Assembly (NCBI GenBank): GCA_963402885.1
Contig: OY727098.1
Coordinates: 496,001 to 560,000, forward strand
DNA: 64,000 nucleotides
Reading direction: 5' to 3'
From: Antedon bifida
Taxonomy: Eukaryota > Echinodermata > Crinoidea > Comatulida > Antedonidae
The notes under the pieces were generated by a model that ran no database searches, was not told the origin of the DNA, and saw only the letters and a program-made list of their open reading frames with translations. This document shows positions 1-64,000 of the stretch, one piece after another; the first letter of the stretch is position 1; the number at the start of each line of letters is the position of its first letter. A program made the translations under genes and the position numbers.

Positions 1-264
1 CCCATCTAGTGACAAAAAAAAGTCTCTGTATATAATAGGCATAGTAATTAAATAATGACCATGTCATAGTAAAACCCTATAGTGGTAAACAAAACAAAGT
101 CTCTGTATATAGGAATTCAGTAATAACCATGTAATAGTAGGCCAATTTACACAGACGCGCTTTGTGTAAATGGTCAGGGGCTACACTCTGTGACTGCCAA
201 GGCCTGTGTCCTACATACAAAATAATAAACATTATTATATTGAAAAATTATAGTCAATACTTAC
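1..264. other. Start of STK11 intron 7; degenerate tandem duplication
   Basis: Intronic. Positions of about 8-140 hold two degenerate copies of an 80-90 bp unit, each with AAAGTCTCTGTATATA followed by TAATNACCATGTNATAGTA. No exon is seen here. Confidence 0.5.
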
Positions 265-322
265 GGATGTTGCTTTATCCTATCAAGTGGAAACCGGTCA
301 TCTGGATCTTTTTCTAACATTC
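265..322 (-). CDS. STK11: STK11 coding exon 7 (last exon in window)
   Basis: 58 nt encoding [20 protein letters not shown], the end of the kinase domain. Acceptor TATCATAG|G, donor CATCC|GTAAGT. Human exon 7 is also 58 nt. The following exon should start with one base completing a Pro/Ser-type codon and then WF; I see no such exon in 1-264, so it lies outside. Confidence 0.94.
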
Positions 323-3300
323 CTATGATAAAAGGTAAAGGTTATCGTTTCAAGCTAAAATTATATGTAATGGTTATGAGTGCAATGAACAGAATATCTT
401 GAGTTGAAAGATGGACTAGGACATTCATCTGTTTCATAACACACATATTGTTCAAATAAACTTTTATTAAGTCACAGTTTTGATATTGAATAGAATGCCG
501 AGGCCGTGGAATAGAGCCAATATAGACTGCACACCCTTACGTGTTGGTTTTTGATTGTGCAATATTCATAGACCTACCTACTAAATGTTTAGAAAAATCC
601 CAACATACACCCTAACATGAGGATGAACCTAAATAATACACAGCATGTGATATGTAATCAACTAATCAGATAACATACACATAGGTGTATTCATTAAAAA
701 CAATGTATGTATTTATTAAGTACTTGACCTACCATTTAATAGAGTGGTCAGTGGTTGTCCAGTGTCCTCAGGAACAGTGAAATTCCCTTTTCCAATATTT
801 TCAAATAGTTTATAGATATTGTCACCAGCGAATGGGTACTGACCAGTCGTAATGTTGAACCTGTGAGAAAAAAACAAAATGTTCAGTTTTGGTCAGAATA
901 GTAAATAAAATGCTAGCTACATTTTGTATTTAACTGGACTAGAAATGGCCCCTTTATTAGAGGCATTTTCCATTGTATGACTGCAATAACCACAAGATTT
1001 TATCTTAAGAAATAGTGTCTTTAATATAACATTTTATTTCATTTGTAAGAAATATAATTGAGGCATTGCATGTCATTAAAAGTTTTATTTTGAGTATCCA
1101 TTTCTTATTTTACATAGTTTTACTGTACAAACATTTTTAACAAGAGCTCATTGTAAATTAAAACAAATGATTTTGACAAGATTTTAAGTGTTGAACTTGG
1201 CTTTTACACCTGACTATAGGTAATTCTTATCACACATTACTTTTGTTAAGATTTGTAAACACATATATGGGTAGTCATTGAAGGCAGCAGTAAATACAAA
1301 ACACAAAAACCTTTTAAAACATCTTTAAATTGGAACATTAGGGTTTCCTAAAATTAGGGCTCTTAATAAACCATAGTTTATTATAACTGAAACACTAGGC
1401 TTCTGCACATGCAAAGTTTATAGTCAGAAAAACCTAACTGTATCTTAAACTGGCATATATACATTCTTTAAATTGTCATTTGTTGAAAATAAACTTCTCT
1501 TAAAACAGACACAGTGTAGCTTGTGGATATAATATGTTAGGGATATGCTTACAATGTGATTCCAGATGACCAGATATCTACTTTAAATCCAGAGAAAAAC
1601 TCATTGCCATTCGCAATCTCTGGTGGTTGAAAAGCAGGGGATCCCTGACTGGTACGACATGTATCATCCTTAGTAAACTGGTCTAAGGCCTACAAAAATA
1701 ACACATTATGTGAATGTATGGACATTGTATTAAGCAGATCACTATTCATTCAGCTCCATCAACTAGAAATTTAAATTGTACCACACACAAGTTATTTGCA
1801 ATTTGCGGAAAGTCTTTTGTCTAAAAAGACTGTATAAGGAAATAAAAAGCAGAAAAACAAACTAAGCAAAATATACATTGCATAATAGTTTCTTTATTTT
1901 TATAACAAAGGTGTTTATTTCCGAGAAGGCATTTCCACATAAATATTTTTACATATAGCCTATTATTTATTTTATATATATAACCATGTTTATAAAAAAT
2001 ATGACATATTTTATAAATAATAACTTACTTCAGCCACACCAAAATCAGTTATTTTCAAGGTTCCGTCGGTGGTCAACAAAAGATTGCCTGGTTTTATATC
2101 CTTGTGAATTATACCCCTGCTATGTAAATAGTCTAGTCCATCAACTAACTGTACAAAATACCTGAATGAATAATAATACAGATAGGTTAAAAGTCTAATA
2201 TGCATGTATTCTTGGTTATAAAACATACTGTCAGTTAGTATTTAAATATACTTAATTAGGACAATGGTGATTAGACTGAAGTGTATTAATGAAGGATGAC
2301 AAGTCAAAGCCATAAGAAAATTATGTAGATAGTTCAGTCCTGATAATATCTAATGTTCGATTTAGTACAGGTCCACAGGCCTGTACAGCCCTGTCTACAC
2401 TATCAAACTTTATGTGATGTGCCCATATATAGATATGGTGATGTCATATCACTACCATATTTGAACATACTACTACCATATTTGGGCACATCACACTTTT
2501 TTGTGATGATGACGAAACATTAATAAGAAGATGATGATGTTCCTGTAATGGTGTTGTTGATGATCTTGATGAAGATAATACTAATGGTAGGCTACAAGTT
2601 AAAGAAGGAAAACAAGATCTTACAGTACTTTGAAAAGAATGCAGGAAAGGCCTTAGAAATCATTAATGAAATGGCCATTCTCACCAGCAAAGTTACATTA
2701 GAAAACAATATCTTACTCACCCATGTGCCTGCCATATTGGTAGCCTCTTATTACCTGAACTTTCCAAAAGCTCTTGAATGTTACCTACACAATATTCCAT
2801 AACTATATACGTATGAATCATTAAGGAAAAAACAACACAAAATATTACTGAACTGTCATTTGGATAGGGCTATTTATTGCAGCATATATATTCTAGATAT
2901 CAAACTTGTCACAGCCTACTATTACTGTCAAGATGCAATAAAGTAGAACCCCTTTTGGACCCAAGAAATGCCCTATGAATAGGGGTTGGTCAATACATAA
3001 ATTTCTCCTTGTTCAGTTAATACAAAGGTGTCCCCTTAATAGAGGTTTCGCCAGAATAGGGATAACCTAAAGGACAGGTTTTACTGTATGGCCTACCTAA
3101 CTAGATGACATTACTAATGATTATCTCCGCCACGGAGGTTATTTGTTATAGATTTGACAATTAAAATTATTGGTGATGACCAAAAAAATTAAACCAGCCC
3201 TAAAGCAACAGAAACATTGACAAAAAAGGTTTTGCTATATTCAGTAAAGTTTATACATAATATTTTTAATATGTTTATAACCTTGTGATTTTACAAATTG

Positions 3301-6300
3301 CATTATGAGATGATTGTTGTAAATTGTACAAGCTTACCAGTCATAGACATGATAATGGGATATATCGGAAGAATTATCATTTTATTGGCTTCCCAATATC
3401 TGGCAGCAAATGTTGCTACTATAATTGTTATAGATTTGCAGATGGGATTAGAGTGGGAGGCAATTAACGTGACGAAAGTGGAAACGATTTCTGCAAGATA
3501 TACAGTACTAGTACACGGCAATAAATATTTGCTTTACTTCGTATAAAAAACATTTGTGTTAATAAAGTGGTTTTAATAAATCAACAATTTATTCAATATA
3601 CCGTGATACGATTGAGTATAGTCCCAGATTACAAAATTTGGCAAAATTGCAGGGGTGGGATTATATTACTGGATTGTGTTAACAATAGATTTACCACAGA
3701 CTTACAGTATGTTCAAATTTATCCTAAATTAGAGAGGGATTAATACTCATACGATAAAGAGGAAACCCAGTTAAGTAGTATACATTACAAGCATGAAATC
3801 AATAGTAATGGAGGGTAAATAATAATAAACATGCTTAGTGTGGCATGGATCAATTTTTCTCCATTGTAATAGTGGATTAATAGCAATAAAGATTTATGAA
3901 TACCGTTCCATACAAAAGCATGATCAAACTGAATGAACAGGAGTTGTTGATATCAGTAGACAGACAATCTAGAACATCTACAACACTGAAAACTAGAGTA
4001 AACACTAAATCAGATTTTTCTTTTTTCTGCTGCAATAGTTGATAACATATTATATTATATATTGTATGGAAAAGCTTTCAGGTTTGATCCCTTAAGAATC
4101 TTTTGATAAAATATAGTAAAATTGGATACAAATATTTAATATAATGTACAACGACTCGCAGTCTATTGTAAATGAGTAAATGGTTGGAAAATAGTATTTT
4201 AGGAAGGGCAAGGTAGTGTGGAAAGGAACTGGTCACCCTAACACATTATGCACAGCCTTACAGCTCCCTCAGCTCAGAATGAATACGGAACTCAGCTTTA
4301 CTACATAAAGATTTTAAATCCAACTCAATACATATAATGTGGTAAATGTTACACTTTACAGTCCCACATTAAAATTTATTAATAATAAAGCAGTAAAAAG
4401 GATATATTTTTTGTTTCTCCTCATTGTGAAGAACATCTACTAGGTGGATAACGTTTATATGGTGCAATCGACGTAGTAATTTGATTTCTCTGTGAAAAAA
4501 AACACAAAAACAAATAGATGAATACATAATAATTTTAATGTTCAATTTATATAGCGCAACATGCAGGGTGTCTCTAAGTGCTGAACAATCAAAAGAAAAT
4601 GTAAAAAGCACAAAAATACATACTCCATGCTAAATGATTAAACAATAACAATGTGTATTTAATGTAAATGGTAACCATTGTTTATTCCCATTGCTGGAAC
4701 TACTCCAAGAGGAAAAGGAAATAACACTTAGTATTACTACTAAGATTCCATGGAAATTGGCTGTCTTTCCCATTATGAATCGCAGTATTATTTACTGTTA
4801 TGGATTTCAGTATGTATGAATGGAATGTAATTTTAACGTAATGCTAGTCACTCGTTCAATCATATTTCAAATTAGCATTAGCAGCAAATATTCATGTACA
4901 GCAGGCTACTCTTCAAACATACAGTAAACCTAATAATTTAGAGGGAAGAAAAGTAATGATTTTTATGGAATAAAGTTAACTTTATTTGTCTCCAGAATAT
5001 TTGTCAGACGGCCTTGCAGCATTTGAAGATTTTAAACAAATAGTTTGTTTGTTATTATTTACTTATACTGGGCGACTCTTCTGTCAAAGACTGGTTTCCC
5101 CAAGGAACCAGTTATGATCAGTGGCTGTGATCTACTAGTACACCGGGGTAACCCCCTACTCGTCTCGAAAGATGTACTAGGTTCTTTAAAGTGCACATGA
5201 GCTGGATGTGTACACTGGACCGACGGTTTATAGTCCTTATCCGAGAAGACTCGTTCTACCACCAGAACCATGGAGTGAGTGAGCCTCGAAAACCTTGTCA
5301 ATGCGTAATTATGGTTCCACTATCCTAACCAGTCGGCCACCCACTCACTAGCCCACTATTATTTTTAAACCACTACCAAAGTTTTAGACTTATTTCTGGT
5401 ATAGTGTGTACTATGTATTATTAAGGATCCTAACTTAAAACCAGACTATTGTTTGGTGTAAAGTGCCATGGCCTTGCGATGTGAGAAATAAACAGGTTTT
5501 GTTGAACACAGTGTAAATAAATAAACTCCTTTTCCTTAGCAACTTCCAAATAAATTTCAAAATAATGATTATACAAATATTATGCAACCGGTATAATTTC
5601 AACAATTCATGATTGTATAATATTTTTAACTCTATTTAAAAAAAAATTATATTGAGCAATATGGTCCATATTTGGGAGAGGGATATATCCTAGGATGGGC
5701 TTATATACAAGTCACAGACAGTATATGCAAACAACCCAGAAAAATGTTTCATCAGATTATTTGCCTTTGCCACTTAAATTTATAACATTTATTTCAATGA
5801 TAATTCAGCACAAATGATAGACTTAAATCATTGAGAAACACATACTATACTATTATAATATAATATAATCTGTAAAGGCCAGAGATATAAAATATTACGA
5901 TTTGCCTACATATTCACCAATTCAATAAAAAACATGTAATAATATGCATTAATTCATTTAATATGTCACACTCCTCCTCACAGACAGAGAACATTACGTG
6001 ACCATAATTTTTGCCATTAATATAATCATATTCAACGTCATCAACAGATTGCTGACCAGTGAGAACTACCAGCTTGCTGCGACAATTTCACAATCACAGT
6101 TCACAGCAGCGTGTATTTCATCTACACTGGACAACCATAAACAAACGAGTATTAATGATTACATATATCAGTTCCATTGCTTAATTAAAAAATTCCTATT
6201 TTCACAAATGATGTCAACAGAAATAAGTAAGAAAAATGTGTGCATAATTATAAACACACATTATATCAATATTTAACTTGAAATGGACAACTGGTTCTGG

Positions 6301-9300
6301 TTCAGGTAACCGGTATAAAGGGTCCAATCGAACGTCAATGTTTCGTTTTCACGCGGCTACGCGCATATTGATTGGCGCATAAAACGAAACATTGATGTTC
6401 GATTCGCCGGACCGGAACCGTGCCGGAACAGGTGTGAAAGACCCTTAATACTGAACTGTTGAATAATGTAATATTTATTTTTAATAGCTTTAATCTACAA
6501 ATATTTTATTCGAGTCCCTGACACAAAAACAAATTGTTTAAATGAAAAATTGATATGTGAATATAGTAAAGCTATGTTAATTGCGAACAAAAATTCTCCC
6601 GGCGCTAAACTAAATTATGTTGTAAATTAAATTCTTGTTCTGTTGATTGATTGCAAAGTAAGGACTGGTTGTGTTTCTAGATGACCATGAAAGACTCCAG
6701 TATCTATAATTACAACATGATTGCTTGATACTTCTATCCTCAATGCTAATCAAAATTAAACTAATGATTTCCAATGGTCATCATCTCCAAAAACACACTA
6801 CATCTCAATGACACTAAATACATACTGTACAATTTAACATGGTTCTGGTGGTAAAGTAGTCTTCTTCTGGACCGTACCGTAGGTCCAGTGTACACATTTA
6901 GCTCATGTGCAATTTAAAGAACCTAGTACTGTACATCTATCAAGATGAGTAGGGGATACCCCGATGTACTACTAGAGTAGTAGGCTACACACACAGCCAC
7001 TGCCACTCTCTTAGGGAGACCAGTCTTTGACTAAAGAGGTCACCCAGTAAAGAAATAAAGAATAAATATAATATATAAATAAATTTGACATACAGTAAAA
7101 TATGACTATGATTTCATTTATTATTATATTACTTGTTTACATAATAAAATTGTTACTTTTCATACTACAAAAATATTACATTATTATACATTTTTTTATA
7201 TCCAGTTAATTTTATTTTTATTTCCTGTGAATAATAAATTGACTCTCGTTCTGACTGCCAGTTTATTGTTGGTATCTGTTCGCCCACTCTATTATAAAAT
7301 GCCTTATAAATAATTAGCTAATTCAAAATTACTTTAATTTTCATTTTAAATTTAAAATACACATAAACATATTTCTTTTCAGACCTGGCAACAAATAAAT
7401 CATAATATAATATTACAAATATGAAAAAGCAGAGCAAAAAAATAGTAATGTGATAAATTTTAAAATAAAAAAACATCCATTGCTAAATTGACATTTCATC
7501 ATTTTTGCATTGAATTTTCCTATTTATTATTATTTATTATTTATTATCCTAATTATATTAATTGCGTAATCCAGCTTTATTTTCTATATCAAGGGGAATA
7601 TTACTAAAATGGTTTTGTTAATCGTCTGCCTAAGTTATACCACTCACTGTGAAAAGTTGATGGTTCTGTTGATTTTTTGTTTATTCTTTTATTATAATTG
7701 CTTGTTTCCGTCATCAATTTTTGTCTAATGTTGATTTTTGCATATATTATAATTATATTTTATGTCTTTCAACCATGTTAATGGTGACGTATGGTCACTT
7801 TAGGGTGATGATGAAATAAAAATAAAACAAAAATAAAAAATCAGCTGTTACAGACTAAGCTTTGAGGAAAGAATTGTTGGTGAATGTTTTAAAACTATCT
7901 ATTCTAGGATTTAGTGGTTTGTGGTACTTTTTTCTAGAACAAAGACAACTTCACCATAATATAATATATTAGTAATCAAATAGAATTACAGTAATTGTCG
8001 GACCATGCCAAACATAATCCTCATGTAATGAGTCAGCGTTCATGTTCTAACCACACTTACTATGGGCTTAGGCCTAGCTGATGAAACACCGGCATATGTT
8101 TCAAATGAGTGTAATATCAATCTAAGAGTTCATAGATTTAAAAACTGAAGTATGAACAGAAATTCACAAATTTAAGGGAAATATAGAAATCATTTACACA
8201 CAAATCAAAAGTGGTGTTGGCAGTCTATGAGTGCTGTATACCTGAAAAACCAACAATAGCCTATTCTTCCTGAAGAACGATATAACTCGAAAAGTAGAAA
8301 ATTCATTAAATACACTACTCTCTATAGTACAGAATTATCTAATTAGACATTTCAAGTTTCAAGAGTTTTTACCATGGAGTATGCAAGTGTCAACAGAATC
8401 TATATTTATAAAGCTTCATAATAGATATATAAAGCAGGTGGGTAGGATTGAAATTATAAAAAGGTCGCAAGTTTAGAAGATCAGTTAGATGATTCCCATT
8501 CAGACATTGATTAATTCATTATTTAACATTCAACAAGAGTAGGAAAGTGCAAATTGTGTATGCTTTGGGCATTTTTGTAGTGTAGCTATACTGACTTACA
8601 TAATCAAATTTTAAGGAGAAAAATTATACTGTAAAATGTCAAAGATACTGTAGGAAAGCACAAGTACAGAATGCTGATTTATAAGGGTTAACAGAGGTCA
8701 TACTAGAGAAGAAAGTTAAAAATACAATTACAAGTACATACATTATAACACACCTGATTGGTTAATTTTGTACCACATGTCGTTAAATATCTAAGTTATA
8801 TTGAACAGTATAAGTTCCATTCACCCTCTATTAACTAGAGGGTGAACTCGCTTCGCTCGTTCCCCCTCTAGGAAGTGTAAACGATGGTTCTAGGAATGAT
8901 AATTGTTGTATTCGATTGGGAACTTTCGTTGTCAACGTAAAGATTCGTTGAGTACTTTTTGTATTCGAATTGTAAATTTGTGCTCAACAGAAAGTCATTC
9001 GAATAGAAAACGTTGACAACGAAAGCTTTTTCGTTAAGAACAATCTCAACGCTCAAAATACTCCGTTAAAGAAGTACTCAACGGAAAAACTGTACTCAAT
9101 GGTGAAAGTCTAAATCGAATACGACAAATGACTCAGGTAAAAAGGTTTTAGAATGACGTTTTCGGTTGGTTACCATTCCTGCCTAGGAAGTTATATTTTT
9201 GAGATATTTGTTTGTGTTTTTTTTTTTCAATTCTTCATCCAACAGCCATGGCCAATTACAGGATGTCTTAAACAGCAACATTTCATAGTACAGGCCAGTG

Positions 9301-12300
9301 GATTTTGGAGGCAATATGGACCAGGATCTTAATTTTGGATCACTTTTTAATTATTTTATAATTTTAGGACGTACGTCAAAACTAAAGACGAATCTTTTTG
9401 ATTCTTGATCCTTTTATGTTTTTACTCCTTTCACTGGTTGCAACTCTTCAAACTTGCTCTTGTTTCTGTACATACAATGCAGTATTATTAATATGTATTA
9501 TTAACGTATCTATCAATATTAACACTATGGTACCTGTAATCGCTGTTAACATATTAAATCTAAAATATTAAGAGCTTTCGAATTTAATGTGACAGAATTA
9601 ACTTTGACGGAATATTTGATTATAACTGGTTGAAATGCTATTGTGTTGGTAATAAAGAATGTAGGGCACATTTTACACCGCTTAATTCAGGTGTGCCAGA
9701 TACTCTAGGAAGCATGATTTGATGAATGTGAGGCCAGAACAGTGTAGCAATCACTCCCATAGGATACAAGGTGTCTGAGCTGGTTCTACATTATTTAAAA
9801 CATGTTACCAAGGAAACACATATCAGTGCATTTGTTTCCAAAGGGTAATTGGTGATACTGAGAAATGACATTTAGAACACATTCAAATCTAAAAATTGAC
9901 ATTTTAAAAATACAATGCAAATAAGCAGTCATTCATAATTACATTCTTTCTACAGTAGAGAATACTAATAATATTATAATATAAATCTACAGTGTAGCAT
10001 CTTACTGGTGGTCTGTTGCATATTATAATTTACTAAAACTGAATAGTTTAAATAGATGAGAAATTGTTAATAAATATTTTTTAGTATATTAATATTCTTA
10101 TTAAATAATTAAAATCATAATATGAAGAACAATTATTTATAAAAACAGTCAGTTTTCTGTATAAAGGCTCAGAAAATAATCAAAAAGAGTATATAAAAAT
10201 AAAACGATGATATTAACGATGATTTTTTTATTGATTATTCAATTGATCATTACGTCAATTGATTAATAAGTAATTAATCTTACTAACTATACTGACTCAC
10301 CCTGACATATACGTAATCCCATCTCAAAAATCATCCATGTGACTCGCATTTACTCGGTAATAATCCCACCCTGAGATATAATCCCATCCCAAAAATTATC
10401 AATGTGAGCATATGCAAATTCCCTACAATATGGTCATCACAATAAACAACCTGTCTGGATGGTCATTATGCACATTAAATGAAAGTAAAAAAAAAGCAAC
10501 CATTTGTAATTTTAGCTAGTTAAATAATAATGTATAAGCATCCATTATTCTCTGACTGTTGATAATTCATAAACAGTCATAATGCTCTGACAGATAATAG
10601 CAAGAATTGATTAAATCAGTTTTCTTGTACCTTAATAACTGCATAGTTATTCAGGAAGTCATTGAAAAGGAAGTCATTGAAAAGCAATTAATGGGTTTAC
10701 TGTACAGGAGCTTCTCAATTCAATAGCAATTTGAAATATAAAATGATACCAAGGAAGGCTTGGAAAAGAGATAACTTAAGCTTTCCTAATCTAGTCAAAA
10801 TCTTTCGAAGTATAAGCCAGGAAACTACCTATAGGAACGTACCTAATTTCCGGACATGCATCGGTGAGATGTACTAGCTACCGGTTGTTCCCACCCTTTC
10901 TTTTTTGTTTAGAACTATTATATGTTCTAAAAAAGTCTGCGTACACTATTGCAAGAAAGAATGCATGTGAACTTCTATAAAATTTGGGAGAGAGGTTTTT
11001 GAGATCCTGCTGTATATTGTAGGGTGTCCACTCAGGTTTCTGGACTTCAGGTGTGTGATCTTTCATCACTATGTAGTATGAATACGAACTGTATGATATT
11101 AGTTACTATTATTAAATATTAAATATCCGAGACCGGCAGGAATATGAAACTTAAGATAAAATGCTTCTTGAATGACAAGTTGAAAGTTTATTACATAAAA
11201 AATATGAATATCTGTTTCGAAAGACTGGCTTCCAACAACCAATGACTGCCCTTTCTTTTCACTCTTAAAACCAATTGATATGTTTACTTTTTATGTTTTA
11301 TTGGTAGGCATTGCATCAGAGTACATATATAATATGTTTATTGCGCCTTATCATAAAATCTCATGGCCTATTATACAAATGTGGACGTGGTTTGCACTTT
11401 TCAACTACATGCTTCTCCCTAGGGTCACATCACGTCATTGCAGCCAATAGTGGTCTCCCTCTCAAGATAGTAGTAGCCCCATCTCTTTGAACTCGTCTTG
11501 AAAGATGTTCAGGTTCTTTAAAGTATACACAAACATACACATACCAGAACCATGGAGTGAGTGAACCTCAAACCCTTACCAATATCATCAGTTAAGGTTA
11601 AACTATCTTAACTGCTCAGCCATTAACTAATACTGATGATAAGCAAAACAGAACCTCAATACAGATTAGATATTGAAACATTGATTTTGTTTTGATAAAC
11701 AGTACAGTACCTACAAATTTCTTGCAAATTATTAAATTCGCTTTTGCAATGTAAAAATAAAATAAAAATATTAATTATTTATCAACATTCGTTCAGCTGT
11801 CAACTTTTGTTTTAGTAATTTTTAAAATTCTGTATCATTTACAGGTGTGCATTGCAAAACATTTAAATATACTGAAATTTGATACTGAATATTTTGGATA
11901 TTTGAACGATGGAAAAATAATTAACTTTATAAATAATTAAAAACCAACTCTATTACAAATCACTGAAGATTTATATATTTTTTATATGAAATAAAGTATC
12001 TCTTTCTTATTTTGGATAACTAGAGATCAGAGCCTGAGAAAGACATGATCACCAAGACTACAAATAAACTACACAAACCAATAGTGGTGTTAGTAGACTA
12101 TGATGAGTGCTAGCTTACCTGGATAAACCAACAATAGCCCATGCTCTCCAGAGGAAGGGCTTAGATACGAAAGTAAAAAGTTCCAACATACCCACATGAG
12201 GGCATGTATCTAAGCCCTCCCTCTGGAGAGCACAGGCTATTGTCGGTTTATCCAGGTAAGCTAGGCACGAAATAGACTTAATGTGTGAAATTGTGAAAGT

Positions 12301-15300
12301 ATTTTATGTAATTACTGTACAGTAAACTAGAGAGTAATGGCAATGAGGGACTTCTTTATGGCTGCTGGATCGGTTTAAAAAATGAATGATTTAAATATTA
12401 AAAATAAAATATTTTGAAGAACCACATAACATTACAGAAACCACCCACAATGGTATGGTACAGTAGTCTATTGGATAAACTGCCTTCTTTTGGTTTGAAA
12501 TTGGTAAATAATTAAAAAGAATATGAATTAAAATAGGCAATGTTTCATATCATGTTTGAAATACCTTTAAACACAACATACAAAAACCCAGGGTTGGCTG
12601 TGTATACAAAAGGATGTAATAGCAGTAGTATCCTGTACAAGACAATGAGGTAACCTGATCCAGGGGCCAAAATGAGGAGGTAACCTGATCCAGGGGCCAA
12701 ATTGAGATAATAAACACAACAACAACATTGCAAGAAAGCCAGTGTTATTGTTTACACAACAGGTCAGTTCTCTCCTATGTATATTTGCTTATTAAATATC
12801 ATATCATAGCATGATTGATAATTCTATTATCAATTAAACAAGGCCAGGTTAATAATATTAAAGTTCTTGATCATGATTTGTAAACATTTCTTCTTGAGCA
12901 CTTTGTGGATATGTGCGCTTTATAAATCTTATTATCTTATCGTATCTATAGGGCCTACTAATAATGTACTTTATTATTGAGAGTTATTGAAATAAAAAGT
13001 TCAGCCCTTGTAGCAGAAAATAATAAAAGGGTAGCATTATTGTTTTTCTCCGCGTAAATGTACAAATCGTACAAATAAATTCACATAGTGGAAATACAAC
13101 CTTACAGTAGCTAGCTTATTCCATTAATGTAGTAGAGTAGCATGCAATGTCTACTGAACAGTGGATGCTATAAAGATTAGCATAGATTTTATGGGATACT
13201 GATGATAGTAAAACAGTACAAAGACAAATATTTTTAAATAGACTTTGCAAGATTACATTTATGTAGGAACATGGGCCATTGATGATCTAGAGTTTGGCTA
13301 GGCCATGAACTATGTTTAGTGACAATTCTAGGATCCAGTGCCTACTCTACTAGGTAGGAGGAAGCATATAAACATGAAAAATTAACATTAATAAATGTTA
13401 AATTGAGTACAGTATTACCTAAGAAAGCTTTACAAGAAAAGGTCTTTAAAATCAATAAATGTTTTCGTAAATGGATTATGTAACAGGTTTATGTGTTATC
13501 GATAGGTGAAAATCATGCGGAATACAATCTTGAGTTTCAATGATAAGAAACATCCTTTCTAATAAATATTGACTGTTTTAACTGGGTCAGCAAAATAGTT
13601 AAGTTTTCTCGTTGGCTGCACAATTTACCCCCAGGGCTTGTCACATGACTTGTAATAATATAATGTCAGTAACCTCAGCGTTTAACAGTTGGCATTTAAA
13701 TACATTATATCAGTTTGACCATGGAGAAATATTAGTAATGGTATGTAAACATTATGAAAAAAATTATTATCATATTTCATGACAATTGTGATACACCACC
13801 AAAAGATATTTTGAGATTTAACTGAAAAAATAATTCATACACGAAATTATTATTCAATTATAAGTACATACAGAATAAGAATAGCTAAAAAAATACTGTA
13901 ATTTAGAAAAACTTTTACAAGTTTTTGTTGTAAACTATATATTTTTTAAACAATCTCATTTTTACTTTAAAGAAACGTAAATGTAAATTCAGTGATTCAC
14001 ATACTGTACTACTTTTAGTGATGGATACGGTTCATTGAACACACTTCCATTCTACCAGATATGAGGTGCTTACACATGGATCTGTTTAGACTTAAATCTA
14101 GGCTCACACTAGTCCGGTATACAAAGTCTAGTAAAAATTGCTTTAGGCTAGTCAAACTAACTTCCTACAATTAATTAGTCCGGTAGTCTAGTAACTAAAA
14201 ATTCAAATATCGAGTCATTTTTAAATACAGTATAAATGGACGTGGCATGTACCAATAATTTATATAATTTAAAATGGATGCCATACGTATTAAAATTCAC
14301 TGTTTGCTGTACCATAAGGATATTACATATGATATTTTATGCAATATTTTTATTTTATTTTAGTGTACTTACAGATATTATTGGGTTTTTTTAAAGGGGT
14401 GTGAAATTCTAGATAGAAATGTCTGTTCCCAAAATGACATGCTTCATTTTTATATTTTGTGTAATATTCAAACAATAAACACTGACAACTATTTGTATCA
14501 AAACAAATATTATTTCTCCTTATATTTGCCAGTTATTAGCAAAAATAATGAATATGAATGAATACATTTATTCATCACATAATTAAACTATGTTATAAAG
14601 ATAAATAATGATGAAACCAGGAAGTACAGTATGTATGAGTGACACCCCAGATTGCATAATTAATATAGTTCAGTTTTCTTTTATAATATAATTACAAACT
14701 AAAACAACAATTTCCCTTAAAACTTTAAGCTAAGTATACAGTACTGTATAAATAGTTACTTAAAAAGGAAATCTATAAAAAAGCAAAATCTATTTGTATG
14801 TAATAACATTTTATTGATGTCAGCACTTTAATAAATTTATGATAAGCTGGTAATGACGGAAATTAAGCTATCTACTGCAATCATCTACAGCTAAAATAGA
14901 TTTGGTTCAAACGTTTAATGGACTCCAAGATATTTTATTTTACTGCAATAGGATAAATATAAAAGTTGTTCTGTTCCAGAATATGCTCATGCAACATGGA
15001 CGTTTCATCTCATTTGATAGGTGAAAAAAGACAATTGATTAATAAATTGAAAGTGCTAAAGGCAGATGCTGGATTAAGGAGGGAGGGGAAGTAAGGAGGA
15101 GAGGAATGGAGAGTAGTAGGATGATTGTGTGAGGAGGAATAAGGAGAGGAGGGAGGGGGAGTAAGGAGGGGAGAGAGGGAGAGTAGGAGGATGAGGCGAG
15201 ACGACTTGTTGGTACACCCCTTGATGTGTCAAAAAGTCCACAATCAATGCAAAAAAAGAGCTAGACAGATTCTGAAGGAGTAAGGAAAGGTGAATATGGC

Positions 15301-16160
15301 AAGTCAGCTGATTCATCATGATTACTGGAAAAATCAATAATCATTGCAAAAAGAGAGCTAACAACGGATTCAGAGGGGTGAAAGGCCGCTGGTTACCCAT
15401 TTGGGGATGCATGTGACTAGAATATTCATAACAGATTATAAATTATGCTAAGAATGGAAGTGAGTGGGAGGGGCAGGTGGGTTTCTTTATTGAAAATGTC
15501 TGCTTTGATCAACAACATTTCTTTAGAAATCAATAAAACCACTCATGTGGGAAAGTTATTTGCATGTTGTACTGTATTTTGGTTTTTACAAGAATTGCTT
15601 TTTTACACAAAAGCAAATTGTTCAATAGGAATAGGATATTTCCATACATACACCTACTGTACATACACCTACTGCACGCTGAAAGAAACTATTCAAAACA
15701 AAAAAATAATAATAATAAAATACAACAAAATTATATTTATTAAATCAATATTTCACAGTAATAATATTTTCAACTTTATATTGGAATGATGGATTCAGTA
15801 ACAATTAAAAAAAAATATTTGATTTCTATAGGCCTACCTCTGTACATTTTGATCTCCATTTGGAATTTTTCTTAATTTTCTTCTTTTCAAAATTTTAACG
15901 GCTCGCCTGCACAATGTCTCAGAATCTAATACTTCTTTTACTTTACCGTAAGAACCTTCCCCAAGCACATCACCCATCAGATATTTACCAACCATTTTAG
16001 CCTTCTTCCTCCGTGGTTGATAGATAATTTCTGCAGAGTCAACCCTGTGAATGAAGGGGAAGTCCACATCATCGTTCAGATAGGCAATGTGATCTACGCT
16101 GGGTGTAAACGGAGTGAAACTTTGATTCGTTTCCTCTATGTACATGTCTGCATCGACCAT
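265..16160 (-). CDS. STK11: STK11/LKB1 serine/threonine kinase, 5' seven coding exons (3' end off window)
   Basis: LKB1 is the master kinase that activates AMPK-family kinases, acting in a complex with STRAD and MO25. CDS = complement join of 15838-16160, 4406-4489, 2721-2810, 2029-2161, 1553-1689, 733-860 and 265-322: 953 nt, about 317 residues. Visible motifs are a basic PRRKKAK stretch (residues 49-55, where human LKB1 has its nuclear localisation signal), the glycine loop GEGSYGKV (67-74), catalytic lysine K89 in [16 protein letters not shown] (D187 catalytic), DFG (205-207) and [15 protein letters not shown] in the activation/P+1 region. All junctions join in phase. ATG 16160 is the first Met after an in-frame TAG upstream, with A at -3 and G at +4. 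The N terminus is about 11 residues longer than human. The C-terminal lobe end and regulatory tail would lie left of position 1. Identity is nearly certain; exact UTRs are unknown. Confidence 0.97.
733..860 (-). CDS. STK11: STK11 coding exon 6
   Basis: 128 nt encoding [20 protein letters not shown] and [20 protein letters not shown] of the kinase C-lobe. Acceptor TTTCTCACAG|G, donor AAATG|GTAGGT. The first base completes the TTG leucine codon begun in exon 5. Confidence 0.96.
1553..1689 (-). CDS. STK11: STK11 coding exon 5 (activation segment)
   Basis: 137 nt encoding [40 protein letters not shown] and SSGIT. Acceptor TTTTTGTAG|G, donor ACATT|GTAAGC. The activation segment [21 protein letters not shown] is the same as in human LKB1. 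Confidence 0.97.
2029..2161 (-). CDS. STK11: STK11 coding exon 4 (catalytic loop and DFG)
   Basis: 133 nt encoding [38 protein letters not shown] and DFGVAE. Acceptor TTCATTCAG|G, donor GCTGAA|GTAAGT. It carries the catalytic Asp (D187) and the metal-binding Asp (D205). The motif is DFG here; human LKB1 has DLG. Confidence 0.97.
2391..2505. mobile_element. MITE family A, copy 1 (right end truncated)
   Basis: Starts CTGTCTACACTATCAAACTT, followed by GTGATGTGCCCATATATAGA, CATATCACTACCATATTTG and GGGCACATCACACTTTTTTG. The right terminal repeat is lost. It lies in STK11 intron 3. Confidence 0.65.
2721..2810 (-). CDS. STK11: STK11 coding exon 3
   Basis: 90 nt encoding [20 protein letters not shown] and then [10 protein letters not shown], matching the human hinge segment ([30 protein letters not shown]). 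Preceded by an AC acceptor (TGATTCATAC|G) and followed by a normal donor, CATGG|GTGAGT. A conventional GT-AG gene finder would probably miss or misplace this exon. Confidence 0.95.
2811..4405 (-). other. STK11: STK11 intron 2: U12-type AT-AC intron
   Basis: Read on the minus strand, the intron begins ATATCCTTTTT (4405 downward), the U12 donor consensus. It ends in TTCCTTAATGATTCATAC (2828-2811), where TTCCTTAAT (2828-2820) matches the U12 branch consensus TTCCTTAAY. The branch A is about 10 nt before the terminal AC. There is no polypyrimidine-AG acceptor. Human STK11 intron 2 is a known AT-AC intron, so the splice class is conserved at the same position. Confidence 0.95.
2930..3092. repeat. 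Dispersed repeat copy 1 (AACCTCTATTAAGGGGACAC family)
   Basis: Reverse complement reads ACAGTAAAACCTGTCC then GCGAAACCTCTATTAAGGGG. A second copy with TACAGTAGAACCTCTATTAA lies at 30066-30215. Both contain inverted pieces of the same motif (TGTCCCTTAATAG against CTATTAAGGGGACA), so this is probably a small non-autonomous DNA transposon. Confidence 0.5.
4406..4489 (-). CDS. STK11: STK11 coding exon 2
   Basis: 84 nt encoding [20 protein letters not shown] and then HNEEKQK, the alpha-C/beta-4 region. The acceptor is TTTTTTCACAG|A. The exon ends at AAAAAT, directly before ATATCCTT, a U12-type donor, so no GT donor is needed. The length equals the human exon. Confidence 0.96.
5066..5345 (-). mobile_element. 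tRNA-derived SINE, copy 1
   Basis: On the minus strand the head reads GGTGGCCGACTGGTTAGGAT (A-box-like). About 45 nt later comes GGTTTTCGAGGCTC (B-box-like). Then follows a body with GGTTCTGGTGG, CCAGTGTACAC, CTTTAAAGAACCTAGTAC and ACGAGTAGGGGGTTACCCCG, ending GACAGAAGAGTCGCCCAG. Two further copies (6838-7050, 11412-11633) share the body. Retroposed, with no coding capacity. Confidence 0.7.
6328..6402. repeat. Fold-back hairpin element core
   Basis: TCGAACGTCAATGTTTCGTT at 6328 is the inverse of AACGAAACATTGATGTTCGA ending at 6402 (one mismatch over about 22 bp) around a GC-richer loop. Outer AAGGGTC (about 6318) and GACCCTTAATA (about 6438) may mark the ends of a larger MITE. Confidence 0.55.
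6838..7050 (+). mobile_element. tRNA-derived SINE, copy 2 (5'-truncated)
   Basis: Starts inside the family body at CATGGTTCTGGTGGTAAAGT. Keeps CCAGTGTACACATTTAGCTC, the AAAGAACCTAGTAC segment and AGTAGGGGATACCCCG, and ends TCACCCAGTAAAG followed by an A/T-rich tail. It lacks the tRNA-like head, consistent with 5' truncation of a retroposed copy. Confidence 0.65.
8212..8302. repeat. Partial copy of the 12.1-kb fold-back family
   Basis: Shares GGTGTTGGCAGTCTATGAGT, AACCAACAATAGCC and GAACGATATAACTCGAAAAGT with 12085-12185. The mirror arm is absent. Confidence 0.45.
8908..9125. repeat. Imperfect palindromic element
   Basis: ACTTTCGTTGTCAACGT near 8930 is inverted as CGTTGACAACGAAAGC near 9010. 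GTATTCGATT near 8910 is inverted as AATCGAATAC near 9113. Internal GTTGAGTAC words recur in both orientations. It looks like an old fold-back transposon; the boundaries are approximate. Confidence 0.4.
11412..11633 (-). mobile_element. tRNA-derived SINE, copy 3 (diverged)
   Basis: Minus-strand copy of the family: TTAAGATAGTTTAACC head remnant, GGTTTGAGGTTCACTCACTC B-box region, CCATGGTTCTGG and TTTAAAGAACCTGAACATCT. The centre is more diverged than in copy 1. Confidence 0.55.
12109..12265. mobile_element. Fold-back (palindromic) MITE
   Basis: A left arm starting GCTAGCTTACCTGGATAAAC and a right arm ending TTTATCCAGGTAAGCTAGG are inverted copies of about 60 bp, meeting near GATACGAAAGTAAAAAGTTC. 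The arms include CCAACAATAGCC and CTCTCCAGAGG. It would form a long hairpin if transcribed. Confidence 0.65.
12623..12704. repeat. Short tandem duplication
   Basis: GAGGTAACCTGATCCAGGGG followed by CCAAAATGAG is repeated twice (period about 31 bp). The short reading frame over it only reflects the repeat. Confidence 0.6.
15075..15200 (+). repeat. Purine-rich G/A tract
   Basis: About 120 bp of nearly uninterrupted GGAGG/GGGAGG/GAGAGG words in otherwise AT-rich intronic DNA, about 0.6 kb from STK11 exon 1. A homopurine strand of this kind can form triplex structures; no function is shown. Confidence 0.5.
15838..16160 (-). CDS. STK11: STK11 coding exon 1
   Basis: 323 nt encoding residues 1-107 plus two bases of codon 108. 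It contains the variable N terminus, the conserved [20 protein letters not shown] stretch, the ATP-binding glycine loop and the beta-3 lysine. The donor is GAG|GTAGGC (intron starts at 15837). It ends in phase 2 at the same codon context as human exon 1 (ANVKK in human, QNVQR here). Confidence 0.95.
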
Positions 16161-16330
16161 TATAAACAGCCCTTCAACTGTTGGTAAACAACAAAATATC
16201 CTATCTTTTTTCCACTGTACAGGCTAGGAGCAAACCCAACCCATTCTCTTTTTCGCGCACGCTACTTTCCCCGCTACATACCGTTCGCCATAATGTTTAT
16301 GAAGTGAAATCGAGGCTGGTTAGGTCACAT
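16161..16330 (-). promoter_or_regulatory. STK11: Probable STK11 5'UTR / proximal promoter
   Basis: Sequence immediately upstream of the STK11 start. It has a local cluster of CpG-containing, GC-richer words (TTTTTCGCGCACGCTAC, CCCCGCTACATACCG) that is unusual for the flanking AT-rich DNA. In-frame stop codons and no upstream Met are seen. The transcription start is not determined. Confidence 0.35.
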
Positions 16331-18589
16331 GAGTAAACAAACCGTTTTATTTGGCTGCGGTCCAACGCGATTTGACCGTAAAAAAAACAATAGTGTGTTG
16401 TAGTAAAACGCCCACGCAAACCAATCAACGTACTGAAATATAATGGAAGATCTAGGGCAGTTCCGTTTTTATAACCTACAATAAGTAATTCCAAAGTATC
16501 CAGGAACCTAATTTATATCTTACCTTAAAAAATGTTTCTACACATGTTATTATTGTGTCTACATTTAATAAATGAGGCCTTCCAGACTGAGAGTAGGGCC
16601 TATAAGTAGCTTATTTTTCCAGATTTATTGTTAAATGAAACAAAACTATCTGACGTAATTTGGTTAATTTGTGAAGTTTAGTAGTAGTACTTTTGTCTAA
16701 TTTTATTAATTTGTGTATGCCTTACGGCCATGTGTGTGTAACAAACAACACAAGTTTATTTTCATTTTAAAATGTTAATTTTTCTTTTCATCGGGACGCA
16801 CCAAAAATAGTTCATGTTCATTTAGTATTATGTTTGTTATCAAGAAGAATAAATTAAACTCTGTTTCTTAAAAAGATTTTTTTCATATCTGGTTATATTC
16901 TTTAAACTTTTCCTGAAAGTGAAGAAAAAAGAACTTATTCTAATAGATTTTTGTTAGGTTATAATGATGAATGATCTCCTACTCCTAGACGACATTTTTT
17001 CATATAATGTTACTTTGAAAATAAATCAAACGATATACTTACGCGAGAAGTTATCCTCTTGATTAATATCTTACAAACTATAGAGGTCGCCAGACCAAAT
17101 TACTGACATTTGCATTGCACATTATAGATATTCTAATATTTATACTACAGATGATTATATTGAATTGTAGCTTTCATTTGCATTACATACCAATGTATAG
17201 TTTAGAGTAGGTATATTCGTTCATCTTTCCCGTCTTGCGTATCTGTATCTTGAAATATGATGGGCCGAAATAATTAAACATCGCACACTTTCTCATCACC
17301 AATGATAGGCCTAATACTACACTCCTCTATCAACTTGGTTGCCTCTCTTGGTTATAAGTGCCTCACTAAGAACATGTTGTTACTAAGTACCCAGGAGGCA
17401 AAACGTTGCTGTCTTAAAGAATATATGTGTTTCCAGGACATAGATGGTTACAGCTGAACTAAGGAAATTGTCACGGGAGAACTGCTTTACAAGTAAGCCA
17501 TAATAGGCCTAATTAATTATGTAGCCCAAACATAATATACAACATTATCCGTTTTGCTTATAACAAGCATACAAAGGTAAATAATTCCTGGCGTAATTAT
17601 TTCAAAGGCAAATTATACATTTTCAAAAAGGTTTGTCAATTATTTATAACCCTAAATAGGCCTATATGTAAAAAAGAGGCTCTTTATTAACGTTTTCTTA
17701 AGGTAATATTTTCAAATTCAAATGTTGAACAGCCCATATTTGCAATGTTTCGAAAACATTCTCTGTACCACGGTACAGACAATTGTTTTGAAAAATTACC
17801 AATCTTCGGCCCGTTTACAAATTGGATGCAATTATGTAATGGTATGAATGGTAGTGTTTTCATAAACAGTTTTAATAAGTAACGCCCTCTATATTCAACC
17901 AGTCAGCTCATACGACGAACAGTTAATCAAACTCCACATCCTCTCGTAAGTTATCGCAAAACATTAAACCATGGAGAAATAAGTTATTCCAAATGATTGA
18001 AAGATGCAGCTGAAATACAAGCATATAACAACAAAGAAGCAATTGTTCATAAATTATTTTTGTTATTAAAACATATTTTAAACAACTTAAACTAATCGAA
18101 GGATTAAACGTGTGAAGGTGGTGTTTTGTACAAAATGCTATACAGTATTTATAACCACTTAAAAAATGATTTAATGTCTTTGAAAATGATCGACACATGG
18201 TTGAAAACAATACTAGAAAACCTTGCACACTTTATCACGATTTGTAGAAATGAGTCACTATAATAGAACATAATCAATGTTAAACTAATTAACAATACTA
18301 TTACCTTCAAAATAATAATCGTTTAGGCCTATTCAGCTTTTCTTCTTTTTTTTTCGGGCCCAAAGTAAAGTTCTAAAACTTCCTACAATTAATTACGAGT
18401 TGATTTCAAATTCAAGTTTACTAGGCCTAAAATATTGAATTTAGTGTTTACTTTAAACACGTTTATCAATTCTCTCTCAACTTTAATTTAGTTTAAGTAA
18501 CTTTACTTTGGTTTAAGTTATTAAATGTAAGATGGTACATTATCATTTTCCTTTTACGTGTTCATTGGAATCGCCAACTACAATCTTGT

Positions 18590-19130
18590 TATGATCGATA
18601 CCTGCTATGATCATATATCTTATTATGATCAATAGCTGTTATGATCATGATCTTATTATGATCGATAGCTGCCATGACCTTATGACCAATATAACATGCT
18701 ATCTTATGATCAAAAACAAATAGTCGTATTATTAATACCTGTTAGATCATAATGATCAATATCTGCTATGATCATGACCTTATTCTGATCAATAGCTGAT
18801 CGTATTATGATCAATAGCCGTTTGATCGTATTATGATCAATAGCTGCATGATCGTATTATGATCAATAGATGTTTGATCGTATTATGATCGATAGCTGCA
18901 TGATCGTAATAATAAATAGCTGCTAATCTTATGATCAATAGCTTCTTTGATCTTATTATGATTAACAGCTGCCATCATATTATGATCTCTTACGATCTTA
19001 TACTGATAATGATTAATAACTGCCATTATCTTTCTGTGAAGCTGATTGTAATCAATGGCTACTATGATCTTATTGTGACAATAGATGACCTATATATTGA
19101 TCAATACCCTTATTATGATTGTGAGCTGCC
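18590..19130. repeat. 26-bp GATC-rich minisatellite, degenerate at both ends
   Basis: The best-preserved part (about 18790-18930) repeats TGATCGTATTATGATCAATA plus GCTGCA. The flanks carry progressively degraded copies (TGATCTTATTATGATC, CTGCTATGATCATGAC). Each unit contains two GATC/TGATCA palindromes. Short reading frames across it reflect the repeat and are not genes. Confidence 0.75.
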
Positions 19131-19998
19131 ACTGTGTAATTATAGACGTACTTTTATTAACTCCATAAACCAGGGGAAAATTATAAAACATTAAGCAAAA
19201 CAATCTCTATCTATACTTCAACATCAAACCATTGCATTGCAACATTTCAATACATTTTGTAGATATTGTATTAAAATAATATTTATCAATGAATATTCCA
19301 ATTAATGGGATCATGTATCGAATATTTCTGCGTTTGGCCAGACAGCTATTTTACAATCACTTCATTTTCACATTACCATACTTTTTTTTTGTTTAAAAAA
19401 GTAGAAAATATATTTGTGTATTAAGGTACCATTAAGTGTAACTTAATGTTAAAACACATCTGAATGTAGCTGTAACTTTAACATTAAAGAAACAGTTGAT
19501 TTCGACATTTACTTACTGTCGAAGTTGTTACTGGTATATGTGACTCTGAAGATAATACTTTCCATTGGGAGAAGCCGGCCGGCAACTAGTTAAGTAATTA
19601 TATTGGTAATTAAAATAAGTTATTATCATTTTATTTTAAATGTCGCTGAATATACATTGTATAAAGCTAATGGAATGAACACGTTTACCTTGAACCTTTT
19701 ACGTTGACTTCATCAACGTAGATTGTTGATATTGATCTTAAGTAATGGCTTGTCCACTCATTTATATTTCCCATTTCATTAAAACCTTTCGAAAAAAAAG
19801 TCATTATTTTAAATATCTTTATTAGTAAAATTATCAATGTTTGTACTTTTTTTTCGATGAAACTATTTACTATTAAAAAACAACAATCCATTACAGTTTT
19901 AAAACTTTGCAATTTATACAGATATACAGGATGAAATTAGTCGATTATCAGTAGGTCTATACTGTATCTATAATTTGTCCGGTATCATAGGTAGATTG

Positions 19999-20107
19999 TG
20001 TAATACAGCGTCATATGTATCACATGTGACGCCTGTATAATAACAAGCTTAATCTAACCATAACGTAATACAGGCGTCACATGATAATATGTGACACCGT
20101 ATTACAG
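19999..20107. mobile_element. Short fold-back MITE
   Basis: TGTAATACAGCGTCATATG at the left and CATATTATCATGTGACGCC on the opposite strand of the right arm form inverted copies of about 44 bp with a loop near AAGCTTAATCTAACC. Both arms contain CATGTGACGCCTGTAT. It lies just downstream of the GPCR stop codon, possibly in the 3'UTR. Confidence 0.55.
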
Positions 20108-20212
20108 AATTTCCCTTGATACTGAATTGAGATAATGCCATTGTGGAGATACAGTACTGATAATGTGGTGATGAAATCCAAGTGATGAAAAGTGAGATTA
20201 TTGTCTTAAATT

Positions 20213-20756
20213 TCAAAGCGCCGACTCTATCTTACATATCACTTCATGACGAGAACATACATTATTGTTTGAAATCTGTTTGCCTATTGGTGGAAAAAGT
20301 GGTTCTAAAAAGTCAGTATCCGCCGAGAAACTGTCGTTACTGCTATACTGGTCTGTCTCGTGATAGTCTAGCCCTGGATTAGTGTTACAGTTCATCTCTG
20401 TTGACAGATGTGATAAAATAGGAGCAGAATATCCATGCTCTTGTGCAATACTTTGTTCATGTTCTAACATTATATTATACATTTCATAACTTGTTACTGG
20501 ACGGGGCATCTTAGGTTTCCAGGGATCGTTCCTAGAATATGGCACCGAATGATCAGTAGAATATGGTACCGAATGGTCAGTAGAATATGGCACCGAATGG
20601 TCAGTAGAATATGGTACCGAATGGTCAGTAGAATATGGTACCGAATGGTCAGTAGTTCTAGTTGTTAACGACCTGATTGTTGCTGTCGTTAAAAAAGGTG
20701 GTTTTGAAAGTGGAATTATTGGAGATCGATAATTACGAGCTCTTAAAGGCACAAAT
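20213..20756 (-). CDS. GPCR coding exon 3 (distal C-terminal tail with TDHSVPYS repeats)
   Basis: 544 nt after acceptor TTTTGTTTCAG|A; the first base completes an AGA codon in the same frame as exon 2. It encodes residues 469-649, ending ESAL-TGA at 20213. Five tandem TDHSVPYS units (about 504-543) arise from a 24-bp coding minisatellite. The rest is Ser/Pro/Asp-rich and probably disordered. Linkage to exon 2 rests on phase and proximity, not on homology. Confidence 0.7.
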
Positions 20757-23700
20757 CTGAAACAAAAGAAAACAAGAGTTATCATTTGTGTTTTCATTAC
20801 AAATACACTTTTGTTTTGCACTGAGATGACAATGACAAAACAGACGAATTATAACAAAATTCTAAACTTCCAGGACTCAATTACTGTTAGACGTCCTTGT
20901 ATAAAAATAGTATATTGAAATTATCAAACATTATAAATATTAACTTATTACTATATCATACTGATATAGAGATATTCAGACGGAAGAAAGTCAGAGAGAA
21001 ATTTAGAAGAAGAAATAGAAAAAAAGTACGAGATATATTTGAACATTCGGTTTTGCGACTTATTTTAAATTATGAAATTATCGAAATAATATTTTAGAAA
21101 AAAAGACTTTTTCTAAATGTTGTAATCAACACTAAAAGTCGCCATTTGCTACATTGCATTCATTATTATAATCATAATGTATTTTTATCAATTTTGTTTG
21201 TGGTCATTTCAAATACATCTCATGTAATAGACAGAAAATGAGCATAGAGAGATACTGACAAGAAGTCTGAGAAGTTCACAGGTCAAAGTTCACCTTTCAG
21301 GGGCATCCATTCTTGTTTGTATCTCTTGTATGGACAAACAGTCATCTTCTGACGACCCGAGTCTCTCACCGTCAGAAATGGAGGACAACTTATCCATGTT
21401 GTCCCCATTTTGATCATGTGATGTCCACAGTTTTGGGTCATGTACTCGAGTGTGAACCCACGTTTTATCCGTTTTGTAACGCGTCAAATCGTTTGATCCC
21501 GTCATAATACGACCGTTACGTCGAACAGAGTTGACGCTTACTACTTGACTGTTGCAATTTGGTAAGCTGCGTTCAAGCGAATCCATAGGAAACTCCATGC
21601 TGGGTCCATAAATTGTTCGTTCAGCTGTCGTTTCCAAATCACGTCGTTTTGGACAGCAGACTCGTTTACACGGACTACAGAAACACGAAAGGAATTGTCG
21701 ATGAAAAAATATATACATGTAGGGCACTGCGATTGGAAATGCTAACACAATGTTCAACGCGTACAAATCCTTTGAGTTATCCACTGGTTGACCTGTTGTA
21801 TTAGCAATTATACGCATCTGAAAAAAAAGCAAACACACTTCTATATTGCTTATCTCAAATCCAATACAAACTATACACAGATGGTTTTATTGTCACGCAG
21901 ATATTACAATAATTTATCATGAATAACGATTTAATATTTTTAAATCTATTCTTACACAGATGTCCCCTGGTTATATTTAAACATAGGTTCTGTTTGAATT
22001 GAATGCTATTCAAATATTATAAGCAAATATTAATAATATTCTATATGATTAGTAAATAACAAATTGTCACGAAGAAATATATAATGAAATAATGAAATAT
22101 AATGAATGCGTCTTGCTTTTCTATTTATAGGGACACATCCGGGACCCAACAACGTTTCCTCTTAATGTATCCTGACTGAATAAGGGTTATTTTATTTTAT
22201 TTATTTTATTATACAACATATTTATACAGGATTACACAATAGTAAAGAAAACATGTTTTGCATTGTGGTTATCCGTTAATTGCACATCGTTTCGTCTCCG
22301 TAGGCCTAAAGTAGTGGTGTCCCCGCATAGTTTATTTGTGACATTCTGATATACAAATAAATATATATAATTTTATACGGAAAATGGAAGATCATTGCAG
22401 GCCCATCCAGTATTATTGAAAATTGTTACAAGGAAAATGAAACCAGTTTGACATTTGTACATAGTTCATAGTAATAACTTAATAGCAAGTAGAGGTTTGT
22501 TTTTAAGAAGTCTAAAGTCTTGTATTATCGAGGGTCACTTTGTTCTGAACAGCTTCATCAGGTCGACTGTATTTATTTGTGCGAAATGTGAGCAATCCGT
22601 CACTTTCAGGACAATTGGTTAAATCTCATCGGAATAATTCCAAATACATCCAATTATCGTCTCTAATGTACAATAATTAGATACGTCTTCATAGTAATAA
22701 TGAGTCACTCAAAAAACCATATACTCTATGGTATGCTGACTTAAGTCCGATGCTTAAAGTCACTTTCTTAGAATTGTGTTTGGTGACAAATATTTGTTGG
22801 ATTGATTGACTTTATACTTGGTAATTTAATTTAACGGTAATGCGCGTGCGTCATTATGGTTTAGATGTATTTTGTAAACAGATTCAATGACGTAATTATA
22901 TCATCTTATTTTAGTGTTTTTAGTTATCAAAATATTAATAATAATTACTATATATTAAAACTGTATATGAAGGATCAAGTGTTATTACTTTATTGTGATA
23001 ATGCAAATGTAATACGGTAATACATGCCTGTCTACACTATCAAACTAGTTTGACAAAAAAGTGTGATGTGCCCAAATATGGTAGTAATATGCCCACATAT
23101 GGTAGTGATATGACATCATCATGTCAATATATGGGCACATCACACTTTTTTGTCACATAAAGTGTGATAGTGTAGACAGAGCTTAATACTATGTCAAGCG
23201 CTTTACACACAAAATGATCCATTAAATATCCTAAGATAGCCACACAAAAAATGAAGAAAAGCAGAGGAACCATTTACATCGCCCTAGCACTTTGAAGCTC
23301 CCACGAGAACTCGCAGGAACATAATCCGCAAAAGCTCGAGTGAAAATGGCATCTGTCTATCTATCCTACCAAAATAAGTAAAACGATGTTGCTTAAGACT
23401 TTATAAAATTGATTGATGCTGCCTCTTTAATAACTTGTGACAGATCATTCCAAAGACGAGCAGAAAAATGATCTGTTGCCATAGAAAACAGTTGCCGGTT
23501 TTGAAACATTAAGTTTATTTTTTTGTAGATGATCTTAATGACCTAAGAGTATGGTTTGATATCAATGTATGATGGGGAAGTTGAGTTCAAACTCTTGTAA
23601 TTAGTCAGCAGCATCAATGATGTGATAACGATATGAACGATGACGAGGGATACGGGTAATGGTAGGGATGGATACGATCAGGGTTAGGGCACACTGACCT

Positions 23701-26700
23701 ACCAACTCGACCTCAGATCGGGCGAGAATACGTGCTGAATTTAAGCATATTACTAAGAGGAAAAGAAACTAACAAGGATTCCCTCAGTAGCGGCGAGTGA
23801 AGCGGGATCAGCCCAGCGCCGGCCCCGAATCCCCGTGCTAAACGGTACGCTGGAAATGTGGCGTAAGAAAGCCCGCGTGTGCTCGGGCTCACGTCCTTCT
23901 GATCGAGGGCTTAGACGGTGTCAGGTCCCCAAATTAATCAATGAATGATAACGACTCTAGGCCTAATACTAATAATGTTACAAATAATGGACCCATGGAT
24001 CAAATTAAGCAATCTCCTTAGTGCGATCCTAGTCAAGCTAAGAAGCTAACCCAGTCAAGGAAGCTTTTCAACAGTCGGACCCAGCATTTGGATGCTAGAG
24101 AAGACTGCCTCTTGGATGCGACTGGCATCAGAGTGGGAGGAACAAAACTGTACTGTACTGGAGATATATATTTGTTCAGTTTAGTTATGATATGTATACA
24201 TGTGCCACAATCAATCCCAATCTCAATGGGACGAAAGATGGACACTTCGTCAAAAGTGTGAATGTTAATCTAGTTCACGATGATGAAAAAACACATGAAA
24301 TATTCGGCAGTGAACAGATGGACTAACAAGTGCTGATATCTCTGATTACAAACCGGTGTACGATTCATTTGAACAGGAACTCAATGCACATACCGATGTT
24401 AAATATTAATCAGAACATCTCAAAATACAGTTGAACAGTTGATGGGCGTTGAAATCGAATCCGGTTCTCATATATCGAGATTGATAGAAAACTAATTCCG
24501 TGTGTTGTAAACAAATTTTATTTGTAAGGGGAACTTACAACGTTAAAAGGGTTAGCTCTTCACAAGGTTGATGATACCAACAATAAATGTAAGATAATTA
24601 ACTTAAGATAATGTTCATATTTTTGTTTTCACGGTGAAGAATACGGTAACTATTAGGCCTACATACATAGCTTTCTTGATATCTTTCAACCATATACAGA
24701 ACGTCAGTTTGACAGGACAAATCGCATATTTTTTTCTGTACGACGAAACCAGCTGCTACAAGAAGTACAGACGCTTGAACATCACTTTTGTAGGTTGTTT
24801 GCAAAAGAACAACCCCAAACATTACAGTCACGTATTATAATTTAAAATATAATACAAATCTACATACAAGATCACGTATTGTAGATTCCTGTGGACGACG
24901 GACCCAAACCGTAAAGAAACGGCAGTCACAAGTCAGATAGTGAAGGTTCTTTGGGACGATAACCTAACCTTAAAAACATACAGACGAGCAATACATTTTC
25001 TCTTTGGCAAATATCATTGTCCAGACGAACCTACATACCATAACACTTCCATATATGGACATGATGATGTCATATCACTACCATATTTGGGAACATATAC
25101 TTTTTTTTGTCAAACTAGTTTGGTAGTGTAGACAGAAGAACAATAAGGATCAACAATCATAATATATAGGCCTATATAGAACGATAAACCCAAATTCTGA
25201 AAACCGAGAGAGGTTACAGCCAACACATGTCATCACAGCAATGCCATTTGGACGACAAAATGTTTAGCAGTAAAAGGACAGAATCACGAAAACATTGCTT
25301 TATTTGGACAACACGAATTTGAATATGCATTTGGCGTATAATACACAACCAGCCTAGTTCAACACGAGCAATACGATACCTTTTAATTTAATATATCCGT
25401 CCATTAGTATTAACAACTGGACAATGTGATATAATTTTAATACCTAATCATTAGGCTTGATCATTTGTCCGTCTGAAATTCTGTATATAAATATTATCTG
25501 TATATTATACATTTATAATTTTTATTTGAATACCTACACTCCCATTTGTTTTGTTGTTGGGTGTTGACTTTTAATATGGATGGTACCGTAGTTCCAGACA
25601 CTTTATCCCGTATTTTTGTGTTTTTAGAGGGACAGCAGTCCTAATGTTTCTAAACCATTTAACATGTAAACCATTTTAACACAAATATACTTCTCGTTTA
25701 AAAGATACAAATCTATTAAATATAATATAATTTAATATTTGCATTGAATCTTTTGGCTATTATAACAGTTAAATATAGGCCTACATAAGTTCGCTAAGTG
25801 AAAATCTCCTTTATATTCGCCGAAGTAACATTACTAATGTTTTTTAAAGGATTCAAACGTATTAGGCCGCTATTTGGATGATTTGAAATGAGGAAATGTC
25901 TATAACAGGGGATTCCTTACGTTAATTCTTATGTACTATAAATAACACAAAGAATATTATACCGAGTTCAGAAAGTATAATCACTAAATCGTTGATGGTT
26001 CACGTTGAGTGTATTGGAAAGTCGAATACGTACGACTGTGAGCGTAAACGAGGTAGAAACACCATTTTGACACGCGCGCGAGCTCTTTCAACCATGATTA
26101 AATCTACGTTCACACGGAGTTCGGATTCATGTTGATGTTGATACCGATGATTTTTTTTTTCACCGTCAATAAATATTATCATATATTCAGGAGTACGCCA
26201 GAGTGTTTTATCTGTAGCGTATAATTATTCCCCTATAATAAAATCAATAAGCACTCAGCAATATAAAATGAATAAAACATTGATTGAAGTTTAAAAAAAA
26301 GACTGGAAACGGAAATGATTACACAGTAAACGAAACATTGCGTCTCCACATTGATACATAAATATAACGTAGGTATACAATAAGGAATAAAGATAAACTA
26401 TTATTTTTTTATTTAAAAAATCAGTTCCTTTAAGTTCTGAAATAGTTGTAATAAGTCTGAGAGTTGAAACTTGTGTAACTCGGATACTCGTTACCCGTTC
26501 CCATTTATAATAAATTCAAAATGTATGAATTCTCTCATTTTTCATTCTCGCTTATTGACATTAATTCATTCGTTTGATTAGCATAATCATTTACTGATAA
26601 TCCCCGTTCGCACGATATATCCAAATTTGTTGTGCTGATATTACTCATTTTATTCGTCTGGTTGTTCATCAAGGACATCAGTGCTACTTGGTTTAAAAAC

Positions 26701-29700
26701 ACAAAGAGATTAAGTATTTATTTAATAGCTATAGCCAATAGATTCAACAATTTATAAACTTTTAAGGGCACCTAATATAAGTGGATTGAATGGGTTATAA
26801 AGAGGTAAAACAAGGTCGTATTGATGCTGATATTGAGCTTCTTATTTGCTCTCCGTAGGCTTAGGTTAATTAATTCAAAAGTGATCCGGATTTTGTTCTT
26901 GAGTGCCATGGGCACGTTGTATCCTATTTAAAGCAATTAGCAGGCATAATATTCTGTATTTACTTTTGGATTTCTAGCATAATGTGTATTTGTTTTCCGG
27001 GTAGATTGTGCTGTTGTATCTTGTTTGTTATTTCACTTTAGAGGGCCAGGCCAGTGCCTACATCTACTCATACTGTAACATAAAATAAATTCATTTCCTT
27101 CCAAAGATGTTTAATGAAATCTTTCTTGTTACGCGAAGGAAAAGTGAAAAAACGTTGAAAGTCACCCAACGTTTCGTGCGTTGTCAACACACTTTCTAAA
27201 GGTTTTCACATTTCCTTCACGTAACAAGACAAATTTAATTCAAAAACATACTCATACTACACTTATGACTCCTAAACAATTAGACCTAAACTCTCATATC
27301 CAACACATAATTTGATGAATGACAAAGGATTATTACATTGGTGACGATAAACAGTAAAAATATAGGAATGATGGAAAATATTATTGTGTGAACTATAGTT
27401 AAAATCCATTACATTAAACATAAAAGGAGACCCTTTACCATGTTGATTTAGACCTATACATAGAAAAACTCCATGTTATAATATAGCTTTTTCAATTGGA
27501 TGTGTTAAGTATAATATGAATTGTAAAATATCTCTTTTGTCTTGGATGGTGTTTCTTGAATGCAAGCCTATTTTAAATTTTAGATTATTATAATTTCTTC
27601 AAAGAAAGCTTAATTAGTAGTTAATTACTCTAGCAATTAAACAAGATACTTGACACAAATATTCAATTGGATAAAATTAGTTTATTGTAACTAATTAATT
27701 CTTCAAGATCCGTTCATTCTGTATATTACAACGCTATGTTATCATACAATTACATGAAACAGTTGGTGTACCCGCGTCACATGACATCTGTTTAACAGCA
27801 TGTGCCGGACCACAGGCCTAATGTTAAAGTTTACATAATTTGACAGGATTTTTACACAATATGATGGTCTAAATATTATTATCTTTAAATCGTATTCTTT
27901 AGTATTATTTTATGTAGGCACTTTCGGCACAAGCTCTCCTTTTTTAAAACAGTGGCGCCATCATTTTTTTCTGTAGGCCTATATTGTAAGAAATTATATT
28001 TATTTGATTGACTGATTTAAGGAGATAAATACATTTTATTTAGTCTACTGTTATAGTATGATAAATATTGCCCTTTTATTTGTCATCATCTTTTTAACTT
28101 CATTATTATCGTCAACATTGCCTATTATTTTCGTCTTATTTCCATCAACATCTCATACTTTTCCCTCTTCTTTGCAATATCATCGTCTTTTTCTTTCCCC
28201 TGCATTTCCAAATCCATTATCTCTACTCGAATGATAATATACTGACTTTCTCTGACACACGTTAGGTTTATATATCGGTGCAATGTCAATATCATATCCA
28301 GTTGTCGACATTATGGTAAATGGGAAAACGTCGAAAGTTAATATTCTTGCTAAGAATTGTAAATGCATTAGGACAAAACTTGAAATAAATAATTAGAAAA
28401 TGTACATTGATTTGAATGAAGCTACGATATAATTCTCTAGTTAAACAATATCGTGGAGATTACTATTATAGTGGACATTTACTTGTTATTTGAATATAGT
28501 GAACATTATTTTGCTGTTTCGATGTAGTGGAAATTACTGTATAGTGTCATACTGATGTTCTCGTAATGTAATGGTATGTTACGGTATTATACCTACAGTT
28601 TATTTAAAAAATGACAGTACTGATTCATTTTAATGTAGTGTTAATACTGTTATTTTTATATAGTTATGTAATTACTGTGTTATTTCAATGTAGTTGACTA
28701 TACTGTGTTATTTCAATATAGTGACATTACTGTTATATAGTTATGTAATTACTGTGTTATTTCAATGTAGTTGACTATACTGTGTTATTTCATTGTAGTT
28801 GACTATACTGTGTTATTTCATTGTAGTTGACTATACTGTGTTATTTCATTGTAGTTGACTATACTGTGTTATTTCAATGTAGTTGACTATACTGTGTTAT
28901 TTCATTGTAGTTGACTATACTGTGTTATTTCATTGTAGTTGACTATACTGTGTTATTTCATTGTAGTTGACTATACTGTGTTATTTCATTGTAGTTGACT
29001 ATACTGTGTTATTTCATTGTAGTTGACTATACTGTGTTATTTCATTGTAGTTGACTATACTGTGTTATTTCAATGTATTATTTCAATGTAGTTGACTATA
29101 CTGTGTTATTTCAATGTAGTTGACTATACTGTGTTATTTCAATGTAGTTGACTATACTGTGTTATTTCAATGTAGTTGACTATACTGTGTTATTTCAATG
29201 TAGTTGACTATACTGTGTTATTTCAATGTAGTTGACTATACTGTGTTATTTCATTGTAGTTGACTATACTGTGTTATTTCAATGTAGTTGACTATACTGT
29301 GTTATTTCAATGTAGTTGACTATACTGTGTTATTTCAATGTAGTTGACTATACTGTGTTATTTCATTGTAGTTGACTATACTGTGTTATTTCATTCGTTG
29401 ACTATACTGTGTTATTTCAATATAGTGACATTAATGATGATTTCTAGTAGCATGCATAATGCATACCGTACAATATTTATTTCGCATAATTGTATTGTAA
29501 AACAAACGGTACTATACCGAAGGGCATGGCTTTCATGTTCATTATGTAACATACTGATAGTGTACCGTATCGGATCCTCTATCATTAAAACAAACGGTAC
29601 TATACCGAAGGGCATGGCTTTCATGTTCATTATGTAACATACTGATAGTGTACCGTATCGGATCCTCTATTATTAAAACATAATATAAATCATCTCTTGG

Positions 29701-31381
29701 GATTCAATATTTAGAGACTTAATTAAGTAATCATCAGGAATAACGGTTACAGTTGAGTAGTATATCCTATTAAAGCGTGAAAATAGTAATCAAACACAGG
29801 ACAATATGAATATTTAGAGACTCTTAGATTCTTAATACAGATTCATTGAACACTTATCCTCTTCCCCTTGAATCGTGTATATAATGGATGTGTACTTGTA
29901 TGACACCCAATCGCATGCTAATGTTATTACTATTAATACTATAATTAATTATAAAACAAATATATAAAATGCAGCAAAAAATGGACTCGAGAATTTTAGT
30001 CAAAGAATTTATATTTCAATCATTCATTTTGCTTAATTTGCTTGTTTATTATATCCTCAATATTTCTTGGTACAGTAGAACCTCTATTAAGGGGACACAT
30101 TCACAGAGGTGTCCCTTGAATATGGAATGGCCGTAAACACATATTTTCCCTCGTTTGTTTAACAGGAAAATGTCCCTTAATAGGGATGCCATCTGAATAG
30201 TGTCCAAAAGAAGAGGGGTGATGTGATGAGTGTTCATTCAGTAGGTCTTTCACAATGGTATTTTGTAGACACTGTGACACTGTTGGGAATATTATTTGAT
30301 ACTTAGTGAAATTACACATCACAAATACTTTGCTTTAATGAATGAACGGCATGCCATATGACATGACCATTTAATGTATGAAATAAGAGGCTTGGTATAG
30401 AGCGATTATAGAATATCGCATCATAAGCACAGCATGCCAATAGCTAGGGAATTGCGGCTATTTATTATTGGTGTTAAGCATATCTTATTATATACTTACC
30501 CCTATTGGTAGAAAACACATCACAAATGCTCCCGCTAACAAATCGAACTGTACAAGCATCCAGACTTCAAACTTTCTTTCCAGTTGAATTTTAAGTCTCA
30601 CTTTCCCTGTAACGTCCTTTTCGTCAACTGGGTAAGGACGGCGTTGTGGTGGTTTGAGCCTAAAATGGATCAAAACTAAAGTGCACAACGAAGCACACCC
30701 ACCGACAAGTCCTACCACACCGATGATCATAGACGCAGCGACACAAGCGTATAATTTAGCTACAGTTTCCTCATTTCTCCAGTTTAAGAAACACCATGTA
30801 TTTGGATACATCAACTGTACCCCTCCAAATCCCATCAAAGGTAGCATCGCCCCAAATCCTGACATAATCCACAATAATCCAATGGTCCAAGGGGCTTTAC
30901 GACGCTCCATTTTATATGCATGCGTAATCGGTCGACAAATCGACAAAAATCGTTCCATAGATATAGTTCCTGTTATGTAACTGCAAGCTAATCCAAAAGA
31001 TAACATTGAAAAACCATGAAATTTACAAGTTGCGGTTGCTCCTTTCCAATTCAATCCCGCTTCAAAAGCCATGAGCATCAGGGGATACGAAGTAACATAT
31101 CCAAGTATGTTTGTCCAAAACAGGCCTAGAAAAAGTCGATAAAACATGAATCTTCTGTATATTTTGTCGCTTGTATGATATAAACAGATTGCGATAATAT
31201 TTCCCGTCACCCCCAGAGTACACATTAAAATAGGGGTACGGACTTTGACGCTAGGCTGCAATGCAACCATTTCAGTCATATTAATATTCAGATCTCGGTT
31301 CATATTGTTAAATATATTATAGCTCTCTCCCTCCTCGTCAAACGGCGGCCTGTGTATGCTGTCAGGTAGTGTTGTCGTCAT
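20213..31381 (-). CDS. Prostanoid (EP-type)-like class A GPCR, three exons
   Basis: CDS = complement join of 30500-31381, 21294-21817 and 20213-20756: 1,950 nt, 649 residues, in phase at both junctions. It is a rhodopsin-class receptor for the plasma membrane: a 47-residue N terminus with an NMT glycosylation site (N34), TM1 (about 48-68, GNIIA), TM2 (78-106), TM3 (119-150, C119, ERF 143-145), TM4, extracellular loop 2 with YPNTWCFLNW (192-201), TM5, TM6 (271-297) and TM7 (311-333). The loop-2 motif and the intron at the end of TM6 are hallmarks of prostanoid receptors, and TM7 aligns with EP4. Oddities: N316 replaces the TM7 Arg that contacts the prostanoid carboxylate, and V325 replaces the D/N of D/NPxxY. 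A Cys-rich stretch (339-349) could be palmitoylated. The long tail has five TDHSVPYS repeats. The ligand is unknown. Confidence 0.85.
20534..20653 (-). repeat. 24-bp coding minisatellite, five units
   Basis: Five near-identical 24-bp units (plus strand ATGGTACCGAATGGTCAGTA plus GAAT) inside GPCR exon 3, each encoding TDHSVPYS. They differ only by rare single-base changes, such as GGCACC/GGTACC, which suggests recent expansion or homogenisation. Confidence 0.85.
20757..21293 (-). other. GPCR intron 2 (537 bp)
   Basis: GTGAAC donor at 21293, TTTCAG acceptor at 20757. AT-rich, with no other feature seen. Confidence 0.7.
21294..21817 (-). CDS. GPCR coding exon 2 (TM7 and proximal tail)
   Basis: 524 nt after acceptor TTTTTTTTCAG|ATG, residues 295-468 plus two bases. 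It contains extracellular loop 3, TM7 (DLYALNIVLAFPIAVPYMYI, 311-330), the juxtamembrane Cys cluster SCFCSPCKRVCC and a Ser/Thr-rich tail. Donor GAAAG|GTGAAC. Without splicing the frame meets TGA within one codon, so retention of intron 2 would give a shorter 469-residue form. Confidence 0.85.
23027..23185. mobile_element. MITE family A, copy 2
   Basis: Palindromic element of about 158 bp: CTGTCTACACTATCAAACTA at the left and TGATAGTGTAGACAGAGCTT at the right, with GTGTGATGTGCCC / GGGCACATCACAC inner arms. No reading frame. In GPCR intron 1. Confidence 0.8.
23707..23930 (+). pseudogene. 28S rRNA 5'-end fragment (pseudogene)
   Basis: Starts at CGACCTCAGATCGGGCGAGA, the extreme 5' end of 28S rRNA. 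It continues through GCTGAATTTAAGCATATTAC, AGGAAAAGAAACTAACAAGG, ATTCCCTCAGTAGCGGCGAG and CGAATCCCCG to GTCCTTCTGATCGAGGGCTT and AGACGGTGTCAGGTCC. It shows substitutions at conserved sites (GAATACGTGCTG for GAATACCCGCTG) and a 3-bp loss at TACTAAG(CGG)AGG. Truncated after about 224 nt; a dead insertion in a GPCR intron, not an rDNA unit. Confidence 0.9.
25048..25138. mobile_element. MITE family A, copy 3 (left half lost)
   Basis: Begins at CCATATATGGACATGATGAT and keeps the complete right half through TTGTCAAACTAGTTTGGTAG and TGTAGACAGA. Confidence 0.7.
27125..27228. repeat. Fold-back element
   Basis: CTTGTTACGCGAAGGAAAAG at the left is inverted as TTTCCTTCACGTAACAAG at the right. Nested inside is AACGTTGAAAGTCACCCAAC, which has its own small inverted AACGTT. 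About 100 bp. Confidence 0.55.
28673..29425. repeat. 28-bp minisatellite (about two dozen units)
   Basis: The unit is TGACTATACTGTGTTATTTC followed by ATTGTAGT (or AATGTAGT), repeated almost perfectly from about 28748 to 29400 with degenerate leading copies. One unit near 29067 has an internal ATGTATTATTTC rearrangement. Two sub-variants (TTTCATTG and TTTCAATG) occur in blocks. Confidence 0.9.
29503..29679. repeat. 88-bp tandem duplication
   Basis: CAAACGGTACTATACCGAAG begins at 29503 and again at 29591. The two 88-bp copies appear almost identical to the CGGATCCTCTAT(C/T)ATTAAAA ends. Short overlapping reading frames are by-products. Confidence 0.85.
30066..30215. repeat. Dispersed repeat copy 2 (AACCTCTATTAAGGGGACAC family)
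   Basis: Begins TACAGTAGAACCTCTATTAA. It contains internal TGTCCCTTGAATATGGAATG and a later AATGTCCCTTAATAGGGATG. Related to the copy at 2930-3092. It lies in intron 1 of the GPCR gene. Confidence 0.5.
30500..31381 (-). CDS. GPCR coding exon 1 (N terminus to TM6)
   Basis: 882 nt, residues 1-294, starting at ATG 31381 and ending CTACCAATAGGG|GTAAGT, phase 0. It encodes TM1 to TM6, ending in MCFLPIG. The prostanoid-receptor signature lies at residues 192-201 with the loop-2 cysteine C197, presumably disulfide-bonded to C119. The third intracellular loop carries basic residues (RRPYPVDEKD, KVRLKIQLERK). Confidence 0.9.
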
Positions 31382-32579
31382 CGCTATATCCTATATTCAG
31401 CCTATATCGATACAAAGGTTATCCGCTAGCGGTCATTTATTAGGAAAGAACGGTTTACGGACAAGGTAAAATATTCTGCAAAATTAAAACAAAATAATGT
31501 TAATGTTTGCATAACATGACTTGATATGTGTTATTGATTGTATTGCATATTTATGACTTATAAGTAGTAATACTATTATATGTGAATTCTAACAGAGTCA
31601 TCGTACGTAATATTTGGTAGGACTATTAAATAATACGCGGCAAATTTGTTTTGGATTTTTTGTTTGACATAACGACATATAATGGTTGTTATTGTTAATT
31701 ATAAATAGTAAGTATTTATTTAAAATGATTAGTTAAGATTCTTAATAACTAAACCATAATTAAAAACAAAACAGTAGAAAATTAGTGCATATTATGCTTA
31801 CAATATACTTTAGTGTGAATAGTAATTATTATTAATTATTATTTTTAATTTTTATATTTAATATAATCGCTATTCGCAAAATAATAATGAAATGAAATTT
31901 AGATAAATTATACGTTTATTCTCATACATACAGTCGTATAATAAAATTAATATTAATTATGAATATTCCAATCAACAATGTCTTTTTGAATAAATTAACT
32001 ATTATGGTAATATCAGCCATGAAACAAGATACAATGAAGCCTCCAGCGAAGGCTAACCCCTTATATAGTGTCGATATAATCATTGTCATTCTATAACAAA
32101 TCACTATCATTAATGACTTAAAATCGTTTCTACCCTCAGGGGAGAAAGTTCTTGTCAGGTTTTATGAATGTAATATTCTCTGTTTTGTTGTAACATAGTC
32201 ATTTGACAATTATAATGTTCTCCACTGGGAGTCATCTTACCACACAGAACCATTATTTTCACAGAATCCTGAGCAAACTATATTGTTTAAATATTAACAT
32301 TTATTATATAACATAAATATGATTTTAATGTCACCAGTTCAGTTAATTAAAGGTCATGTACCAAAACCAATTTGATGCCCTATTTTTGTTTTAAATTGCA
32401 ATGTTTTGGCAAATTTAACGATCACACGTCAGACTTGCAGCCTTCTGGTATAAATAACATGTTCTTCAGATGGAAATATTATGATTGAGATTCATGTTAC
32501 ATGATTTAAATAATTAAATGTGTTTCAGACAGTAGGAGTAATATACATATAATGTTAGATATAAACAGAGCTATTGTAG

Positions 32580-32810
32580 AGTAACCAGTGTTAGATTAAC
32601 CAGTGTTAGATTAACCAGTGTTAGATTAACCAGTGTTAGCTTAACCAGTGTTAGCTTAACCAGTGTTAGCTTAACCAGTGTTAGCTTAACCAGTGTTAGA
32701 TTAACCAGTGTTAGCTTAACCAGTGTTAGATAACCCAGTGTTAGATAACCCAGTGTTAGATTAACCAGTGTTAGTTTAACCAGTGTTAGTTTAACCAGAG
32801 CAGATAAATC
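32580..32810. repeat. 15-bp minisatellite
   Basis: Unit TTAACCAGTGTTAGA/C, about 14-15 near-perfect copies. The minus-strand frame over it reads as LVKLT/LVNLT repeats and is not a gene. Confidence 0.9.
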
Positions 32811-33250
32811 AGAGCTAGATAAATCAAAGAGCATATTAACCATAGAGATAAAGTAATCAAAGATCAGATTAACCAGTGTTGGTTTAACCAGAGCAGATAA
32901 ATCAAAGCTAGAACCAACGAGCTATATTAACCAGTGTTAGATTAGTAGATTAATTAGTGTTGGTTTAACCAGAACAGATAAATCAAAGCTAGAACCAACG
33001 AGCTATATTAACCAGTGTTAGATTAGTAGATTAACTAGTGTTGGTTTAACCAGAACAGATAAATCAAAGCTAGAACCAACGAGCTATATTAACCAGTGTT
33101 AGATTAACTAGTGTTAGTTTAACCAGAACTAGATAAATCAAAGCTAGATAAATCAAAGCTAGAACCAACGAGCTATATTAACCAGTGTTAGATTAGTAGA
33201 TTAACTAGTGTTGGTTTAACCAGAACTAGATAAATCAAAGCTAGATAAAC
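32811..33250. repeat. 81-bp higher-order repeat built from the 15-bp unit
   Basis: GGTTTAACCAGA starts at 32881, 32962 and 33043, then again with slippage further on. Each 81-bp unit joins ACAGATAAATCAAAGCTAGA, ACCAACGAGCTATATTAACC and a remnant AGTGTTAGATTAG of the 15-bp unit. It is contiguous with the simple array. Confidence 0.85.
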
Positions 33251-35044
33251 CAAAGCTGAATAACAACACTGACTCAAATAAGATTAAGAATAACAATCTA
33301 TATCCTCCGAGTCCTTGTCTAGACATTTACAAACATGAAAACAAAAAATGAATTAATTTAATACATTTCGAATTTCTTTGATTAGTATCGACGGCTCTCT
33401 CGATCGAACAGACACATTGATCAGTTGAGCATAGGTCGCGCTGATGTACGCATTTTTGTATACGATCGCGTTGATATTGTGTTGTCAACCTTTCCGAGTT
33501 CAATTCATTTTCTTTGTAAATCATAGGTCTAACTTTGATTTTTTTTAAAGTGTACCGTTGCATTCGATATATTCATATTTAGATACATTCAAGTTCCATA
33601 ACCTTGTGGAGCTCTTACATTTACAAATATTTATAGTAAAATACTAAGCCTAGTCTGTAATCGACGATTAAAAGCCCGCAAAAATAGAATGGTTGCTCTT
33701 TGTGGATCGTTTATCAATATCAACACAACGATAAACACAACAATGAGTCTAAATAACGTTTAATTATTCTCATATACATTGCCATAATTCCAAATAAAGG
33801 TCTTACGTAAATTAAGACATATAACATTGTGTGTTACTCATTTATTTTATTTACGAAACTACATTTTGGTAAATAATGACTGTCAAAGAGACTACTTGGA
33901 AAGAACTAAACGGCACAGTCCTAGTTTTAGAAGAATCACACATTAAAAATAAAACACGACTCGACAACCAATGTTAAGAAACGTTATGTATAGTAATACT
34001 GCTGATCATTTTACAGGTGAGGAAATGTAAATACACATTCTATTGGAAGTGGGGAAAATTTAAACGTACACATCAGTAGAAACACACCACTTCAAAAGTA
34101 ACATTTTGTTATCTAACGTTGGTTACAAAAGGTAACAAAAAGGGAACATTGACTTTATTACTTTACCATTCCTAATATTAGGCCTGCTGTGGCATTTTGG
34201 ACTATAATGGCGGCTAATCCTGTCACCGCGCGTAGTTGTTTCCTTGGATACATCGTCTGCTTGCTTTACGAGATGATTTTTTTCAATCGCCACATCCTCA
34301 GGATGTTTACTCAACGTATCTGATGAAATAATTGTCTTTTTCACTATGTCTACTTGCATAGAGTAATGATCTCCATTAATTTGTAGCAGAGTTCATCTAC
34401 CGTGCTTCTCAGCTTAGTTACATGTCATTGGTGGTTTTCTTGTCAACTCATGAACTTAAATTATTCAAATTCTAAGATGCTTGGTATATGAACTGTCTGT
34501 ACTATTTTTAAATGATGCTGATGTTAAAGTTACCATTATTTTACATTCATTATGGCAGTTAATTACTGAGCACTGTCGTATAACGTATTACTTACGTTTA
34601 AGAAGGATAAACTACAGTCAGTGATTACGTCACTATGTTCAATTTAATATTTAAAACAAATAGAATTACACAAGATTAGCTTGAAATATACGAATATACA
34701 AATACATTGCACTGAATATAAAACTCTACTCTAATTAATCAATTACTAAGCCTTTGATACTTCGACTGTTATTACATTGTTTAAAGTTTTGGTTCAAGTT
34801 CATATGATCATGATTTCCTCTTTGAAACATACAGTCAATGTTTATGTATAACGAGAATTTTATAAATTCCATTCTGACGATAATACTATTACATGTACTA
34901 TTGCAATAATTTATATTTATGTGATTTTTTTAATCTCTGTATCAAATAATAGATATAATAGTAGCTTTTATAAGTGAAATGGTTACTAGTTTTGAGTATC
35001 TTGTCAAAATTGTAGCCAATTTATAATTTAGTCAATTTTTCATT

Positions 35045-35085
35045 GTCTATACGTATGGAGCTCCATGGTGTATGGAGCTCCATGG
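35045..35085. repeat. Short tandem palindrome
   Basis: TATGGAGCTCCATGG occurs twice in a row; each unit is itself the palindrome ATGGAGCTCCAT. Confidence 0.6.
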
Positions 35086-35759
35086 TCTATGATAGGCCCT
35101 ATCACATGATCTAAAAAATCACTGACACTGTTGCACAACAGAATCAAGTCACCCCAAGCTCATCTTCATCTTTTCCATTCCACTCCCACTGCGTTCCGTG
35201 TTTTCCAATTAACCTTGCGATCGAACCGCACTAATCAGATTTTCTACGCGTACTTTGCTAACTGTGCTCGTCCACGCGTTTCGCTATTTCTTCGTTATTC
35301 AAATCGTTCAGCAACCGAGTACACGCGACAACACATCTTCTTCATAATTAAAAGAAATTATCTCATGAATGTTAGACCGGCGATTGGTAGGTCTAAATAA
35401 CGCACAGTGGATTAACTTATCCATCACCACGTCTGACTAAATGCCGAAAATAAGCAATGTATTACCAACATAAACAGTTAGTTCTTCACAAAAGTTGACT
35501 GGCTGTCTCAAATCACAGCTGTTTAATTGTAAAACTAAGAACGGCTGTACATCTAATTCTAATTTTAACATTCCAGACGTTGTATGAACATTACTTAAAC
35601 ATTGTATACTACATGACAGTACAATGAGAGGAGTCCTGATAAAGTTACTTTGAACACTTCTTCCGTTCAAAGCTAAGTGTAAGAATGTTTTATGAATAAT
35701 GTCTCTGGCCCATAATAGGCTACTAACTTAAATATTTCCAAGTTATATCCAGAATAATA

Positions 35760-35992
35760 TTACAATTAAAAGAAACAACTTTAATTTACAGCAACAAATA
35801 GTAAAATTGGCAGCCAGCCAATGGGTTTTTGGTTGAATTTAACTGTTTATTTTGTCATTTAATTTTATAAGTGAAAACATTAATTGTCGGAGTTTTTTTC
35901 TACGGAAGTGATTAACTTGGTTAAAACTACAAAATGGCCTTTTCAAAGTCTGATTTTATTAATCATGTTTTTGAGGGACAATACATCTTTAA
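35760..35992. mobile_element. TTAA-ended MITE family C, diverged copy
   Basis: Shares GCCAGCCAATGGGTTT, ATAAGTGAAAACATTA, CTACGGAAGTGATTAA and GGACAATACATCTTTAA with the complete copy at 49815-50141. The left terminal repeat is not recognisable. Confidence 0.6.
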
Positions 35993-37125
35993 TATGTCTG
36001 ACCTTAGGAGCTGCGCGAAATTGTATACAGTAGTTGCATGAATTTTGGATGTAGGTCTTATAACACATCAGATCTGCTACATAAATGAGATGGGCTAATA
36101 TTCTAAACTTATGTGGTTTGTATTTTTGCATTTTTTAATGGCTAAAATAGTGACATACATGTACCTCTGATCCGTGAAAAATACCTTAATCGTTTGAGTG
36201 TATAAAGATTCATTAAACTTTGCCAACCTTTTTACCTGCGAAAACTGAAACTATAGACAAATTATATCTTAGTACTCTAATATTTCTGGTTATCAGATTA
36301 GACTAAATCGTAAAAGTATTCGAAATATTTTAAGATTCCGAGTGTAACTTGAAGTTAAAGATATAACAAGCAATACAGTAATTACCAATCTTCTTTATCT
36401 ATCACTAACCGTTCTTGTATTTAACTACTAAAAGTGGTTTGATATAACCATGGAAAGCAGATCCCCTTGTCGTAAATACATCGTGATCGCCTCATTATTT
36501 TAATTTTGAAACTATGTCACATTATTACTATATAGTATAGTATGCGTGCGATGTTATTGACTGCAGTTTACTACTTTATGTGTAGTATAAAGTCAGTTTG
36601 TGTGTGCATTGTTGTGGATGACAAAAAGAATGTAATCGCATAGGCCAAATTATTCCATTGATGTCAAACCTCGTTTAACTTGATACTAAATTAAATCCAG
36701 TAACAACAACATTAAGATATGTAAGCGATTTTAAGATGACGCAAACATTTGTTTGCACCGCCAGAAGTAAAAAGATATCAAGAATCGTGAGTTTTAACGT
36801 AGTCCTAAAATTAGCAAAATAAAGTGGTCCAGAATTGGGGGTCTGGTTCGGATTGCCTCCAAAATTGAATGGAGTCCTCCGTGACCACATATCTATCTGT
36901 GGTTTAAATTTGGTAAAGATTTGTCTTTTAGTTTTTACGTTATCCTGCAACAGACAAACACGCAAAAAAATATAACATACAATTGGTGAGGTAAAAATGG
37001 TCTGAATTGTTGAGCAAATGTATATTGGATAGCCTAAAAAAACCCCCACAAAATTGTAGTAGTATCACCTCCCGGACCCTAAGGTTTGCCAAAACCAGTC
37101 GACGCCCTTGCTGTGTGAATATGAC

Positions 37126-37171
37126 CAGGGAAGAGTTAAATTAAATTAAATTGTAATTTAACTCTTCCCTG
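37126..37171. repeat. Perfect short hairpin
   Basis: CAGGGAAGAGTTAAATTA and TAATTTAACTCTTCCCTG are inverted around a small AT-rich loop. A related imperfect hairpin, CAGGGAAGAGTGAAATTACA with CACTCTTC, lies at 54791-54827. Confidence 0.6.
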
Positions 37172-38511
37172 ATATGACATTCTGTGCATCAATGAATTCC
37201 AAAACAACTATTTTAACGCGATATTCATTTTATATTATTTAAATATTACTGTACTTCTAAAACAGTTTCTATTATTGTATTAGGCCTACTTATTAGAATT
37301 GTAAATTGCTTATTATTTTTTAAACTGTTTCTAATGTAAATTAATGAATGAATTTACAATATTAATATCGTATTTTACACATATATAATAGTTGGTTGTA
37401 CTTGTCTTTGTGAACACGTGACACCGTTATGGGTTTAACTTTCATATACAAATATAATTGTGTTTGTACCACGGAGGAACATGTTTGTTAATTTTCGAGG
37501 TTATATATCCGACTGAGACGTCCGTACATCTTTTCCACAAAAAGTTACACTTTGAACCGAGAGAGTAACTAATTCATCAACAGAAAATGTTAGTCGACGT
37601 ACAGTCAATGATGGGTCTATGTATCATTTAGTCTACGAAAGCAACAGAAATAAATAAAATAGAAATCATGTGACATTTTGTCGATGGTTGATTGATGAGC
37701 AAAAACAAACACACGTCACTCAATACGGCTGTAATATAATGGCCATTCTAATTATCTGATGCTTCCAAATAGACACTAATTAAAATCCAATTACCGCAAA
37801 GAGCCAAAGCTTATCGTACTTGATAATATTTGTCTGGAATATCAAATTAGGTACAGATGCAAAGTTGTGTGTTTTGTATTGACGACTTTTTCAATATCTC
37901 TCATAACAACAGAAGCCATGATCATAGATTTGTACCAAACCCTAAAAAAAATCATATATGCAGAACATTTTTTTTTAAAGAGTAATCACCCTCGGTTAAT
38001 AAATCTTAATTCAATTCAATTTTACTAGCTATCGATTACATCAAGGGCAATTATCCGTATAAACAGACAATACAATATAAAAACATAATAGAAAAAATAT
38101 TTATGCCTACAATTGAGTGTTAGGTCTAATTTTAATATCCAGTAGAGCAGAAAAGGGAGGTTAATGTTGTATATTATTAAGAGACTTATAAGACCGAATA
38201 AGGCTGCTTATGGAAGAATAGCATGAACCTTTTCCATCCAACATTCAAGTGTAGGCCTAAGCGTATTGGAACATTAATATAAACAATATTGATAGAATGG
38301 GCTCTTTAAGTTCATGTTTGTCTTTAAAATAATCTAATGCTGTGGCGTTTAGTCTACCGTATGTAGACAATTCGATCACGTTCGTATTTACATTAAAAAT
38401 ATATTCAGTTTACGACATTAAATGTTGCTATGTTTGCAAACATCCAACTGTTCGGGGTCTGTTAATTGTACACAACTTATCGCAATCATGGCATGAGTTA
38501 CTAAACGCGTT

Positions 38512-40460
38512 TTAATAATAATAATAATAATAATATTTATTCGGTCATCAATGTAAAAATAACCAGGAATGAGAATAGGCTAAAGCCCAAACAGATTCTG
38601 CACTCACTCCATACAATACAATCAGTTAAAGATAAAACCATATACAAGAAAAATACAAATAAATTATACATAACATGAAATATAGTGTTTTGTTAGAGCA
38701 GCCTTAAATATTGAAATTGTTTGTGAATCTTTTATGTCATTTGGTATTTGCTCCCATAGTCTAGGAAAGGAAACAAAAACAGAATTATGAAAAGTATTGC
38801 CTTTCGAATTCCAACGTAAAAGCCTACCCGGACATCTTTCACTAGTTTTAATATACTCATTGAAAGAATGGGGACAGTAACCTTTCAACACCTTAAATCC
38901 TAATGAAAGTCTATTTAATTTAAACAAGTCATCAATAGATAATAATTCAAGCACTTTCAACCTATGAAAATAAGATGTGTCCCAGGAACCTTCCTTTCTA
39001 AATATTATTATCCTTGTTGCTTTCCTTTGTATACTTTCTATTCTATTAATATATGATTTCTCAAATGGTGCCCACATTGAACAACAGTAGGTAACCACTG
39101 GAAGTAATAGAGCTTTGTATAAGTTCAACATAGCTAACCAGGACATATTTTTACTACATTTTGAAATGAAACCAAGCAATCTGCTTGCTTTACAACATAT
39201 ATAATTAACTTGTGTATGACAAGACAACGAACTATTTACATAAACACCTAGAAATTTGAATTCTGTAACTTTAGGAATATTGTCTGATTCTATGGTATAA
39301 TCCCAGTTAACTATCTCTTTACATCTTGTAACATGCATTACGGCGCATTTGACAGGATTTAAGGGAAGTTTGTTTACATTTGCCCATTTAGCAATTAAAT
39401 CTAAATCCTTTTGAAGCAATTTACAATCATTATTGTTATAAATAGGACGTGATAATGTGTGATCATCAGCAAATTGAAAAAGTGAAGAAGAAATATTATT
39501 TACAATATCACTTACATAAATCAAAAATAAAAGAGGGCCCAAAACTGACCCTTGTGGTACCCCTGAAGTAACATTTACCCACTCTGACTTTTCTCCTCTG
39601 TAAATAACCCTTTGGCGTCTATTTGAAAGAAAATCTGTAATCCATGCATTAGTGTTTCCACCAATGCCACAGTTATTAAGTTTCTTAATTAATCTTTTAT
39701 GAGACACCTTATCAAATGCAGACGAAAAATCAAGAAAAATAATATCAATATTTTTACAACCTTTAAGTTCTAAGCTCTGTGCCCATGAATGAAAAACCTT
39801 TGAAAGTAAAAGTTCAGTACTATACATTTGTCTAAACCCAAACTGATTTTCTGAAAGGATATTATTATATTCTAGATATTCCCTTAAGCGATAGCAAAGC
39901 AATTTCTCAATAATCTTACAAATTATGGGAGTTAAAGACACTGGACGATAGCTTTTCATTTCGTCTTTGGGTTTTCCATTTCTTTTGAAAATAGGTACAA
40001 CATTTGCATCCTTCCATTGTTTTGGTAAAATACCTTTTTGTACAGTTAAATTAAAGAATGTACATAAAACATTAGCCAATTGTGCCTTACATGACTTTAA
40101 GAATATTGGAAGCAGACAATCAGGTCCTGGTGATTTGGATACATTTAACTGTGAGAGGGCATAAAATACCTCAGGCATCACAAAGGGTTCACATTCAAAG
40201 TTGGTAAGACAATCTATTGTATCCAAATCACAATGCTGATCATTATCTATGCAAAAGTTGTTTACAAATTGTGTATTGAAAAGATTAGCCAACACCTTAG
40301 CATCAGATACCATTGTGTTATTTATCTTAAAGCTAATAACATCTGAGTCATTTTTTATAGACCTTATATACGCCCAGAATTGTTTTATATCAGTTGTAGC
40401 TTTGTTTGAAATATTTACAACATAATCCCTACAACATAATGTCCCTGCTGACGCAATTTA
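38512..40460 (-). mobile_element. 5'-truncated non-LTR retrotransposon (jockey/CR1-type)
   Basis: Minus-strand element comprising the RT frame, a 3'UTR of about 130 bp and a terminal ATT-type microsatellite (plus strand TTTTAATAATAATAATAATA from 38511), the kind of 3' end seen in CR1/L2-like elements. The endonuclease half is missing. In-frame sequence without Met continues upstream of the RT start to about 40457. Clear target-site duplications were not found. Confidence 0.8.
38664..40313 (-). CDS. Reverse transcriptase, non-LTR retrotransposon
   Basis: 549 codons from the first Met, uninterrupted. RT motifs in order: SPGPD (61-65), YRPVSL (122-127), FLDFSSAFD (193-201, catalytic Asp 195), SGVPQGSVLGP (250-260) and FADD (281-284, the catalytic Asp pair), then a thumb and C-terminal region ending LWEQIPNDIKDSQTISIFKA and so on. 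The enzyme would copy element RNA at a nicked chromosomal target. No endonuclease domain remains, so the copy is not autonomous, but the open frame indicates a fairly recent insertion. True translation would begin further upstream in a full-length element. Clade (jockey/CR1/L2) is inferred from motif style only. Confidence 0.92.
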   Translation of the reverse strand: MVSDAKVLANLFNTQFVNNFCIDNDQHCDLDTIDCLTNFECEPFVMPEVFYALSQLNVSKSPGPDCLLPIFLKSCKAQLANVLCTFFNLTVQKGILPKQWKDANVVPIFKRNGKPKDEMKSYRPVSLTPIICKIIEKLLCYRLREYLEYNNILSENQFGFRQMYSTELLLSKVFHSWAQSLELKGCKNIDIIFLDFSSAFDKVSHKRLIKKLNNCGIGGNTNAWITDFLSNRRQRVIYRGEKSEWVNVTSGVPQGSVLGPLLFLIYVSDIVNNISSSLFQFADDHTLSRPIYNNNDCKLLQKDLDLIAKWANVNKLPLNPVKCAVMHVTRCKEIVNWDYTIESDNIPKVTEFKFLGVYVNSSLSCHTQVNYICCKASRLLGFISKCSKNMSWLAMLNLYKALLLPVVTYCCSMWAPFEKSYINRIESIQRKATRIIIFRKEGSWDTSYFHRLKVLELLSIDDLFKLNRLSLGFKVLKGYCPHSFNEYIKTSERCPGRLLRWNSKGNTFHNSVFVSFPRLWEQIPNDIKDSQTISIFKAALTKHYISCYV

Positions 40461-43400
40461 AAGTACTTATGTAATCACCATGTCATGTATTCGTTCTACT
40501 TTTGCTTAATAAACATGTAGTATATGATTGTTGCCACTTTGGCTGATACTCGATTTGGTTATAGAGATTAAAGCCCTATGAAACGGCACGATTTCGTTGT
40601 GTATTAGCCTGTGGAGACAACCCCTGGAAGGCTGGATCGAGTGCGTTGACTTTCATCGTTACGAATTACCCGTGCCAATCGTGCATAACGATCTTTCACA
40701 CGAGCAGTTTAGCCTATAAAAAGCTTACGACGATGGTTTACATATTTTCATTACACAGTATTTATGTGCAAATATACTGACTCGCTTTTTATTAATCCAA
40801 AGTTTATCAGGACAGCAAGTCGCCAGCCTCCATTATATTTTGAACCACCTACTTTTTAAAGTAAGTGTAGGTCGTTTGTCGGGATTTAAACGAGGGTATT
40901 TTTACCGTTTCGCTTTATTACATAATTTGTAAAAGATTAAAATCTCATTACCGATGTTTTAAACGTGGTACTCTATAAGGAATAGAATATATAGTGTTTT
41001 GTAGAGGCATAAACATGTTATAAGCCTATATTAGGCCTACTATCTGGGGAAAAACCCAAATAATAAAACGTTTGATTCACAATTAACCATTATGAATAGG
41101 TATAACAAAAAAGTTAGTATAGTATAGTCTCATTTGAATGGATAAAAAGGTGCAATGATTAAAACGAAAGAAATCTTCTGTTTAATATTATTAGTTAAGT
41201 AGCAGAAATATTTGGCAAAAGCGACAGAGGGCGTGCTATTTAAGATGGTTAGTCGAGTTTATAAGCTTTTGTGACGTAACCGATATATCCATTTTCGGTA
41301 ATTCAATTACTGTTAATGTTAAACATTATTATTTAAACAAATCCTTCAACATAGATCTACACCTCCTTTCTGCCATGCCTTTTAATATAATATTCTATAA
41401 CATCTTTTATAAATCGATTTTTTAAACAAATTGAAATTCTACAACAGAGGGCGTACTACTGCAATAGTTATCCAGTCAGCTCCTGCTGACTGAATTCGAT
41501 TCTTATCTGTTTCACAAACGAAACTTCGTTTCCTTCTTCTTTATTGCGACAATCGCGAAAAAAAAGCCTACTAGTTTCAGACGTTTCAGTAGGCCTGCGG
41601 TACTTAACTTTCATCATATTAATATTTCACGAGGATTGATTGGGCGTTTACATGGCTATTATAAAGTTCCATCAACGAAATAACTGATAAAATACAGAGC
41701 GACAGAGGGCGTGCTATTTAATATTTCAGGTCATTCAGAGATGTAGGTAACTCAGATTTGAATACTGAGCTTTTATGATTCAGCAACATATCAATAAAAA
41801 AGAAAAATAAATAGGCATGTCCTGTAAGTATCTAAATTCAGGACGTTGACGGCATCATCTAAACAAATAAACAAAATGTTATCTTTGTCAATTTGCGCAA
41901 CGCAACTTATGATTTGATAAATAAATGTTGAAAAGCGGCAGTTGGTTGGTGTGCGTCTTAGATTTAAAAGACTGTAGGCATAGGCCTGCACATTATCGTT
42001 GGAATTTTCACCAAAAGAAAATCAAATAAAACAAACATTACTATCAATCAAATTTCATGCGACTCTAACTATGTGACATTTAAAAATAACATTCTGTCAT
42101 TTCTATAAAATTCCACACTATTAAGATTAGCAATCAAAAAATTGAATGGTCTAGTAAAATTTAAAAATGTAATATAAGTTGAATTGACAGACTCATTCGG
42201 TGATATAATACTATTATCTAAGCTGGTATTTAACTTAACTTAACTCATTATCTAAGCTGGTATCCAACTTAAATTAGCTCCATCTTTATAAGTGTATGCA
42301 CTGTTGTGGCAAAAAAATCTTATCGCTAACGTTTGATAAGGGTTAACAAAATATTTAGACTATAATGATTATTATTATATTTCAATGTTCTTAAGAGTGA
42401 TAAATGGAATATCAATTAAAAAAAGCATAATTAAATGAAGAAAGAACAATAATTAAAACTGGTAGGCTACGTCAAAAATTCGAGCGGCGTTTTTTCTTGT
42501 TTATACGAGAAAATGCCCTAAATTAACTTTACATCAACTTACAATAGTCTTCAACACTCCATCAACTAATTCATTAAATATAATTATTCCCACCAAACAT
42601 ACAAACTTTCTTAATAGCCGCCCCTAGACACATTCATATTAATAAATTATGAGTTGTCATTGTATCACACAACCGGAAATATATTTAATAGTTATTATAC
42701 TTGACAATATAGTGACGAAAATCGCCAGTCACGTACTTTATGAATAAATATCATCATTGAAAATGTTCTCGTCAGAATTGAAAACAACGACTTCGAATGT
42801 AAGAAGTATAGTTAATTACGTTTGCAAATAAATCAATCAACGCGGCTAAGATGTGATTTGAAGGAGGTATTATCTCAAATCTGTACGGATGTCTCTTAGG
42901 AAGATAAACGTTATACATTGCCTGTCAAAACATGTTTTAAACGCTTTCCACACACCAACAGATTTCCATTAAATCATTAAGTATAAACATATTTCTGTTA
43001 TTAAAATGGAAAACGTAAGTATTATGAACACGCACTAAATGATAAATACTTGGCTACTAAAACAAGTTGTCTTACAACGATACTGATTCTCTTAGAGAGA
43101 CCAGATACAAACACTTTTAATGAAACTTCTTCTTACATTGTCCCACCATAGCAGGCCAGACTAGGTTTTATAAAAATGGAAGATCGCGATTAAAAATCCG
43201 TATTCTCTTGCTTGCTCAGATTCGAACATATTCCTTAGTATTCACCAACACTTACCCTTAACATTATTGAAACTTATAAAATAAAATGGGAATATTTTAC
43301 TTACTTAAGTCAAATACTAAGTCAATTTAAGGGCGATATCTCACTTGCTTAATAGCAGCAATGTGTATAATGCCTGTGATCTTGCTTTTATAGCAGGCCT

Positions 43401-44330
43401 AAGTCTTGATTTAGCAATGTTTTATATACTTACTGCCGTAGTGTCTAAACGTACTTAGAGCGTAAACAGTACAACTTAAATTGAAGTGTTGTGGTACAAG
43501 AAACTGTTAAATCAAATCTGACAAAAGAAGTTCTAGCTAACTACATTTCTAAACGAAAGAATTATACGATTTATTTGTCATATTCAATTTGTGTTGGACG
43601 CAGAGTGCATTCAAACTTATACCTCCATGATTCAAATCATTCAAAACTGAGCAATTTAGTCACAGCGCCCTCTCATAATTGTGATACTGAATAAAATTGA
43701 TAATAAATATTTCTAAATATTAAAATTATTATAGAAATACAGTATGATAACAAACATGATGATGATTAGCTTGATGAAAATGATTTAATTAAGACGATGA
43801 TAATAATGATACATGCATATGACAATGATGATGATGCAGGACGATGACGACGACGATGATGATGATATGATGATGGTATGATGATGATCATAACGATTCA
43901 AGATTCACTTTCACATAACAAAGATTATGATACTTGCTTTCCACTTGCTTTCCACCGTCTAAGAAATAATATAAATATATACAGTACATTTAAATAACAC
44001 AATCAGTAGAAGAAATGCCAAATTCCAAAATTGTAACGTAATTTTCTATCACACATAATATATTATTCATAACCTTCAAAATAGTATAAGTACAACTCAT
44101 AAAACACAATACCTTAAGCATACCTGTTTGCTACTCGAAGCTATACAAAGATGCATGCATTTAATTGGATTACATGTAGTTTTGTCATTTAATTTATCGT
44201 TTTGCAATGATCTACGGGATTCAATTCTGTTTCTCGGATTTCAAATTGAACATTCTCCACATGTAATTTAATTGAGTTTCTATACATCTGCTCTAATTGT
44301 AATGTTTTACTTCTACATAACAATCATTCT
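40461..44330. other. Non-coding stretch with AGAGGGCG-headed dispersed repeats
   Basis: No exon recognised. GCGACAGAGGGCGTGCTATT occurs at 41221 and again at 41699, with a variant ACAACAGAGGGCGTACTACT at 41441. The same head appears at 62113 (GCGATAGAGGGCGT). GAT/GAC trinucleotide repeats occupy 43785-43895. The rest is AT-rich and featureless to me. Confidence 0.5.
43785..43895. repeat. GAT/GAC microsatellite
   Basis: Imperfect run of GATGAT and GACGAC triplets with ATGATGATGATC at the end. Confidence 0.7.
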
Positions 44331-44487
44331 AAAGTTTGGTTTCCACCTTTGGGCGCACCGTAGGCACAACGCAAGTGAGTTGACCAATCACGCGACAGTT
44401 TTGGATGATCCATCACGTCATGATTGGTCAAATTTCCTACGGCGCGCATAACGTATTTCTTGCGTTGCGTCCAATTGGGACCAAGCA
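44331..44487. mobile_element. MITE family B, copy 1 (diverged)
   Basis: AAAGTTTGGTTTCCACCTTT at the left and GCGTCCAATTGGGACCAAGC at the right. Inner arms GAGTTGACCAATCACG and ATGATTGGTCAAATTTCC. Roughly palindromic. Confidence 0.6.
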
Positions 44488-45563
44488 TAACGGTTTATTC
44501 AATTGTCTGACTAACGGATGTAGAATCCTTCCATAAAGTGCGATCGTGAATATTATATAAGTCTTAAAGTATATGCTTCGACAAGTGTTTCTACAGTATT
44601 ACATATTAGATGTTAGTAAGTGAATGTTAGTGACGAGTAATTCGCATAAACCTGTCCACATATATATATTCCATAATTCAATTTGTTTCCTTTTAAAAAG
44701 AAAATAAGACATGCATTTGTAGCTGTTTTTGTATCTGAAGGATAGTCAGCTCTAAGTGGTTTTAATAATGAAAACGAATAATAAATACAATTTGAGATGT
44801 CATGACAACCATGTACACAACAATTGTACATCGTTTTGCAGTTCCAGTAAGGTTTTTATTGAGGGCGTACTTCTCTCTTAATATTTCTATATTAATTATT
44901 GTTTGAAAGACTGTATATATTGGATTCTGCATGTAATAACAGTCAATGCAACGTGCTTATTCATAAAAAAAAATACCATTACGATATTTGACCAAGGGAA
45001 TACTTTAAATATGGTGTTCAAAAGAATGTGCCGAAGAAACATGTACATTATTTGTACATTTATCTATAGAAATAGGACTACCACGACACATATCACTCAA
45101 GCCTACAGGACAATGACAGTAAATGTATTGTTATTATTCCTAGAAACTGCATTTATCTAAATTACAACATTATTAGACATTAACGTAAAATTAATGACCG
45201 TTCATAGTCATCAACCAATAACACGAATATAGTACTGTAGTTGTTTTTGGTTCATTTTCCATTTGAATTACCAAGCCAACCAAACTGCTAAGTGGCGAAC
45301 AAGCAATTCAGTGGTGTGGAAAACACTCGCTTCCTCCTGAAAGTAGGTGGAATATCAGAAATATTTAAATTTTAAAAAAAACATGGCCAAAGCTCAAATT
45401 CTAAGTTATATATTGCATTGGTTAACGAACTGGATCTGGCGGCTTCTGGTTGTTAGTATTTTTAACTTTCACACACGGAGTTTTAGATCTGAGTGAACCT
45501 GAACGTCCACATCAAAGTCGACTGTAATGGTAACAAGTAAACAAAATGCAAAATAACAACATC

Positions 45564-45842
45564 TTAAAGGACAACTTTACCGAGAACCATATATTGACAG
45601 AGGATTAATAGGGACGTACATATTATTTCAGAACATTTACGAGATTTACGAGATTGCCGTTCGCACTCGCCGTACAGCCGTCGCCGTAAATTGCTGTGAC
45701 GTCAAGTGTGCTTAGCAAAATCTACCTCTGTTGTTAACATACAAGAGATAGGTGATATCGTAAATCAAGCAATTGTTCTGAAATCATATGTACATCCTTA
45801 ATACGTTGTCAAAATATGGTTCTCGGTAAAGTTGTCCTTTAA
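45564..45842. mobile_element. TTAA-ended MITE with about 37-bp terminal inverted repeats
   Basis: TTAAAGGACAACTTTACCGA at the left end is repeated inverted at the right end (TCGGTAAAGTTGTCCTTTAA). The match extends through GAACCATAT(A/T)TTGACA with one mismatch. 279 bp, non-coding, centre unusually GC-rich (TTCGCACTCGCCGTACAGCC). TTAA at both termini suggests piggyBac-type mobilisation; this is inference. Confidence 0.8.
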
Positions 45843-47259
45843 TAAATTGCTAAGAAATCTCCAAAATATTGGTGATTCATGGACCAGTTCTTCCCTCATT
45901 GCATTGTATAATCAGAAAAGAAGTAAAATAGGACTAAATCAACTTTGGAATATTTCATGACACTAAATTCAAATTTTGTTTTTATAGAATTATGATAATC
46001 TTGTTTTGATCTGATACAAAATGTATCTCCCGCAACACGTGATAGCCGTGATAAAAAAAAATCAGATGAGAGATACATGGCATAAAAATATCATGTCGCC
46101 TATAAAAAGAAGTATTGACCACATAAAAAATAGAAGTAATGTGTGCGAGTGTGGTATTATTAGAATACGTGGAAATACATCAACGTTTGTATTGATATTA
46201 GTTATTAATAAACAATAATGACTTGGGGAAACAAAACTTTCAACTTATCTATGTAATTTGAACTTGATCAATTAATTTTGATATTGAAGCACTTTCAGCA
46301 CTAAATCTGTAATTATCGTCTTAAGACGCAAGGAAGAAAGAATATCATTATTTTTATAATATTTGGATCGGGTAAATTGAGAAGAGTATTACTTTTCCAT
46401 GTAATATCAATGTCAATAGATACAAGTAACATAAAATCTGATTGTAAGCTTTAACCTTATCATCCCAATACCCAGGGTACGTGCCAGTAACACTATGCTG
46501 CATATAATATTCCTTTCTACTCATATTTTTAAGAGCCTCTTTGGGAAATTAAACGTAGATATGAAAAAAAGAAGTATACATAACATTATATGTATACTTT
46601 TTGTTGCTGTATCAACAAATTCATAGTGTGTATATACCCCTTAGAGATACAGTAACCTTCACTCAGTATTTATCTTTCAGGATAAATCAACCTAAACTAT
46701 AATATTGCTTTATTATTAAGGAGATTAAAGAAATTGTTGAAAGAAATTCAGTACTCATGAAATACGATAAATGACTTAACGTCTCGTATGTTGATGTTTT
46801 AAATAAACCGGTCTTGATTAAAAGGACGTGTAATAACTTAACATTACAACGACGAGAGAGCACTGGAAATGTTGTGCATCAATATAAACGCATCGTAGAG
46901 AATAGATTCTGTAAAACATGGTAGGCCTACACACAATAACTATTAGGGAACAAATTAATGAAAAAAGGAGGTAATACGGAATACAAAGATTTAAAAATGT
47001 TACTGATGAAACCTGATGAAATTTTTCGAGAAGTTACTGATGAAGTTTATCAAATTGTAATGACATTAGGAATTAACAAAAATGTTGAAATGTGATAAAT
47101 AATATGATTTTATGTGATGACATGAAAGATAATATGAATGTGAATAAAAGTGGTGGAACAACATTAGGGAACATATTTGATTCGTGACGACCGACGATCA
47201 AGGATCAAGTTTAGGCGGGAACTTGGCACGTGCTTCCTCACTATATTCCTCGACACAGA

Positions 47260-47355
47260 TTTGGTGGTTTCTGGCAACGACCAATTACTAATCAATTCAT
47301 AGGTTTCTGGTGGTTTCTGTGTCCCGGCAACGACCGATTACTAATCAATTCATAG
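47260..47355. repeat. Tandem duplication, about 53 bp
   Basis: GGTGGTTTCTG followed by GGCAACGACC(A/G)ATTACT and AATCAATTCATAG occurs twice. Confidence 0.6.
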
Positions 47356-49814
47356 ATCGTCCGTCGTAAATCGAAAGCTCCCTATATCGTACCTTTCAGA
47401 AGTGTATCTATTCTATGCAGAATTGTCGAGTGAACATTATACATTATACTCGAGCGTTGTAATGTTTATCAGTACGCAATACGCCGCCCTCTACACAATC
47501 AATATTTTACAGGCAAACCTATTTTTTTTTAATGTAAAGTTATACCCATAAAAATCTGTTAAATTGTATATACAGTAGGCCTAGATTTGTAATAATGATG
47601 TTGTAAATATATATACATTATATTGGATCTCCAGTATCTATTGCCTCATCAATAATAGCTCCGGGATAAAAATTGCTATTGTTTCTGTAAACCTTTGGAA
47701 CGCAACAACATTGACAATAAATCAACTTATATACAGCGGTGAAGCAGGACATTGTGAGTTGAAAAATAAGTCTTCCCATTCATTCAACGATTTTAATGTA
47801 TATTCTGAGATTATGATGATGAGATGCCGATCAGTGGTGTTAAATTATTCCAGTTGATCTTGACTTATAATTAGAAGCAATGTGAATACAATTTAACTTA
47901 GTTTCAAGCTACGATTACAATAGTTAATATTTCATTAGAGAATTAGGCCTACTAATGATACGATCACGTTGTAACTAATTGGTGACCTGCAGCAATGCAA
48001 CGCAAGGCTGATCAACGAACAATTCATGATATTCTATACAGCAGTATTTTATATAAATGCTGTACATTTTGATCAATAATTGCTTGTTCTATTTTTTCTT
48101 TCATGTTATTATGTAATAATCGTTCATGTTTGTCATTATCTCAGATTCTCTTCATTTTTTTTTACAATCAATTATAGTCTACGGCACTGTATTTTTCGGT
48201 GAACATGATAGACGTCTTCTGATACAAAAGGGGTAAATGTTTAACAATTATTATACTTACCTAAAACCTCTAAAGTGAACCAACTAACTCTTAATACGAT
48301 TCATCAACTGATGTGTTGTACTATAACGATCTACTGTATTACATACCGTATGCTGTGCTATACTATTTTTTTCATATACTGAACATTTTATTGAAATGTA
48401 CCAAATCCAAATTTTCGTTAAAGATTAAAATTTCGGTACCTAAATGAACGGTTTTGGTTTTAATCAGCATTAGAAACATTTTAAAAATCGTTTTGTCAGT
48501 TTGCATAATTCATAATTATAGAACATTGTCGTAACAGTCTCTGAACATAGGAACATTATACACGTATGTCTGTTTCTAGTTTTAATGGATTTATCAAGTT
48601 TATCACCAGCCCTATCATTTATTATCTTTATATTTAGGTATGATCGGACACTTTATTCTAATTAATTGGAGATATTGTGATCTCTTATTGAAAAGATCTT
48701 TCTAATTGAACGTGTTTAACAATTGTTATTACTCCCAGTTCATAATCAAAGTGCTTAAAATACTCAATAAAATACGAGAGGTATCTTCTCCTGAGGATCA
48801 ACATGCATTCACGCATTCATCCTATAAGGCTATGCACTATTAATATTTGTGTATCAAGCTTATACACTGAACAATATTAATACGATGCCATTTAACACTG
48901 AAAACACTGAAATAACGATTCTGGAAGATTCTATCGTAGTGACTCCTCAACGAAGAATTAACTGTATTCTCAATAAATATCAATTCTATAGAAAGACACG
49001 TAAGCCAATCCATATAAAAAATCAACCTGTTTTACCCTATTAGAATAAATCAATCTTATAAACACGAGTAGATATTATTGTAGAATTCATTTAAATAATT
49101 CAAAATGAAATGATGTCAAGACCAGGAACAGGTCGAAAGCAACTTTATACTGAAGAATGCAAATACTAAATACAGACTATTGGGACATACGTACAATTCG
49201 CTAAGTAAATATTGTAGGCGCCAAACTCTACAACAACTATTAATGCAAATCAATTAACTTGTAAGCTTAGGTTTTAAAATAATTAACAAGATTATTCATT
49301 ATGCGGATAAAGCATGCATTTCTACGCACGTTGTAATGGAGAATTTTTTTATATGATCATTTGAATATTTATGGCTAAAAACCAAGACTAGCTTACAATA
49401 TAATACGTAATTCTTTTCTTTTGTCATGCATAGTCTGAATAATGGTTTTATGTATAATAATTGGCAAATAAATTTGCAAAAATTTAAAATTCAGCATATT
49501 CAATAGACGATATCCGAATCGTAGATTGTTAATTCTACTATAAAATACTATTCTGTCTACATGGAGTTGTCGGTGTGTAATGGATTCCTGTTGTTGAAAT
49601 TACTATATGAGTAGGTTGATTCCCTGAAGAAGATCATCATTGCAGCCTCGTTTGTTAACATAAACCGTAATGGTTTCTGTATTACCCGAATTGTCTTTTT
49701 ACAAAAGTCAGAACGCTAACGTGATAGGGATATTCAATAATACCTTTATACTTTCTTTATATTTAAGGGAACAATCAATCAATCCATTTATTTCTCAAAC
49801 AAACCATATTTGAG

Positions 49815-50141
49815 TTAAAGATGTATTGTCCCCCTGAAAAAATAATTCTTAACAACATTTTTTAATATGCCATTTTAATTTAACATAATAGTTTTGACCA
49901 AAATTTGGATAAGAAAATGTATTTACCTGAAAAAACTGTAATTTAAAGCAAAAAATGGTCAAATTGACTGCCAGCCAATGGGTTTGTGGTTGGATTTATT
50001 TTGTCATTCTATAAGTGAAAACATTATTTGTTTCTTTCTACGGAAGTGATTAATTTTATTAACATTACAAAATGACATATTCAAAGTCTGATTTAAGTAA
50101 TCTTTATTGTTCATGTTTTTGGGGGGACAATACATCTTTAA
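49815..50141. mobile_element. TTAA-ended MITE family C, complete copy
   Basis: TTAAAGATGTATTGTCCCCC at the left is inverted as GGGGACAATACATCTTTAA at the right. The 327-bp body contains GCCAGCCAATGGGTTTGTGG and CTACGGAAGTGATTAA, shared with 35760-35992. No coding capacity. Confidence 0.8.
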
Positions 50142-51540
50142 GCTGAAACTAAGAAGTGAACACTTGTTGAGTAATACGATAAAGCAACTAAAGAGGATCA
50201 AACAAGGGGGAAGTATTTTATCCTAATATATTTTGATTGAAGACAAAAATAAGCATTATTTTAAGCATAAAAGAAAATGATAATGCACTCATTACACATT
50301 AGCCGTTTATAATCTACCTATTTCTAAATGTTAATCAGTTTGACTTAAGATCGCATTATACAAAAAAAAATGCGCTCAACAATAAAATAAAATGTAAGAA
50401 AAAATACAAGTTAGAAAAGCTGCCTTAAAACTAACAACTTGAAAGTTGCCAGACGGAGAGAAAGGCAAACAATTCCAAAGCCTAAAAAAAACAAAACCAT
50501 TAAGCTTTGTACCATAAAGTATCTGTTAGTTTTGGATTTGTCAGCAAAATTTAAATTATTTCATTATTGCCAATTAATTGTGTTTCTATACGTTAGGTCT
50601 TTCAATATTAGTAAAGCCGTGCTAGTGGATACATGCAAAGAAAGTCCAAATAACCTAATGCATACAGTACTACATATTCTAACATTATGTGTAATAAACA
50701 ATTATACGAAGTAACATTTATTTCTTGCATAATTTGAACATGCGTTAAAATCGATATCTTTTACAGAAATACCACGACAAATGGACACAGGTGACGACAC
50801 ACTATAGCAGACAGTAAGATGTTGAGGATACCCTAGAGATAGCATCGTGCTGAATACAGGGCCTCTCTTAGTACTTCTTGAACACATCAATATTGTCACT
50901 ACATAATGTCATCCATGTCTCCACTTCTATTAAATCGTTTCCGCATTTTCAATTATAAATTCATTTCACGATAGGTTCCGTATTGACTGACTGACTTATC
51001 TTTCATGATGAATCCCCTTTCGAGAGCGTAAATCACACGATAATGGGATGAAAATATATCTCATAAATCAAAATGACACCTCATATACACATGTATGATA
51101 TTATATATGGAAACTCACGTCCGTCCCTGTTGCATGCGACTAAGGGGAAAGGGAAGGGGGAGGGGTTTGACACATGTGTATTGTGATGGATATGCACGAC
51201 GCCGCAACGGTTAGACCACAGGCGACTGCTTCTCTTAATCAAGTGTTGTCTCTTTCATTATTTCAATTTAATTCAGAAAGGCAAAGCTTATAGATACTTT
51301 ATATAGTTATTTTACAGGTGTATTCACAACACTGAAATAGCAGCAAGTGGATATCGAATTAGTTCTGGTTGTATTTTATGTATTTGTTTTTATTCTGTTG
51401 CGATTAATGGCATTGTATCTACTTATTGTTTTAAAACGAAGAAAAAAAAGATAACACTACGTTGGTTTTATCATGGAGGAATTTAACATGGAGGAATTAT
51501 TTAAATTTATCTAAATAATTTTCTGGTGGAATCGGGTTTA

Positions 51541-51650
51541 ACAAGGCCATATACATGGCTGCAGTTGCGTGCTCAAGTTAGTGTTTACCGACCAACCAAC
51601 CGACATAGTGAGCTGTAGGGTCGGGTTGTACGCACGCGATTAAAAATGTG
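51541..51650 (+). repeat. Long inverted repeat, left arm
   Basis: ACAAGGCCATATACATGGCT, GTGCTCAAGTTAGTGTTTAC, CGACCAACCAACCGACATAG, TGAGCTGTAGGGTCGGGTTG. The reverse complement of this about 105-bp segment (roughly nine of ten bases) is at 53847-53956. A B-box-like GGTTCAAATCTCGG follows at about 51671. Confidence 0.8.
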
Positions 51651-52170
51651 TAAACGCTTGAAGTAGGGCCTTGGTTCAAATCTCGGAAGTTATTTATCTA
51701 TAATACAATTTAACACTTGAATAACTTGAAGCAGAAAGTTTCATCAAGTGAAAAATCGATCTAGTTTGTTCCATTAATAATATACTGGTGTTTATCTATG
51801 TCATTTTGAAATTATTAAAACTATTAAGATGGAATTAGATTGCTTAAAGTTTTCACGTCACTTAATGGTGTTAATGTCTTTTAACAGATGGACTACGTTC
51901 AATAAAACTATTATGCTAGAACTAACTGCAATATTTTGTTTTCCCGAAGCTCCTATTCTCAATTCTACTGTACACGAATGTTAATTTTGTCATACGGCGT
52001 AATGAAAACTTCGCTCATAAAGTTTAGAAATGTTAGTATATTTGGTCATCTAAAGCACATATTATGAAAAATAAGGCGTGGTTTTTCTTTGAATATTTAG
52101 TGTATGATTTGTTACTACGATTTTAACTACAATTGTTATTTAAAAACGTGTACCGTAGCTTAGCAGCCTA

Positions 52171-52324
52171 AAGCTCTGTCTACACTATTAAACCTTATGT
52201 GACAAAAATACGTGACGTGCCCATATATGAATACGATGACGTCATATCACTACCATATTTGGGCACATCACACTTTTTTGTCAAACTAGTTTGATAGTGT
52301 AGACCTATGTGTAGACAGAGCTTT
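52171..52324. mobile_element. MITE family A, copy 4
   Basis: AAGCTCTGTCTACACTATTA at the left and GTAGACAGAGCTTTAGG at the right. A short duplication near the right end repeats the GTGTAGAC word. The copies at 52171 and 53101 lie 0.8 kb apart between the arms of an inverted repeat. Confidence 0.8.
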
Positions 52325-53100
52325 AGGCCTTAATGCGCCTGAATAATAAATACGGTACTCACTGATAATGCGTCTTTGCGATACAAATATTATGATTCCA
52401 ATAAAAGGAGCGTATAAGTTCCAATTCTGAGAGAAGCTACCCAAAGTATTCCTTTAAACAGAAGTTGTTAGTTAAGCACAACGAGTTGGTAGGCTGAAAT
52501 GCAAATTATATTCCAAGCTTGCCTTCTTCGGACACAACTAAAGCTGCAGTAGTATTGTCAATACTGGCTGGAGTACTCTTCTCATGATTCTAATTTCAAG
52601 GCTGTCATCCACCTATTGACAGATAAACAATGTTCAAGTGTTTAATCAGTACCACAATGACGACTGTCCTAACCGTACCTCCTAAGTCGCTATCTTTCTC
52701 CACCTAATATACGATGAGACAAGCCATTTTCTTAAAAACTGTTAGCGCCTTACTATACAAGGAATATGATACCATCCTATTTATTATATATATAATATAC
52801 AATCAGTGCCAACCTTATTCATTATATAGAAACTAAAATCGAAACAGAACCCCGGTCATCGTATTGATGAAATGCAAATATAAGCAATACACCCGCACAC
52901 CTGTATTGATTTTTGTAATAAATGAACAACTAACATATGTCTTTGGACAGGTTTGTAATAGCTTCAGTTGATTAGTTATTTACGACGAGATACCTCAGTA
53001 CCTAATTTATTGATAAAATAAACCGATTACAATTAATAAAAGGTGATTTTCTTGAACGCAATTTTGTAATAATATGTAGTAGGCTTCTCTTTTTATCCTT

Positions 53101-53250
53101 AAGCTCTGCCTACACTATCAAACTTTATGTAACAAAAAAAATGTGCCCATATATGGATGTAATATCACTACCATATTTGGACTATCACTACCAATTTGGG
53201 TACATCACACTTTTTTTGTCAAACTAATTTGATAGTGTAGACATAGCTTT
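53101..53250. mobile_element. MITE family A, copy 5
   Basis: AAGCTCTGCCTACACTATCA at the left and TTGATAGTGTAGACATAGCT at the right. An internal partial duplication repeats ACTATCACTACCA / TATCACTACCATA. Confidence 0.8.
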
Positions 53251-53846
53251 AAAATAATAATTTTAATAATCATTCAGTACATTTGTCTGGGGCAGCAGAT
53301 CAAGAATTTTACGCGATCGAGAAATACGCAAGTATTGTGGGCGGAAACATGGTAAATTTATACTTCAATTTTGAATGTACCAAAACTAAGGGTATGAGAT
53401 AGGCCTATGCACATTTATAATACAGTACATTCGATATCATTAAAGTAAAATGATATACTGTTGGCAGTACATCCTATATTGTTGTTTTTAATTTCCCTTG
53501 GATCATGAACGACGCATTAGGATTACTACACAGCAGCTGCCAAAACACGTTATTATCATAGTTGATTTTAGTTCATGTTTTTACAGGGGATTTATTCTAT
53601 TTATCTTGTCTATCGTTTCATCATTGCCTTCTGTTAAATAATGTTGTTACCTGAGCGTCTGTTAGATGGCAATATATTGACGATACTCATCTTTAACTTA
53701 TGTAGTTTGTAATAGTTTTCTTATTGTTTGTTTTATAAAGGATAACATAGGCATACAATGTCAAAGGGAGGTGCGGTCCTCCTTTAAAAAAAGAAAACGT
53801 GTGAATTTTTTAAAAATGGAGTTACCCATAAAAGAAAAAGGTAAAG

Positions 53847-53956
53847 GTGGCTATTTTTAGTGGCGTGCAACGCGACTCTACAGCTCACTATGTCGGTCGG
53901 TTGGTCGGTAAACACTAACTTGAGCACGCGACTGCAGCCATGTATATGGCCTTGTT
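53847..53956 (-). repeat. Long inverted repeat, right arm
   Basis: Contains GCGTGCAACGCGACTCTACA, GCTCACTATGTCGGTCGGTT and GGTCGGTAAACACTAACTTG, the inverse of 51541-51650. It is either an independent insertion of the same family or one end of a 2.4-kb element. Confidence 0.8.
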
Positions 53957-55618
53957 CGGTACCGTACCTATAACCCAATTAATTAAGTCTTATTCAGTTT
54001 GTTTAAAAAGGGCTTACTAGAGGATTTAGGCATCGATGTTGTCGCGCATACTTGAAATACTCACAATTTTAAACATTAGGGTATTAGGAAAATATGCAAC
54101 AGTGTTTACTTGGTCTAAATATATAAGATAATTAATCAACACGTTTTTGACGAACGTTGTTTCTGCAGACTTTTTTATTTATATTTGACAACGCCAATCA
54201 TGACATAGCATACGAAAGGCTGGTTCCGATAGCAACAATGTCTCATTGGTATATGGTATAAACAACATTGTTTCTTTGCAACTAATACTATTATGCCATG
54301 ATGGGATCTCAATACAACGGGTACAGAATTATCGACTGTAGTGCCACAATTACAAATTTGGCAAAAGGTTCCTGGCAAGACTATTATGGGATGGGGAATG
54401 AAAGAAGGATGGATATTGAAGAAAGAGATAGAAAATGAACTTACATTGTATTATATCTTGTTTGTGCGTAAATAAGGCATATTTATATACGGTAATTGAA
54501 GCCATCACAACATCAAGTTAAATGCATTCTTACTTCAACGATTGCCTGTTAAAAATCATTCGCCAATCTTCCGGTACTAGCAATGAACAATGGCTAGCCA
54601 GCCTACTACATTTCCACCGTTGTGCATTACGTAATTAATCACGCATAACGAAGAGTAACTAGTGCCATTACACAACAATTGATTGATTGGTTGAAACGTA
54701 GAAACGAGAAACGAATCACCGTAATAATTGACGCAGTGACGTAACGTAGAGCTTTACAAACTTCCGTAAAATATTTAAACTGTGTTGCATCAGGGAAGAG
54801 TGAAATTACACTTTTTTCACTCTTCTCTTAGTCGCATGAAGAAGGATTTGAACAAAACAAAGTAATAACTGATTACGTATACAAACGAAAGTGAAATACG
54901 CTGAATGATAAAAGACCATTTACCAAGCTAAATATTAACATATCCAGGTGATATACAGGTGCAACACGTGTCATCTGCCAGATCAATCACTGTATACGTC
55001 AGTTTTGAGTGTTAATATCGCCCTCATAATAATTCCACTTATAGATTACTAGATAATGACATACAATTCCATTGTGAATTCGAATCGAATAATGCTTCTA
55101 TGTAGAGCAGGCCTGATATAGAGTTACATGTGACATATGTTTAGGAAAGCGATTGCATAACTCATATTAAATATTTACAAAAAGGTCAAAAGCCACAATA
55201 TATGTAATAATTTAAAATGTAGGTTGTGGTATGATTCCAAATTGAAGGGTATCTTGTATACTGCGTTGATATGATTACACTATTATCTTAGACACATCTA
55301 TATCGTACTGTTTTAAGAGATCAAACTGTACCGGTTGTATTCAAGTTGATATCGACTCCTGCACGAATCGTTTACTGGACAGCGGCGGTACTCATATGTG
55401 AATTAAGAAACGGATCCGATGTCTCGAAAATATATGTCACATCGAATCGTTGGGAGTGTGACGTAATGTATATAGTTATATTAACAGTGGCAACATTTTT
55501 TTTCTCTCTCAAAATATTCACGTAACACATAATATTTACAGTAATTACTTATTCACTTGGTCGCTTTAACAAATGCAAAAAATGGAATTTCTTTATTATT
55601 ACGTATGCGTAACAGCGT

Positions 55619-56106
55619 ATGTAATGTATGGACGTAACGCATAGATGTAAAGCACCGTAAAGATTGGTTCCCATTAGGTCGACGCAACGCAAGGACGTAA
55701 GCGCAATGTAAAGCTTGGTTCCCACTGGAGACAAAAGGACGTAAAGCAACGCAAGCGTGTTTACCAATTACAAGCGAAAGTGCTAATAATCCATAGCTTG
55801 TGATTGGTCAACTCGCTTACGTTGCGTTTACGTCCTTGATTGCGTCTCTAGTGGAAACCAAGCATTGTGGACGTAACGCAAGAATGTAAAGCATCGTAAA
55901 GATTGGTTCCCACTTGGACGCAACGCAAGGACGTAAGCGTAATGTAAAGATTGGTTCCCACTTGGACGCAACGCAAGGACGTAAGCGTAATGTAAAGATT
56001 GGTTCCCACTAGGACGCAACGCAAGGACGTAAGCGTAATGTAAAGATTGGTTCCCACTAGAACGTAACGCAAGGACGTAAGCGCAATGTAAAGATTGGTT
56101 CCCACG
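55619..56106. repeat. MITE family B copy with its end expanded into a 48-bp tandem array
   Basis: A palindromic MITE (about 55711-55865: AAGCTTGGTTCCCACTGGAG to TCTAGTGGAAACCAAGCATT) sits inside an array whose unit is GATTGGTTCCCACTAGGACG, CAACGCAAGGACGTAAGCGT, AATGTAAA. GATTGGTTCC starts at 55901, 55949, 55997, 56045 and 56093 (period 48), and at about 55662 on the left. The unit matches the MITE terminus. Repeated LYITLTSLRC-type peptides in this region are artefacts. Confidence 0.8.
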
Positions 56107-57730
56107 CCATGATGATAATAAGTATTATATAATATATAATAATATAGGGTTAATAATAGGTCTGATAACAATAGGTCTTAATAACATCATCGTTATCACA
56201 TTTGCATTCCGTCTATGTGTTATTTTAATCTGCAAACGCATTTACGACGTTCCAACAGATGCTTCAGTATGGCGCGCACTAAAAATAAATTGCTCATAAT
56301 TTGTAATCAAACATGACGATGTATTTTTTTCTAGCAAAAGCAGCAATATGTATAAATATAGGCCCAGTGCAATTTGTTTACCATTCATTAATATTTTAAA
56401 TGAGAAAAGTTGCGATAGGGAACAGCTGTTGTAGATGCATCTATGTTGACACGTATATGTAAGTACGAATTAAATTAGTATTTAAATATATTTATATATA
56501 TATTACGTAAGTATATTACGTGTTGATCATCGTAACAATATTGACAATTTAACACGAGTATAAAAATGATTTTTTTTATTACCTTGATGAAACAGAAAAT
56601 TGTAAGAATCAATTTTTATTTATTTTGCTTTGCTTTTGTATCGAGCACTTTTGCCTTGTATCAAGTCAACACGTAGAGGATTATATATGCATAAATATAA
56701 ATGATCAAATTTAAAATTAAATAAAAGGCAAGAAGAAGGCATGGTCCCATGAAGATACTAAATTACAAATTGGGTCTGCTGGGGGACACGAGAAAGGGAC
56801 AGCGGAAATCGGGTAAAAAGACAAAACAAGATAATTCAACAAAAACCAACCAGGAGAAACAATATTATTGTCTTTTTATGTTAGTCCACCAGTCGACTTT
56901 TCGATGTCTGAAAATACAAGCTCAAGTAGTATACGTATGAAACGCCATATGTGCCAAAATATTTATCTTTTTTCTAATATTAAGTGAAAACTACGCCTGG
57001 GACCCAGACTAGAAGCTAATGCTCATAATGTTCGTCTTTCCTCCCTCACTATTTTTTTCTGGTGCTCTTTATTTTATTATAATAATCAAGTTAATGGAAA
57101 GATATACTATATTAGTATGTAGCTGCTCTGATGGATGCCCTTCGAAATGTGTTGTGTTACATGAAACTGATTTTTCTTATGGCAATCGTTAACCTGTTAT
57201 AAAGCAAAATGAATGTTAACAACGCAGGCTTCTTAGAGTCTTATTTAATTTCGTTGATTAGGTCCAGCTAGACAACTATACGGTTAAACATAATATCAAT
57301 AAAACAAAACGATATCTTTTATGAAAAAGAACAGTTCTTGGAAACGTAAAATGATTTATCTTGCCGAAAATGTAATATGTCGAAATGTTACCCGTGGCAA
57401 TGTACATATTCGATAGCATTCGTCTGTGATGTAATTTAGAAATATATATCTTTTGCCGCAAAGTTATTTCAGCTAACTACGGTGCATAGCGTTGTAATTC
57501 AATCAAATATTCCAATCTATTTTCAATAAAGGTTAAAATAAGGTATTGAACTGATAACATTAATCAATACGCTGTAAAAAGTCACGTGATAACGTATGAC
57601 GCAATTATGTATCTAAATGTATTTTCAATCGATTTCTTAATAATCAATGGCTTTCAGGTGAGATTGAATAGACGTGTAATCACAATGAAAGAATTCAGGG
57701 AAAGAATAATGATAGCAGTATAAAGTCTCA

Positions 57731-57874
57731 AGTCTACACTATCAAATTTTATGTGATGTGCCTATATATGGACACATGATGTCATATCACTACCATATTT
57801 GGGAATATCACTCCCATTTTTGGGCACATCACACTTTTTTTGTTAAACTAGTTAGACAGTGTAGACAGAACTTA
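57731..57874. mobile_element. MITE family A, copy 6
   Basis: AGTCTACACTATCAAATTTT at the left and ACAGTGTAGACAGAACTTAA at the right, with the family core CATATCACTACCATATTTGG and GGGCACATCACAC. Confidence 0.75.
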
Positions 57875-58131
57875 ATATGCCTACACTACACAATTCGTTG
57901 GCTCTAAATCGTCCAGTGATTTACTGGAAATTAATTTATAGAAGGCGAAGACATCTGTGAGAATGAGAAAACAAAATGCGCATCAACTGCGATTCGAATT
58001 CAACTGGGGCTTTCATGGTATGGTTCAATGTTCGATTGGACACGCAGTAGTTCTCGAGCGTACAGCAGAGATCTAATCGATATACGTCCACTCACTTCTA
58101 AAAAAACCGACCCAAATAATGGTGATTAACA

Positions 58132-58445
58132 AGTAGGCCTATTGTTTTTTTCGAGATGGATGAGATAGTACAAAAGCTAAGGCGTCTCCGTATATTATAT
58201 GCCTTATTTGTTGAGAATAACAATCACTATCATAATAATTTGTTTATGTATCAAATATGAATCTACAATAATTATCAAAGTAGGCCTATTGCTCGAGATG
58301 GAAGAGATAGTACAAAGCTAAAGCGTCTACTTATTATATGCTTTATTTGTTGATAATAACATATAGGTAGGCCTAAACAGCATCAATCACTATCATAATA
58401 ATTTGTTTATGTATCAAAGATGAATCTACAAATATCAAAGGAGGC
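58132..58445. repeat. Degenerate tandem duplication of about 150 bp
   Basis: GTAGGCCTATTG, GAGATAGTACAAA, ATTTGTTGA, CACTATCATAATAATTTGTT and ATGAATCTACAA recur in the same order twice, with a third start (GGAGGCCTATTGTTTTTTCG) at about 58441. Confidence 0.75.
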
Positions 58446-59085
58446 CTATTGTTTTTTCGATAATAATAATAATATGTTTATGTATCAAAATAACTGAAAT
58501 AATGAAATGAAACCACCGTATAAACAATATGAAGCTCTTGTTAATTCTGCGTCAATACTTATAGATCTGCCATTTAAAATATTCATGATCATCCTGAGAC
58601 TCGAACCAACGACCTCTCACTTACACGGCGATTTGTTTGCTGACCTCGCTAAACTTAACTTTATTTCAATGCAAGCAGACACGTGGGTACACGCACACAA
58701 GAAAAGCGTCAGCGACACGCATTCAGTCATTCAGAACATTTTAAAAATGTACGTTGTTAATGTAAGTAGACGAACTGTCTGCATCAGGGGACTGTTTCGT
58801 AAAGTTAAATAACATTGGCTATCCGTCCGTTTTTTACATGCCATAAAATCACAAATACGTGTACACATTATTTTAATCTAAATTCAAGTCATATACAGAT
58901 TAGTAGCAGTTAAGGAGTTAAAATGTGTTAATAATGCGTATCTGCCAGCAGAAAACAACGTTCTAATACCTAGACGATTCTCAGTAGGCCAACTGTATTG
59001 TCAAGTTGACAATTGGTGATACGCCGTTAAAAATTCCAAACTTGAAATCGTTACAATTTTAAAGAAAAGGTAAAAAGCACGTTAA

Positions 59086-59243
59086 AGCGTGGTTCCCACT
59101 AGGACGAAACGCAAGGACGTAGACGCAACGCAAGCGAGTTGACCAATGACAAGCCACTGTTCAAATAATCTATGGCTTGTGATTGGTCAAATCACTTACG
59201 TTGCGTTACGTCCTTGCGTTGCGTCGCTAGTGGGAACCACGCT
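59086..59243. mobile_element. MITE family B, complete copy with TAA target duplication
   Basis: AGCGTGGTTCCCACTAGGAC at the left and CGCTAGTGGGAACCACGCT at the right. Arms contain GCAAGGACGTA, GCAACGCAAGCGAGTTGACC and the inverse TGATTGGTCAAATCACTTAC. TAA directly flanks both ends (59083-59085, 59244-59246), a target type used by PIF/Harbinger transposons. 158 bp, non-coding. Confidence 0.85.
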
Positions 59244-61400
59244 TAAAGCAAAGGTTGAAAAATTTGAAATAAACACTATTTAAAACTGCTTATAACATAG
59301 CGTACGTTGGTGAAAAATGAATTACGCGACATCGTATTATTATTATATATGATTCAAACCGTAGGCCTAAAATGTGCAAAATAATGCTATAACTCATAAT
59401 AAAATGAATTATGATATAAGAATTTACCTGAAGGCTATTATAGTCCCACTAAGAAATTGAAAGAAAACATTAAAAAAACTACAGTATTTCTGCGCACGTT
59501 CAGTTGAGAGGTATAATGCACATACGTTAAAGTTACACGCATTTTGCGTTGGGTAATTGGTTTAGCGCGCGTAAACGCGTACATAATTAATCTAATGACG
59601 GTGGACACCGACCATGCATGTACTTAGGGCGTTATAGAGTGGCTATACCTGTAGTAGGTAGGCCTAGTACATGCCACATTACTTTACATAAAAGAAGAAA
59701 CTTGTGCTATTGCTACAACTTGGTGCAATCAATTATCCTTCAACAGTGTTGCATTACGACTCATACAACTATTTCAATAAACACTGTGAAAGTCAGATAT
59801 CGCTTTAAAATTGACTTTGGAATTTCATTAATAGAATAGCATACGGTACGCTTTACTAGACGTATACATATAATTTATATTGACTTTAATTGCTACATCT
59901 ATACATATATTTACATTAAATTTATTGATAAAAAATTACCTACTTTATGAATAATATCGGCTTAATAGCCATAGATTTAAATATACAGTGCATTTCAAAC
60001 ACATTTAATACACTATGTGCGCTTAAATTGAAAATTAAAGAGTTTTGAATATAAACCTCACTTCTCTCATGTTGATAGTGATGTTGACCTATGTTAATTT
60101 TAACTTAACGGCTTATTAGCAGCAATCAAATTAGTACCATTCATTCAGTGAGTTCCTATCACGTGTCGTGCATTATCCATTTTAAATGTTTTAGTACTAT
60201 TGCACGTTCAATTCAAGTTCATATTTATTTAGCCAAAACACAGCAAGGACTTTTCACAAGAAAATGCATTTCTACAGTTCTCTTTACAAAATAAAAAGTT
60301 ATACGTATAAAAAGGCAAACTAGTGGGAAAAGCAGCGTGGGTTTCAATAGACAATTTCAAAGGAATAAAAACACCCCCAAAATATCAATATGCCAATAAT
60401 GCGTGACAAATCCATCTCCTAACCCCTATAAATATAAACTTACTCCAACGTTGATTTAACTTCGGATTAAAGCTTCCTCTACATTCCAATCATTTGTAAT
60501 TATCTAAAGATCGTTTTGTCTTTAAACCATCATAAATAAGCAACCTCGTATAATATAATGTTTAAACTTAAAACATTACGTTCACACGTAGGCGCTTCGC
60601 AAGCAAGATGGATAATCCTCCTAACTGTCGTCGCTTAAACTATCTTGTGTTGCGTGGCTGCTGTGCCTACCCATTCTGTGCGTCCCCACGGGAACATCAA
60701 GCTTTATTGCCATCCAGTGGGCAGTAGTATTTAATAATCGCAGTATTATTATCGTTATATAGTTAGTATAGTGTGAATGATGTCATTTAATTCAATTTCA
60801 TTATGAGTATGTTACAAAGTGAAGAGGCTCAAATAAATAAATATTATATTATATCTAAGTCTTTACAACCTACTCGTCATTATGTAGCCTAAATAAAGAT
60901 TACAGCAACTTTAGGACCAATGTAAGTAGGCCTACCACAACTTTAATAAATTCAATTAGCGGTAGGCCGGGTCCAAACATTGACCACGTTTGCGGCATCT
61001 TCCATAGGCCTATACTAGTATATAATATGTAAAAATACTGCCTCGTCTGAACCGAGCCTTACACTCCTTGTCAATGAAATTTTGTCCATGATAATCCAAC
61101 CAAGAAGGAAAATGAAATACGCATGCGTACACATACAATTGCTTTTGTCGAAACCGACTTCCTTTCAAGATTAATATTCATCTCACGTTAACATGTCAAA
61201 CGCCGGGAACAGTTGTCAATAAGTATTTCTACAATGCTTCTCTTTTGGTTTTACTATTGTAACAAATGAACAAAATTGCATCAATCGCAGACTGCTTTAA
61301 ACGCACTAGTTGTCTGAATGAATATATGGGAGCTTAATACAATCTATATTATCAATCAGTAACAATATTCATGTAGATTTAAGAATTCACTAATGACTAT

Positions 61401-61530
61401 AACGCTAGACGTAGGCCTAAGCGCAACGCAAGTAATTTAACCAATCAAAAGCGATGGATTATTCGAACTATTGCTTGTCATTGGTCAACTCGCTTGCGTT
61501 GCGCTTACGTCTTTTCATTGCGTCTTACTA
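61401..61530. mobile_element. MITE family B, diverged copy
   Basis: CGCAACGCAAGTAATTTAAC at the left and GTTGCGCTTACGTCTTTTCA at the right, with ACCAATCAAAAGCG / TGTCATTGGTCAACTCGC inner arms. TATAACGC flanks both ends in direct orientation. Confidence 0.6.
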
Positions 61531-62965
61531 TAACGCTTTAATAACACGTTTTTGTACTTCGTTTTAAGCATAACTTTGCTTTTACAATTACAAAGTTATT
61601 GTTGTATAAAAGTTATTAATTGTCCCGTACACCATGCTACTGGAATCTTAGAGTTGCCTTATAATTTAAACTGTCTCATCTGACTTCTTATATTTTAATA
61701 ACCGCAAACAGTTTTAACCTAGTTATTAGAGTGGCCATTTCAAGTAAAATTGGATAAGATCAGCGTAAAACTAATCAGGCAATCTGTACGCTGTAGCAAA
61801 TGTAGGGTCTGTGCACGTCGAGTGTTTGTATATTGGATTCCCTACAAACTCATTATTGTGCGCCAAGCATAATTATTATGCACTAGGTAATCATGTTTGA
61901 TTTGTCCTTATGGATAATTAGTCAGAATGAATACAAATAGAATATTGACAAAGGATATAACAATATTGCCTTTAATTACAATATCCATATGAATGAATGA
62001 CTGAATGACACAACTCGAGAAATGTTCAAAATCAAATCAACATTTTTAGATTGGAGATAGCAAAAGTAAATTAAACGCTCAGAAACTAAGCAAAGTACTT
62101 AGTATATAGATAGCGATAGAGGGCGTCCCATTAACTATTTCGGCTTATGTTAAAGGTACAGATAACTCGAGATGTTAAGAAGTGTTTGTTAAGTCACCAA
62201 TATATCGATTTTCATGAAAATAAATAGAGATGGTCTGCTGATAAATATCCATACAAATTCAGGAAAATAACTTGAAAATCGAACACATTAACATACAAAC
62301 ATACAAAGTAAGTAACATACTTGGAAAATACTTTGCGCATAACATTCAATTTCAATGTCCATTAGTTTTCATGATGAATTATTCCATATCAATGAAAACA
62401 ATTTCAAATTAAAAACAGTATCATCTTATTCGGCCTTTCGTGGCCAACTATTTTTTGTTTTAATTAGATTTTGTTAAAATATTTTGAAGATTTTAACCTC
62501 AATAACACGCGATGAATTATTTACACTGCATATATTTAGTATGTAGATTGCGTTTGATTAATTTATTAACAAGATGAATAAAGAGTTACTAATGAGAAAT
62601 AGGTAGCTCATCAGTAAATTTACAAGCATGGCAGCACAATGGGAATTGAGTAACAACGCTAGTCGTAATGTGTCTTACTTATTGTAATTACTGTGTTAAT
62701 GAATTAGCCTTCTCCTAAATGCAGACCTCTAATGCTATGCTCTATTCGTATAATAACATGTAGTGCAACTTACTGTGCAAGTTTGTTATCAGAGTTTAGG
62801 AACATACCAAAATCACATATCTAACCCTATCGATCAAATCCAACTATCTTGATTGAACAATTTTTACAATACACTGAGTATTTAGTACAATGTTATATAG
62901 TCAGCTTGACTTGTTCAATTGTCGTTCCATGATCGTATTTTGCAACTGCTAGCTGCGATCATGCT

Positions 62966-63049
62966 GCGATCACAGGTGGCCTCTTCGCCCCTATCTATTG
63001 TTAAATCGCGATCACAGGTGGCCTCTTCGCCCCTATCTATTGTTAAATC
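62966..63049. repeat. 42-bp perfect tandem duplication
   Basis: GCGATCACAGGTGGCCTCTT followed by CGCCCCTATCTATTGTTAAA and TC, twice in succession (62966, 63008). Confidence 0.9.
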
Positions 63050-63230
63050 TCCTTAGAAATGTAATCCCTTTAAAACCATTGTTCTTTACACAAAAACAAA
63101 AATAGTTTAGGAACATCAAACTGTAAACGCGTCCGCAAATGATTAAATTGGTGATCGTGGAACAAGAAATGATATCATGTAAATGAGGTACGGTAACAGT
63201 GTTTTAGTGATGCATACAGTGAAATGAAAG

Positions 63231-63548
63231 AATGAGTTATACAATCATAGAATGAGTTATACAATCATAGAATGAGTTATACAATCATAGAATGAGTTAT
63301 ACAATCATAGAATGAGTTATACAATCATAGAATGAGTTATACAATCATAGAATGAGTTATACAATCATAGAATGAGTTATACAATCATAGAATGAGTTAT
63401 ACAATCATGAGTTATACAATCATGAGTTATACAATCATAGAATGAGTTATACAATCATAGAATGAGTTATACAATCATAGAATGAGTTATACAATCATAG
63501 AATGAGTTATACAATCATAGAATGAGTTATACAATCATAGAATGAGTT
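63231..63548. repeat. 20-bp minisatellite (about 16 units)
   Basis: Unit AATGAGTTATACAATCATAG, essentially perfect. Two central units near 63405-63430 have lost five bases (ACAATCATGAGTTAT). Adjacent sequence at 63549-63600 (TGCGTTGAACGCAAGCTCAT, TTGCGTTACG) resembles a MITE B fragment. Confidence 0.95.
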
Positions 63549-64000
63549 GTGTGTGTTGCATTGCGTTGAACGCAAGCTCATTTGCGTTACGTTTCTGGGA
63601 TACTCTCGAATTATTATGATAAATCAATACACGATACGGCAGTCAAACTAATAAATCAAATCATATTACGTTTAGAAAAAGCTGCAAAATCATGTCAGCA
63701 TTTGAAGATCAGTTTCAACGAAATGAAAGTAAAACATTTTGCAGATTATGATTTCGTTCTTGTATATCGGATGAGGAATGTGGTTTTAAGAATGAAAGTG
63801 ATGGAAATAGCGTTTAAATTACATGCTTAGTTAGTAGACTATAATCGGATTTGAAAAATAACAATTCAGCAACGAGAATGCACGTTGGTAATGAACTCAA
63901 TAAAATGTTAAACTAGTTATTATACGAGAAATTAGAGTAATGAGTTGATATACGGATTAAACGATTTATTTTAATGAGAGGATAAAACATAGCCCTGAAC

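Follow-up and report, generated by a model that had tools for sequence, protein, structure and literature searches.

An AT-AC intron with U12-type signals at the position of human STK11 intron 2 in the crinoid Antedon bifida

The window, the whole 64-kb stretch of Antedon bifida DNA analysed here, carried an STK11/LKB1 orthologue on its minus strand, with seven of its coding exons present. Exon boundaries were set by eye, and the start codon was inferred by choosing the first in-frame ATG. Joined together, the seven exons comprised 953 nt and encoded 317 residues with no internal stop. The predicted product contained a protein kinase domain based on Pfam analysis, and its top match among solved structures was STK11 chain 8vsu_C (492.6 bits, residues 35-317), against 162.9 bits for the runner-up outside STK11. 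The remaining 3' exons would be located past the window start. The parts of the gene, all on the minus strand, are listed below in the order in which they are read.

15838..16160, minus strand: STK11 exon 1, coding part (323 nt, phase 2 end), start codon inferred
4490..15837, minus strand: STK11 intron 1, GT-AG, 11348 bp, U12 donor match 5/9
4406..4489, minus strand: STK11 exon 2, 84 nt
2811..4405, minus strand: STK11 intron 2, AT-AC, 1595 bp, phase 2, with U12-type signals
2721..2810, minus strand: STK11 exon 3, 90 nt
2162..2720, minus strand: STK11 intron 3, GT-AG
2029..2161, minus strand: STK11 exon 4, 133 nt
1690..2028, minus strand: STK11 intron 4, GT-AG
1553..1689, minus strand: STK11 exon 5, 137 nt
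861..1552, minus strand: STK11 intron 5, GT-AG
733..860, minus strand: STK11 exon 6, 128 nt
323..732, minus strand: STK11 intron 6, GT-AG
265..322, minus strand: STK11 exon 7, 58 nt

A contig scan for comparative STK11 loci returned 194 relatives; the 80 of them that were kept were bacterial by title, with 26-44% identity over the best segment, and were taken as ordinary bacterial kinases.

The window also carried several features unrelated to this gene. A long exon of a rhodopsin-family GPCR was observed at 30488-31390 on the minus strand, with prostaglandin E2 receptor EP4 as its best solved-structure match (85.5 bits). The open reading frames at 21886-21290 and 20848-20213 (minus strand), for which no Pfam match was found at 0.001, may be later exons of that receptor; the second of them includes, in frame, a 24-bp tandem repeat at 20533-20655 (minus strand; 5.1 copies, 95%) that encodes a repeated DHSVPYST. 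An open frame of 597 codons at 38664-40457 (minus strand) contained a reverse transcriptase domain and was LINE-like. Copies of a dispersed repeat, about 60-160 bp long, were found in both orientations, among the matches listed at 2393-2504, 23028-23186, 52171-52304, 53099-53243 and 57732-57868, and one copy was located within STK11 intron 3. Minisatellites were located at 28673-29426, 32577-33263, 55868-56105 and 63229-63548, with units of 28 bp, 15 bp and longer, 48 bp and 20 bp. Across the whole window, no Rfam match was obtained at gathering thresholds, and no tRNA genes were identified by ARAGORN.

Intron 2 of STK11, which runs on the minus strand from its first base at 4405 to its last base at 2811, starts with AT and closes with TTCCTTAATGATTCATAC, ending in AC. 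Two signals were annotated within it.

4395..4405, minus strand: U12-type 5' splice site ATATCCTTTTT of STK11 intron 2
2820..2828, minus strand: U12-type branch site TTCCTTAAT of STK11 intron 2, motif match

The donor ATATCCTTT matched RTATCCTTT at 9/9 positions, with C rather than G at position +5, and the branch motif TTCCTTAAT matched TTCCTTRAY at 9/9 positions, with 9 nt from its end to the end of the intron. The candidate branch adenosines are located at positions -12 and -11 relative to exon 3, and 10 nt follow the second of them. The initial annotation, which had described an AT-AC intron with U12 signals at these exact coordinates and a branch site about 10 nt before the terminal AC, was confirmed. 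The published 5' splice site consensus of minor introns is (A/G)TATCCTTT, and their branch consensus is TCCTTAAC, located 10-20 nt before the 3' end with an optimum of 11-13 (PMC8199999). The only difference between TTCCTTAAT and this strict consensus is the last base, T for C, and the spacing from branch site to intron end (10-11 nt) falls near the lower limit of that range. Minor introns are also described as having no polypyrimidine tract (PMC8199999). The pyrimidine fraction before the 3' end of intron 2 was 0.70, a value that partly includes the branch motif, and fractions for the five GT-AG introns of the gene were 0.59-0.78, with intron 3 equal to intron 2 and introns 4-6 lower. The last-base T and the short spacing count against the U12 type, and the pyrimidine richness may do so; neither the spacing nor the pyrimidine content overrides the two full motif matches. 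The other five STK11 introns all start with GT, end with AG and have G at +5; their U12 donor matches reached just 2-5 of 9 positions and their best branch motifs at most 6/9. Full donor and branch matches therefore occurred together in only one of the six STK11 introns examined, intron 2.

To judge these matches against chance, we compared their frequencies across the window. The donor 9-mer by itself is uninformative, since it occurs at chance-level frequency: ATATCCTTT was observed three times, against 1.5 on average in 40 simulated windows, and RTATCCTTT three times, against an average of 2.2 in 40 first-order Markov simulations. Besides the STK11 donor, ATATCCTTT occurred at 61958 (minus strand), a full U12-type donor match outside any known gene, and at 39862, within the reverse-transcriptase open reading frame 40457-38664. 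No 9/9 branch motif was found within 8 kb downstream of either site. Five 8/9 motifs were found downstream of each over the same distance, four of the five for 61958 and three of the five for 39862 being suitably spaced from an AC or AG. Motifs of this 8/9 grade are frequent, and three more were found downstream of 4405. A weak U12 intron might conceivably be present at 61958 (minus strand). At STK11 intron 2, the weight rests on the donor, the branch site and the AC jointly, at a homologous position. A 9/9 donor begins at 3 of the 14667 AT dinucleotides on both strands, and a 9/9 branch motif starts 16-24 nt upstream of 1 of the 7396 AC dinucleotides, both counts including the STK11 site. Multiplied for two preset positions, these frequencies give about 3e-8, and because the exon ends that carry both signals were fixed independently by homology, the joint match is hard to ascribe to chance.

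The joined exons were consistent with this. The predicted 4406/2810 junction links the exon 2 end ...CAAAAAAT to the exon 3 start GTATATAG..., and the translation across it, ...HNEEKQK-M-YIVMEYC..., was STK11-like with no stop, in line with the in-frame joining of exons 2 and 3 that had been proposed initially. Reading through the unspliced intron led to a stop at codon 148. We further enumerated alternative GT-AG, GC-AG and AT-AC pairs. Donors were taken from the last 45 nt of exon 2 and roughly the first 120 nt of the intron, acceptors from the last 120 nt of the intron and roughly the first 60 nt of exon 3, and only in-frame, stop-free pairs were retained. Among the 18 pairs kept (10 AT-AC, 4 GT-AG and 4 GC-AG), only one, AT-AC 4405/2811, rebuilt the conserved KQKMYIVMEYC. 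The signals, position and phase, the intact joined frame and the status of this pair as the only one among those enumerated to rebuild the conserved protein are established.

Human STK11 intron 2 was reportedly described by Hastings et al. (2005) as an AT-AC intron that is mutated in Peutz-Jeghers syndrome. In Antedon bifida, the intron falls after 407 coding nt and interrupts the Met codon 136 (ATG) in phase 2, and Met136 aligns opposite Met141 of 8vsu_C, a chain of 449 residues. We take native STK11 to have 433 residues, which gives 8vsu_C an offset of 16, so that its Met141 corresponds to human Met125. The human intron interrupts the coding sequence at c.374/375, and the name given to its retention is p.(Met125Ilefs*140) (PMC12366057); codon and phase here thus match the human Met125 split by intron 2, with the offset resting on the assumed native length. 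Exons 3, 4 and 5 total 360 nt here, equal to human c.375 to c.735 (PMC12366057). The gene, codon, phase, minor-intron class and AT-AC termini are all shared between the two introns, whereas the length differs, at 1595 bp here and 823 bp in human (PMC12366057). In a minigene in human cells, mutating the A at c.375-10 abolished normal splicing (PMC12366057); compared with this required A at -10, the candidate branch adenosines here are nearby, at -12 and -11.

Based on the sequence, the region 4405-2811 (minus strand) is very probably the orthologue of human STK11 intron 2, inherited as a U12-dependent intron of the AT-AC subtype, a reading to which we assign a probability of about 0.95. The intron looks real and functional, and from these features we infer its actual splicing, its dependence on the minor spliceosome and its shared descent over an independent origin. 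In the minor spliceosome pathway, recognition by U11 and U12 is followed by U6atac/U4atac. Given the signals of the intron and general knowledge of its class, removal by the minor spliceosome, as in human, would be expected. U11 would base-pair at the donor and U12 at TTCCTTAAT, U6atac would then take the place of U11 at the donor, one of the two adenosines at -12/-11 would serve as the branch point, and exon 2 would be ligated to exon 3 after the terminal AC.

Among the alternatives, the AT-AC subtype could be of independent origin here, derived from a U12 intron with GT-AG ends that occupied this position. Subtype switching is known, with 36 U12DB clusters containing both subtypes (PMC2831892), but the AT-AC state is common to human and Antedon bifida, so that common ancestry requires no change, and we regard an independent origin as quite improbable. 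It is highly improbable that the major spliceosome uses GT-AG sites at the exon 2/3 junction and that the AT-AC signals are coincidental. The near-chance frequency of the donor 9-mer (3 in the window against 1.5-2.2 expected) would allow this, but the conserved KQKMYIVMEYC was lost in every enumerated pair other than AT-AC 4405/2811, the sole GT donor scoring at least 5/6 between about -60 and +300 was at +145, and coincidence would have to account for the joint match at preset positions given above. That the major (U2) spliceosome removes the intron despite its AT-AC termini, as in some sodium channel genes, is similarly hard to credit: AT-AC termini alone do not define the spliceosome (PMC2831892), but in sodium channel genes the AT-AC introns of U2 type have a G at +5 (PMC2831892), where STK11 intron 2 has C, and both the donor and the branch motif here match the U12 type at 9/9 positions.

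Rather than through inertia, the AT-AC termini of STK11 intron 2 might have been retained through selection, if slow removal limited by the minor spliceosome set LKB1 output across animals and a switch to GT-AG or U2 were selected against, an idea that we consider very unlikely. The initial annotation regarded retention of AT-AC termini over such a distance as notable, a view that published comparisons do not bear out, since sharing of subtype between fly and human is already in print. Among 19 U12 introns in fly, 16 have a U12 orthologue in human and all of these are of the human subtype, 15 of them with terminal dinucleotides identical to human; elsewhere in the same paper, fifteen fly U12 introns are said to have human orthologues (PMC2831892). 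The U12 AT-AC introns of KCMF1 and Epac/RAPGEF3, although in other genes, are likewise conserved between fruit fly and human in position, type and subtype (PMC2831892). AT-AC introns accounted for 5 of the 79 single-subtype clusters converting to U2 type, against 204 of 769 clusters overall (PMC2831892). According to the same 2010 paper, about 20% of human-invertebrate comparisons show a conserved U12 intron, and loss was heavy in the invertebrates that it covered, with the intron absent in 194 of the 267 vertebrate U12 genes having an invertebrate orthologue (PMC2831892). In the aligned genes of a 2023 survey, 127 minor introns were shared between human and acorn worm, 116 between human and sea slug, and 102 among all three; starfish minor intron densities were on par with vertebrates, and conservation of minor introns was slightly below that of major ones (PMC10639083). 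Retention of minor introns is thus frequent where lineages change slowly, though not universal, and AT-AC retention in STK11 here is not very surprising, as keeping over long distances is known from these published surveys. In the titles and main-text passages covered by a literature search, no treatment of STK11 intron 2 outside vertebrates was found.

The locus also bears on gene annotation. With exon 2 at 84 nt and exon 3 at 90 nt, skipping either or both keeps the frame: it was kept when exon 1 was joined to exon 4, and on loss of exon 2 or exon 3 alone. A gene finder restricted to GT-AG introns could therefore lose these exons silently. That automatic annotation misses STK11 exon 3 or mis-splices at this point, as suggested initially, is plausible, and some annotation pipelines are reported to have historically left minor introns unannotated (PMC10639083).

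The STK11 case leaves views on minor intron evolution unchanged. It adds one clear, disease-relevant human AT-AC intron that is found at the same codon and in the same phase in another animal, and STK11 intron 2 flags a place where gene models restricted to GT-AG could drop exons without a frameshift.
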